From Macrolepiota albuminosa (lineage: Eukaryota > Basidiomycota > Agaricomycetes > Agaricales > Agaricaceae), in NCBI GenBank assembly GCA_027475525.1, contig JAMWFC010000044.1:1489340-1553339 (forward strand): a stretch of DNA of 64,000 nucleotides, given 5' to 3'. The notes below the pieces were generated by a model. That model saw only the letters and a list, made by a program, of their open reading frames with translations, searched no databases and had not been told where the DNA came from. Of the stretch, positions 1 to 64,000 are shown piece after piece. How positions within the stretch are numbered: position 1 is the stretch's first letter; each line of letters opens with the position of its first letter. Position numbers and translations under genes: made by a program.

Positions 1-1792
1 GTGGCAGTGGGCATGCATTTCCTGTTCTTGGAGGTCCAGGCTCATAGTGGGCCTTAGCCAGTGGTCACCTATCAGATACGCATCATGTGTTGCTATCTAC
101 AAAAAGTATCTTTGTTTCTTTAAGAAGTCTTTGCATTATTGTTTCTTCCATACTTTTGTGTGGATAGGTCTGCTCCCAAAGATTTTCTCTGCACAATCAG
201 CTATGTGGTCAAGGTTCTTATTTGTGTGTGTTCTTGACAGAGTATTTTTCTTCTCCTTTATTGATCTTATAGCTTTGTATGCTGATTTCTGCATGGTCGC
301 ACTCAGTTTTGCACCTGATATTACCCAAGCTGGGTCAATCTGCATGTTGAGCCCTGTTTAGGCTTCTACTGTGGCAGTGCTGGCCAGCTTGTTGGCCCCC
401 TTGTTTCTGCAATGGCCAGAATAGCCTTTAGCAAGTCCTTGTCCTCTGCTTTTGTAGTCTTGCAATGGTAACCCATGCTAGGGCTGCATTTGTGGTGTTG
501 AGGTAGCCAGAGTCCTCATTTTTCTCTAGGTTTCTTGTAACTAAGTTAATTGTGTACATCAAGTCTACCTCAATCTCAATATTTGCATTGACTAGACTAT
601 GCTTTATTGCCTTTTTCAGCATAAGAAGCTCTCCTGTCTAGTTAGACTGGGTGAAATCCTGCAGCACTTTTATGCATCTGTTCAGGGGGTTGTCCTCAGA
701 GTAGTAGACCCTGGCCCCTGCACTTGCATTAGCATCTCCATTACTTTTATGCATCTGTTCAGGGGGTTGTCCTCAGAGTAGTAGACCCTGGCCCCTGCAC
801 TTGCATTAGCATCTCCATTGTGTAGGCATGATCCATCTGTTATGAAGATCAGGCACTCAGCCATGGTTAGTGCAGGGCTCCATTGTGGGAGAACTCATGA
901 CTTCTTGCCCTTAGTGATGACCCTAAATAAATCTGCCAGGTTTCCTTTGGTAACCATCTTTGCATCAAAGTATATCCAACCCTCCTTGATGGGGCTCGCA
1001 CTTTCCTGGGTGCTGGCAACATTTTGTGGAGGGGGGACTTGTCTTGGGTCCCATTTGGGGGGGAGGGTATCCAGCAGCTCTTTAGCTCTTGTAGCGCAGC
1101 TATGTGGCATGAGACAACCAGTCCTCTCTTCCATACTATTGCATGCGCTGCATTTGCATTTGTCAGATGATCTGTGACCCACATGTGCCAGTATGCAGGC
1201 CAGTAACTCAGCATTACCCATCATCAACTAGTGGTTGCTCTTTAGGCAAGAACTTACTCCTTGGTTCAAGTAGCAAATCCTTCTGCTAGCCTCTCCATGG
1301 TACCAGATTGGTCTCAGGTTTAGGAAATCTTTGCTCAAGGACAGGCCATCAGTTCTCACACTGTACTTTCTAGCTGTGTGTATGAGGGACCTTAGGTCCT
1401 CTTAGAGCCCTGCTCTGGATGAGGTTGCTGGCATCCATGATTGGAGGAAGGTGTTCACCCTCACTCAGGGGTTGATATGTTGTTCAGAGGTTGGCACAAT
1501 CAAGGCAAATAGAGCATCCACAATACATGCTCAGAGAAGGCAGGCAGGACCAAAGCTAAGATACGACCTCAGCCACATCATGTTGATGGCCTTGTTTCTT
1601 GCTGCTAGGTCTAGGAGAGCCCTTTCCCCTTTGTTTTGTGGTGCATACAAGATGTGTTTGGCCACAGAGGCTCTCTTGTTGTGCCAGACAAAGGCTCTTA
1701 TTTTCCATATCAGGGCTCTATCAATTTCAGCCAGCATTCCTTGGACTTGTGAAAGGTATTGGGTCATGCCTCCTATGACTATCTAAACAATC
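1..1792 (-). pseudogene. Decayed LINE-type retroelement, C-terminal part (RT end, Cys/His segment, RNase H)
   Basis: Read on the minus strand, broken frames show in order: the end of a LINE reverse transcriptase (about 1767-1531, the stretch with VWHNKR and ARNKA that follows the catalytic core), a Cys/His segment (about 1227-1090, C-x-C..C then KELLDTLPPKWDP), and an RNase H domain (about 864-400, opening FITDGSC). The same order occurs in the better preserved LINE at 36684-40332, which supports the call. The fingers and palm with the YxDD motif are missing: homology stops near 1792, where the accessory-ORF relic of element A begins, so this is a 5'-truncated insertion whose 3' end lies left of the window. 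Stops and frameshifts throughout; not functional. Confidence 0.75.
666..819. repeat. Perfect 77-bp tandem duplication
   Basis: Two identical copies (666-742 and 743-819) abut exactly; the flanking bases differ on both sides. One of a set of same-period duplications in this window, discussed in the findings as a likely assembly junction inside the LINE relic. Confidence 0.95.
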
Positions 1793-2640
1793 AGGCATCT
1801 CCCTTCTATAGAGGGGTCTTGATGATATTGTCATTATGCTGCTGAAGCATAATGATCTCATCCAGGAGGCCAGTAATCACTATCTGGGCCACAAGGTCTG
1901 CCAGAAATGCAGATTCCGGTGGCACTTGCTGTCCAGTAGAAATGAATTGTCTTCAGATAGCCTCTGCCTGAGGGTCCAGCATCTCTGAAGGTGTTCTAAT
2001 CTCCTTTCCTTTTCCTTTTTCCACATATGACAAGCACTGCAAAGATGGTGCATGACAAGGAGATGGAGATGCTCATCAAGATGGTGTTCAAAGTCAGGGT
2101 TGACCTCAATTTTGTACTCTAGATGCTGGCTCATCTTGCCTGCACCCTACTACTTCCTGAGGCACTCCCCCTCATGCCATGGCACTCTTCAGAGGCAATC
2201 GCCTCTAGTCTCTTCTATACAAGTCTTGCAGGGGCAGCATCCTATCTTATTGTCATCAAGGTTGCACCACCTTGCCCTTGTCTTGTGGCTGACACCCTGC
2301 ATCATTGTCCACATTCATAGGTGCTATTTGTGGTGCAGTTAGTGCTTTTTCATCCAAAAGGAGTGTACTTGCACTCTGGGTTTGCACCTGCTGCATTGGC
2401 ATTGGCATACCCCACATCACCTATCCCCCCATCTGCTGTCCAGGGCCAGCTGGTCCTGGAAAGTACTGCATTTGGAAGAAAGGTGGAAAAAACTGCAGAG
2501 GTTGTCCAAATTAGGCTGGGTTCTGCCCAAACTAGAACACCATAGCATATGATGCCACACTTGGTATTGTCACAGGCTGTTGATTTTATTGCTGAGAGCA
2601 ATCTCTCCCTCCTTCAGAATCCTGTGGGTTCTGAGGCTGC
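1793..2640 (-). pseudogene. Relic of the accessory ORF downstream of pol (element A)
   Basis: Several short frames with stops translate into a Q/P/G-rich stretch followed by a segment containing VPPESAFL, which aligns with VPAESSFL in the accessory ORF of element B, and both continue into a similar L/D-rich helix. The position (directly after the integrase stop) and orientation are the same in both elements, so the extra ORF was part of the family before A and B diverged. It is cut off by the LINE at about 1792. Function unknown. Confidence 0.6.
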
Positions 2641-2905
2641 AGCTCACTAGTCGTACACTAGTAAGAGTACAACATGTATGAAACATGGAAATTTGTCAGT
2701 GAAAAAAAATACAATAAAATTCCCCATCATCAGGTTACATAACCTGATCCAACCATCATATCCGCATCGTGATCTGCACTATCTCATCAGATGGAGGACA
2801 AACTCCATTTTATCCATACAACAACCAAATGATCTGATCTGGATCAAATCCTCTTCCAATCCAAGTTCTGACTAATCTGGTCTAGATTTTATCACAGTTA
2901 TCAGG
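2641..2905. other. Spacer between pol and accessory ORF of element A
   Basis: AT-rich sequence matching in position the short spacer between integrase and accessory ORF in element B. No open frame or regulatory motif recognised. Confidence 0.5.
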
Positions 2906-5900
2906 CTAAGCACATGAGTGCTTAGCAAGCTGACTTGGGTGTTTCACACCTTGCAGCTCCAAGTAATGATCCAATGCTGCCAATTTGGCACATGTGTGAT
3001 ATGACTCCCATGTCATATCACCAGCACTCCATCGTATCTCAAATTCAAGGTGTGTTCCTTCCTGCCACCAATGGCCCAGAATCTCTTCAACAAACCACTC
3101 CTGTTCATCACTGGTGCCAAAATCATATGTCTTGAGCATCACCCAATTAGAAAACATAGCATCATTGTTCATATTATATTGCCTAAGTAACAACACATAA
3201 AACTTAGGCACAATCCAATGTGCTTGCAGAGCTGCAGGCAGCTCTAGAACATAGTTCAATGTGCTTGGTTCCATGACCAAGACCTTGTACAGTCCAATGA
3301 ATTTTGGGCACAGCTTTCTCACACTCCCTTTCAGGAGATTCAAGTTCTTGGTTGACAAGTATACTAACATACCAGATATTAGCTCAGGTTTGTCACTCCA
3401 CATATTGTTTGCATGTCATGCCTGTATGACACATGCTGCAATGATATCATTATGTGCATTGGCAAGATTCTCCAACACTTTTTGTGCAAAGTCCTTCACC
3501 TCTTTATAAACGACTCTGTCCTCTCTGAGTTCCTGCATCATGGAGGGCATGTATCCTCCATTGAGCTCAAACAGTACATATTTTGTGGTTTCTGACACAC
3601 TCACATTGATTGCAAACTCTGTCAGTGATATTCTATCTACCCAGTCATGTTGGTCTGATCAGACCACCATACAAAATATCTGAGCAATACTCCTATTTGC
3701 TTGCTCTATTTGTCCATTCATCTGTGGATGGAACAAGGTTGACATAAGCAGTTTAGCTCCCAAGAGCTTGTGAAGCTCCCACCACCAGTGAGATGTAAAC
3801 TTTGCATCTCTATTGCTCATGATTGAGCTCAGAAGGCTGTGCAGCCTTACAATCTCCTATAAGTATATCCAGAATAACTCTGATGCAGTAATAGTTGTGT
3901 GCAGTGGTATTAAATGCACCATACTGGTTATGCAGCAAATCACCACCCAAAAGTAGTTATAACCTTTGGATTCAGGAAATGGGCTGACAAAGTCTATTCC
4001 AATGGAGTCCCAAGGTTTGGTCAGAATAGGCAGAGAAAGCAACTTCCCTGCTGGCTTCTTATTGCTGGTCTTTGACTGCTGGCAGATCTGGCAGGTCTGG
4101 CAGAAGTTCATCACTTCCTTCTGCATTTGAGGCCACCAGTACTACTGCCTCAGGTACTCCATTGTTTTGTTGGTTTCAAAATGACCAACAGTCTCATGTG
4201 CTTGAGTAACGATCTGGGTGATCATTGTTTGGTCACATGGCAAACACACCACATTGTATCCTCAAACATTTGTTATCCAGATTAGTTCCTTCTCATTCAT
4301 GCTGAACCATGGGTAAGCCACTGCATTCTGCCAAATGTTGATATAGAATGCATCATGGCTGTAGTTTTTAAGTGTCTTCCATAGAAACTCATTGGTTTGA
4401 GGCACAGAAGAGTCAGAATACTCTCCTGCAGGTGATAATGCATCAGTGAGCATAATGTCTTAGCCATACAGTTCAAGGCCACTGCCTGTCACACTGTGAC
4501 TTGGCATTACCATCACCTTTGGCTGATCCTGTGCTAGTTGCTTAGCCTCTATGTCTCGGGTCTCTTGCCACTCTTGCAAGTGTCAACTGCGTCGAAGTTC
4601 GTTTGCTTGCATGGCTCAAAGCTCTACCACATGTACTTTCACTTCTTTGTAGCAATGGTACAGAAGATCATTGCCTTGGGAGTCAATACAAATATTTGCA
4701 TTGACATAGTCATGTGTCTTGTAGTGTTCACTGGCTCTATCACTCTCAAAGTATCTCAAAAGACAGTCAGCTACCTTGTTCAATTCTCCTTTGACATATG
4801 TGATGTCAAAGTTGTATCAGGACATATAGTCAATCCACCAGTGTTGCCAGGGAGACAGCATTGCTTGAGTCTTAAAAAACTCAAGTGCTTTATGATCTGT
4901 AATGATGTGGATCTTGTATCCCATCAATTTGTCTTCCCACTTGAGGAGTGCCTCAAGTATCGACAGTGTTTCCAGCTCATGGACCACATAGTTCTGTTGT
5001 ATCAAGGTGAACTTCCTTGATATGAACCCCGCTAGACAGCAATTCTGCCAGGAACTTCCCTGGCCATACATTGCTCCAACTCCCATCTTGGAGGCATTAC
5101 AGATGAGCCAAATCGGCTCATTCCACCTGGGATTTATTGGCTGAATGACTAGTGTCTTTGAGCAAATCCTCTTGATCATCTCAAAGCAACACTGGTGTAT
5201 AGGTCTCCATATAAATGGAGCTGCATTGTAATGGACAGAGGTCGAGTATATGCTGGTATATCAGGCAGACAGTTGCTGATATAGTTTACCAGTCCAACAA
5301 ATCATTGGACATTATTATAATTGTGGGGCACACACCATTCACATATGCAATCAATTTTATCCTGGTCAGGGTGAATATTCTAACTGTCAATCTTGTGTCC
5401 AAGGCAGTCTACTGTCTTGGCATATAGTTTACATTTTTTCCATTTGAGGTACAGTAAATTGGACCGCAGTCGCTTGAAAATAACATGAAGATGCTCTTTG
5501 TGTTCTTCAATTGAATCGGAATATATAAACATGTTGTCCAGATATATATGCATTTGTCAGATCAATTTTTGACCTGAACTTTGCCCTGGCCACATCTTCT
5601 TGAATTACTTCCTAATCCAGGAGTGGCGTAACGTTCTTTACTGTGTTGTCATTGCATTGGCAAGCATCCAATGCAGTCCTCAGGATACCATCTTTCTTTG
5701 GGATGCACAATAGTGGTATAGCTTCAGATGCCAGTTGGGCTTCCCACCAGTAGGCTCTCAAGTACCAATTGGTCTTGTCTCTGAGCTGCAGCTGCAGTGC
5801 CATTGGATATTGTAGCAGATAGTATTTATATACCTTATTCTTATCAATAAGGTTGATTTCATAGTTGACCTCCTGCCAAGGAGATAATTCCTTCTTGGTT

Positions 5901-7176
5901 CTGTTCAGAATATCCCCAAATTCCTGCTACTATTGCAGCCACAGGTCTGGAATATCCTCCTCCATAAAACCAGTGGTTTTACCTTTGCCTTTTCAGTCCA
6001 CATCCTGGCAAGGGTGCCTGGGTAACTTTGCTTGTATAGCTGGGCAGGTGTACTTCTCTCTGAGGGCAGTAATCCTCAGCTCACTCTCATCTGATGTGTG
6101 CAATCACACAGGCACATCCTTTTTACTTTTTTGTGACATCATAGACAGTCCGTTGAAAAACACCTCACTTGGTGGCGATATCTTGTCATCATTAGCTTGA
6201 CAATACAACTCCTTCTTTGGTGTCTAGCATGGTCCATTCCATGCATACATCAACGCCACTAACTCATTCCACTCAGCAGGTATCCATGGGTCAAACGCCC
6301 ATTCAAAAGTGGGATGAAATACAGGTCAATTCCAGATCAACTAGTTCATCTGTGTGGAGGATGTTTTGTCCTTCATCTTTTCCTGTTCGTTATCTGCCAC
6401 AAGGTCCTCAACCTTGACTCGAGACAACGTTGGTTGGCAATTCATGCTTGTTGTGTGCTGAGGCCTCTTGTCCTCAGGCTGCGTTTTATGCTTTATCTTG
6501 GAGCTTTCCCCCTTCTTCAGAGTATGTTTGTACTCTACAGCCTTGCTTCTTAGCACCGTCAACACTGGGCTATTCATTGGCAAGTTTACATGAGCTTGCT
6601 CCTTATCCTCTCCATCCTCCATGGTAGGCGCTTTACTGCCACTCTCTAGTCAGTGTTGTCTGACTAGCATCTTTTTTTTTGTGGCACAGTGTTGATGGAG
6701 ATGTCCATTGCCATTGTCCACATTCACTTGTATAGCAGAGATGATGTTGCCATCTACTACAATCTTATTCTTCTTGAAATTAAGAAGGACATTGTGCTTT
6801 CTCATATATGGCATCCCTATAATCATGTCGTAGTAATTAAAATTTGCTATGTCCAGATACTCTTTAGTCCTCGATTTTGCACAGGCAATACTTGCCTGTG
6901 TACTAAACTGTACTGCAGCTCAACTGCCTACAGTGCCCAACTGAAGGAGTAGTGGCTCCTTCAGCTCACTAACATAGATATTGTGCACTTGACAAAACTG
7001 AGGTGTCACCTCAGTAGTCATACTTCCTGAATCTCACAAGGTCCATGTCTTGTGGCCATTTACCTCTATGTACAACACAAGGCACTCCTTGTCCTCATGC
7101 TTCAGCACTGGTCTCATCAGTTTCTCTGGAGCCTTGCAAAGGTATACTTTATACACCTTTATGTTGGCTGCTCCTA
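2906..7176 (-). pseudogene. Pol relic of element A: protease, RT, RNase H, integrase, chromodomain
   Basis: Integrase end and chromodomain (3403-2906; KLCPKFIGLYKV, then EWFVEEILGHWW and the TWES motif), integrase Cys pair and first catalytic Asp (4126-3857; CQTCQICQQSK, IGIDFVSPFPES), RNase H (5179-4817; WLICNASKMGVGAMYG), RT fingers (5803-5612; PLLCIPKKDGILRTALD) and a protease remnant (7176-6689) follow the order of element B. Frames are broken by many stops and indels. A retains the RT segment LRTALDAC that has suffered a small deletion in B, and has CGA in RT where B has TGA, so each copy helps interpret the other. No coding capacity remains. Confidence 0.8.
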
Positions 7177-7180
7177 CTGG

Positions 7181-8117
7181 TGATAGGACCCCATACAGGA
7201 TCAGCGCATCAACGGCAGGCGACGGCAACGCGGCACCAACTCGGGATACCTTAGCGTGCGCTAATTATCCAATTTTGGCAATATTTGACGGCCACACACG
7301 GCAAGAAGCAGATCTGATCAGTGATAGTGCCGACAGCAGCAGGAATAACAACTGACAGATGGCATCAGTCACTGACGACAGCGCTTGGCGAGAAGATTGA
7401 TGATCTGTCAAAAACCGACAGACAGCTTGGCGTTTGACCTTGGCGGCTGACATCGCTTAGCGCTCCCGATTTGGCGCCCGACACCGCTTAGGTATGTTGA
7501 TAGACAGAAGAATAATGGATTGATGATTTAGCGTTGCGATCTGCCACCTGGCGCCGCTAAGGGTCTTGAATAGACAGCAGGGATCTGAAACCGTTGGAGC
7601 TACCCCTATGAAATTTTCCAGTTTACCGCACTTTGGCAATGGTTGGTCACTGGCGACGGTGAACTTCTTATAGTATATAAAGTACTTACCGACTTGTACA
7701 TACACATCAGAACAATAGACCAGAATTTCCTGCTCCTCTTTCGTCAGTCTCCCTTACGCTCAAGATCTCATTTACGGTCGGCAACGTCGAACTCATCAGC
7801 AGTTGCAGACTCTCGCTAGTCTTCGGCACACTCACGCCTTGCAGTTACGGCAGGCATCATTGACGCTTAGACTACGCTAAGCTTACCGTGTTCTTGTCGC
7901 TGTCCTTGCCGTGTTCACTTACCGCATTTTCCTTAGGCGCTTTACCTTAGCGCTTGACACTTGCCGACACCCGTTACTGACTTTTTACCTTCTTCACAGA
8001 CGTGTTCTCTGGGACCTGCCCGGAACTCCCTCATCACTTATAGCGCACACAACGCAAGCTTTTGGTACGGTAACACTATAGTTACATTTGTTACTGACCA
8101 AACTTTGGGCGTCATCA
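7181..8117 (+). mobile_element. Solo LTR of the element-E family
   Basis: 937 bp running from TGATAGGACC to GGGCGTCATCA (TG...CA ends), flanked by the 4-bp duplication CTGG (7177-7180 and 8118-8121). It aligns along its whole length with the 942-bp LTRs at 51411 and 61823. It sits between the protease and gag remnants of element A and has no internal region, so it is the product of LTR-LTR recombination. A TATATAAAG box lies near 7673, at the position of the TATA box in the intact LTRs. Confidence 0.93.
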
Positions 8118-8845
8118 CTGGTCAGTCTAGTATGCTGGTCAGGTAGTCTGTCAGAGCTCCCATGAACTCTGAGTCTGACTCCTGGGCATAGTAATCATTG
8201 TTGTACATGTTGACCTTGATGTACTCGTCCTCCAACAACTCCTCTGGAACAGAGGCAGTCCCACCCTCTGGTGGATTGTTACTGAGATTATCCACCTCAT
8301 CATCTTCCACATCAGATTCATTACCTGAATCTATCCCTTCTACATCAGGAATAGTGGTGTTAGCCACACATACATATGCACATGGCTTAGCCACTGGTTG
8401 TCCACTACTTTCTGGACATGCATTTGCGAAATGCCCAGGTCAGCCACATTTGAAGCACTTATTTGCTGCAAAAGGACAAGTTGCTTCAATCTGTGGTGGC
8501 CCATTTGGCATCTTGGCCATGTCAGCCACTTGTTGTGGTTGAGCATCCTCTTGATGTGGGCCCCTCTGAGGGTCCTGTGCCAGCAGGTCCCTCCGATCTG
8601 CCAGATAGTTGCTCTGGAAGTGTTGCTCCTATCAAGGTGCTGCCCTTACTACAAACCAAGAGTTCATATTACCCACCATTTTCTTCTGGTGTGCCCAGAA
8701 GGTGCCTACCCTCCAAGGTTCAGGCCTTTTTGTTGGTTGAGTCTTTGAGCTATGCAGCTCAAAGTGTTTTGTGATTTTGTGGGCTTGCTTGTAGTGCAAT
8801 GCATGCGCTACAAATTCCTCTACTATATTCACTTTGGGCAATAGC

Positions 8846-9678
8846 TGTCATGACCCCTCTCCTCTGGGTCCATCCCAGGACACCCTTGGAACCCCATCCA
8901 GGACCCTCTCTCTGACCCCACAAATGTGCCCTGCCATCACGACTACTGACACCACCATCACACACATCAAAAGCCTGGCACCTCCAGCAACCCTGCATCA
9001 TGGACACCGTGATCAACTGCCATCAAACCACAATCAACGATTGGATCACACTACCCACTTCTGGGCCATCACACATTGTGCATCATGACTTCCTCCATGC
9101 CAACTAATTGCATGTTCCACATGTGCAATCCTGGTATACAGTCCCCCTCCCGCTACTCAATGCCTCCCAGAACTTATCTCAGACACCCCAGAACTCCAGA
9201 GACCCAGACCCAGCCCCATAGTACTTATAGTGTAGTTCCCTGTTGTATTTGCTAGTCTTGATTTTACATTTGATTGCTTGCATGCCCTTTTATTGACTAG
9301 TACGCACTAACTGGCATGCTTGACTGGCACGCTCTGACTAGCACACTCTAACTGGCACGCTCTGACTGGCACGCTCTAACTGGCACGCTCTGACTGGCAT
9401 GCTCTGACTGGCATGCTCAACTTGTTCACGTGCTCTTAAGACTGGTGCGCACTTTGCAACTTAAGCTTGACTAACTAGGTCTTGTCCTAGAACTCCCAAT
9501 TCTCAACTCGACTTCATCTGATTCCTGGACTAAGTCCCTTACCCTGGGAATCCCCCTGTTCATGTCCTGAACCCCAGGGCTCAGTCCAGAGTTTCAGACA
9601 CCCGAGTATCCATAGATCAAGTCCGCCTTGTAAGGGCATTGCTTTCTCAGAAAGCCCCCAATTCAGCGGAACCTGACA
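8846..9678 (+). mobile_element. Solo LTR of the element-G family
   Basis: 833 bp from TGTCATGACCCC to GGAACCTGACA, flanked by the 5-bp duplication ATAGC (8841-8845 and 9679-9683). It is related over most of its length to the LTR of element G (48191-48921) and to the LTR fragment at 47590-48190. It interrupts the gag relic of element A after the capsid region. Confidence 0.92.
9296..9423. repeat. 14-bp tandem repeat inside the solo LTR
   Basis: About eight imperfect copies of a 14-bp unit of the form ACTGGCAYGCTCTG. A shorter array of the same unit lies at about 48045-48115 in the related LTR fragment, so this is a variable repeat of the LTR family, possibly a protein-binding array. Confidence 0.85.
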
Positions 9679-10521
9679 ATAGCCTATTATTACAAATGAG
9701 AGACTCTCTCATTGCATTGGGTATCCTATGCAGGAATATGTTGATCATTACCCAGTTGTCTGAGTAAATAGACATATTCTGTGCATGGTCAATCAAGGTG
9801 TTATAGAACTCTTGAACACCCAATTTCTCCATATAGGAGGTCACAATGAATGCCTCCCAGGCATCCTGCATGGTGGATGCATTTACAACCTGTTATATAG
9901 TTCAAAGATTACATTCTTGAATGTCCATTGCTGTCTTGTGCAATTGTAGTGCAAGACATGATGTCAGAACCAGGCCTTGGCAGGTCCATCCACGAACTCT
10001 GGAAAAACAAATACACGTTCTCTGTCCAGACGATCACCACCATACTGGCATGCTGCCAGATGGTTGCACATATCCATTATCCAATTTTCTAAGTCGCTAA
10101 ACTTAAACTCTCCTCTGTATGGATAGATGTGTTTTGACTCCACCTTTTATGGTTTTATATCTTTGGGTAGGTGCAATGCTACACCTACCACATCATCAAT
10201 GATACTACTGAGGTGCTGGTGCATATTCTCAGTATACACCTTTGTCGCCTCAGTTACTTCAGGTGTTTTATTTCTGCCTTCAGCAGGCGGCATCATGGAA
10301 AATGCATGTACAGATCGTTGATCTGTATAGTATGATTTTCCTGCTTCATTCCAGTGTGGTGGGGCCTTCCATCCACCTTGTTCCTCCATCACCTGTCGAT
10401 CAGAAATTTGACTCAGCTCTGAAGAGGGAGGAGACAACTTTGGCTTTGCTGAAGGGGATATATTTGGTATCAAATTTGCTCCCTCTGGAGTCAAGGCAGC
10501 TGATCCTCTATTAGCCTTGCG

Positions 10522-10675
10522 GTACATATATGCTTGGGCTTCAAGCTCAAGAATCTGAACATACAAAGTAATATATTCAATGTTATTTAACTGAGATAGT
10601 ACATATATGCTTGGGCTTCAAGCTCAAGAATCTGAACATACAAAGTAATATATTCAATGTTATTTAACTGAGATA
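10522..10675. repeat. Perfect 77-bp tandem duplication
   Basis: Copies at 10522-10598 and 10599-10675 are identical, with mismatching flanks. It lies in the gag relic of element A. Confidence 0.95.
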
Positions 10676-11050
10676 CATTGTCACCTCAAGCTTGTATCAA
10701 CTGTATGTGCTTCAGTACATATAGTCCTAGTTGAGCACACATTGTATCTTTAATAATGCTAGGGTATCTTTTCCATAGCATTGCACACTGAACCTGCAGA
10801 GTGGACTCGCTCCATCCACTCTCCTCATCATCAAAAGTTTTGTCCTCCCAGTGTACTGCCAGAGTTCTCTGCTCAGGAAGTGCTGCTTCCTAAGTCACTC
10901 CAACTTTCTGCTGATGTTGCATCATTGAAGTGGATTCAGTTGAAACTCTCCAACTGCCTGCTTCTGGTCTCAGCATTTTCTCCAGAGAGTACAACAAAGG
11001 TCTGCAACTTTTAGTAGGACCCTGAGCATTACTTCTGCTCTGAAACTATT

Positions 11051-11494
11051 GTCCTGACCTTCTGGCCTGCATGGGAGATACATTGTCCCTGCCAGGTTGT
11101 TGGTCCAGGTTTTTCACAGCTACTCCTGTTCTTGCTGCACCGCTTGGCGCAGCTATTGGCTGTACTTCACTCTACTGTATTCCTCCTAGCATTCTCTGAG
11201 GCTGTTGGAAGGGCTCCTCCCCTATAGCCTCAGTATATTCTGACCCAGAATGACCCAGGTCAGTTGCAGCAGCTTGAGGATAAGCCAATGACTGGTTGAT
11301 AGTCTCACTATTGTGGGTTGGTTCAGAAGATTGATTGGTATTTATTCCATGAGGCGTTGCTATGTCTCTTTTAGTCTGGAAATGTGCGTCTAAGAAGTTG
11401 ATGCACTGTTCGATGCAATTACAATCTAGGCTATCAGTCTAGACACATAGTTTTTGTCCGTAGTATCAGAATTGAACCTGAAAGGTTCAAAAAA
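11051..11494. other. 5' leader region of element A
   Basis: No gene recognised. A GAACCT-TTC-AGGTTC-type hairpin followed by a run of A (11,472-11,494) sits where element B has an A-run beside its 5' LTR, so this is probably the untranslated leader and primer region of element A (read on the minus strand). Confidence 0.4.
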
Positions 11495-12150
11495 GTGAAA
11501 CATTGTCAAGTAAAAGCTTAGCCTTATAGTCACATAGCAAAACCAGATTGGTATGCAATTCTAGTACTATGTATAACAGTAAAATTGGCTGCCTTATATA
11601 AGGCAGCCAGACAGTATGTACAGCATAATAATAAGTAATTAATATAATTATATATTAATTAAGTGAACAATATAATACAATATGTTACAGCTATATCTTG
11701 CTTCTTTTAATTTCTATTATAATTTAACCACTATTTACTTCAGGGCATATCAGAAATCTCTAGAGAAACATTAATTAAAAATAGGTTGAATAATTTCTAA
11801 CAAGGATTTCTCTAGAAAATTCTGAAAAAATTGCCTTATTAGGAAATTTTTATAAAAGTTTCTGAAGAAATACTCATTAAAAATTACATAACCTCTTTTT
11901 AATAGATATTTCTTCAGAAATATCTGGCATGCCCTGAAATAATTATTGTGTTGCCTACTATGCATCATCTTAATTCTTATAATCTTATAAAAGAGATATA
12001 TAATAAAAAAAGCTTGTTACATGGAACTTTACTTATTTTTCTTTATTATTTGCATATATTTATATATTTAAATATATCTGAGAAGTTATATTTAAATAAC
12101 TTCAATAGTTTTTTACTGCATACTATAGCTAGACCCAATAGATAGGTTCT
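11495..12150 (-). mobile_element. Putative 5' LTR of element A with a MITE-like insertion
   Basis: AT-rich sequence starting TGAAAC after an A-run, as element B's LTR starts TGTAAC after an A-run. It shares layout with the B LTR (an ACCAGATTGG-like box, a short GGCTGCC palindrome, then AT-rich sequence) but too little identity to fix the right edge. The MITE-like repeat at 11741-11936 interrupts it. The boundaries are inferred. Confidence 0.35.
11741..11936. mobile_element. MITE-like inverted-repeat element
   Basis: 196 bp with inverted ends of about 45 bp: the left end starts CAGGGCATATCAGAAATCTC and the right end, read inverted, starts CAGGGCATGCCAGATATTTC. It has no coding capacity and is very AT-rich. 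No convincing target-site duplication could be read, so the superfamily is open; CAGGG ends recall hAT-type MITEs. Confidence 0.6.
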
Positions 12151-12409
12151 GACTTATAGTCTAGTTTATAAAAGGCTTTATAGTATTATGTTACATATTC
12201 ATAGATTGTAAGTCCACTGAACCTCTAAAAAGGGCACTAGTTAATTTTAAAAGAATTTTATACTCTATTCTAAACTTTACTTAGTAGCAATATTTTGCTG
12301 TTGAAGCCTATCCTCTTTCTTATATATTACAAAGTCTTTTATTTTTACTTTGAAGCTTATTAATTAACACTTCAGTGACTTTTCCCTACTCATTTACTAT
12401 GAATGATCC
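12151..12409. other. AT-rich intergenic sequence
   Basis: No gene or repeat recognised; probably mutated transposon sequence continuous with its neighbours. Confidence 0.5.
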
Positions 12410-12928
12410 TTGAGATACTTAGGTTACCAGCTATCTTTAGCTGTTTTCCTCTTCTTAGAGTTTTTTAAAACTTTTTCTCTATTACTAAAATTGCTTGCAA
12501 CTTTATCAGTAGGCTGGCCACTAGTGCTATGTCATTATTTATATTTTTTACTATTACTAGATTGTGACTATTTAGTCAGTTGCAACTATCACAACAGTTT
12601 TCAGTTGTCTGATACTACTATAAGTGACTACTCTCTTTACAACAACTACATTGTTTACAAAGTCCAAGGTTACTTTGTTTTCACATATAAATAGCATACT
12701 AATTATCATGTCATAGCGATCAAAATTTGCTATATCTCTATAATTAACATCTCCAATATTTTAATTCTAACTTCTGCACCACACTGCATTATAGCACAAT
12801 TATCCACAGTACTCAACTGGAGCATCAATAGCTCCTCTAGTTTATAAACACCAATAGTATTAACATGAGCAAACTGGAGTGTAATATCTATTGTCATACT
12901 CTCTGAGTTTCATAAGGTTTGGGCTAGA
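12410..12928 (-). pseudogene. Ty3/gypsy protease remnant (element A/B family)
   Basis: On the minus strand the sequence matches the retropepsin region of element B: the part encoding FDRYDMI, then ENKVTLDF, corresponds to FDRYDMILG and RNKVILDF in B, and the upstream stretch corresponds to the segment after the catalytic DSG. It is AT-rich, with most CpG lost. An LTR relic of another family abuts its right edge at 12929. Confidence 0.6.
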
Positions 12929-13512
12929 TGCTGTAAGGGCGACCTCTACACAGCTGGCAAAGGAAGATCCAAAGTGTATTAGAGTATGTACTGATAATAT
13001 CATAAGAACTACTCACCTGGCAGAGGGAGATCCAAAGAGAACAGGTCTAGGGATTTCCTATGCCAGGTTGGACACTTCTGGGGCTTCTAAAGCATGGGAA
13101 ACAACTGTACAATACAACAAAACCTTAAAAACTCAAAAATTGACTAACCAAACAACTGTGCAAACAAGGTAGGAAAACTCCGGACTTTAGAAGTCAGAAA
13201 GACAAACTCTGGCTTATATAAGCAGTCTGGAAGCGGTGCTGAAGGGCCCACACTTGTCTGAATTTAGAAGTCAGAAAGACAAACTCTGGCTTATATAAGC
13301 AGTCTGGAAGCGGTGCTGAAGGGCCCACACTTGTCTGAATGGTAGCTAAAAAACCAGAGCATCTCAAGGGCTGAGGAGAGTAGTACTAACAGATAGTGTT
13401 GAAAAAATAGAAACAGTAAAATGAAATAATGTCAGAACAAATAAGAGAATGAATGAAGGGAGAGTGAAGAGATAAGGAGTGAGAAAAGGAAGAAATGAGG
13501 AGTCCCCTAACA
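12929..13512 (-). mobile_element. LTR relic of the element-D family
   Basis: 584 bp from TGCTGTAAGG to CCCCTAACA, clearly homologous to the 3' LTR of element D (42891-43412), including the shared stretch with TATATAAGCAGTCTGG. It contains a perfect 77-bp tandem duplication (13186-13339). No matching target-site duplication was found, as expected if the element to its right has been rearranged. Confidence 0.65.
13186..13339. repeat. Perfect 77-bp tandem duplication
   Basis: Copies at 13186-13262 and 13263-13339 are identical; one extra base of chance homology follows. It lies inside the LTR relic. Confidence 0.95.
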
Positions 13513-15430
13513 GATGTTTATTGATATCAATGTAAATCAAAAAGCACTATTTTTTCTCCAAAATAAACCATGATTATTGCAGCATCTTTGCTGCCTTCTG
13601 CAAAGTTATGTGTAGCAATACAAGAGTTGTGATGCTGCTCAATAATGTATTTGCAAAGCTCTAGGGGATTGAGAATATAGATATATCTACAAAAGGTAAG
13701 AAGTTCATCTTGTAAGCTCTACTCATTAGTAGAGCTAATGTAGTTCTGGTTATAGTGTTTTTGTTTGCTCTTTCTTGGTTTTTTTGTTGGATATTCTGGA
13801 TAATGTCAACTAGACTGAGATCTCTTTAAGTACTTGGAAAGCAAACAGCTCTGGATGCAGAAAGGTGATGTTGTCATTATCTCTGTTACAATTTGTTACA
13901 TTTAGTATATCTTTGAAAATACTATTGCTAGAACTTGCTACCAGGAGGCTTATAGTTTTCAGCTGTAATAAATGTTTATTTTGACTTTTAGTACTTATTA
14001 TATTTCTGACTTCTGTAATAGTATTGTATTACTGATGCAAAAGTATCTGAAATGGCCTAGTAGTTGCAATGTTCAAGGCATTTGAATAAACTTGATTGCT
14101 AGGCTTGTATGTGGAGGCTGAAATTTGTCTATAGTTGTAGAAATCCTTGGCTTTAGTGAGTTTTTCTTTCACCTTTTGTATTGTCTGCATCTAATCAACA
14201 AAGTTGTTGACAAATTCATTTTTTGACTGCTGTATGTGTAGTTTTAAAGCCTATCTAGAGATGATGACCCACATCAAAGAAGAATGGTGATACTTGTAGA
14301 AAAGTAGACATGATTGTTGTGCTAGAACTCCGCTTTCAGAAAGAGCTTATCTCAGTCATTCTGCTATTTATACTATTTCAATTCCTAATTGACATGTTTA
14401 GTTTGGCCATTTAACTGCAAGTGGTAGGCAGCAGAGATGTGAAGCTTCATGTAGAAGATAGTAGAGCTTCTAAATGAATTTTGCTGTGAACTGTGAGCCT
14501 TAGTCTGATACATATGCATCAAAAAGACTGTGGATCCTCTAGATATTTTTCCAGTACAGGCTGATAGTGACCCTTCTCTATACTTTTTTCAGACTTGTAA
14601 TGCAAGGAAAAGTCAAGGTTGGCCAGATAAAAAGATTACTAGACCTAGCCAGAGTGGAATGTTTTAGCCATCTGAAAGTATTCCAGATTTTTATAGTCTG
14701 TCTAGCTTGAAAACTATGCTAGACTTCTTTTAGGAAGTAGAACCACTCCTCTAAAGACTGGATGATTGCAAGCAGCTCTAGAGTAGGAAACAATAACAGC
14801 ATTACTCTTCTGTGTCTAAAGTTGTTTCCTATCTAAGCACTTGAGAAAGTCTCTATTTAGAGAGACAAGATTGACATTATACACAACATTTGGAAAGAAA
14901 ATCAAGCAGAAGCCTATAAAGATAGCATAGCCAACATTCAGAATGCTTCTCAGATGCAAAGTCTATATATACTAATGAGTATGGCCTACAAAATGGACTG
15001 CTCACATTTTATAGCTATATTGATGTTTCCAATCTCTCAGAGCTCTACAGACACATTGTTGAGCAGCATCATAGCTTCCATATCACTGAGCACTCTAGTC
15101 ACTTGAAAATGCTAGAACTGATATTCCAGAACTATTGATGGCTATAGATGTTGTAGTACATCAGTTGCTACATCAGCATCTGCAATCACTGCTTTCAGAC
15201 TAAGCCTTAGCATTGTTTTTCCTTCAGTCACCTCACTCTCTGACAATGCTTGCTAAATGCTGAAGCATAGCCTCTCTGAAGTTCATTGTAGAACTTTTGA
15301 ACACATACAAGTATAATGTTCAATGCTTGCTAAATGCTGAAGCATAGCCTCTCTGAAGTTCATTGTAGAACTTTTGAACACATACAAGTATAATGTTGTC
15401 ATAGTAGTAGTCAACCACTATAGTAAATAT
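13513..15430 (-). pseudogene. Heavily mutated pol relic of the element-D family (element C)
   Basis: Nucleotide-level similarity to element D, but AT-shifted. 13,560-13,780 matches the integrase zinc-binding region of D (around 44,210-44,350), 14,090-14,260 matches the integrase C-terminal region of D (around 43,920-44,060), a remnant of the integrase core (an AAYH..L.GQT-like reading) lies at about 14,400-14,450, and 14,600-14,800 matches RNase H of D (around 45,590-45,770). The block order differs from D, so this is rearranged or made of two insertions. A short stretch at about 13,915-13,990 is inverted relative to its copy near 44,375. No open frame remains. Confidence 0.55.
15244..15397. 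repeat. Perfect 77-bp tandem duplication
   Basis: Copies at 15244-15320 and 15321-15397 are identical, with mismatching flanks. Confidence 0.95.
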
Positions 15431-15719
15431 TTATATTTTGAAATGTAACTATCCTTCAAATTTAATCCATTTGTTAAAAATTAGTGTGGATTAGAAATAA
15501 CCTTTTTAAAACTTTAAAAAAGCCACAGAACTATCAGTAATACTTATTTCAAATATTATAGTATTTTTCTGAGAGCTTGGAAGTGACAGAGAAAGTGGCA
15601 AAAAGATGTTTCAGAACTATAATAGAGCAAGTAGTGGTGTTCTGAGGTTGTAGTCATTCAGGATTGGATTGATGCAGGTTGTGACATTCTTCTAATCACT
15701 TATTTACATCTTTACAGAA

Positions 15720-16315
15720 GCAAGTGTCATGACCTGCTTACTCACAACTACTGTGGATAACATCTTACAGAGGCTAAGCACATCAATAACAAGGCATAGC
15801 AGCATAGCATATGCAATCTGACCATTTTTAGCAATATCTAATAGCCACATATGGCAATAAACTAATATTATCAGTGATAGTACTAGCAATAAACAGAATG
15901 GCAGAAGATAGATGGTATTAGTCAATGAGCAATAATACTATTAGCTAATAGCAGAGCTTGGCATCAGGAATAATGAGAATTTTCTATGACAAATAGTTAA
16001 ATATTTCATCCTAGTGCTTGACATTGCTTAGTGCTTTTGCTGATTTAAACAGATAGCAGGCTTGTAGACCTTTTATTATATAGTTTAATAAATAGCATTT
16101 ACTTATATTCCTTCAAATGTACTGCTCTTTGATGATACTTAGCTATTTAGCAACAGTGAACTCATTCTAGTATAAATGCTTATTTTTTTGCCAATAGCTA
16201 ATCATCAAATCACATCAAATTGCACCTAGTTTACTAGCACTCTTTAATCATCTAGTTTAGATTGCTTATGTTCTCTTACTATTTTTATACATTGAAAGCC
16301 TATATTTATAGAACT
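15720..16315 (+). mobile_element. CpG-depleted LTR relic of the element-E family
   Basis: Aligns with the solo LTR at 7181 over several hundred bases, for example the stretches around ATATGGCAATAAACTAATAT and AGATGGTATTAGTCAATGAG, with a strong excess of C-to-T and G-to-A changes and almost no CpG left. The ends cannot be placed. Element B inserted at its right side. Confidence 0.6.
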
Positions 16316-16320
16316 ACATG

Positions 16321-16631
16321 TGTAACGAAGTTACAGGAAGTTGTGAGCTTAATGTTCACACTGCACAGAATCAGACCAGTCCGGTCTATTGACTATGTAG
16401 TACAAACACAAAATAAGCTGCTTTGTAAGCAGCAGGTAAAACTAATTATATACTAATGTAAATAATATTATATTATAATAAATATAATATAATATTTACT
16501 ATTATACAGTAAGTAAAGCTATGTGGCCAACAATGTAAATAATATTATATTATAATAAATATAATATAATATTTACTATTATACAGTAAGTAAAGCTATG
16601 TGGCCAACGCCACATAGTGGACTACGCTACA
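16321..16631 (-). repeat. 3' LTR of element B
   Basis: TGTAACGAAG...GACTACGCTACA. 311 bp, compared with 234 bp for the 5' LTR; the difference is exactly one 77-bp tandem duplication (16455-16531 and 16532-16608). Otherwise nearly identical to 27381-27614. Confidence 0.95.
16455..16608. repeat. Perfect 77-bp tandem duplication in the 3' LTR
   Basis: The paired LTR of the same insertion has a single copy, so the extra copy arose after insertion or during assembly. Confidence 0.95.
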
Positions 16632-16640
16632 CACCCCCCA
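16632..16640 (-). promoter_or_regulatory. Polypurine tract of element B
   Basis: CACCCCCCA on the plus strand, i.e. TGGGGGGTG on the element's coding strand, directly upstream of the 3' LTR. This is the expected site and composition of the plus-strand primer. Confidence 0.75.
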
Positions 16641-16676
16641 ATCAGACCGAGCTACGGTCTTGAGATAATACGACGG

Positions 16677-19600
16677 TCATGCCGTCGGTAAGTCAGGGAC
16701 GGGGGCAATGGGAGAGTCCCCAGGCTCCTGGAATGGATCGGCGGTCGCGTCGTCCATGTCGTAGTCGAGGAGTTCATCCTCGGGTGCAGGCGTGTAGGAA
16801 GTGCCCGAAGGCCCTGCTACTGGCAGGGAATCATCATAGTCTCGGAGGGAGGACAGTGTGAGATTGGGGTCGATGGTCGACCCCGGGACAGATGGTTGGG
16901 GATCAGGAAGATCCCCAGTGTCAGACGGGTACTGGCGCGTCCAGATCTCGCGGGCATGAATGTCTTGCCCGATGAAGAGGTACATCCCCTTGGTAAGCGT
17001 GTCGTCGTAAGCACGACGACTGTCCTGCTGCTGGAGCATCAGGCATTGACGATCACCAATGGTGGCTTCACGCCACCCATCCTACTGAGCGATGGACTGG
17101 GGTGTACCGTAGTGGTCGAGGCGTTGTAGCCTCTCATTGTTGATAGCGGCCGCCTCGTTGTAGAGCTGGCTGTCGCTGAAGAATAAATGGGCCAAATAGG
17201 TGACCCTATAAGTGTATGCATGGTCAGCCCAGCTGACCAGGATTTGATTATGAAGAAGGATGCGTAATGCGTCCGAAGTGGTGAACACAGAAGCTGACGC
17301 TTCCGGGATGTCCACAGCTCGAGCCTCAAAGTTAGGGTTGTCGGCGTGGAGGGGCACAAAGACTTGCCCCGTGGCCGCCTCGTACTCAGCCACGGCCTCT
17401 TTGTAGAGGCCTGGCCAGGTGAATACGTAGGCCAGGTACTTGTGTACCGTGGCCTTGGAGGCGCGGCTGGCGCTGAGGGCGCATACAAGCGCAAACCCAA
17501 AGAGGCTGCGCTAATGAATGCACATGGCACGGTCCATGGCCAGACCGGTCCATACGTTGGACGTCCCAGGACGTCCATAGAGAAGGGCGTATGAGCTCAG
17601 GTAGTCCAAAGCAAATGGTTGCTTTAGATCAGGGGGGGTAAGGCCGACGAAGGCAATTTTCCCTCCCTCTTTGCGGCGATAGAGCCGCGATGGCACAATC
17701 ATTCGCGGGACGTTCTCCCGCTCCTCTGGACTCGCGAAGGGTACCGCGATGGTCCTATACTTGACCTCGTCAAGTAAATGAGACATAGCTCTGTCTCGGG
17801 CAGTAGGGTGGCAGTTGAGCGCCACCCGCTTGAATTCGTTGAGCAAGAGGTAGCCCAACTGACGCTGACAAATTGGCGTAAACTGGTTGTTAACCAGTGC
17901 GTGAAGTCGGCGGACTTCTCGAGGACTGCGGGGAAACCCACGAGGTGCCACTTGGTACACCTTACTGTTGTGGGGCGTCGCCGCAGCGTTGCCCTGTTTA
18001 TCGTCCTCGAAGGACCTGGCTGCGCGGGCTTCTTGCCCGACGAAGATGGTATTGGTCATTGGCGACCAATAGAATTGGGGAGCTAACCCCGCGCCAAAGA
18101 ATGAGTTTTGGCGCTCAATAGTGTGATCTCGATAGATCACAACACCGAGTGCATCAGGGATGCGCCCGGTTTGGTCCTCGAGGAGGGCAGCTCCTTGCTT
18201 GGCGCTATCCTGCACCCGACGCTCCATCTTAGCTCGTCGATTGCTGTTGCGCCGTTCGTGCACCATACGTTGTGCCGCTGTCTTGTGCGGCACCGGGGAT
18301 TCCATACGAGCCTCTTCAGGCTCCTGATACCAATCGTCGTCAGAGGGCGGGGAGGGCAGCCTCTCCGGCTCTGACTTCTCAGACCGTGGGTCCATAGCCC
18401 ACACACACCGCGGGAGTCGGGCTGGCGGAGCCTCTACCAGTATGGTGGATAAGAAGGGGATGTTAGCCCCTGGGGCCCCTTTCGGGGCATCCTCGGGGAA
18501 GTGCACGTTGACGTAGGCATGCCCTTCCGGTTGCTTACCCCGACGATCCTTTTGGGGTAGTGAGGCCTTAGCCTTGGTGGGGCGTGTGCTCACGCCCCTG
18601 GAACTCTGCTCCCCAGAGTACGTGGTGGACACCACGGATACTGGTCGCGAAGACGCGACCTCAGATGTGCTGCTGGCGAGGCGCTGGATAAGCCGGGGGG
18701 TGGCTGGAGCAGGGACATCTTCATAGGGCAGGATGTCCCGTCCTAGGCCAGCCTTCCGGCTGGGGGCAGCAATGCTCGACTTAATCGAGCAGGAGGGCGC
18801 GTCCTCCACTCCTTGCCAACTGGAGTCGGTGTCCTGACTCGGGGGTATAGTCTGCCGCTTACGAGCAGCCGATAGGGCAAGGAGATCCATTTTGCACTGA
18901 GTGCACATATGATCCATGTCGTCCATCATCCGGCAGATGAGGACGACTGCCTCCGCATCGTGGAGGAATGATGACTCTGCAGGTACATCGTACCCGTTAT
19001 CTCCCAGACGTTGGAGAAGGGTAGCCAGAACTAAGTCCTGGTTGAGACTGGGCTTGACAGCCTGTGCTTTTCCTTTGTCACGTTGAGGACGCAACTCTTC
19101 TTCCGAGCTGGGCTCGGATTGGTGCGGCATTTCCAGCCGCTGTAGCAAGGAGAGCTTGGCCAAGCTCTCCGTCGGCGCATCAGCCGATGAACTGATGCTC
19201 CGTTCTGTATTGAGAGTTTCTGTACTCTCAATGGCCGCGGTGGCCTGCATGAGGGATGCTTTGCATCCCTCTAGATTGTCAATTGGTGCTGTGGTCGACA
19301 GGGAAATCGACCAGCCTCCCTTGGCTTGCAACTCATGCGAGTCGCTGTACTGGGGCATTGCGCCCCAAGCCCCCATCCAAGCCGGGGGGTACGGCATCAT
19401 TACGGGCACACCACCCATCCCAGGGTAGTGCACCGGGGCGGTAAACTGGGGAAAAGGATGTGTCCCTAGTTGCCCTGTTGCCAGTACGGGGGCAAGCTGC
19501 CTCCATGCCGACGCTGCTTGGGGGCTGACTAGTCCCCCGTAGGCCTGTTGCTGGGATTGGCCCTCGGTGTGATGTGGCGCATAAGCTCCCGGTACTGGTT

Positions 19601-19844
19601 GTTGGGGCTGATAGCCACCCACAGGTGTGTTCTGGGGCATGAAGTTGCCCTGCATGGATTGAAGTGGTGGATAGCCACTAATCACCGGCTGCTGCGGCAG
19701 GTAGCCCGCCGCTGGTGGTTGCTGCTGCTGTGGGAAGCCCACAGCTGCTTGCAATTGTCCCCACTGGGGCATATTTTGGGTCAGCAGGGGAGCCATCTGC
19801 CCCCCCCTTCAGCCGACGGTAAGACCGACGGCGCACACTCAAGG

Positions 19845-19876
<32 letters not shown>

Positions 19877-19903
19877 AGACGGGTCCACGGGCATGTTGTC
19901 CAT
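16677..19903 (-). pseudogene. Accessory ORF of element B between pol and 3' LTR (about 1,070 codons)
   Basis: Starts at ATG 19903, 82 bp after the integrase stop, with MDNMPVDPSE then a polyglutamine run. A slip at a run of seven G (19801-19807) shifts the frame, after which one frame continues to 16677, broken only by two TAG codons (17511-17513, 17082-17084). Residues 1 to about 170 are Q/P/G-rich and disordered. The middle is acidic/Ser-rich and charged, with one CTQC. The last 450 or so residues look globular (RRLHALVNNQFTPICQRQLG, then LDYLSSYALLYGRPGT, then HKYLAYVFTWPGLYKEAV). No family recognised, and no clear envelope features (signal peptide, transmembrane anchor). Element A keeps a relic at the same place, so the ORF is a stable part of the family. 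Role unknown. Confidence 0.75.
19845..19878. repeat. CAG/CTG triplet repeat
   Basis: About ten CTG units with one interruption, read as a glutamine run near the N-terminus of the accessory ORF on the minus strand. Confidence 0.9.
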
Positions 19904-19984
19904 GGTTGAGGGAAAAAGGTGAAAAAGAAATTTTGCCTTTTAAGACGTGTTTCAGCCAAGCTGCGATCGGCACTGCCAATCAAA

Positions 19985-22900
19985 TTAAGCGCCGGCACGC
20001 TTACTTAATTGATGTGGGCGCTTAACGCCCTTCAACTCCAAATAATGGTCAAGTGCCGCTAACTTGGAGCAATGGGAGTGTGGCTCCCATGTTGTGTCCC
20101 CCAGGGACCAACGTACTTCAAACTCGAGCGTGTTACGCTCAGTCCACCGGTGCCCAATTATGCACTCGACGAACCATTCGTCATCATCTCGAGCCCCAAA
20201 ATCATAGGGGCCTGGGGTTGCCCTGTTAGGGAACAGCGCATCGTCAGACGCGCTGTACGGTCGCAACAGCGACACATGAAACTTAGGAACGATGCGTCGT
20301 TCCTGTAATGCCAGAGGCAGCTCCAGCACGTAGTTGGAGGTACTTGGCTCTGCGTCTAGGACACGGTATGGGCCTACCCATTTCGGGCAGAGTTTACTTG
20401 CCCGTCCCTTTGGGAGCTTCAGATTACACGTTGATAGGTAGACCAACGCTCCTACTGCTATTGGCGGGTCCGCTCGCCTACGGTGATTGGCGTTTTTCGC
20501 CTGGAAGACTTGTGCCTCTATGATGGCGTCATGTGCTGCCGCGATGTTCTCCAGGGCCTGCCTGGCGAACTCGACAACTCCGCGGTGAGCCACCGTATCA
20601 GCACGAACTTCGTGCAGCATGGAGGGCAAGTACCCTCCGTTGAGTTCAAAGGGCGCATACCCTGTGGTATCTGAGATACTCGCGTTAATCGCAAACTCAG
20701 TGAGTGGACACCAGTCCACCCAGTCCCGTTGGTCAGGGCAAACAACTGCCCTCAGAATCTGACCTATACTGCGGTTAGCCCGCTCTGTCTGCCCATCCGT
20801 TTGAGGATGGAAGGACGTCGACATAAGGAGTTGCGCTCCTAGCAGTTTGTGGAGTTCTCTCCACCATTGAGACGTGAACTTCGAGTCACGGTCGCTCACA
20901 ATGGTGCTAGGCAGCCCATGCAGCCTAACGATCTCCCTCAGGTAGATCCATGACAGCTCCTTAGCCGTCAGCGTAGTTCGCACCGGTATGAGGTGCACCA
21001 TGCTCGTCATGCGGCATATGACTACCCAGAGGTAATCGAACCCTCTGGACTCGGGAAAGGGACCTACGAAGTCCATTCCGATTGAATCTCAGGGTTTCAC
21101 CGGCACGGGTAGCTGGTGTAGCTTCCCGGGAGAGGATCCAGGGGGCAACTTTGCCCTCTGACACGCTGCGCATGACACGCAAAACTTAGTCACTTCTTGG
21201 GCCATACGTGGCCACCAATACCATCTCCAGATGTAGCCCAATGTCCGGGCGGCACCAAAGTGCCCCACCAGGGCATGGGCCTGGTCCAAGACCCGCATAA
21301 CAATGGTTCGCGTATGGGGGAGGCATACCACTGCCACCCCTTGACGGTTCTCCGTCGTGATGAGTCCACCAGGCTCATGCCTGAACCGAGGATGGTTGTC
21401 AGGATTGGCAATTATCTCGGCGAAGAGAGAATCATCGCCATAGTCCTGCACCACCTCCTGCTGGAAGTTGTCATTGATCAGGCTAGGAGGCTGGGATGAA
21501 GGCAATTCGCCTTTGAGCATCTCCGCAAGCGTAATGGGTACATCGTGGCACTCGTGCTCTCTAGTGGACGCTGGGTCCACAGCTTCATGCTCCTTGAGCA
21601 ACTGGGCGGCTACGTCCCGCTCTTCACGCTGCTCTCTGAGGCGAGTGCTTTGCCTCCGTTCATCGTCACGCATAGCACGTACTTCCAGGACATGCTCCCT
21701 GAGCTCCTGGTATCGGTGGAGAGGTAAATCCTCTCCATCAGGGTCTATGCGGCAGTCTGCCTGCACATACTCATGAGGCTCGTGAGCCTCCCCAACTACA
21801 TCACTCTCAAAGTAGCGCAACAAGCAGTCTGCCACTTTGTTGAGTTCACCTTTAACATAGGTGATGTCGAACTGGTATCTCGACATGTAGTCTATCCACC
21901 ATCGCTGACGCGGCGACAAGTTCACCTGAGTTTTGAAGAACTCAAGGGCCTTGTGGTCCATTATGATGTGGATGGGATATCCCATCAGCTTATCCTCCCA
22001 TTTGAGGAGGGCTTCGAGTATGGCAAGAGTCTCCAACTCATGCACCGCATAGTTTTGCTGGGCTGTCGTGAACTTCTTTGACATGAACCCCACTGGGTGG
22101 CACGTCTGCCAGCTGCTTCCATGACCATACATGGCTCCGATGCCTGTCTTGGATGCGTCGCAAATGAGCCATATCGGCTCGTCCCGTCTAGGGTTGATTG
22201 GTCGAATCACCAGAGTCTTTGTACAGATCTGTTTGACCATCTCAAAGCACCGCTGGTGCAATGGCCTCCAATTGAACGGTGACCCGTTCTGTGTCATGGC
22301 CATAAGTGGCCCAGTATAGGCTGTGACATCGGGCAAGAAGCTCGATATGTAGTTGACAAGGCCAACGAAGCGTTGGATGTCATTGTAGTTTCGGGGCGTG
22401 CGCCACTCCCAAATACGATCGAGCTTGTCCTGATCAGGGTGGATACCCCGCTCATCTATGACATGCCCTAGGCAGTCTATACTCTGAGCGTAGAGCTCAC
22501 ATTTTTTCCACTTCAAGTACAACTTGTACTTGCGCAGTCATTCAAATACGACTCTGAGGTGCTGCTCATGCTCCTCCATAGTATCCGAGTAGATGAATAT
22601 GTCATCTAAGTAGACGTGCATGAAGCATCCTATTACGTCTCGGAAGATAGAGGTCATTAGCCTCTGGAAAGTTGCTGGAGCATTGCAGTCTCCAATCTGC
22701 ATTATATTGCTCGTGAACGTACCCATGATCGACGCAAATACGGTCTTGGGTACGTCCTCGGTGCGAATGCGCACCTGCTTGTAAGCGTCAGTAAGGTCAA
22801 TCTTTGAGCGATACTTCGCCCGAGCCACGTCTTCCCAGATCACCTCTTGATCTGGTAAAGGAGTTACATCCTTTATGGTATTGTCATTGCGCTGATGCGC

Positions 22901-25900
22901 ATCAGGGTTCCATTCTTCTTCGGGATGCACAATAATGGTGCAGCTTGAGCGGTGGTGCATGGGGACCACCATTGAGCATTCAAGTAGTGATTAGTTTTAT
23001 CGCGTAGTTGCTCCTGGAGGGCGCGTGGGCAGTGCGGCAAGTGGTACTTATACTGCTTGTTCTCATCTATGAGATTAATCTCATAGTTCACCTCCCACCA
23101 TGGCAGGAGCTCCTCCTTGGTCCCATTGACCATGTCGGCAAATTCTTCTTGCCATTGCTGATGCAACTGAGGAATATCTTCCTCACAAAGGCTTGTCGCC
23201 TTCTGCTTCCCCTTCATACGCACAGGGGGAAGTACTTCCACCGTCTCTGAGGGTGGCCGAGGCGGAGGTGCATACTGCTCGCGCATTGCGAGCACTCAAT
23301 TGACACTGTCATTGGATATATGTAGTCTCAGCGGAGCACCCGCTGCCGCTGCCTTATAAGCCACGAGGCTTCTTCCCTCACGTACAAGCGAGTATGCTAC
23401 GGACACCTCGTCCAAGGCTGGCTGGCGATACGTTGGTTTGACGGTCATCCGTCTCTGGTGCGCATTTCGCGCACACATGGCTGCCACCAGCTCATTCCAC
23501 TCTTGCGGCATTTGGGGGTCGTATGCCCAGTCGTACTCCGGCAGGGGGGCTGGTTGCTCCCATAGGGACCGTGTGTCCCCCTCTCCTGAGGCTTCCGCCT
23601 CTCGGATGCTGTCTCTCAAGTCTTCCAACTTGACTCGTGAGGACGTAGGTGGACATACATCCACTGAGTCCTCCCGTTGTCTCGCCTTTCGATGGCGCTT
23701 GTCTGGAGGCTTTGCGCCTCAAACATCAGGAGCGATTATTTGCTCGTTGCTCCTCTTGGAGGCTTGATACTCCTCCTCACTCATCATTACCACGTTGTGG
23801 TCTGCGCTCAGTCCAGGCATAGCCTGCACTTCCTCCTCCACATCCTCCATGGCCGGCACTCTGCGCCAGCCAAGTCATGGAGAGTCCTTGCATTTCTCCG
23901 TAGTGCGATGACATCGCAGACGATTATCAGTGTCGTCTGCTGTAGCTTGCTCGGCTGGGATTACTTTCCCATTCACTAGCACCTGACAATGGTCAAAGTC
24001 TAATATGACTTTGTTACGCCGCATGAATGGTGTTCCCAGTATCATATCGTAGCGATCGAAGTTCGCTACATCCATGTATTCCCGGCTATGTGAGCCCAGC
24101 GTTTGGACATTTACATTTGTCCCATACTGCACCATGGCTCGGCTCCCTACGGTGCCCAGCTGTAACGCCAATGGCGTATCCAACTCCTGCATGGATATTC
24201 CGTACACATGGGCAAACTGGGGCGTTATGCCCGATGTAGTACTCCCAGAGTCCCATAGGGTCCATGCCTTGTGGCCGTCTACATCCACATACGAGACCAG
24301 GCACTCCTTGTCTGCTTGTTTCAATGTAGGGCGCTGTAAAGTGCCCTCTGCATGATGAAGAGTCACCTTCTTCATCCGAACCACGTTATTCCGTTCGGGA
24401 TCATTTGTGGACGGCCAATCCATCATTGCCGCTAGGCACTTGGAGTCGCTGTCGTGACTGTAGTACTCATTGTCGTAGACATCGTCATATACGTCCACTG
24501 TGACGTACTCCTCCCCCTCCACAACCACACTCTCAGGCTCAGTGCCCGATGCCTCCTCTGGGGGCTCCTGGTCGTTTGTGGGGTGCTCTGCCTCAGACTC
24601 AGCAGATACGTCTCCGTCACTCCCACTTGCAGCTGCAGTATGTGCAGCTTGAAGGTGGGTGTGGGGTGTATACCCCTTCCTCGGGGCTCCTGGCTTCGCA
24701 GGGCAGTTGGTGGCATAGTGGCCTGGTTGGCCACACGCAAAACAAGTCCCTGTCTGACCTGGTAGGTTGGCCAGTTTGAAGTCCGGCCTTGGTTTAGGAC
24801 GTTCTCCATCCAGCGCCCGATCTGGGCGTGGGCAGCTCTGCCCTTGGTTCGCTGCAGGGGTTCTGCATACAACAAACCGCGTGTTGCGGTCACGGTCCAA
24901 ATCGGTCTTTTTGGCCAGGAAGGTCCCCACATGCTGACCCCGTGAGGGTGTCCCACCAGGCGGTAGTCGCCTGGGTCCCCCTTTGTGTCCACTCCGATGT
25001 TCGTAGTGGTTAGCAGTCTTCAGAGACTGCTCATACCGGATGGCATATGCCACAAATTCTTCCACATCGTTGACTTCTGGGGACAATCCGTCCTCACGTA
25101 TCAAATAGCAGCGCATGTCTGCTAGAATGCCATCCAAGAACGTTTCGAGCATTGTATACCCGTCCGGGTATACTGCCATGTTCTGGGCATGGTCATTAAG
25201 GGTATCATAGAACCCTTGTACTCCCAACTTCTCGGTGTACTTGGCAGACTGGAAGTCCCGCCTTGCATCCTGGAGCGTTGAGGGGTGTACGAATTGATTG
25301 TACAGTCCTGTAAGGACTCCTTTAAATGTCCAGTCATATTGGACACGGTTGACGTGCAGTACTGCCCGTCGAAACCATCCCATGGCCTCGCCGGCCAAGA
25401 ACTCAGGAAGAACGAAGATTCGTTCTCGTTCCATATGGTCGCCTCTGTATAAGCACATGGCGAGATGGGTGCATACATCCATCGCCCAATCTTCCAGGTC
25501 ACTGAACTTGGACGCGCCTGTATAGGCGCGAATGTGCCTACTGTCTGCTTTACGCAGCTTCACTCCGTCTGGTAACCGTAAGGTTATGCCCAGGGCATCA
25601 TCGACTACTTGATGCAGACGATTGTGCATGGCTTCACGATGCATTCGAATGGCCTCCCGCTGACCCAGGAATCTAGTCGCCAAATCAGCGGCATGGGGAA
25701 GTGACTTCCCCCGTCCACCTTGCGGAGGATGTCCCGAGCCTCCTCGACTGTGGGCATAAGTGCCCTCGTCTCAAGGAATTGACCTAGGGCCGTCATCCCA
25801 GCCATTACCAGGGACATCACGTCTTGTGGCGCCATCTCGATCGAGGAAGTCTCCTCGATCATGATCGTTGCGCCACCCTGGAACTGGAGAAGCTTGCTTC

Positions 25901-27027
25901 TCCTGACCCTGCGTGACGAATTGACGACGCATCTCGTCAATGGGCTTAGTGCCCTCGAATACGATGCCCTGATTGTCGATAAGGGATTGTCCCTTAGTCC
26001 TGAGGTCGCCATTGCGCATACGTTGATACGTGACTCTGTCGCTCACCGTTTCGGCCATGGGCACGTGCGGCATCACGGATGCCTCACTCTCCACTTTGAG
26101 CACAGTACTATCGTGCCCATCCGGACCTGACATATCTGTCCTACGGTCTTGGTTACGCATGTGCGGGGGCTCCTCACGCCACCCTTGTCCTGCTGGAGTA
26201 TAAAAAGTACTCACTGGTCTTACTTCGGGCACTTCTTGCACCCATGCTAGTGCCTCCACTAGCTCGATTCCATTGTGCCGAGCATTCCTCAGACATGTGG
26301 CTCCAGGGGGTCGATACCCCCGATTGCCGTGTGGCCTTACGCTGCACATACATTTGCAGCTCCATAGTGAGCACTCTCACCATCAAATCAGTATATTTCA
26401 TACTGAATACATTGGGCACTTCGTGCCCTTGTCACCTAAGTGCTACTATATGGGCTGACGCGTAGCGCTCGAGTCGCGCTTGGGTGGTGTATTTCATCAC
26501 CTCTGGGTGCAAGTCCCAGAACACCCGCAAGCGCACGGTGTACATGGTTTTCAGCCGCTGTTCCTCTGCTCCGGCGTCGTCGTCACTTGACAACTCCATC
26601 ACCTCCTCTGGAAGCTCTACAACCTCCGGAGCTTCCTCCACTGCTGGTGTGCGCGGGAATCACTGGACGACTCCATCACCTCCTCTGGAAGCTCTACAAC
26701 CTCCGGAGCTTCCTCCACTGCTGGTGTGCGCGGGAATTGATCTTCCACGCGGTATACTTCAGGCCTTGCAGCCTCCTCCAGTACCTCTTCTAAGCGGGCT
26801 TCCGCTACTTTAGAAGGCATTGGACCCGCTGTGGACCGCCTGGTCCCACTGCTCCGGCTCGCAGGGAGGGCTCTCCCACTCTGTACTGACGACTCGGCAT
26901 CTTCTGGGGCGCCATAGGTGCCGGTTGACTGTCGGCCGTCCTGCGGGGGTCCTTTGGAAGCCAATCGGCTAGACCGTCGCGGTCCTCCTGGCAGCTGCGT
27001 AACTGGGGGTGTTAATCCCCCGGGCAT
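19985..27027 (-). pseudogene. Gag-Pol polyprotein of element B
   Basis: One frame from about ATG 27027 to the stop at 19985. Order: Pro-rich and acidic N-terminus, capsid-like Gag (about 25,680-25,030), zinc knuckle CFACGQPGHYATNC (near 24,720), retropepsin with LWDSGSTTSG (near 24,250), RT with YLDDIF (near 22,610), RNase H (WLICDASKTGIGAMYG), integrase HHCC and DDE parts (21,300-20,700), chromodomain (EWFVECIIGHRW, TWEP; about 20,170-20,030). Breaks: in-frame TGA at 26432, 25771, 23875, about 23716, 23296, 22538 and 21089; a deletion of about 10 bp at about 22,890-22,900, where A still reads LRTALDA; a small indel near 26,350; and a 77-bp duplication near 26,600. Most TGA replace CGA; the one at 21089 replaces the Trp of KPWDSIG. 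Inactive. Confidence 0.9.
26583..26736. repeat. 77-bp tandem duplication (two mismatches) in gag of element B
   Basis: The repeat period is 77 bp, with two differences near its left edge. Removing one copy puts the frame before it (from 27027) and after it (26641) back in register, so the uninterrupted Gag N-terminus is probably the real state of the locus. Confidence 0.9.
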
Positions 27028-27360
27028 CTTGTCCTGGAGGCATTGCGGACCGTCCTGCTGTGAGCTTTCAGCTCTCCGGGCCTCGCTCTCATTCCCGGCC
27101 AGGTCAGTACTCTGACCTCAGTCTCGAGCCTTGGGTCTTACCTGACCCGCATTGGACGCTGACACGTCCTGGGTGTCTGCTGGGTCTCCCCGTAGGTCGT
27201 GGGCATTGCGTCCGCCGTCAGTGGGCGCTGCAAGTATGGGATTACTCATCGATCCTCTGTTTGAAATTTGCATGGTGTGGCTGTGTGAGAAGCTTGAGAA
27301 GCTGATAGAGTTCTGTCAACGAACTCAACAACTGACGTTGGATGCTAGGCAATAGATCCT

Positions 27361-27380
27361 AGCTGGCAGATTCAAAAAAA
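27361..27380 (-). promoter_or_regulatory. Region next to 5' LTR of element B (primer-binding site not canonical)
   Basis: On the coding strand the LTR end is followed by a run of T and then TGAATCTGCCAGCT, with no TGG start complementary to a tRNA CCA end. Element A also has a T-run here, followed by TGAACCTTTC. The primer is undetermined; it could be an internal tRNA fragment or self-priming. Confidence 0.35.
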
Positions 27381-27614
27381 TGTAACGAAGTTACAGGAAG
27401 TTGTGAGCTTAATGTTCACACTGCACAGAATCAGACCAGTCCGGTCTATTGACTATGTAGTACAAACACAAAATAAGCTGCTTTGTAAGCAGCAGGTAAA
27501 ACTAATTATATACTAATGTAAATAATATTATATTATAATAAATATAATATAATATTTACTATTATACAGTAAGTAAAGCTATGTGGCCAACGCCACATAG
27601 CGGACTACGCTACA
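27381..27614 (-). repeat. 5' LTR of element B
   Basis: 234 bp, TGTAACGAAG...GACTACGCTACA, followed by the target duplication ACATG. Contains an AT-rich block (TATATACTAATG...TATTATAATAAATATAAT) that could hold promoter or poly(A) signals; no single TATA box can be singled out. Confidence 0.95.
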
Positions 27615-27619
27615 ACATG

Positions 27620-27807
27620 CCTAGTATAGTTTTCAGATTAATAGATATAAATTGTGTCTGCTACTAACTTTTAAGTGATATCACCATCACATCACATCAT
27701 ACCTATACTAGACCTCTCAACCTTACTGCCCACTTATTTCAGACCTCCTGGCATGCTCTGCTCATTCTAACCCTCTTTTGAGACCTCTATGCCACCTCTT
27801 GGTCTGT
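27620..27807. other. Short unassigned sequence between element B and Tc1/mariner
   Basis: No open frame. It may be the first part of the decayed LTR that resumes at 29573 on the other side of the Tc1/mariner element, but identity is too low to be sure. Confidence 0.35.
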
Positions 27808-28169
27808 TACACTGGCTCAAAAAACTGCTCCAATGTTTGGCCTTTTGAGAAAGATTTACATGGTGTGCAACAATTACCTAAGCAGAAAATTGTAGAAAAT
27901 CACATGACATACAACTGCATCCTGGCTTGATAATGATGTATAGATCATGTGATTTGGACAAGAACTTGCTTATTAATAAATCAAACAAAATATTCAATTA
28001 TTGGGGCAGTTTTTTGACTCACTTTAATTTTCATATTTTTTCAATACTTTTCAGCAGTAAAAGATGGAAACATCTTGTGGGAAGTATAAACAATGTCATG
28101 TGACCTTGTTTGTACTAATTTGACATGTTCAACCTCAATCAATCATCTTCTTGACACTCTACCACCATC

Positions 28170-29333
28170 ATGCAACCTGTTTCTGCTGTCAATCTCTTTT
28201 TTGTTGCTTCTCTCCTCAATGAGAAGTATTTTCAGCATCAAATCCAAGCAAAAACTGGCCTGGAAAAGGGCACTGTGGGGAGGATCAGCAAAGAACTGGA
28301 GAGCAACAAAGAGATACATCCTGGAGGTCGTCCTTCCAAGCATACAGCTTGTGACAAACAGTCTATTATTTGTCAAATTACTACTGGGAAGCTGGATAAT
28401 GCTGTTCAAGCTACACAGTTTATTAATTCTGTTATCTCCAGTCGTGTCAATCCTCAGACAGTCAGGAATGAATTGAAGGAGGCAGGTTTTTGCTCAGCAA
28501 CAAAGAAGAAAGTTCCTATGCTCAAGGCTGCTCACCTTGCAGACCAGCTCAAGTTTGCTCAGTATTATGAAAACTGGACAGTGGAGGATTGAAAAAGTGT
28601 TTTGTGGAGTGATGAGACAAAGATTAATATATCATGAAAACTGGACAGTAGAGAATTGAAAAAGTGTTTTGTGGAGTGATGAGACAAAGATTAATTGAAT
28701 TAGATTAGATGGGAAGGTATATGTGTGGAAAATTGAAAAAGTGTTTTGTGGAGTGATGAGACAAAGATTAATTGAATTAGATTAGATGGGAAGGTATATG
28801 TGTGGAAAATTCCAGAAAAACTACTATCTGACTGCATCACTACACCAACTGTCAAGCATGGAGGAGGAAACAATTTAATGGTATAGAGCTGCATGGGTTG
28901 GAAAAGAGTAGAAAAGCTTATAGAAGTTTAGGGAAAGATAAATGCTGCACAGTATTGTGAGATGTTAGATGAGAGAGTGGTAGAAAGTTTTGAGAAGTTG
29001 AAAATGGAGGAGAAAGAACAATATTTTTAGCAGGACAATGACCCAAAACACACTTCCAAACAGGCAATAACCTGGTTTTCTAATAACAACATCATTGTGA
29101 TATCCTGGCCTGCCCAATTCCCTGACATCAATCTCATTGAACACCTCGAAGTTTACATCAAGTGCAAACTTTTGCAATATGAGGTACTCCTTAAAGAAGT
29201 GCATGAGTTGTGGAAGAGATTGGTCAAGAAGTGGAATGAAATACCATCAGAGGTATGCCAAAGCCTTATAGAGAGCATGCCTAGAAGGATTAAAGCAGTT
29301 ATAAAGGCAAATGGAGGCCATACCAAGTACTAG
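28170..29333 (+). pseudogene. Tc1/mariner transposase 1, inactivated
   Basis: The frame opens at ATG 28170 with a helix-turn-helix DNA-binding part (IQAKTGLEKGTVGRISKEL, then GGRPSK), followed by a second HTH-like part. It stops at 28592. The catalytic region continues in pieces: VLWSDETKIN (first Asp, near 28,610), QDNDPKHTSK (second Asp, near 29,040) and FPDINLIEHLE (final acidic residue, near 29,130), which is the DDE order of Tc1-like transposases. It ends in a basic tail at 29333. Two overlapping direct duplications at 28567-28807 and several stops break it. It would cut and paste the element at TA sites if intact. Confidence 0.85.
28567..28811. repeat. Two overlapping direct duplications (67-bp and 77-bp periods)
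   Basis: 28567-28633 recurs at 28634-28700 with a few mismatches (67-bp period). 28654-28730 recurs exactly at 28731-28807 (77-bp period, four more bases of homology follow). The catalytic segment VLWSDET is therefore present three times. Confidence 0.9.
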
Positions 29334-29572
29334 ATATAAAAATTAGAGTAAATTAGAGTAGGTCAAAAAACTGCCCCAATGATTGAATATTTTGTTTGAT
29401 TTATTAATAGGCAAGTTCTTGTCCAAATCACATGGTCTATACATCATTATTAAGCCAGGATGCAGTTGTATGTCATGTGATTTTCTACAATTTTCTGCTT
29501 AGGTAATTGTTGCACACCATGTGAATCTTTCCAAAAAGGCCAAACATTGGGGCAGTTTTTTGAGCCAGTGTA

Positions 29573-30165
29573 TATCAATATATAAGTGAATTTGCTCTCA
29601 TCATCAGTTATCATGTATAAAAGGCCAATGCTGATCATGTCAATTATCCAGGCTGTCCATATAATCTATTAGGTATACAGTTGTTCATCTGCTTTGCCAC
29701 CACCTATAGAGTTTCAGACCTTATTTCCATTAGATATATAATTACTCATCTCCTCTACTGCTGCCTATAGAGTTCCAGCATCATGATAGATACCCAGAAG
29801 AAATGTCTATAGTATATAAAACTATAAATAGCTCAGATGTATTTAATTGTTACTATATTTCTTCTCTATGCTTGTTCTTTCTGTCTTCTTTTGTCCTTGC
29901 CTCTGTAAATACTTGTCTAGCACATACTATACTACTTCAAACAAACTCTAGTCTTTCCTGAAATCAACCTCTACTTATCTTGAATCCAAAAACTCTGGAG
30001 CAAGCTCTTAAACTCTGAACTTGCTCATTTTGATGTATAGTATCCTGAAACACATTTTGGAGCATTCTGACATCTGAGTACATGTAGTTTGGCAGTCAAG
30101 TCTGCCTTGTAATGGCTTTGGTAATTAAAATGCCCTGAGTTAGCAGACTCTGACAAGAGACAGTT
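29573..30165 (+). mobile_element. Decayed LTR, element-G family
   Basis: The right part (about 30,060-30,163) matches the end of the solo LTR at 8846-9678: GTCAAGTCTGCCTTGTAATGG corresponds to the GTCCGCCTTGTAAGGG stretch there, and both end in ...CTGACA. The left part is too mutated to delimit. It is AT-shifted like the other old relics here. Confidence 0.45.
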
Positions 30166-31247
30166 TGTACTATGCTCCTATGTGCTGTTTTTCAACCTGG
30201 ACACTATTTTCACCTCTTAGCTCATGAAAGTAGCTTGTTAGTATAAACACAGTTATTCAACCATCAATTCCAATTAGTACTGGTTGGTGCAACTACCAAC
30301 ATGCATAAATAATTCTTTCATTTGATTTCAGGACTTGAACAACAATAGAAACTCAAAAACTACACATTGTACTAACATAATTCAAATATACTATTGACTC
30401 ACCCTCAGTCTTCATATACTTGACTGAGGAGGGTATGTAGATCTGTGAATAGATATATATGTGTGTCTGGATCTATATTAAGGGTAATAGGCAATTAACA
30501 ATATGAAGATGAAAGATATAATTTGACACTCTCTATCATCAAACTTATGGCACCTAGTACAGCAGCCTCACATCATTCCATCAGCATCCAGCATTAGCTA
30601 CCATGTATGCCAGTGAAAGTGTTGAATTTTTCAATCAAACAAAGCTACTCGAGTGGACCTGTTCTATTACATGTGCACAGTGTGTGTACCCTTGTATTCC
30701 AGAGGTTCTATGATTACATGCATTTGATGAGGTGTACCAACTGGTTTATAGCAACAGCTTATAGGATTTCCTCCTTTGTTATCTTGCTTCAGTCTGAATA
30801 GACAGTGCTCATCGGCAAGTCTAGCATGTCGGAAGTGTAGAGACGAAGTGTTTAGTAGACATGCCAACACATCAATAGTACTTGCAGAATTATTACTGCA
30901 GTGTGGGGTAGATCCAGTAAAAGTAGATTTCATTTCACATGTGTGGTGCGCTGTACGTCAGGCCTCATGCATTATTGCGCCACACAGCAAGGTCGTGTCT
31001 TCCCAAATCGCTTCCCTGATTGATAAGACACGTTTGGCCTGAAACATATGAGCAAAAATCATTAATCAGGTGGACAGTCAATCAAATTGATTCACAGCAG
31101 TATAAAAGAAAGTACAGTAAATGATGTGATGACATTCGCGATCAATCAAGTTCACGGGAACAAATAAGATTTTAATAGAATATGATCTTCAAGTTGGAAC
31201 AATCATAATGAAGGGTACAGTCATTATGCCACGCGTCCCAAACATTG
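30166..31247. other. Intergenic region downstream of the SRPK-like gene
   Basis: No gene recognised. The frames present are short and match no family. The 3' part (about 31,050-31,247) probably includes the 3' untranslated region of the kinase gene on the minus strand. Confidence 0.5.
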
Positions 31248-32720
31248 CTAAGAGTCAATCGTTTGTTTCAAAATCCAAGGATCAGAAAGCAGTTCCGACG
31301 CAGAAGCTCGCGTCTCTTGCTTCCACATTATTGTCTTTCTAACAAAAGCAAGGAACATTTCTGCATTGTTGGAGGACATTTCTCGTCCTTTCTTACTCAT
31401 AAACGACGCAAGGAACGACTCGAGAGTCTCGTTTGTAATCTCCCCTTTGGGCGTCCCATCCTCATGAAAGAACTTGAGCGCGTGTGAGCCCGACTGGTCC
31501 AGTAGTTCTCGAGGAGGGGGTCCGAGGATCGTAACCATCCGAGCAAGCTGGTTGCTGTCACCAGTCTCCTCATCGGTATTGCCACCTGAACTGCTTCTTC
31601 GGGAGAAGAGGAAGTTGCCGAACATCAGGCTCCAAACCTATGCCAACAGATTAGACTGTAATTATGGATTACTATGCCGAAACAAACCATGCAGCCCAAG
31701 TTCCAAATGTCCACCGGTGTGCCCCATGGGACACAAAGAAAGACCTCTGGTGCTCTAAAAGGAGCAGGCTGGATGAGCCCTGTATAAGAATCGCTCCCGG
31801 TACGTGCTTCACCGAGATCGCATAGAACGAACGGGTCTTCGGAACTCAACCAGCGACTTGGAGGTCCCAAATAATCTCGTGATTCAAAAATGGCAGTACT
31901 TTCAGTCACTCTCCTGCGGCTAGGACGCTTAATTTCGACTTCCTCAGTCTGCTTGAGAAGTGAGTCATCGCCAATGCGGAGGAGAATATTCTTTATTTGT
32001 ATGTCTGGCGTCAGGTACAAGTTAGAGGATAGAGACAAAGATAAAGAAATTCTCACCTGCATGGACGACCTGGGCGCTGTGAACGAATTCTAGAGCGCTT
32101 AACATATCCCGAGCTAACAATCTAATGTATGAAGTGGGAAGATTGCCTGGATACACATGAAGAAGCAATTCCATAGTGAGACCAAGAGGCTCGTGCATAA
32201 GGAAAGGGTAGTTGCGGTCCCCCATTGTTAGTTCAAAGTGGTCTAATGCGCTCCGGACGTAGTGCTGTCCTCTCATCGTATTGGTTGCTGCAGCCTTGGA
32301 TAAAGCTTCGTATGCCTTCACTTCTCTTTCGACGGAAGGATAGTCGCAGACCAAAGACTTCATGCAGACGTAATCGGCGGTACTGTCAATATTTAATCGG
32401 TTTGGCAGTCAACAAGTAACGAGACGGAGAACTAACTCGAGATCCCAACACATCCAAAAGGTAGACGTGGTCCCATAACCAACTTTGTAGAGGACTTGGT
32501 ATCTTGAATGAATCACATCACCAATTTGAACTGGATAGAACGATTGAGGTGTGTACCAATCCCAACACTCTTCCTCGATCGTCTCTGAGATAGGAATATG
32601 CTTGAAGCCAGTGGTTGGAGTCGGACGTGGAGCTGAAACTCTGGAATGGAATTGCGCACTGGTACGAGGACCTATCAATCTCAAGGATCTGAGGAAATTC
32701 ATTGTGCGGCGAAGGAACAT
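31248..32720 (-). CDS. SRPK-like serine/threonine protein kinase (438 aa, four exons)
   Basis: Exons 32720-32437, 32382-32057, 32004-31688 and 31637-31248; the three introns (54, 52, 50 bp) have GT...AG ends and the exons join in phase to 439 codons. Kinase landmarks in order: glycine loop VGYGTTSTFW, ATP-site Lys in VCMKSL, helix-C Glu in EREVKAYEAL, catalytic loop HADIQIKNIL (HxD with Ala, as SRPKs have Thr), DLGEA in place of DFG, FRAPEVFL, and DIWNLGCMVW. SRPKs phosphorylate Ser/Arg-rich proteins such as splicing factors; mushroom genomes hold many small SRPK-like genes whose substrates are unknown. The first ATG opens a short basic N-terminus with no kinase insert. No defects seen: this is a host gene, not transposon sequence. 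Confidence 0.88.
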
Positions 32721-33794
32721 GATCCTGAGTAAGAAGGCTTAAGAGATGGATAGACGAACAAAGAAATTGTTTAATGCCTGGCAGGGTTGGCAAGGATTTG
32801 AACACCGAAAATAATCGAACCACCACCGAAATCTGCACCCACAAACTCAGGTCCGCAAATGGATGTAGAAAGGTATAGATGGTATTCTTACTTGGAGACA
32901 GGTTTTGATGAATACAATTTTTGGGCATCCGATGACTGAATTGCTTGGTCAGTTTTCCTACATGTACATGTCGAAGGGCTCAACGTTTCTTGGGATAAAC
33001 TTCGGACGGATGAGAGAATTAATTTGTTCAGGGATGGTTCGCTAAAATTATTTCACAAGGATCCATCCTGAATTGCGTCGATTTCTTTGTTTTTCATCCG
33101 ACCGTTGTATATGTAACGGTGAACGTCGTCAGACTCATCTTGTTCCCCTTCTTCTCAGAACACTCGGAATCTAATAAACCAGTATTTGTTGCTCTACATT
33201 CACTGATCTGTCTCCTCATTTGTCCTAAATCATCACATTCACCTTCCATTCGAAGGCTCTTTTATTATTATTATTAATTATTGTTCTGTTTTGGTGAATG
33301 ACTCGCAGGATACGTGTTCCTTTTTGAAATGTATCCGAAGGTTTTGTTTTGTATGTCTTTTACCTCTACCTCTTGTTCTTAGCCACAGAGTGTTTGAAAT
33401 CATTCGCATGACAGTCAGAGATCGTGATCTTCAGTGCGCGCATCAATCTCTAGAAAGCTCTTTCCTCGTCTGACCATGCTCTAGATATATTGAGTCTTGT
33501 TTACACCTTTACGGATATTTTATGTGCCTTGCGCATTTTGTTATTCTCTTTTTTTTTCTTCCTTGACACCACAAGCAAACAAAGGACTAGAAGATGAGTG
33601 GAACAAAAGGTACCTTGATGATGATCTTGCCAGATTTGGCCTTCATGATCAAGCAATCCTTCAGAGGTTCATCGCTACTATATAAGCCGATGACTCGGCG
33701 GTATCTCAGAATCAAGCTGTGCAGTTCAGTAGACATAATCATGATGCTTCATAGCAGGTGTGTATGTTATGGAAAGAATTGAGTTGTATCGGGC
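32721..33794. other. Intergenic region between the two kinase genes
   Basis: Holds the promoter of the SRPK-like gene (right of 32720) and the 3' end of the next gene. No recognisable coding sequence; T-rich and A-rich tracts near 33,260-33,290 and 33,540-33,570 are the only notable features. Confidence 0.55.
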
Positions 33795-34997
33795 TCATAA
33801 GAATCCAAGAGGTTCTAAGGGTATAGCTACCTCCTCTGCCGGACATGGATCATCCATTTTTCTGGTCTTGATGCCCTTCTTTACCTTGAACCGCAAACCA
33901 TGACGGACGTCCACGCTCGTGTCTTCATCGTAGAAGAGAGCCTTTTCCTCGGCAGATAGAGATGTGATTTCCCTATTTGCAAATCCATAACCCACATCTT
34001 CCCCCAATCGAACTAATTCCTCGTCACTGATAGGAGTTCTGAAGCGATGCCATATTCCACCCGCTGTGATAGTGGGGTGTACAGGATCATCGTTTGGTCC
34101 TTCATAGTAAGCTCCAGTGCGAAGTAGATAGCGTATGTCTCTGTGAAAATCCGTCCAAACATCTGTATCGCCCCATCGTTCTTGCAAGGGGAGGTCGGCA
34201 TTCTCCGATGAAGCGCTACCCCAATCGATCAGGACAGGAAAGTTATTCTGTTCTCGAAGGATGATATTACCGACATGGACGTCGCAGTGTAGAATACCAA
34301 AGCGGCGAAGCCGCCGCCCGAGCTCCAGGACACGCTGGGAGATAATCTCGGCCTCCTCGAGCGTGATATTGATGCCGGGTCTATATCTTGCCATTGACCG
34401 ACCAGGAATATACTCGAATAGAAGGCCATAGATGTGACTTAGAGATGGATGAGTAGCTGTCGTCATCATGTCGATTTTTGTGGTGCCAAAAAAACGAGGA
34501 ATCAACCCAGACACCTGGGCCTCCTTTAAGCGGACGTACGCTTCGTGTTCTTTGATATGCGAGGCCTTAAATCTTTTCCATGACGCAAATAACTGCATCC
34601 ATGGCAAGTACTCCTCCTCCTCCTCCTCGCTGAGTTCAAAGGTTGCTCCACGATCACTGATATTTGATTGATACTCCTTTTCTCTTTCTAAATCCCACAA
34701 TGTTGAGACTCGGCGGTCTGCCAGTTTGAGTACAAAACGGTCGGGAAGTCCTATACTGCACCCACTACTCTGTGCATCAACCAGGAGGGCAACAGAGTTG
34801 GTGAACGGGGTAAACGCCTTGACAATTTTCACTTCTGCTAATTTGCTACCTTTAAGCATAAGGGAAAGACTATGACCAGGCTGATAGGCATCAGTAGGAA
34901 GCCTTATGAAGTCGATACACAGTCTACGGGCGAGTAAGTGAAAAGAGTGAAAAGACACTTACTTAAACCAAATGTTCTGCGAAGTGGTCGATAGCAT
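33795..34997 (-). CDS. Protein kinase-like/aminoglycoside-phosphotransferase-fold protein (387 aa)
   Basis: Exon 2 (34923-33795) is one long frame. A likely first exon, 34997-34963 (MLSTTSQNIWF), joins through a 39-bp intron with GTAAGTG...CGTAG ends and restores phase; the alternative start at 34958 lies inside that intron. Core motifs: FVLKLADRR (ATP-site Lys), a Glu-rich linker, a helix with HEAYVRLKEAQ, hinge LLFEYIPG, catalytic loop HCDVHVGNIIL and the metal-binding IDWGSA. HxDxHxGN followed by IDWG is characteristic of phosphotransferase-like kinases (APH/choline-kinase type), a family expanded in fungi and mostly of unknown substrate. No defects seen. It lies in tandem with the SRPK-like gene on the same strand, about 1.1 kb apart. 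Confidence 0.85.
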
Positions 34998-35840
34998 ACG
35001 TGCAGCTTGTTTTATACACTGTGTGTTACAACGAGATGAGTGTGGATGCGAGGACAGGAATCTCAGGTACATACAGAGATTGTCCAGAATACCATGGAAT
35101 AAACTGAGAGAATTCTATTGATGCAAGGTCGAGTGAGGTGGAATAGTAAATTAAGGCTCCGCCCTTGAGCTTTGTTTGAATTCCAAATTCCGACGAAGAA
35201 ATCACAAGTCGCTCCGCTTCATGAAATGCAAGTATAAGATCGTCTTCTTCACTCTCAACTCGTGCACGTCGTAGTTATGATCTCGTTGAAGTTAGATTTC
35301 GAAGCCTCTACAGCGCTGTTCTTTCATTTCAGACCTTCCGAATCCCGAGGCATTGATTCTGATTGCTGCTAACGCCAGCTCTGAGTAGGATATGTGTCCA
35401 GAAGCTGCAGAACAAAGAAAAAAAAATTGCAATACCAGATGCTTGGCAGACATAAAAATACAGCAAATCTTCAATTCTTAGACTATAAGACGCTTTGTCT
35501 ATCCTTGTCTTTGGTGGTCAAGCAGAGCCGGATTTGTACTTCAGCAATCTCACCCCGTCTCAGAGAAAGGTGAAATAGGTCAATATACTCATTTTAGTTG
35601 AGAATATTCTGACTGTGTGGTCAACAAGGATGTCGATATGAGAAAGCTTGGGTCAGCTGGACTCTATTTCAGTCACTTTTGAAAACACTTCGAACTATTG
35701 GTTGTCGTCATGGAGATCTGAGCATCGCAAACATCGCCATGCAACGGGTTTTGGATCATCCATTTGTGGGAGCTGTCCTTATTGTTGAATACAGACAAAC
35801 ATTTGACTGACTTTACAACATTATTGCCAATTGACCTCTA
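34998..35840. other. Intergenic region upstream of the phosphotransferase-like gene
   Basis: Contains the gene's presumed promoter (34,998-35,300). No supported gene; only short unassigned frames. Confidence 0.5.
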
Positions 35841-36338
35841 TACTTAGGTGCATGGGCTGTGTATCCTCAAGAAAGATAGGATGTTGAGAACAGTGTTGGA
35901 TGCTCAACAACGCAATGCCAATACGGTGAAGGATGTAACTCCCTTGCCAGATCAGAAGTAATCCAGGAGGATGTTGCACACACCAGGTTCAGGTCAAAGA
36001 TTGACCTGACAGATGTGTACAAACAAGTATAGATCTGAGAAGAGAATATCCATAAGACAGTGTTCTTGTCAATTATTGGAATGTATATTAGCAATATCAT
36101 GCAAATTAGAGACTACAATGCCTCAGCTATGTTCCAGAGGTTGATGACCTCCATATTCCAAGATGTAATTGGATGGTTCATACATATATACAGTGGCTCA
36201 AAAAACTGTCCCAATGTTTCATACCTTTTAAAAGATGACATTGGCATGAAAGATAAGAAGTGCCTAAAATCCTAATTAAATCATGTAAAATACTATGGCA
36301 TTGTAGCTACAAAACGGATCTAGGTTTATATAATTGAG

Positions 36339-36492
36339 ATCAAAACTGATGGAGTGATGGCCATTTTAAAATATTCACTCATTGGAACAGTTTTTTGAGC
36401 ATCTCTAATTTTTCAATCAAAACTGATGGAGTGATGGCCATTTTAAAATATTCACTCATTGGAACAGTTTTTTGAGCATCTCTAATTTTTCA
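36339..36492. repeat. Perfect 77-bp tandem duplication in the left arm of Tc1/mariner 2
   Basis: Copies at 36339-36415 and 36416-36492 are identical with mismatching flanks; the right arm has the segment once. Confidence 0.95.
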
Positions 36493-36683
36493 GGTTTATC
36501 CCTATTTTACACAGAAATAAAGAGTAAGTTGCATGTGGGAATATAAACAAAGTCATGTGACCATGTTTAGATATATTTGGGAGTAGTTCAAGCTGGTTGA
36601 ACCACATTTTGACCTTCAACTACCATCATGAAATCTATTCCTCCTGCACAATGCTCTACTGTTGCTTCTCTTCTTGCTCAAGG

Positions 36684-39600
36684 ATTTTTTTTTTTTTTTT
36701 TGTGGTATCATGACAGTCTGCCAACTGTTCACATATGTCAACCTCTTACAGACTAGGATATGCGTTTTCACGCTGAACACAACGTCACTTTACTCCCTCA
36801 GCTATGGCCACCCCGTTGGAAATGCCTTTACGCACGGTGTGTGGGACTCGTCATCCAATACCCACTAAAACCACGGTCAACTTTCTCCATAGCTGGAGAG
36901 GTGCTATGTCTCCTTGTATAAGGTTTGACCAAGTATTTTTCACTAGACCCGCCTTGTATGCCTTCTTTTCGAACCTCTCTCCATCCATTGCAAGGCAATC
37001 AAGCTTTATTCTTTGCATTATAGCAGCTTTAATCCTTTGTAGGACCTCTCTTGCTGTGAACATCTTATCTGGGTCCGATTCTCTTGAAATTCTCCAGTCG
37101 CATCTTAGTTTCCAAATTGCATACGTTGCTTCTGAGGTTACTATCTTTCAAAATCGCCGTTCTCCTTTATCTCCTTTTCTCATTTTTTTTGTGATGGCGC
37201 ATCCGAGCTGGTCTCCCAGTGATGGCTTAGTGAAAGATATGCCCTTTTTCTTCTGTAGAGCCTTTATAAAGTCCCAAATGACTTCTTGTCCTGACGCCGT
37301 ACACTCTGTAAGGATGTGTTCGATCATTTCTGTTGTTCTGCATTGCAGGCACATTGCTCTCCCTTTGTAGTCTTCTATGTTCAGCCAGTACTGTCCTACT
37401 TTGTAGGCATTATGCATTGCCCTCCACAAAAAATTCCTTGTTTGGCAGGTCAGGTCCTTGTCCCTTGTTGACATCCATATCTGTTTATCTGTTGGGAGGA
37501 CACCTATCCTCTCCTTAGCTGCCCATCTGGTCATGTCCAGGTGGGTGATCGTTCCTTTTCTTTGTGGTGCAGGTGCTTTTTCTAATATTCCTCTGTAAGC
37601 CACGGCCTGCATCAATTTTGCCAGTTTAGCTCCAGTAAGGGTATATCCCTGTGGTACTGTTAAGTCTATTTCATTGTGGATTGCTTTTCGTGCCCCTTCA
37701 TTTGCTAGACGGTCAGCTTCTTCATTTCCCCAGACCCCTGCATGACCTTTGACCTTTTCAAAAAGGGTGGCTCCGTCTCTTTTTCGAAGCATGACAACTA
37801 TAGGTTGTAGGATGTCCTTATTCGCGGTGCTAATCTATCCATTGTCCTCTCTTCTCTTCAGGTTTTTAGTTAGGTTGTTGATGGTGATTTGTGAGTCACT
37901 TTGTATTAATATGGCTTGATCCTGTGGAGCCATCTGTGCAGCTACTAGTACAGCAACCATTTCGGCTGCATTATTTGTTTGCAGAATGTAGTTTGGTATT
38001 CTGATTGCTCTGTTTCTGGGATCATCTGGACCAAACCAGATCCCTGCTCCAGCTGCTGGCTGACCTCCTTCATCCTTTATGCATGAGCCATCAGTGTATA
38101 TCATTATCAGATTGGGGGGATTTCTTGGAGTTCTTTCATACGTTGCCTGTGGTAGCGTTGGTTTTTCTGGTTGCGTAAAAACCCTTACCCCCTCCCTGAG
38201 AGAACCTTTCATTGTAAAGTTTGGGTCAAACGCTATCCTATCCTCATCTAGGAGAAGGTTCTTCTCTTCCTCTGTGAGATCTCTCTCAGCTTCTGGGGCA
38301 TTGGAATTCCACTTTGTCCCCAGTCTTGCTATGTATTCTCACGCTCTTTTACAGCACTTGTGTGGGTTTCTACACCCATTTCTCCTTAAATCTTTGCATG
38401 TTGTACATGCACAATTCTTCCTGGCTTTATGGGTACTTGGTGCTTTGGTACCTAGCATCTTTCTCAGCATTATTATGTCGTTCACGGTACATACCCCGTG
38501 TGCTTTCCTCATACATAGCATTGATGCTGTGTTTATCCGAATGTATTTTTCTTGCGCCAAACCTACATGGAACCATGCTGGCATCCTTCTTTTCAGGCCA
38601 TTTTCAAGGATAAGGAGGTGGAAAGTTACGTTGTACTTCCTTGCAACCTGTAACATTTTCTGTATTGGAGTGGGGAGGCCTCCATCTTTAGCTCTTGTGT
38701 CCACCGTCATGCTCTGTAGCATAAAGGTCATCAGGGCTTCTTTGTCATGCCCATGCAACTTTGCTATTTTTGTATTTATGATCTTGTCTGCCAGTAATGC
38801 CCATCTTGGGCAATCGTCGTCTAGTGCCAGGTATTTTTGTGCTTTCATTATTTCTATCACCTTATTTCTCGCTTTAAGATCAAGGACTTTCCTTCCACCT
38901 TCTTCTAGTGGCATCCGTAACATTTTTATACCTATCAATTGCCGTGACTCACTGTTTCACAGGAACTCATTTATCATCTTTGTCAGTTGGTTTTCTATTT
39001 GTTTGGGCATGCCCTGCACCCGGGTCCGGTATTGTGTGCGTCCTCCTACTACTATATTTATAATTAATCACCTTTCTTTGATTGTCAGTCTCTCTTTATT
39101 CCATCTTTTTAGGTCTTTCGATACCGCCTCTATTGTTGGTGTCCAGACACTTATGTCTTCTACCTTGTTACCAATAAAGGCCCCCAGCAGGCGTGTTGGT
39201 TCGCCATCCCTTGCTATCTTAATCTCATCTGGGATGGCCTGTTCAGCATTCCTTGGCTTACGAGTTGTGATGATAAGATTTCTATATTCCTCTGTACCTA
39301 CTGGCACAATCACTGTTTTTGGTATATTAAATCTTGCTCCCAATGCTACACACCACTCTTTGAGTAGTTTTTGAAGGTCCTGGAAGCTGTCTTCTTCACT
39401 GAGATACACTCTTGTGTCGTCTGCAAAAAGTGTTGCTATCAATCTTTCCATGTTTTCACCTATTTCAAACCCTTTCAGATCAGACGATCGGAGCATCTGA
39501 GCGAGTGATTCAATCGCAATATTGAGTAGTAGGCATGATAGGGGGTCCCCTTGGCGCACTCCCCTTGTCATCTTATACCCTTGCTTATTTCACCATTTAG

Positions 39601-40332
39601 AATAATCTTCATATAGGCGTCACTATACAATGCTTTTACAGTACTGATAAATTCTCTTGGTATGCCAAACTTCTTCATGGTGCTCCACAAAAAGGTGTGA
39701 AGTATCCTATTGTAGGCTTTCTCTTGATCCAGACATACAATCATGCCATTTTTTTTTGTTAGTTCACACCATTTTACTGCCATCCTGGCCAGTTCCGTTT
39801 GGTCTTCGATTCTTCTGCCCTGCATGAAGCCTGCTTGATCTCTGTGTATTAGGCTTGGGGCTACTTTACTTAGCTTTATCGACAGAGCTTTCATCATTAT
39901 CTTATAATCTGTGTTTAGGACAGTTATTGGGCAATAATTCCTGATGTCTGTCTTGTCTCCTTCTGCAAAATTTGTTCCCTCTACCACACCATACGTTTGT
40001 ATGTCTTGATACACCGTTGTTAGTACACTTGCTATATCAAAGCCTGGTCTTTCCTCTTTTTGAGCTTCTTCATACCATAGCATGAGCTCTTTCCACAGTT
40101 CATGAACAATTCCATTGAGGCCTGCTGCTTTTCCATTTTGGAGCTTGGCTATGGCCTCCTCCACGTCACTTTTAGTAATCATTTCACCTAAGGTTTCTTT
40201 CTGTTCCTCATTCAACTCTGTCTTTATCTTTGCCAGGACCTTTCTCATTTTTTGCTTATGGTCCCTGTAGTTCATGGGGATATCTTGCTCTTGAAGTCTT
40301 TCATGATGGGTTTTGGCTATATTAGCCATCCT
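36684..40332 (-). mobile_element. LINE retrotransposon with RNase H, 5'-truncated
   Basis: 3,649 bp on the minus strand, ending in a 17-bp T run on the plus strand (36685-36701, i.e. a poly(A) tail) and flanked by TCAAGG (36678-36683 and 40333-40338). It begins within the region just N-terminal to RT, so any endonuclease domain is absent. RNase H placed after RT recalls Tad1/I-type LINE clades of fungi. Confidence 0.9.
37148..40329 (-). pseudogene. LINE ORF2-like protein: RT, Cys/His segment, RNase H, C-terminal zinc motif
   Basis: RT from 40329 (MITKSDVEEAIAKLQNGKA, FAEGDKTDIRNYCPITVLN, RDQAGFMQGRRI) through FADDT (near 39,430), then the post-RT region with LDLKARNKVIEI, a Cys/His segment CACTTCKDL...CRNPHKCC (near 38,370), RNase H with all four acidic positions (YTDGSC, NNAAEM, QSDSQ, NEEAD; 38,110-37,680) and a final CLQC...HILTEC zinc motif (near 37,340). 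One frameshift at about 39,570 and stops at about 38,957 (TGA), 39068 (TGA), 38339 (TGA) and 37835 (TAG at a Trp) interrupt a single long frame. The older LINE at 1-1792 has the same domain order. Confidence 0.88.
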
Positions 40333-40785
40333 TCAAGGGTATTCTCTGCATCAGATTGAGGCCCAAACTGGTCTAGGAAAGTCTACTATTGGGAGGATTG
40401 GTAGAGAGTTGGAGATGGACAAGGAAAACCATTGTGGAGGCCGTCCTGCTAAGCCTACTTCATGTAATAAACAGGCTATTATTCAACAAATCTCAACTAG
40501 GAGACTTGATACAGCTGTCCAGGCCACCAATTTATCAACAACATCATTTCCAACCCTGTCTCTTCTCAGACTGTCTGGAATGCCTTGAAGGAGGAGTGGT
40601 ATTGGTCTGCTACCAAGAGAAAAGTTCCTATGCTCAAAGCTAGACATTAACAACTATGGCTTAAATGGGCTCAGGAGCATCAGAACTGGACTATAGAGGA
40701 CTGAAGGCAAAGATTAACAGGATTGGGTCAGATGGGAAGCAGTATGTGTGGAAGCTACGAGGAAAAGGCATTTCAGACTGAACAA

Positions 40786-41076
40786 CTACACCTACTGTGA
40801 AGCATGGAGGAGGGAATAATCTCATGGTATGGGGCTGTATAGGTTGGAATGGGGTAGGAAAGCTACACCTACTGTGAAGCATGGAGGAGGGAATAATCTC
40901 ATGGTATGGGGCTGTATAGGTTGGAATGGGGTAGGAAAGCTTGTGGAGGTGGTGGGGATCATGAATGCAGAGCAGTACTATGAAATTTTGGATGATGGAG
41001 GAATGGGGTAGGAAAGCTTGTGGAGGTGGTGGGGATCATGAATGCAGAGCAGTACTATGAAATTTTGGATGATGGA
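40786..41076. repeat. Two overlapping perfect 77-bp tandem duplications
   Basis: 40786-40862 equals 40863-40939 (two further bases match by chance), and 40923-40999 equals 41000-41076. Both lie in the transposase 2 coding region. Confidence 0.95.
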
Positions 41077-42830
41077 GCAAAGAAGAGCTTTGAAAAGTTG
41101 GAGATGGAGGAGGGTGCCCACTAATTTAAACAGGACAATGACCCCAAACACAACTCCAAGAGGGCTGCCAAGTGGTTTGAGGACATCAACTTTGATGTCC
41201 TTTGGTGGCCAGCTCAATCCCCTGATCTCAACCCTATTGAATATCTCTGAGAGTACCTCAAGGAGCAACTTAGGCAGTATGAAATCTCTCCTTATGGTGT
41301 GCATGAATTATGGGAGAGGGTTGCAAAGGAGTGGGATGAAATACCACCAGAGGTATGTCAAAGACTAATAGAAAGCATGCCTAGAAGGATTCAAGCAGTT
41401 ATCAAGGCAAATGGAGGACATACAAAGTACTAGATACTAATATTAGAGATGCTCAAAAAACTGTCCCAATGAGTGAATATTTTAAAATGGCTATTGCTCC
41501 ATCAGTTTTGATTATAATTACATAAACCTAAATTCATTTTGTATCTACAATGCCATAGTATTTTACATGATTTAATTAGGACTTTGGGTACTTCTCATTC
41601 TTCATGCCAATGTCATCTTTCAAAAAGTATAAAACATTGGGACAGTTTTTTGAGCTACTGTATTTAGACAATATATTTGTCTTTTCTGACACCATTGAGG
41701 ACCATGAGCAGCATCTTTGAGTAATTTTTGAATACTTGAGGTCAAACTTGCTGTACCTCAAATAGAAGAAATGCAAGCTCTACTTTGAGGCAATTGATTG
41801 CCTTGGATACAAAATTGAGAGTCAGAGTATTTACTCTGACAAGGACAAGATAAATCATATATGTGAGTGGAGAGTGCCCTGAACATATAATGATGTTCAG
41901 AGATTTGTGGGCTTGGTGAACTATATAGGCAATTGTTTGCCTGATATTACTGCTTATATGGGGCTACTAATGTCCATCACGCAGAATAGAGCACCATTCA
42001 TATAGCGGCCCATTCACCAGCAATGCTTTGAGATGATAAAACACATCTGCTCAAAAACTCCTGTGATCTACCCTATTGATCTGAGATAATCTGAGTCTAT
42101 ATGGCTCATATGTAATGCCTTAGAGACCAGCATTGGGGCCATGTATGGCCAGGGTCAAACTTGGCAAACATGCCATCCTGCTGGATTCATGTCCAAGAAG
42201 TTCATGTCAGCACAGCAGAATTATGTGGTGCACAAACTAGAAACATTAGCAATACTTGAGGCACTCCTTAAGTAGGAAGACAAGCTGATTGGATATAAGA
42301 TCCACATCATCACTAATTATAAAGCACTGGAGTTCTTCAAAACTCAAGCATTCTTATCCTCCAGGCAGTGCCAGTAGATTGACTACATGTCACGGTAGAC
42401 ATTACATATATCAAAGGTGAACTCAATAAAGTCGCTGACTATCTCTCAAGATACTTTGAGAGCAATAGCACTACTGAGTATCACAATAGTTATGAGTATG
42501 TCAATGCAGATATACACATTGATCTCCAAGGTGATGACCTCCCCTATCATCAATACAAGGAGGTCAAGGAACATGTAGTAGAGCTCGGAGCAATGCAAGC
42601 ATAGGAGCTATAGTGTAGTAGGCACATAATGGAGAGGCATGAAGTGCAAGACATAGAAGCTGAGCAGCTTAGCCTAGCTCAGCAAGGCTCAAGTCTGTAA
42701 TCAGAAGGCTTGGAGCAGGAGCTATCAGGGCAAAGATATTGGAAAATGACCCTTGCTAATACGTTGAACTTGTGTGGAAGAGCCAATGTGCCTCCTAGTA
42801 GTTACAAACTACTTTGGAATCATGGTTAAA

Positions 42831-42890
42831 CAGTTGTACCTGAAGGACTTATTGTGTGCTGAGGTGTTGGAACACTTGGATGACCATCCA
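42831..42890. other. Junction between relic H and the LTR of element D
   Basis: Short sequence with no recognisable feature. Confidence 0.4.
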
Positions 42891-43412
42891 TGCTATAAGA
42901 GCAACCTCTAGAGACTGTGGCTCAGTCACACAGCTGGCAGAGGGAGATCCAAAGTATATTACAGTATGTACTGACAATATCATAAGAACTACTCACCTGG
43001 CAGAGGAAGATTCAAAGAAAACAAGTCTAGAGATTTCCTATGCCAGATTGAACACTTCTGGGGCTTCTGAAGCATGGAAAACAACTGTACAGTACAACAA
43101 AACCTTAAAACCTTGAAAATTGACTAACTAAACAACTATGCAAACAAGACAGAAAAACTCTGGACTTTAGAAGTCAGAAAGGCAAACTCTGGCTTATATA
43201 AGCAGTCTGGAAGTGGTGCTAAAGGGCTCACACTTGTCTGAATGATAGCTAAAGAACCAGAGCACCTCAAAGGCTGAGAATAGTACTAACAGATAGTGTT
43301 GAAAGAATAGAAACAGCAAAATAAGAGAATGATAGAAGAAATAAAGAAATGAATGGAAGGAGAGTAAAGAAATAAGGAGTGAAAGAAGGAAGAAATGAGG
43401 AGTCCCCTGACA
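42891..43412 (-). repeat. 3' LTR of Ty3/gypsy relic D
   Basis: 522 bp from TGCTATAAGA to CCCCTGACA, followed on the plus strand by TCACCCCCCCTTT, the complement of a purine-rich tract, as expected beside the 3' LTR of a minus-strand element. Homologous to the relic at 12929-13512. Contains TATATAAGC at about 43,196. Confidence 0.75.
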
Positions 43413-46400
43413 TCACCCCCCCTTTAAAGTGTGATGTCTCGACATGCTGGATAGAAGTAGTTCTAAATGGCCTAGTCTATCTTGGAAAGAGAATAGAGGC
43501 CTCTGATTGCCTGGGAAGCATTGGGATGCTGTTGATAGAATTTTCAGACTAAGGCAGGGGCATGGACATTCTCTTGTGGCTCTCAGGAGATATTCTTGAT
43601 TTTATAGCCCTTCTACTTAATCTTGAACTGAAGCTTGTTTCTAAAAAGTTGGCTGTCTAGGATCCATTCTACTTCATACTCTTCTTGGTTGTCTACCAGA
43701 ACTGGAGGTGGGGGTGGCTGTGAGTGTTGACCTGGGATTGGATCCTCTGGTGCAGGAAAGAGCTTCACCACATTGAAGACTGGATAGAGTCGACTCATTC
43801 CACTAGGCAGCTTGAGTCAATAGGCTAGTGGGCCTACTTACCTTACTATAAGAAAGGATCCTAGATGGCAATGAAAGAGCTTCTGAGAAGGTCAGGTAGT
43901 AGTGTCAGAGGCATCCAGATAGACTCGATCTCCAGGCTTGTACTTGGAAGCTGGAGTTTGTCTATGATCATAGTAGTAGGCCATGGCATCCTTTGTCTTA
44001 GCTAAAGCAGCCTTGGCTTCCTCCTAGGCTGCCTTCATCCAATCTACAAACTTGTTGACAGCTTCATTCTTTGAAGGTTGTCCATGAGGCTTGAATTCCA
44101 TATGAGGATGTTGACGGCTTAGTCTAAAGGCAAAGGTCACAGGTGGAGGTGTAGGGGCTAATATACTGTCACATTTGAAGCCACCAGTAATTCTGGGAGA
44201 CCAGCTCCAGTGTCTTCCATCTGCCAGGATGTCCTGCAACTTGGGAGTTGTGATGCTGCTCCACAATCTGCCTCTGGAGGTCTGGCAGATTGGAAACATA
44301 AATGTGTCCCCAGAAGGTGAGAAGACTATTCTCCAAAGACCATTGATACGACGCTGTACCAGCAGTCAGGGACACAACATGCACCAGAAGTCAAAATAAA
44401 CATTTAATTATAAGGCTGAAAACTGTAAGCCTCCTGGTAGCAGTCTCAACAAATTATATCTCCAAAAACACCCCAATAAATACACAGACAGTACAGAACA
44501 AAGGGCAGGGACCAGCTCAAGCTATCCACTCAACAATAGTCCAACCACTGTAATGGGGAGGGGAAGCATGGGAGCTGGCAGAAGTGACAAAATGGGATCA
44601 ATTTGTGATGATCTAGATCAAGATCAGATCTGACAATGCCCGATTTGACATGACTGAAAGGGGAAAGGAAAAGAAGCATGGAGGGATGTCAAAAGAAGCA
44701 TGGAATGCAGGGAAGCGCTAAAAGGGGAAAGAAGGATCTATGAATGGGATCGTGCTAAATGGAGCTGAAGCAAATGGGGAAGTGGCAATCAGAGACATCC
44801 AGAGGAATGATGGAACAAGAAGTTGAATGGTGGAACTGGTGGCACCGAAACATGCCTCCCAAAAGGGAAATTGGACTATCAAATATGTTCTGGAGGCTGG
44901 AGAGTTGACAACAAAGAGTCAGGTGTAGATAGTGGTCTGTGCACCAGAAAAACAGTATAAATAGCCCAAGTTTAGTAGAGAATAGACAGGCAATTGATAG
45001 GCAAAGGCTCGGTGGTTCCCAGGGAGTGAATCACTTAGGCTAGAGTTTATTGAGCACCTCTCATTGGAAGTCTATTGGTAGACAAAGGCTTGGTGGTTCC
45101 CAGGGAGTGAACTGCTTAGGCTGGAGTTTATTGAGAACCTTCTTCTGCCTATCAGGATATTTGATATTCTGTGAAGCACCCAATACATCAAGTTTTTATC
45201 ATCAAGCACCAGTGTGGATTAGAGGTCACTTTCTAAGACTTCAAGAAAGCCCCAGAACTATCAGTAATACTTACACCAAGTACTACACCATTCATCAGTG
45301 CAGATAGACTTTACTCCAGTTTTCTCTCAAGCATGCAAGGCCAGGGCAGCCTTGGCTACCAGATCTTCTTGAGCACCCTCTCAGTTACCTTGTTGGATGT
45401 CTCAAAGGATGCTCACTTCTTCTCCCTGGCCAACCATACCCTCTAGAGCACAGATAGCAAATAGTTTTGGCTTCAGGAGTACAATATTGTCATTGTCGCT
45501 AGCTCCTGAACCATGGTCTGCTTGCCTAGAAAGTATGTCTGGCTTGCCCATGATCTATCCAGATTTGTGATGTAGAGAGAAGTCAAAGTTGGCCAGATAA
45601 AAGAACTATCAAGCCTGTCAGACGTTAAGTTTCTTGGCTGTCTGAAAGTACTCTAAGTACTTGTGATCAGTCTACACCTTGAATTTATGCCTGGCACCCT
45701 CAAGAAAATGTTACTACTTCTCAAATGACCAAATAATAGCTAGCATCTCCTTGTTATAAATCTTATAATTTTGCTCCATGGCATTGAGACTCTTGGAGTA
45801 GAAATTGGTATAGATGAGGGTATCCTCAAGGTATACATACACAACATCTTCTGCTATAAGGTCTCAGAAAATGTCATTTATCATGGTCTGGAAGATTGCA
45901 GGGCTATTAGTAAGGCCAAAGAACATTACCAGAGTTTCAAAGAGTTCATGATTTGTTTGGAATGCTGTCTTCCACTCATTGCCTTCTTTGATGCACACAT
46001 TGTTGTAGCCCCAGCAGACATCAAACTTGATGAAGTAGTGTGCACCTCAGAAGTTGTTGATAAGCTCTGAAATGAGTGGTAAGGGGTAGTAATTTTTTAC
46101 AGTCATCGCATTCAAGACTCAATAGTCCTGAACCAGACGTAGAGATCTATCCTTTTTTTTAATGAAGAAGACTGGAGAGGCCATTGGAGGCTTTGCAGGG
46201 TGGATGCAACCAGAGTCTAAATTTTCCTGCAAAAAGGCATCAAGCTCATCCTGTTCTCTGGAAGAGAGAGGATAGACCTTTTAGCTAGAGGGCTCAGCAT
46301 TAGGCATAAGCTTGATCACATGGTTCCACTGCTTATGCTCTGGCAGGGAGTCAAATGATGCCTTAGAGAAAACATCCTCAAAGTCTTGCAAGTGATAAGG

Positions 46401-47430
46401 AAGTGCATTTTGAAACAACTTAGGAGCAGAGCTAGCAGCAAATGCCTGAGTTAGCTGCTGGGAAGTAGTTTGGCTAGCTCTAATCTCTGCTACAGTTGGT
46501 GGTGGTCATAATGTAGTTGCATAAATCCTATCACCTGTCTTGATAGCCTGGTCTAGAGACTCTGGGTCAAAAGCACACCCAAATTCACCTTTACGTCCAT
46601 CTTCTATCTGGGCTTCACTCACTACACCTCAAACATCCTCACAGAGAGCCTCTCTATAAGGGAACACCAAGGAGAGAGGATCCAGTAGGTCAAGGTCTGC
46701 AAAGGGGAGGTGTCCAACTTGGCAAGCCTGGATAGCAGCATGCTCACAGACCAACTCTCTATGCTCATCTCTAACTTTCTTGGCACATGTGGAACACTGT
46801 CAAGGGCAGTAGCTCATACTCATCTTACTCTTGGCCCAGTCAATCTCAGGATTGCGATCATGCAGCCAGGAGAACCCAAGTATCATGTCCTGCTTTCCTA
46901 GGCTGGTAACCGCAAAGACAGCATGCTTAGAATGAGTCTGATAACAAAAGACTAAATCCACCACTGAGCAGATGGATCCAGCTTTGTTGAGCATACCATC
47001 AATGTTATAGACTGGAATAGGGTGAGAGAGGGGTCAGGTAGTGAGCTGGTGTTGTTTCACATAATTGGTGTCCAGAAAGAGTCTAGTAGCACCACTGTCC
47101 AAGAGAGCTATGACGCTTCAAGTCTGCTGAGTGTCAGTTGTCTCAATTTCCACATTCAGACACAGAGAATTGGGAGAGCAAGTGGAGGCAACAACATAGC
47201 AATGAGGAAGGTGTTGTTCCCAAGCTGGAACACATGGTCATTGGATAGGAGAAGGAGGAGAGGAGGTCTTAGCTGAGGTTTGGACTAAGGGGGTATTTTG
47301 TATGTCAGAGGGGGTGCTTACAGTTTCAGTCAGAGAATCAGGAACAAGGAGCAATACATTAGAAGATTCTACTGATAGACATGTGAACCAATTAGCACCA
47401 GTTGGAGGAGGTGTACAACTCATCCATTGC
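43413..47430 (-). pseudogene. Pol relic of element D: protease, RT, RNase H, integrase, chromodomain
   Basis: Minus-strand order: protease end (46994-46800; GKQDMILGFSWLHDRNPEIDW), RT and RNase H (about 46,300-45,300, many stops), integrase zinc-binding part (44384-44170; QHHNSQVAGHPGRWKTLELV, NYWW), and the start of a chromodomain after the integrase tail (43798-43613; SRLYPVFNVV, a Pro run, EEYEVEWILDS). This is a chromovirus different from A/B and closer to the G type. A non-pol insertion of about 0.8 kb (about 44,386-45,200) splits it. The 5' end (gag, 5' LTR) is missing near 47.4-47.6 kb. Confidence 0.75.
44386..45200. mobile_element. Unclassified repeat inserted in element D, possibly a solo LTR
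   Basis: It interrupts the integrase-RNase H continuity of D. It has no coding frame, carries an imperfect duplication with an 81-bp offset near 45,000-45,120 and AATAAA-type signals on the minus strand, and its left end (about 44,375-44,440) recurs inverted at about 13,915-13,990. The exact ends and target duplication could not be read. Confidence 0.35.
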
Positions 47431-47589
47431 TCTATTGAAAACCCTCCTCTGCAGAACTAAAGGACCCATCCAATGGTTCTGCTACAGCTTCCACAGAATC
47501 CAAGGACTCCTCCAAAGGTTCTGTTTGAGTGTGTACATCTGAGGAGGGGTTATATAAGCAGTCTGGAAGCAATGCTGAAGGGCCCACAC
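47431..47589. other. Remnant with LTR-D-like sequence
   Basis: Contains a stretch TATATAAGCAGTCTGGAAGC like the D-family LTR (about 47,550-47,589), immediately before the next LTR fragment. Probably the eroded end of element D. Confidence 0.4.
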
Positions 47590-48190
47590 TGTCACGACCC
47601 CTCCCACCCCTCCCACCTAGAACCACCCCAGGACTCCCCTGCCAACCCTATGACATGACCCCTGCCATTGGAACTGCCACCACTGCCATCACGCATATCA
47701 AGCCCTGCCATGACACTGCACCTCCTGACAGCCCTGCTACACAAACCCCAGAACTACCCCTGGCATGTGCCAATCACTGGATCATGCCAACTACTCCAGC
47801 CATCATGCATCACGACACCCTTCTGTGCCAATTGATTGAGTGCCCTGCATGCACAATCCCCGATATATAGTTTCTCCCTTCTGCCACCACCCATTAACTC
47901 CCAGAACTGTCCCAGATATCCTGGGACCCCTCAGGAACCTGGAGCAGCCACCCCCAGTATTTAAGAGTAGCTACCCACTTGTCATACGCTAGTCTTGATA
48001 TTACATTTGATTGCTTGCGTGCCCTTTGATTGACTGGTATGCACTGACTAGCATGCTTGACTGGCATGCTTTGACTGGCATGCTTTGACTGGCATGCTTT
48101 GACTGGCACGCTCAACTTGGTTGCATGCTTCTAAGATTGGTATGCACTTCACAACTTAAACTTCACTAATCAGGTCTTGTCCTAGAACCC
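47590..48190 (+). mobile_element. LTR fragment of the element-G family, plus orientation
   Basis: Starts TGTCACGACCCC like the complete LTRs and runs in plus orientation to TCCTAGAACCC, where the minus-oriented LTR of element G begins. The last part of the LTR is therefore missing here. Includes the 14-bp tandem motif (about 48,045-48,115) and a TATTTAAG box near 47,960. Confidence 0.8.
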
Positions 48191-48921
48191 TGTCAGGTTC
48201 TGCTGAGTCGGGGGCTTTCCAGGAAAGCAGTCGCCCTTACAATGCGGACTTGACCTATGGATACTCAGGTGTCTGGAACTCCAGGGCTAGGACTCTGGGG
48301 TTCAAGACGTGGACAGAGGTAATCCTGGGAGAGGGAACTTGGTCCGGGAGTTTTGGGTTTTGGGTAGCTGAGGATAAGGTAGGGGTTGAGTCGTGAACTG
48401 GGGGTTCTAAGACGAGACCAAGTTAGCAAGTTAAAGTTGTGAAGTGCGTACCAATCTTAGAGCACGCGGTTATTCAAGCGTGCCAGTCAGTGCGTACCAG
48501 TCAAGCAGAGGGCATGCAACAATTCAAGTAATCCAAGTTAATGCAATATCAAGACTAGCGAATACAACGGGGGACTACACTATAAGTACTATGGGACCGG
48601 GTCTCGGGGTTCCGGGGTGTCTGGGATGGGTTCCAGGAGTAATTGAGTAGTGGGCAGGGACTGTATACTTGGATCGCGTGTGTGGGACGTGCGATAAATT
48701 GGCACGGAGGGAGCTGTGATGCGTGATGCGTGATGGCCGGAAGCGAGTCGCGTAATCCAATTGTTCATCTGGGCTGGGGGCGGCTGATGGCGGCCCTTGA
48801 TGCATGTGATGGCGGTGTCGGTAGTTGTGATGGCAGGGCGTATTCTCTGGGGTCAGAGGGAGTGTCCAGATGGTGTTCCGGAGATGTTCCGGGGTGGATC
48901 CGGAGGGGAAGGGTCGTGACA
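48191..48921 (-). repeat. 3' LTR of element G
   Basis: 731 bp from TGTCAGGTTC to GGTCGTGACA in plus-strand reading, i.e. TGTCACGACC...GAACCTGACA on the element strand; related to the solo LTR at 8846. It faces the fragment at 47590-48190 in inverted orientation. Confidence 0.88.
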
Positions 48922-48932
48922 TCACCCCCCCC
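48922..48932 (-). promoter_or_regulatory. Polypurine tract of element G
   Basis: TCACCCCCCCC on the plus strand, i.e. a G8 run ending GTGA on the element strand, directly upstream of the 3' LTR. Confidence 0.75.
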
Positions 48933-49050
48933 TCAGTGCTGAGACCCTCCGAGGCGCGCGTAGCTGGTGGCTCAGACCGGAGTCCAATCGTGGGATCTGG
49001 CACCTGACTTGCCACATAACGAAAAAAAAATTTTACTGTCAAGCTCAACC

Positions 49051-50746
49051 ATGTCGCATACGCCGACACATTCCCCGACACCCCCACCCACCGATGAAGT
49101 CGCACCCCTGATCATGTGGGAGTCCCAGGATGCCCGGTACCAGCGCCGCCTAGATCGAGAGCGCATAGCGGCGCTCACTCAACAGCGTAGGTGTCGCCGT
49201 GCCGGTCGCTTGTTGCAACTGACCTTCCTTTTTCAGAACAACACAACATTCCTGCCCTGGAGGCGGGTCCTAGTCAGCTCCCGGCACCTGCCCCCAATGC
49301 AGCCCCTGGTGGCTCCTCAGGGCCAGGTCTCAGTTGTCCCGTGCCCAACTTTGCACAGATGACTGTGCGCCCCCCTCGTCCCCCCCCACGGCCTCGACTG
49401 CCCGCCCCTCGATTCCGTCGCTCCGGGATGGCGGTAGGGATGATCACAGTAGTCCCAGACGACCGGCACGTCGTGTGGGCAGACGCGTCGCAGGAGGTAT
49501 TTGAGGAGGCCTTGGAGAAGTGGGTTCTTACCTCGGGTCTCCTGGCTGACCTTGGTGCCATAGTGTCTGCACTGTGCCCGCCAGCTGGTAACATGCCTGT
49601 TCGAGGCCCCGGTTCCCTCGTCCCGCCAGGACACATCTGTGTGCAAGGCGTGCCACCTCAACCATGAACGGTGCTCCCTATTGGCATTATGGAGGGTGCG
49701 CTGTGTCGCACGGAAGCAGGGGTGGCCGCTGGGGGGGTTGAGGAGCGGGACTGGGTGGTGGAGCCAGAGAGGGAGGCGGCGGAGCCGGTGGGGGAGGTGC
49801 CCACGGCGTCCATGGAGGCGGCCAGTGGGGGGTCAGGGGGCTGGGGCCAGCCCGTGGTCCTGATCACCCGCCAGGTGACCTGGGCCAGGACCAGCAGTCG
49901 TGAGGGTCGCGGGGGGTGCCCCAACAAGGGGAAGAGGCGGGCGTCGCCCTCCAAGAGGGCGCATTTGCCCCTGGAGACCCCATCTCCAGTCTTCCTCCCA
50001 TGCCTATTTCCAGCAGCATTCTCCCCCCTGTCCGGGGGACTCCAAGCTGACGAAGTCGGGGCCCTGCAGGAGCAGGTCAGGTAGGAGCAGGGGGGCCATG
50101 GGGAGGGGGTGAGGGAGGAGGTGGCGGCCAGAAGGGATCTGGAGGAGGGTCGGGAGGCGATGATCTGGGACCTGGAGGAGGCCAGGGTCGCCTGGGGAGA
50201 AGTGGAGGCTGAGTTGGAGGCGCTGCAGACGAGGCTGGGGCAGGGAGTGGGGATCCCGAAGAGGATCCCCTCGGAGCAGGAGTTGATGGAGGGGCTGCGC
50301 CGTGATGTGGTCATCGCACGCATGGCGTCCTTAAGTGAGTCCCTTGTCACTCACTCACCTCTGTTGCTAACGTCTTCAGGCTGGGCCCGGGAGCACTGTC
50401 TGCTCCTGGACAGGGTTGCCGTGGCACTCGCTGCGCTGCAGGAGGGGCAATGCCTGGAGGTGACGACCTCCAGGGTGGAGCGTGGCCTCGATCTCCTGGG
50501 GCGGCTGGTGGTCGCACATTGGCAGAGGAACGTGCCTGCCCGGGATCCTGGTTTGAGCACGTGCTGGACAAAGGCGAGCCCCTCCCATCCTGGGATCTGT
50601 TGGCCGAGGAAGTGTGGTGGGAGCATGGTCCAGAGGGGATGGGGGAGGGTTTCCGAGGCTGGCTGAGGGGAGGGGAGGGTGAGGGCGGTCTGGGGCCCCC
50701 GTTTTCTTGCTATTGTCTGTTTCGTGGTGCCGTAATTGTAGAATAA
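49051..50746 (+). pseudogene. Antisense accessory gene of element G (spliced, coiled coil)
   Basis: Lies between the 3' LTR and the chromodomain but on the strand opposite to G's pol; ATG 49051 is 129 bp from the LTR edge. The start MSHTPTHSPTPPP recalls the E antisense protein. Intron 49187-49236 (GTAGGT...TTTCAG) joins exon 1 to a Pro-rich then acidic segment (VVPDDRHVVWADAS). A C-x2-C-x6-C motif (CKACHLNHERC, 49639-49671) follows in another frame, so an intron or indel lies near 49,590-49,640. One frame then runs to 50334 with a single TAG (50082-50084) through an acidic coiled coil (REEVAARRDLEEGREAM, WGEVEAELEALQTRL). Intron 50335-50379 has GTGAGT, a CTAAC branch-like box and CAG. The tail shifts frame near 50,520 and ends about 50,746 (EHVLDKGEPLPSWDLLAEE). 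Function unknown. Confidence 0.6.
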
Positions 50747-50929
50747 TGTACTTTACCAAAATGTGTACTTGGTCCCATGGTCAACGGGAAGTGTGCGTAA
50801 GGGGGCAAAGGAAACCAGAAGGAACACCTTGCCCAGACTCTGGGACACTACTATGAAAAGGTACTAAAAGAGAGTAAGATCTAGAAAGGGAAAGCAGAAA
50901 GTATACATGGGAGTTGAATCCCTACTGAG

Positions 50930-51406
50930 CCCAGAGGTGGGGGTTATGCCCACTACTGCTGTCTGTGAGTCCTGCGCCCAGGAGGGTCGTTTCCCGGGTG
51001 CTGTTGCTGGAAGTCCCGGAGTTTGTCGAGGGCGCCTTTGAGGTTTTGGCGCGGTTCTCAAGTGTCGTCTTCCGGGCCGTATCCCTTCCACCGTACAAGG
51101 AAGTGGGGTCATCCATGAATGTTCTGGGAGTTGAGGATGTCTTCAACCTCGTAGTGGTACTCGTCCTCGACCTCAACCAGGGGAGGGGGTTCGGGGCATC
51201 GTTTGGGGAAGGGATCCAGGGGGTGTCATTCCAGGAGGCGGACGTGGAATACCGGGTGCAGACCTTTTAGTCCCAGGAAAAGCTCAATCTTGTAGGCGTG
51301 GGATGAGACCTTCTTCAAAATTTTGAACAGGCCGAGGTGCTTGTGATCGAGTTTTGGGGAGGGCCAGCAGGTGCAGAGGTGGCATCGATCTAACCATACC
51401 TTTGTC
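50930..51406 (-). pseudogene. Integrase tail and chromodomain of element G
   Basis: Frame on the minus strand reads KLDHKHLGLFKILKKVSSHA, LHPVFHVRLLE, then a chromodomain ([41 protein letters not shown]) with several stops, including one at the Trp usually found in the WEP motif. Chromodomains direct integration to methylated-histone heterochromatin. The upstream half of the integrase lies beyond element E, which inserted at 51407-51410. Confidence 0.8.
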
Positions 51407-51410
51407 CTGG

Positions 51411-52352
51411 TGATAGGACCCCATACAGGTTAGGCGCATCAACGGCAGGCTCGGCACCAGCTCCGGAAACCTTGCCGCACTCGTTCCGAACTTAGCGCAC
51501 GCATTCTACCTATTTTAAGCCATTCCCGACGGCCGGACATGGCAAGAAGCAGATCCGATCAATGATAGCGCCGACGGCAGCAAGAATGACAACTGACAGA
51601 TGGCATCAGTCACTGATGACAGCGCTTAGCAAGAAGCCTGATCATCTATCAAAAACTGACGGACAGCTTGGTGTTTGACCTTGGCATCTGACACCGCTTA
51701 GCGCTTCGATTTGGCACCTAGCATCGCTTAGCCTTTTGGACAGACAGAAAGGTGATGGACTGATGGTTTAGCACCACGATCTGCTGCCTGGTGGCGCTAA
51801 GGGTCTTGAATGGACGGCAGGGATCTGAAACTGTTGGAGCTACCCCTATGAAATTTTCTAGTTTACCGCTCTTTGACCACTGGCGACGGCGAACTCTTTG
51901 TAGTATAAAAGTACTTACCGACTTGTACAATCATCAGAAGACGAATAGACCAGAGTTCACTACTCCCCTTTCTTCAGTCTCCCTTACGCTCAAGAGCTCA
52001 TTTACGCTACGGTCGGCAGCGTCAAACTCATCGGCAGTTGCAGACGCTTACCAACACTCGACATACTCGTGCCTTGCAACTACGGCAGGCATTATCGACG
52101 CTTAGACTTCACTAAGCTTATCGTCCTCTTGCCGCTTACCTTTGCCGTGTTCACTTACCGCTTCTTCCTAGGCGCTTTACCTTAGCGCTTTACACTTGCC
52201 GACCTCGTTACTGACTCTTCCCCATTTTCACAGGCATGTTCTCTGGGACCTGCCCGGGACTCCTCAAATCACTTATAGCGCGCCCAACGCAAACTCTTGG
52301 TACAGTAACACTAAAACTACATTTGTTACTGACCAAACTTTGGGCGTCATCA
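51411..52352 (+). repeat. 5' LTR of element E
   Basis: TGATAGGACC...GGGCGTCATCA. The U3 part carries repeated words such as CCGCTTAGCGCT and GCATCGCTTAGCC (about 51,690-51,735). TATAAAA lies at 51904-51910, so transcription should start some 25-30 bp downstream. The solo LTR at 7181 and relic at 15720 belong to the same family. Confidence 0.96.
51904..51910 (+). promoter_or_regulatory. TATA box in the 5' LTR of element E
   Basis: TATAAAA in the context GTAGTATAAAAGTAC; conserved as TATATAAAG in the solo LTR at about 7,673 and repeated in the 3' LTR at 62316-62322. Confidence 0.6.
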
Positions 52353-52355
52353 AAT

Positions 52356-52374
52356 TGGAGCCCACCGCGAGGGA
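52356..52374 (+). promoter_or_regulatory. Primer-binding site of element E
   Basis: TGGAGCCCACCGCGAGGGA starts three bases after the 5' LTR. The TGG start is complementary to a tRNA CCA end; the tRNA species could not be named from the sequence alone. Confidence 0.7.
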
Positions 52375-52735
52375 TCTCTAGGGCAGAATTCCGCCAGAAA
52401 CCCGTCTCCAGCGTAGGCACCGTCTGCTAGAGCAGTCAGCAGAAGGCATTGCTCCTTCCCACCCATCAACTCCACAACCACCTGGTGCCTTACCGGGTCT
52501 CTCTCTCGCACAGGAACTACAGAACGCCACTGTAGACGCATTTCCTGATCTCTTTCCGCATTCCCTCGACTTTAGCGCCGACGACCTCTTAGCGTCGCCC
52601 CTTGCCGTACCGCAACCAGTTACCCCCAGTACTCCTTTAACACTGCTTTCACAACTCGTCATTTCGCTCACTCCGTCGCCAACCTCTAGAACTCCTTCCC
52701 CACCACCGCTAACCGAACTCGTCAACACAGTCGCT

Positions 52736-55700
52736 ATGGAACAACAAGTCCAGCGCATGCCGCCACGCAACCACTTCTCAGCACCGAAATGGGACGAGAC
52801 CAAGCCACGGGAGCTCTCCCAGTATTTCAAGGAATTAGAGTATTTATTCAGAGATTGTAACATTACCGACCACACACAGATGAAGGAGTATGCGGCAAGA
52901 TACGTATCGTATGACATGGCAGAGACGTGGACAGGTTTGACCGAGTTTGCCGCCTTTGCTCCTGCCGCACCGCCAGTGCCTGCCCAAGGCGCTTTGTATG
53001 AGGACTGGAAGACGGCAGTAATCCAGCTGTACCCTGGCGCAGAGGAGGCTACCCGATACACGGTAAACAAATTGCAGAAATTAGTTCAGGAATCTTTCGA
53101 CAATGGCACTTCTTCTCTTGGCGCATTCTCCACGTATTACCGCGAGTTCCAGAAAATCGCTAGGTGGCTTCTGCAGAACGGCAAGCTCTATATTAACGAG
53201 GAACGTCGCCTGTTCCAACAAGGCATCCCGACTTCGCTTTGGACTCGTATTGCTCGTCGCCTAGAGATAGTCCATCAGGCCCATCACCCAGATGAGCCCT
53301 ATAACGTTGCCGACGTCTTTGAAGCCGGTAAATGGGTTCTCAAGGGAACGGACACTGGCATCACCCAGATGAGCCCTATAACGTTGCCGACGTCTTTGAA
53401 GCCGGTAAATGGGTTCTCAAGGGAACGGACACTGGCGTTGGTATATCACACGCTAGGACGAGCCCACCCCCTGAGCGAACTAACGGTATCATTCCCATCC
53501 CGCCTCCTACTACCGACTTCGTTAAGAAAGAGGAACTCAATGCTGCCATTACCGCTGCTGTCGCATCCGCCATGACTCGTATCGAAACTATGATTACCAC
53601 CAACCTGACTGCTAACCGACCCGCTAACGTTCCTGCACCTGGCCCTTGCCACTTCTGTGGGGAAATTGGCCACACCATGACTAGAGGACGCTGCGTGACT
53701 TATTCGGCAAGGGAGAATTCGAAGGGCTATCGACGGCAAGATAGTTCTTACCTCTGGCGCCACCATTCCCAACTACCCCGACAAGAAGTCCTTCCAGGAG
53801 AGAGTTGATGAATGGCATAGGCGCAACCCAGGACAAATCGTTACCGGCACGCTATCTGGCAACGCCAACCCCGACCCTGAACAGGCGACCCAACAGCAAA
53901 TGATCCACGAGGTCTTACACTTCGACAGCGTTGGCGACCGCCCTACTTTCTCGCGGGAAGAGCGTATCGCCAAGCTACAGCAGGAATTGGATTTGCTGAA
54001 GAATCAGGTGTTTGATGGGGTTGAAGTTAAGCAGCCCAAACAACCTCTCAAAGGATACAAGCCAATGCCTCCCACTAGCAAGTTACCGACACCTGCTCCT
54101 GCCGCACCTCCTGCCGCTCCGCCAGCCACTAACCCAGAACCATCATCATCCGCTACCGCTCCCGAACCGCCTTTGCCACCTCTTCATCCCTATTCAGGGA
54201 TTCCCGACCGTTATCATGCTTCCGCACAACGAAACTTTGCCGCTCCCGAGAAACGTCCTGAGGGTGGTTACTGACCAACTGCGCCAATTTTCGACATAGA
54301 GAAATCCAACCACGTCTTCAACCGCATTATGAAAACCGCCGTCACCTTGTCAGTAGAAGAACTTTGTAGTATTGCTCCCGACGTCCGCAACCAAGTCAAG
54401 ACGGCAGTCACTCCCCGACGACCCTTGGCGACAGCCGTTGCCGAGGTTGATGAACTCGACGATGCGCTTCCTGGTTTCTCTGTTACCATCGACTCTCCCG
54501 ACACTGAAGACACTCCTGCCGACCCTATCGCTAACGCCACCTCTGTGGACCCTGTGGAGACCTATCTTAGGTCAGTAGACCATGGAGAAGACCCAGCAAT
54601 CCTTACCATCGCTCAAGAATCGCACGCTATCCGCTCAGTAGCACTAACTGTCGACAATAAGCATGAGGTAGAGGCAATTGTGGATAGCGGGTCTCAAATC
54701 ATTTCTATGGCAGCAGAAGTTGCTAACGATCTAGGCCTTATTTACGACCCTACGGTGATACTAAACATGCAGAGCGCTAACGGTACGGTGGACAGATCTT
54801 TAGGCCTCGCTAAGAATGTGCCCTGCACCCTTGGCAACATTACATTTTACTTACAGATACACATTTTACGCTCCCCGGCATACGATTTACTACTTGGCAG
54901 ACCCTTCGATGTCTTGGTGCGATCAGTCGTCAAGACTGTTACCGACGACGAGACAACTTTAACAATTAGCGACCCTAATTCCGGAATCCGACGAACGGTG
55001 CCAACGTTCCCTAGGGGACAACGAAAAGGCGCCCTCGCTAAGCCACCGGAGTTTACCGACCAACACGCCAACGAACGACCCCACAGGTGTTTTCACAGAC
55101 CATCGAGGAGGTGATTGGCGACGATCACGGAGATGTGGCGCTAATGCTAGAATATGACCATTCAACTGGTCTTGTAAATGTTATGTCTACCGCTTTTCTT
55201 GACAAAGAGGTTTTAACTACTTTATCCGTTACCGACGCTGAGCTTTCTCAGAAAAACCCAAACATTACCGACTCCGCTCTAGCGTACTTATACCTTACCG
55301 CTTCCGAATCCTTTCAAAACATTGCGTCTACCGATACTTATCTCACTACTCTTCCCGGAGCCTCGTCTCCTGCCGTTCTTGGACTTGCCGCCCCTCAGGC
55401 TACAGTTCCCCTTTCCACTTCTGTATATAACCAAGCTAACGCTCCCAAAAGGAAAGGGGTTCAAGTTAAAAAGAAATATAAGCCAGTTGTGCTTAAAACA
55501 AAACCCATTGCTACACACTCTCCCAAGACGTTTAGGATCGAGCGCCAGATTATTGGCGACCCTCTTGCCAACATGCCGACTTTATTACCGAATCCGCCAC
55601 CCTTTCAGCCCACAGGACGCTTTACCGCAGAACGCCAACAGCAGTTCGCCAAGGAGCACGACACAGGATTTTTGACCAAAGATGAGTTGAATGTCCTTAC

Positions 55701-58700
55701 CGATCTCGTCGCTAAGCAGGATAAAGCCTTTGCCTGGGAGGACTCAGAACGCGGTAGTCTGCGTACAGATTTCTTCCTGCCTGTCGTCATTCCGACCATT
55801 CCTCACGTGCCGTGGACTGAGCACAACCGACCGTTACCGCCTAGAATCGAAGCCGAGGTCTGCCAAATCATTAGGACCAAGATAAAGGCTGGCGTCTACG
55901 AGCCCTCCAATAGTTCTTACCGCTCCTGATGGTTTTGCGTCCTCAAAAAGAACGGTAATCTGCGCATAGTCCACAGCCTGGAACCGCTAAATAGAGTTAC
56001 CATTCAACACTCTGGCGTACCGCCTTTCCCTGACCACTTTGCCGAGTCTTTTGCCGGGCGCATTTGTGGTGCCACCCTTGACCTCTACGTTGGCTACGAC
56101 GAACGCCTGATACACCCTTCTTCCCGGGATCTCACTACCTTTCAAACTCCGTTTGGCGCCTTGCGCTTAGTTACCTTGCCGATGGGCTGGACAAACTCAG
56201 TCCCCATATTCCATGACGACATCACCTTCATCCTCCAACCCGAGATACCGCATAACGTCCTAAGCTTCATTGATGACGTTGGCGTCAAAGGCCCCAAAGA
56301 CTGGCGACTCGTAAACGGCTTACCGGCGACCCATCCCGAGAACCCCAATATTTGCTTAGCGCTATGGGATTTTTTCCAGCTGCTCAATCGAGTTCTCCAA
56401 CGTATGAAGTATAGCGGTGGTACGTTTAGCGGTCACAAACTCCTCCTTTGCGCGCCCAAATTCAAAATACTCGGTCACATCTGCACTCCCGATGGTCGCG
56501 TTCCCGACGAGTCTCGCTTAGCACTCCTAGAGCGATGGGGTCCTTGCCGCGACTTATCTGAAGTTCGCGCCTTTCTCGGTACCGTTGGCGTTCTTAGAAT
56601 ATTCGTCAAAAACTTTGCCCATCGTGCACACGCACTTAACCGACTCACCCACGCCAACGAGCCCTTCGAATTTGGGCCAGACCAGGTTACCGCACAACGA
56701 GACTTAGTAAAAGCTCTACAAGACGCCAAGCCCCTAGTCCCCATCGATTATACCTCTGCCGACCCTGTTATCTTGGTGGTGGATACCTCGTACATTGCCG
56801 TTGGTTACTTCTTGTGCCAATGCCTTAGCGACAATCGGAAACAGCGACGTTACAACTGCTTTGGGTCTATCACGCTAAACGACCGAGAATCTCGCTACAG
56901 TCAGCCTAAGCTAGAGCTCTATGGACTCTTCAAAGCCTTCCGGTCGCTAAAGATGTATTTGATTGGCGTGCGGAACCTTATTGTTGAAGTCGACGCTAGG
57001 TACATCAAAGGCATGCTGCAGAATCCCGACATCCAGCCATCCGCTAGCATGAACCAGTGGGTAGTCGCTATCCTCATGTTTCACTTTGAGTTGGTACACG
57101 TCAAGAGCTCTTTCCATGGACCAGATGGACTCTCTAGGCGACCACGGCAACCTGGCAACCCGGCAGTGGATCCACAGGCTGATAGCGATTTCGAAGACTG
57201 GATCGACCGACTACATGGTTTTGTGCACCTCATACAACAACCGATTCCCCTACTACGATGGCAACAGCCTACCAGCATATTTCTACATCCCATTATCCCT
57301 TACCGCCCCGAGATCTTTAGCGCACCCATCACATTCTACACGGCAAGCATCCTTGGGCAAAATTCGCCTCCCGTAAAAGTCATACAAGAACCTCACCCGC
57401 TAAGAGAAGACAGCAAAAACCTGACCTACGATGCCATTCCCCGATCCGCCAAAGCAAAGGCAGAAGACAGCTGCTTGTTAATCGTTGAACAATGGCTACA
57501 AGACCTTAAGCGACCCCCAGACCTTACCGATGAACAATACGCGACCTTTATCCGTTATGCCACCCATTTCTTCTTTACCGACAACCGACTCTGGCGACGA
57601 AATCGAGATGGCGCGCACAAGCTAATCATCAAGCCAGAAAGTCGCTTACGAGTCTTGCACGCCATGCATGACGAACTAGGACATAGAAGCCTGTACGCTA
57701 CCCGAGCTTCTCTGCTAGAACGATTCTGGTGGCCACACGCTAGTGCCGACATCGCTTGGTACATTAGGACTTGCCACCTCTGCCAAATTCAACAGACACG
57801 CCAAGTGCTCATACCGCCAACCGTTGCAACGCCAGCTCCCCTCTTCAGCAAAATCTACGTCGACACCATGCACATGCCCAAGTCTGGTCGCTACAAGTAC
57901 ATCATTCAAGGTCGTTGCTCGCTAATTCACTGGCCTGAATTTCGAATGCTTCAGAGAGAAAATACCGAGGCGGTCACCAAGTGGCTATTTGAAGATGTCA
58001 TTTGCCGTTGGGGGGCACTAAGAGAAATCGTCACGGATAACGGTGCGCCCATTATCAAAGCGCTAACATATCTCGCCAAGAAATACAACCTTCACCACAT
58101 CCGAGTATCTGGCTACAACAAGCGCGCCAATGGCTTGGTAGAGAGACCACACTTTGACGTTCGGCAAGCGCTCTTCAAGGCGGTCGATGGCGACGAGTCT
58201 CGTTGGAGCGAAGCGACCTATTCAGTGTTCTGGTCGGAAAGAGTTACTATTCGTAAGCGCATGGGTTGTTCTCCCTATTACGCGGCTACTGGCACCCATC
58301 CGTTACTCCCTGCCGACATTATAGAAGCAACCTACCTTCAGCCAGCACCCAACAGCATCTTAGCGACTACCGACCTTATCGCCAGACGAGCTATTGATCT
58401 CCAGCGAAGGAAAGAAGATTTAGAGCGACTCCACGAGGTAGTCTTTAGCGCACGTCGCCAAGCAGCAATACGATTTGAGACCGAGCATAGCGCCACTATC
58501 AAAGATTACAACTTCCCGAGGGGCACACTAGTACTCATGCGCAACTCCAAAATCGAGACCTCATACAACAAGAAAATGTGCCCGCGCTATCTAGGACCCT
58601 TGGTAGTTATCTCTCGTAACCGTGGAGGCGCTTACGTGCTCTGTGAATTAGATGGTTCAGTACTACATCGACCTGTTGCCGCCTTTCGTCTATTGCCATA

Positions 58701-58836
58701 TCTCGCCAGAGAACACATTGACTTGCCGCTTGAAGCGCTAGACATCGACACCGCCAAGCTGAGAGAACTTGAAGAAACTGAATTGTTGGACGATGATGAC
58801 TTGCCGACTCTAGTTGAAGAAGAAGAAAATGATTAG
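52736..58836 (+). pseudogene. Gag-Pol polyprotein of element E
   Basis: ATG 52736 opens Gag (MEQQVQRMPPRNHFSAPKWD), followed by a zinc knuckle of unusual spacing (C-x2-C-x4-H-x6-C, near 53,650), a Pro-rich linker, a region with TLSVEELCSIAPDVRNQVK (like DUF4100 of mushroom retroelements), retropepsin with AIVDSGSQI (near 54,680), RT with LPMGWTNS and FIDDV (near 56,270), RNase H (VVDTSYIAVGYF, VEVDARYIKGM, PDGLSRRP) and integrase (CHLCQ, VDTMHM, VTDNGAP, VERPH). Breaks: a 77-bp duplication at 53282-53435, apparent 1-bp losses near 53,700 and 55,085, and TGA at 54272 (SGGY-R-PTAP context) and 55927 (SYRS-R-W context), both CGA-like. From 55930 the frame is open to the stop at 58836. No chromodomain; acidic C-terminus. 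Confidence 0.9.
53282..53435. repeat. Perfect 77-bp tandem duplication in gag of element E
   Basis: Copies at 53282-53358 and 53359-53435 are identical. Frames before (52736) and after (53332) are 596 bp apart; subtracting 77 gives a multiple of three, so removal of one copy restores Gag. Confidence 0.97.
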
Positions 58837-59263
58837 AAAAGACTATATATTGATAAGCTCTTTCTTTCTATTACTTATCTTACTTATCTTTCCTGCCGAT
58901 ACTTACTGTACTATATCCAACAGACATTTCTTTACATAGTCAAGTCGCAGCGCTAGCGTGTCGCCAATGCTTAGCGCATTGCGCAACTCTCGCCAAGGGT
59001 TTTTCGCTATGATGATTTACTGAGCGTTTCCCTTGTCCTCAAAATTTGTCTAAGTCCCTCACATACTATTGCTCTTGCTAAAAACCTACTTTAGAATACT
59101 TACCGCTTGCTTTCTCTTTGCCTTACTTTCCTTGCTCTTTGTTGTTGCGCTAACTCAGATTATAAGACTTATCCGTCCACTCGGCAAGGAGGCGGCAAAA
59201 ACATTTAAATAGCACGACGGCAAAAGAAAATATATACGGTGGCCACTCTACGCTAAGGTCCGC
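58837..59263. other. Spacer between the convergent genes of element E
   Basis: No coding frame. Pol ends on the left and the antisense gene ends on the right, so the 3' ends face each other; A/T-rich stretches here could serve as poly(A) regions for the antisense transcript. Confidence 0.5.
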
Positions 59264-61652
59264 TCAATTACTATCGTCCTCCAACGGCAGGGAACTATCT
59301 GACAACGGCAAGGAGGAATCGTGAAGAGGGAGGAGATCGCCCGGCAAGATGTTGTTGGCGGTCTGCCAATCCATGGCAGCTTGGCAGTCGTTCTGGTAAT
59401 CACGAAGAACGCGAAGGCTGCGACCCAGATTGGAGTAACGTAACCTCAGCGCCATCAGTTGACCTCGGACTCATTCCCGCTCCTGACTCATTGTCGACTC
59501 CATCGTTGCCGCCCTTCTCGAGTACCTCTCCAGCATTTCGCGAGGGTTGAGCGCTATGACTGGGTAGACGAGGTCTTGTCCCAGCCACTGGAAAGCGTCG
59601 CCAGTGACCGTCGGCTCCGGCTGAGGGGTCCAGGCAGGATTGACCCTGGCGACCACGGGGCGCCTAGGCTCCAGTCCGGCAACGTCCTTGGGATCTGACA
59701 CCTCCCAGGGGGCAACGTTACCGTAAGGCGGTAGCCACCGCCACTGAGGCTCCTCCCGGGCGACTTCTGCCGCTGCCTCCCCTTATCCCTCACCCTCTCC
59801 CGCTACCATCTCCTCGTCGCCTTGGCGCTGCGTCGCCAAGGTTTCATCCTCCTCCCCTTCAGCGTCCTCATCCCCTCCCGTTGCCACCCCCTCTGCCTTC
59901 TCATCCCCCATCTTGATGTCGGCGGGGGCTTCTTCCCGCTCTGCCTCCTCCTGCTCCTTGCCAAGGGACCGTGCCGCCAAATGAATGGGCGACAAAAGGC
60001 CACTCGGGCCTGCCTCAGGATCGCGAGGAGGCAGGCGACTCGCCACCAATGCCTTCTCAAGGTCCTCCATCTCGGTATCCTTTGGCGCTGGCGAGGGGGA
60101 AGGCGACGACGAGACTACACGAGGGCGCTTGGCTTTGCCCTTCCCTTTGCTTGGGGAAGGGGCTTGACGTTTTTCTGGGACCGAAGTCCCTTGGCGCTCG
60201 CCGGCGCCTCGATTGCCGACAGATTCTGACCCATCCCCTTGGCGTGTCGGCAACGCCAAGGAGGCCCGTCCAATTACTGCCATTCCACCGGCAGCGACCT
60301 TCTGCTTCTGACCCTCCACAAACTCCCTTGCCCTCCTGACCAAAACAGCGTGCGAAAACGTTTTCTCGACCAGAGCGTCTGGCGCGCTGCCACGCTTGCG
60401 ACTCTTTGCCCCGTCGATAGTACAAGCGCGTTTGAGGGCGCCACAACGATAGCATGGCTGGGCCCCAGTCGGGAACCAGCAGCCTTCTGGGTTGTTGTCC
60501 GCCCAGCACTTGTCACACTAGCGCTAGGAGTTAGCAAGAGACTAAAGGATACAGAAAAGTCACTTACCGCTCCCCGTGCCTCCTTGAACGCCTGCCGAGT
60601 CGCCAGGGAAACAGTCTTTTTCCCCTTCATCTCCTCCATCACGACCCCGGCCTCTTGCCCCTCGTCAAGGACGGCCTCCTTGCGACGCAGCAAGAGCAGT
60701 CCTTTGAGCTCCTTGTCATCGAAACTGGACTGTGTTGGCGCCTAGAAGGATCACAGTAAATAAAGAGGCCAGACTTCCAAATGCCACTTACCGCGTATTG
60801 AGGAGCCGCCTTGCGACTCTACGAATGACGTTAGCGACCGTCGGCAACGGCAAGCGAAAATCAGAACTTACCTTGCGTTTGGAAGCACCCGCCGGCTTCC
60901 TCGGCGAGCCCGACTTGCTAGCCGGCAGCACTGGGCTCAAAGTGCTGCCGGCGCGACCTACCTTGCCGGATCCCTCAGTTACCGCCTGCCTCTCAACGGC
61001 AGGCGCCTTCCCCGCAGCCACTCCCTCCATCTCCTCCGCCAACTCCCTGACCCGCTCCCGCTCCTCCAAAGCCCTGGTGATCTCCCAGGCATCTTGAGAG
61101 ACTTCCTCTTGCCGCTCCGCCAGCTCCTCAGCCACCTGCATCCGCGCCAAGGGCGCCAGAACCTCCTGTTTGCTGTGAGGAGACAAGTCAGACCACAGCT
61201 AAGTCAGAAATCAGGATCAGAAATACTTACTCAGGCGCAGGCGCGCTTACCGTCATCGGCAAGGCACCAGATAAAATGTCCTCCAACTTGTCCTCAATCG
61301 TTGGGATGGGAGGAGGCGCCTGGCAAAGCGATCAGCTAGCGACACAGCAAGAGCTGGAGGTACTTACAAAACGAGAAAAAGGCACTAACCACTCCGCGCC
61401 ACGATGATCCAGGTACCGCAATCGGCACCACTCTCAAACCTCTATTTCACGATCCCAGCCCACGCCAAGAACGCGCACCTCCAGCCACCACTCGTACAGC
61501 TTCATGACGGCAACCACCAAATTTACTGGTGCGTCCGCGCCAACACCATCGATCCGCTTAAGAAAATTATTCGCCTTTTCGATATAGGCGGAGGCAGCGT
61601 CTTGAGCCTCACGGGAGGGAACAGGGGGCGGAGTTGGAATGCGAAAAGACAT
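59264..61652 (-). pseudogene. Antisense accessory gene of element E: six exons, zinc-cluster-like protein (709 aa if intact)
   Basis: Opposite strand to gag-pol; ATG 61652 is 171 bp from the 3' LTR. Exons 61652-61368, 61319-61231, 61172-60872, 60818-60792, 60741-60568, 60517-59264; introns of 48, 58, 53, 50 and 50 bp, each GT(A/G)AGT...AG, several with CTAAC/CTGAC branch boxes. Spliced length is 2,130 nt, 710 codons, one phase throughout. Protein: Pro-rich start MSFRIPTPPP; Glu/Arg-rich coiled-coil-like part (RALEERERVRELAEEMEGV); Lys-rich linker; a six-Cys cluster C-x2-C-x8-C-x8-C-x2-C-x6-C then basic SRKR at the start of exon 6, close to the fungal Zn2Cys6 pattern; basic tract GKGKAKRPR; acidic DEDAEGEEDE; C-terminal helix. 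Stops at 61434 (TGA), 59783 (TAA) and 59471 (TGA) disable this copy. A nuclear DNA-binding role is inference. Confidence 0.75.
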
Positions 61653-61811
61653 TTTAAATTTTATGGAGCGCCAGGAAAAGATGGGAAGAAGAAACGAAGT
61701 CCACACTCATACGCCAGGACTATAAACAAAATCTCAAGAACGCACGGACCACTGGTCACAAAAGCGGTAACGGTAGCCTTATTTGGTGACTGAGGACAGT
61801 CAATTTTTCAG

Positions 61812-61822
61812 TTGGGGGGAGA
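61812..61822 (+). promoter_or_regulatory. Polypurine tract of element E
   Basis: TTGGGGGGAGA directly before the 3' LTR. Confidence 0.8.
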
Positions 61823-62764
61823 TGATAGGACCCCATACAGGTTAGGCACATCAACGGCAGGCTCGGCACCAGCTCCAGAAACCTTGCCGCACTCGTTCCG
61901 AACTTAGCGCACGCATTCTACCTATTTTAAGCCATTCCCGACGGCCGGACACGGCAAGAAGCAGATCCGATCAATGATAGCGCCGACGGCAGCAAGAATG
62001 ACAACTGACAGATGGCATCAGTCACTGATGACAGTGCTTAGCGAGAAGCCTGATCATCTATCAAAAACTGACGGACAGCTTGGTGTTTGACCTTGGCATC
62101 TGACACCGCTTAGCGCTTCGATTTGGCACCTAGCATCGCTTAGCCTTTTGGACAGACAGAAAGGTGATGGACTGATGGTTTAGCACCACGATCTGCTGCC
62201 TGGTGGCGCTAAGGGTCTTGAATGGACGGCAGGGATCTGAAACTGTTGGAGCTACCCCTATGAAATTTTCTAGTTTACCGCTCTTTGACCACTGGCGACG
62301 GCGAACTCTTTGTAGTATAAAAGTACTTACCGACTTGTACAATCATCAGAAGACGAATAGACCAGAGTTCACTACTCCCCTTTCTTCAGTCTCCCTTACG
62401 CTCAAGAGCTCATTTACGCTACGGTCGGCAGCGTCAAACTCATCGGCAGTTGCAGACGCTCACCAACACTCGACATACTCGTGCCTTGCAACTACGGCAG
62501 GCATTATCGACGCTTAGACTTCACTAAGCTTATCGTCCTCTTGCCGCTTACCTTTGCCGTGTTCACTTACCGCTTCTTCCTAGGCGCTTTACCTTAGCGC
62601 TTTACACTTGCCGACCTCGTTACTGACTCTTCCCCATTTTCACAGGCATGTTCTCTGGGACCTGCCCGGGACTCCTCAAATCACTTATAGCGCGCCCAAC
62701 GCAAACTCTTGGTACGGTAACACTAAAACTACATTTGTTACTGACCAAACTTTGGGCGTCATCA
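61823..62764 (+). repeat. 3' LTR of element E
   Basis: Same 942-bp length as the 5' LTR, seven transitions apart. Its inner edge lies next to the start of the antisense gene, so it may supply that gene's promoter in reverse orientation. Confidence 0.96.
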
Positions 62765-62768
62765 CTGG

Positions 62769-64000
62769 GAGTCCAGTCGGGGGTGTCTTCCCATTTCCGG
62801 TCAGCGTGTTTTGTATAGGCCTGGTTCGCGGTGTCGATCTCTTCTCAGAGAAACTCATAAAGGGACTGGAGATCCTGGGCGACCTTGTGGGCGGCGTGTG
62901 ACGGGATGTCCCGGAGTGAGGGTGTCAGTTGGGGGTGGTATCCCTTGTTGGCAAAGAAGGGCAATACTCCGGTGGCAGAGTGCGGCGTGTTGTTGTAGGT
63001 GAACTTGGCCAGAGGGAGCTCGGCGTGCCAGTCGTCCTGCAAGTAGTTAACGTACAGTCGGAGGTACTGCTCGAGAGACTGATTGACCCTTTCAGTTTGA
63101 CCATCAGTTTCGGGGTGGTAGGCAGTAGAGAGGTTAGTCTTTACTTCAAGAGCCTTACACAGAGAAGTCCAGAACTTGGACACAAAGAGTGGGCCATGGT
63201 CGGAGACGATGTTGTCTGGGAGTCCATGTTTGGCGAAAACATGCTCGAGGAACAGCCGGGCGAAGTCCGTGGTGTGGCAGGGTAGTTTGGTTAGCCTGCA
63301 TACAATGACGAGAATGGCATTGAACCCTTCAGATTCTGGGAGTTTGACGATGTGGTCCAGGGATATGGAGGACCAGGGGCGTTGTCCGACCAGCAGGGGT
63401 TTCAGGAGTCCGTATGGTCGGTGTCGGGAGACCTTGGCCCGGAGGCAGGGTTTGCATGATCAAATGTAACGGGTCATGTCCTTCTTCAACCCTGGCCAAA
63501 AGTAAGTCCGGGAGATAAGCTAGAGGGTCTTACGTATTCCAGAGTGTCCCCGGAGCTTGTGGTCGTGGTGTTGACGGAGGACGTCGTAGCAGAGTCAGGC
63601 GTGATCCGGGATGTAGATGCGGCCGTCCCAGAGGAGGAGTTTTTTGTCGGGGGACAAGAAGAAGGCGGGGTCCTGGTCGGTTCCGTCGGGGGGGTTGCCG
63701 GGGTCGTGGTCGGTGAAGTACTTGTCTTGGGGGGTGCGGCGGATCTGGCTCAGGGTCCCTTCATTGTTTAAGATTAGTACGGCATTCAGATGTTTGGGAG
63801 GGATCACCATGTGATGATTGAACGCATTGCGTTCCGCCTCGAACGACTTCTTGGGGTAGACGTCCGGTCGACTGGTGAGGGCATTGGGTTTAGCTCCAAG
63901 TCGTTCTGGGCAGTACTGGATTGTGAAGTCGTACTCCGAGAGAATCTCGGACCATCAGGCCTGTCGTTGACTAAGTTGCTTGGTCGTGGTGAAGTACTGC
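62769..64000 (-). pseudogene. RNase H end and integrase of element G (to the window edge)
   Basis: Minus strand from the right edge: RNase H end (QYFTTTKQLSQRQAWWSEIL, IQYCPERLGAKPNALTSRPD), integrase N-terminus (HHDHKLRGHSG with C-x2-C near 63,455), first Asp in ISLDHIVKLPESEGF, second Asp in NIVSDHGPLFVSKFW, catalytic Glu in YHPETDGQTERVNQ (near 63,110), then the core up to the element E insertion. In-frame TGA/TAG stops at several places, for example before EEIDTA near 62,840. Continues at 51406 on the other side of E. Confidence 0.85.

What the first reader, a model, noticed from the sequence alone, without database searches (positions are those of the whole stretch)
59264..61652. A spliced, antisense zinc-cluster-like gene carried by LTR retrotransposon E
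Between pol and the 3' LTR, on the strand opposite to gag-pol, five short introns with consensus ends join six exons into one 710-codon frame. Five independent splices all keeping phase is very unlikely by chance, and the frame is protein-like (coiled coil, a six-cysteine cluster followed by basic residues, acidic tail). A retrotransposon gene with introns must be read from the antisense strand, because introns in the sense genomic RNA would be lost at each cycle; antisense introns survive since they are not spliced in the sense RNA. The six-Cys pattern is close to fungal Zn2Cys6 DNA-binding domains, so the element may carry its own transcriptional regulator or targeting factor.
Basis: partly seen in the sequence, partly recalled or inferred. 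Interest (0 to 1): 0.88.

Follow-up and report, generated by a model that had tools for sequence, protein, structure and literature searches.

The report
Spliced antisense gene in fungal retrotransposon
A jumping gene of a fungus carries, on its opposite strand, a real five-intron gene for a cysteine-cluster protein, and its whole length is peppered with one six-letter DNA word that may be the mark by which that protein recognises its own element.

Summary
The gene is real. Across 52 aligned copies splice sites are nearly invariant, exon lengths mostly keep phase and intron lengths do not; 18 of 52 are open, with median dN/dS 0.13. The genome holds 347 exact hits to this family's Cys-motif pattern; no copy lacking intron 5 was found. 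Annotated relatives found: only Termitomyces hypothetical proteins. Pfam Zn2Cys6 does not match and one Cys spacing is off, so 'zinc cluster' is resemblance, not membership.

Beyond the finding: LTRs, gag, pol and the antisense gene alike are saturated with the word TTRSCG (162 sites, 6.8 times expectation; 0.6/kb in the rest of the window). Synonymous-codon shuffles do not produce it (pol z 12.8). Copies keep the number of sites while positions turn over. A related family with a diverged antisense protein carries a different word, (T)AGCGC, with a weaker signal.

Best reading: the antisense protein is a self-recognition DNA binder, perhaps an anti-silencing factor working like Arabidopsis VANC. 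Gene and motif are shown; binding and anti-silencing are inferred.

The parts
51411..52352 (+). 5' LTR, 942 bp
   Evidence: 99.26% identical to the 3' LTR, 7 mismatches
52353..52380 (+). candidate primer binding site just inside the 5' LTR (TGGAGCCC...)
   Evidence: read from sequence next to the LTR end; tRNA not identified
52736..53575 (+). gag-like ORF (first part; named by position)
   Evidence: ORF list; no Pfam hit
54329..58836 (+). pol: aspartic protease, RNase H, integrase; not one open frame in this copy (ORFs end at 55114 and 55929, resume at 56161)
   Evidence: PF13975, PF17917, PF17919, PF17921; ORFs
61368..61652 (-). antisense gene exon 1 (ATG at 61652); in-frame stop at 61436 in this copy
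61320..61367 (-). intron 1
   Evidence: GT donor 49 of 52 rows; length equal mod 3 in 22 of 52
61231..61319 (-). exon 2
61173..61230 (-). intron 2
   Evidence: GT donor 51 of 52
60872..61172 (-). exon 3
60819..60871 (-). intron 3
   Evidence: GT donor 51 of 52
60792..60818 (-). exon 4, 27 nt
   Evidence: length kept mod 3 in 52 of 52
60742..60791 (-). intron 4
   Evidence: GT donor 51 of 52
60568..60741 (-). exon 5
60518..60567 (-). intron 5
   Evidence: GT donor 50 of 52 plus 2 GC; no intron-less copy found
59264..60517 (-). exon 6: Cys cluster, acidic stretch, C-terminal part, stop at 59264; in-frame stops at 59785 and 59473 in this copy
60422..60517 (-). six-Cys cluster CDKCWADNNPEGCWFPTGAQPCYRCGALKRAC
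   Evidence: only match to the relaxed six-Cys pattern in six frames of the window; six Cys kept in 37 distinct stop-free copies
61653..61822 (-). leader with a strongly conserved part (61700-61822): candidate antisense promoter with TATA-like TTTATAGT near 61722; polypurine tract next to the LTR
   Evidence: diversity 0.066 (61700-61760) and 0.022 (61760-61822) across 52 rows; 0.202 at 61653-61700
61823..62764 (+). 3' LTR, 942 bp; CTGG flanks both LTR ends outside (possible 4-bp target duplication)
51411..62764 (.). 162 dispersed TTRSCG/CGSYAA sites over the whole element

Best explanation
The feature is a selectively maintained accessory gene of a high-copy Ty3/gypsy family, transcribed antisense to gag-pol, probably from a promoter between the 3' LTR and its ATG, and spliced five times. 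Its product has (by a model of a relative) an N-terminal helical domain and coiled coils, a six-Cys, probably zinc-binding cluster and acidic stretches. It most likely works as a self-recognition DNA-binding protein: it binds the CpG-containing word TTRSCG, which selection has spread over every part of the element, and by coating its own DNA keeps it accessible, that is, it counters CpG methylation and heterochromatin (VANC-like anti-silencing). Shown by sequence: gene, splicing signals, purifying selection, motif, maintained motif number, a different word in a sister family. Inferred: transcription, zinc and DNA binding, that this protein is the reader of the motif, and the anti-silencing outcome.
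For: Gene. Linkage to the element: 56 of 72 exact Cys-pattern hits on contigs C1-C57 have a pol motif within 2.7 kb (median 1.93 kb), all 56 antisense and downstream of pol. Motif: TTRSCG ranks first of 138,240 two-degenerate hexamers in E (z 28; best of any in 20 Markov replicas 6.0); its four words are 5.9-8.9 times expectation, and of the other twelve TTNNCG words none exceeds 1.8 times. Selection: pol 38 sites against 6.9 +/- 2.4 in synonymous shuffles (z 12.8); antisense CDS of eight copies z 6.4-10.5. Stabilised number: 21-42 sites per antisense gene in 50 rows, 131 positions ever used, 2 of them in at least 90% of rows; pol piece 13-18 sites in 11 rows, 6 of 30 positions in all. DNA-level reading: 73 against 64 sites by strand in the internal region. 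Family specificity: sister family F2 with a diverged cluster has TAGCGC at 6.4-7.9 times in four loci, TGCCG and TGGCG at 0.7-1.7. CpG o/e is 0.9-1.06 in the bins inside E and 0.02-0.23 in 12 of the 25 two-kb bins before 50001. CGG/CGC in the word fits Zn2Cys6 binding habits (recalled).
Against: No RNA, binding or methylation data. The protein-motif link is association only, with two families. F2's best word (RGCGCY, z 13.0) is barely above that of an AT-rich control stretch of the window (z 11.3), its loci belong to one family (84-92% alike over long stretches), it keeps some TTASCG (2.4-3.8 times), and E's pol also scores for F2's TASCG (z 7.3, since TTASCG contains it). In the LTRs the sites are strand-biased (10:1 and 11:3), which a simple coating role does not predict. 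High CpG in E may only reflect recent activity (LTRs 99.26% identical). 19 of 78 pol-motif hits on contigs C1-C57 have no listed Cys motif within 2.7 kb (both lists are cut). AlphaFold gives pLDDT below 50 over most of the Cys cluster. No Pfam DNA-binding domain. The stretch between Cys 2 and 3 is acidic (WADNDPEG), unlike the basic stretch of Zn2Cys6 proteins (recalled).
Confidence: 0.45

Rival explanations
1. The antisense protein is a real regulator acting at LTR or promoter level (like HTLV-1 HBZ or Grande GENE23), and the dispersed TTRSCG word is read by something else, such as a host factor or the element's integrase or Gag.
For: [quoted passage not shown]). The LTRs hold 10:1 and 11:3 same-strand sites, on both sides of the TATAAAA box in the 3' LTR. 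A strongly conserved leader lies at 61700-61822.
Against: A promoter regulator does not explain about 14 sites per kb inside gag, pol and the antisense gene, kept against synonymous turnover, nor why the sister family with a diverged antisense protein has another word.
Confidence: 0.3
2. The word is an RNA or cDNA packaging or condensation signal read by Gag nucleocapsid, unrelated to the antisense gene.
For: The word is spread over the whole element body.
Against: Similar numbers on both strands in the internal region (73 and 64): as RNA these are two different words, TTRSCG and CGSYAA.
Confidence: 0.08
3. Mutational or compositional bias of the element makes the word abundant.
For: The element is CpG-rich relative to the window; CTRSCG is also 2.9 times expected.
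Against: Single-base neighbours are 0.5-2.9 times while the word is 6.8 times; synonymous shuffles with the same codons give about 7 rather than 38; the sister family shows it only weakly (1.5-2.1 times).
Confidence: 0.04
4. The antisense gene is a passively carried host-gene fragment without function in the element.
For: It has introns, as host genes do; no annotated family resembles it.
Against: Median dN/dS 0.13 with dS 0.74 between 18 open copies; at least part of it in 38 of 39 pol-anchored loci; two element families here and Termitomyces genomes carry diverged versions.
Confidence: 0.02
5. The high silent divergence of the antisense gene (pS 0.40 against 0.18 in pol, larger in 53 of 55 pairs) reflects escape from small RNAs made where sense and antisense transcripts overlap; the gene's role could be partly to make double-stranded RNA.
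For:: in the same copies LTR p is 0.09-0.10 against antisense third positions 0.31 and 0.47 in the two samples.
Against: Proteins are conserved; codon constraint in pol or constraint on the LTR could also make the contrast; copy sequences may be chimeric through assembly.
Confidence: 0.12

Closest known systems
[quoted passage not shown] PMC11963269: abstract, passages and Discussion read)
   Same: Same place and orientation, present in most copies, conserved, no clear host homologue, suspected nuclear and regulatory role, long pol-3' LTR region.
   Different: No detectable relation to the TRP28 family by Pfam; here five introns, a six-Cys cluster, a fungal host and the element-wide TTRSCG word. 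The word 'intron' does not occur in the main text of the 2025 Retand paper.
brtn of Boty-like retrotransposons, Botrytis cinerea (Zhao et al. 2011, not held; known here only through passages of PMC8365987 and PMC7264820)
   Same: Antisense gene in a fungal Gypsy element.
VANC anti-silencing proteins of Arabidopsis VANDAL transposons (PMC5735166: passages read; PMC10398659: abstract read)
   Same: Element-encoded protein tied to a short, family-specific motif dense in its own element; related families use different motifs; loss of methylation over whole elements.
   Different: VANDALs are DNA transposons (recalled); their motifs sit in non-coding regions, often tandem repeats; here the word is dispersed through coding sequence of an LTR retrotransposon. 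Binding is shown for VANC, not here.
HTLV-1 HBZ (passage in PMC11963269; splicing and bZIP nature recalled)
   Same: Antisense gene opposite to gag-pol, nuclear, spliced (recalled).
   Different: bZIP protein of a mammalian retrovirus; no body-wide motif known to me.
Fungal Zn2Cys6 transcription factors (PF00172)
   Same: Six cysteines in two CxxC pairs; second half C-x2-C-x6-C with basic residues; the word contains CGG/CGC.
   Different: No Pfam match; 8 instead of 6 residues between Cys 2 and 3; acidic first loop.
TET/JBP dioxygenases carried by fungal DNA transposons (PMC12730594: search listing and start of abstract only)
   Same: Fungal transposons carrying a gene that may counter methylation.
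   Different: An enzyme in DNA transposons; no such domain among the Pfam hits here.

Membership tests
Zn2Cys6 fungal zinc cluster (PF00172) | Matches the Pfam model | tested here: not met
   No PF00172 hit at E up to 10 for the L020 protein or an 82-aa Cys fragment, nor at E up to 1 for 47 Termitomyces relatives (HMMER filters drop most hits above 0.1)
Zn2Cys6 fungal zinc cluster (PF00172) | C-x2-C-x6-C-x5-12-C-x2-C-x6-8-C (pattern recalled) | tested here: not met
   C-x2-C-x8-C-x8-C-x2-C-x6-C; four of five spacings fit, one does not
Zn2Cys6 fungal zinc cluster (PF00172) | Binuclear zinc cluster fold | tested here: inconclusive
   pLDDT below 50 over most of the cluster in both models; no PDB match with E at or below 0.001 for the long model; the short model was not searched
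Zn2Cys6 fungal zinc cluster (PF00172) | Binds DNA at CGG-type sites | not testable with these tools
   Only a matching motif in the element is shown
Antisense additional ORF (aORF-3R) of LTR retrotransposons | Antisense, between pol and 3' LTR | tested here: met
Antisense additional ORF (aORF-3R) of LTR retrotransposons | Present and conserved in most copies | tested here: met
   At least part in 38 of 39 pol-anchored loci, these being the best pol matches to the window; antisense pN/pS 0.14 against pol 0.075 in the same 11 rows
Antisense additional ORF (aORF-3R) of LTR retrotransposons | Transcribed antisense | not testable with these tools
   No RNA data held
Antisense additional ORF (aORF-3R) of LTR retrotransposons | Homology to Retand TRP28 (not required of the kind) | tested here: not met
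   Not among the Pfam hits
VANC-like sequence-specific anti-silencing | Short motif densely and specifically in own element | tested here: met
   TTRSCG about 14/kb in E, 0.6/kb in the rest of the window with the LTR copy removed; not tested genome-wide
VANC-like sequence-specific anti-silencing | Motif differs between related families with diverged protein | tested here: inconclusive
   F2 has (T)AGCGC, little TTRSCG; only two families, F2 signal weaker
VANC-like sequence-specific anti-silencing | Motifs in non-coding tandem repeats | tested here: not met
   Sites dispersed through gag, pol and antisense exons
VANC-like sequence-specific anti-silencing | Protein binds motif and removes methylation | not testable with these tools
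   Needs EMSA, ChIP and methylome data
Ty3/gypsy LTR retrotransposon | LTRs; protease, then RNase H, then integrase | tested here: met
   942-bp LTRs; domains in that order. The reverse transcriptase domain itself was not matched in the four pieces searched

The most novel reading that the evidence does not exclude
An LTR retrotransposon family has evolved a complete self-recognition system: a spliced antisense gene for a six-Cys DNA-binding protein, and its cognate hexamer TTRSCG written by selection into the element about once every 70 bp, including the synonymous positions of gag, pol and the gene itself. The protein coats its own element to escape CpG methylation, and sister families have diverged in both protein and word.
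Probability: 0.35. Interest if true: 0.95.

Novelty: new variant of a known kind. Interest (0 to 1): 0.85.

Why it matters
Functions of antisense genes in LTR retrotransposons are described as unknown (PMC7264820), and how fungal elements escape methylation is largely open (recalled). Here a gene under strong selection sits with a motif whose number is held steady while its positions change. A selection-maintained recognition word running through the coding sequence of an LTR retrotransposon is something I know no report of; of the ten literature searches answered none was aimed at such a word in a retrotransposon. The pair gives a direct binding test and, if it holds, a natural sequence-specific chromatin tool from fungi.

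Tried and rejected
Host-gene passenger: rejected by dN/dS 0.13 and copy-wide phase conservation. Coding on the + strand of the same region: rejected; the facing wobble frame has pN/pS 0.24-0.49, in each of the five exons tested higher than the model frame (0.09-0.38), and in exons 1 and 6 it holds 3.2 and 8.3 stops per copy; in exons 2, 3 and 5 it holds 0.0-0.6 (exon 4 not tested). Second positions are the quietest in most bins of exons 1 and 6, but not in exon 3. Window-copy stops as extra introns: rejected, because periodicity runs through them and other copies are open. Pol against antisense divergence in loci picked by pol similarity (pS 0.18 against 0.59, rho 0.01) was biased by that choice; I replaced it by the reverse, conservative choice (rho 0.55). 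Mosaic structure between copies: not used, because perfect or near-perfect tandem duplications with an offset of 77 bp are scattered through copies (seven in the F2 locus; one in the window), which looks like an assembly k-mer artefact; this may also make 18 of 52 open copies a lower bound. A strict mosaic screen (under 5% in one block, over 50% in another) found 0 of 496 pairs. Structure: the fold search of the long model gave nothing with E at or below 0.001; the viral library and pdb_via were not tried. Viral contig scan for relatives with P0001: none. PDB sequence search of the Cys region: one chance-level match, E 5.3. My first copy number, 654 hits at up to 2 mismatches, includes F2-type clusters; exact patterns give 347 hits for the E type and 169 for the F2 type. 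Rows dropped before counts: L018, L034, L050, L062 and L067 were not aligned (truncated); of the 55 aligned rows (window and 54 loci) L054 (fragment), L013 and L045 (taken as duplicates of L012 and L044 because their match lists agree) were dropped, leaving 52; L031 and L066 were dropped too in the motif-position and CpG counts (50 rows).
Full report
What was checked. The element has 942-bp LTRs (51411-52352, 61823-62764; 7 mismatches), CTGG on both outer flanks, and protease, RNase H and integrase domains in Ty3/gypsy order.

Is the gene real? The window is part of a held 100 Mb, 129-contig genome. I fetched 59 loci in two samples: the 20 best after the window by similarity of the antisense region, and 39 by similarity of the end of pol, the best of 494 candidates. 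Of 55 aligned rows, 52 were used. Diversity shows three-base periodicity over the gene, in the predicted minus-strand frames, shifting phase between exons 6, 5, 3 and 2 as predicted. Exon lengths agree mod 3 in 49, 51, 47, 52, 51 and 43 of 52; intron lengths in 22, 20, 18, 23 and 22 of 52. GT donors are kept in 49, 51, 51, 51 and 50 of 52. In the model frame pN/pS is 0.15, 0.09, 0.38, 0.21 and 0.22 for exons 1, 2, 3, 5 and 6; the other frames give 0.24 to 3.9 (300 random pairs; exon 4 not tested). Eighteen rows are open to the common stop (17 from the ATG; three of them nearly identical); over their 153 pairs, three without silent change, median dN/dS is 0.13 and dS 0.74. The six cysteines are kept in the 18 open copies and in 37 distinct stop-free copies.

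How common, and is it tied to the element? The exact Cys pattern of this family has 347 genome hits and the reversed control none; at up to 2 mismatches there are 654, which includes the sister family described below. Of the 72 listed exact hits on contigs C1-C57, 56 have a pol motif 1.7-2.4 kb away and all 56 are antisense and downstream of it; 16 have none listed, and 19 of 78 listed pol hits on these contigs have no listed Cys motif nearby (both lists are cut, so these are bounds). Of 39 pol-anchored loci, 38 hold at least part of the gene. No copy without intron 5 was found: no exon-exon match at 0 or 1 mismatch, and all 29 matches at 2 mismatches still carry an AG acceptor.

Relatives. 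Three protein searches gave 12, 71 and 42 proteins (overlapping), every one named Termitomyces hypothetical protein, with many distinct proteins from one strain. Their gene models were made by others; the first twelve all keep the same Cys cluster. That tool needs shared short words and similar length, and the first two searches scored only the candidates sharing most words, so wider distribution is not excluded. Pfam finds nothing significant, PF00172 included. A model of a Termitomyces relative shows an N-terminal helical domain (about 13-112), long helices (125-194, 541-603) read as coiled coils, and no confident Cys fold; no PDB match with E at or below 0.001. A second model, of the window's Cys segment, was also below pLDDT 50 over most of the cluster.

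The unexpected part. Looking at word composition, I found the element saturated with TTRSCG: 162 sites in 11,354 bp where a dinucleotide model expects 23.8, in LTRs, gag, pol, intergenic DNA and the antisense gene alike. Among 138,240 two-degenerate hexamers it ranks first with z 28; the best of any in 20 Markov replicas reached 6.0. Four control stretches of the window reached 7.0, 8.5 (TTRSCG itself, from the LTR copy named next), 9.4 and 11.3. The rest of the window has 0.6/kb once a related LTR copy at 7181-8117, which itself holds about 20 sites, is removed. In the internal region the sites are on both strands (73 and 64), which argues for reading at the DNA level; in the LTRs they are mostly on one strand (10:1, 11:3). 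Shuffling synonymous codons gives 6.9 +/- 2.4 sites in pol against 38 seen, and the antisense CDS of eight copies is 6.4 to 10.5 standard deviations above its shuffles. Copies keep the number (21-42 per antisense gene in 50 rows) but not the place (131 positions used, 2 in at least 90% of rows). This is what selection on density, not on position, looks like.

A sister family. Searching with a Termitomyces protein brought up a second family in the same genome (L078-L083) with the cluster CDKCWSENDPEGCWFPTASLPCYRCDALKRGC (one residue different in L083) and 169 exact pattern hits. Its enriched word is (T)AGCGC (TAGCGC 6.4-7.9 times in four loci); TGCCG and TGGCG are at 0.7-1.7 and TTRSCG at 1.5-2.1 times. 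Synonymous shuffles give z 5.6 and 6.0 for TASCG in its two pol pieces but 1.6 and 2.8 for TTRSCG. The signal is weaker than in E: its best two-degenerate word has z 13.0, against 11.3 for an AT-rich word in one control stretch, and E's own pol also scores for TASCG (z 7.3). I read this as moderate support that word and protein diverge together, from two families only.

Other evidence on mechanism. E has CpG o/e about 1 while 12 of the 25 two-kb bins before 50001 lie at 0.02-0.23, as expected if many elements here are methylated and E is young or protected. CpGs inside kept motifs show TG/CA in 13.3% of cells against 19.0% for other CpGs, which selection on the motif alone could explain. The leader 61700-61822 is the most conserved of the non-coding stretches measured and holds a TATA-like box upstream of the antisense ATG. 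Silent divergence of the antisense gene exceeds that of pol in 53 of 55 pairs (median 0.40 against 0.18) in copies not chosen by pol, and LTR divergence is about 0.09-0.13 where antisense third positions differ by 0.31 and 0.47 in the two samples. I have no settled explanation; small-RNA escape, codon constraint in pol and assembly effects are candidates.

Comparison with what is known. [quoted passage not shown]). The parts of papers read report no five-intron antisense gene and no element-wide motif; my searches cover only an open-access library. The closest functional analogue is VANC of Arabidopsis VANDAL transposons, where related proteins act on different short motifs in their own elements and remove methylation (PMC5735166, passages; PMC10398659, abstract). 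The difference is that here the word runs through coding sequence of an LTR retrotransposon.

Verdict. The best-supported mechanism is a self-recognition DNA-binding protein with a cognate word spread over its own element. Binding and anti-silencing remain inference.

Noticed in passing
51411-62764; window 7181-8117; L009-L077: Element-wide dispersed hexamer TTRSCG on both strands, kept in number and not in position; not part of the finding as given, and the most surprising result here.
   Followed up: yes
window 53282-53435; C101:179000-190400 (L078-L080); overlapping match pieces in L016, L021, L024, L052, L053, L055, L059 and others; paired hits 77 bp apart: Tandem duplications with an offset of 77 bp (75-78 in some pieces) scattered through element copies; probably k=77 overlap artefacts of the assembly rather than biology.
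   Followed up: partly
L018, L062, L067: Three copies lack window-equivalent sequence from about 60571-60576 to 61822 and join directly to the first base of an LTR; nested insertion, deletion or assembly join not resolved.
   Followed up: partly
59264-61652 compared with pol and LTR: Silent sites of the antisense gene diverge about two to five times more than pol silent sites or LTRs between the same copies.
   Followed up: partly
L078-L083: A second, related Ty3 family in the same genome with its own antisense six-Cys gene and a different enriched word; its exact Cys-pattern hits fall into at least two codon types, so there may be more than one subfamily.
   Followed up: partly
window 62845-64000: Minus-strand ORF resembling a retroelement integrase region just outside the 3' LTR (ORF list; by eye); E may have inserted into or next to another element.
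   Followed up: no
window 1-6000, 12001-16000, 28001-30000, 40001-48000: Very strong CpG depletion (o/e 0.02-0.16), suggesting heavy past CpG methylation of other repeats.
   Followed up: no
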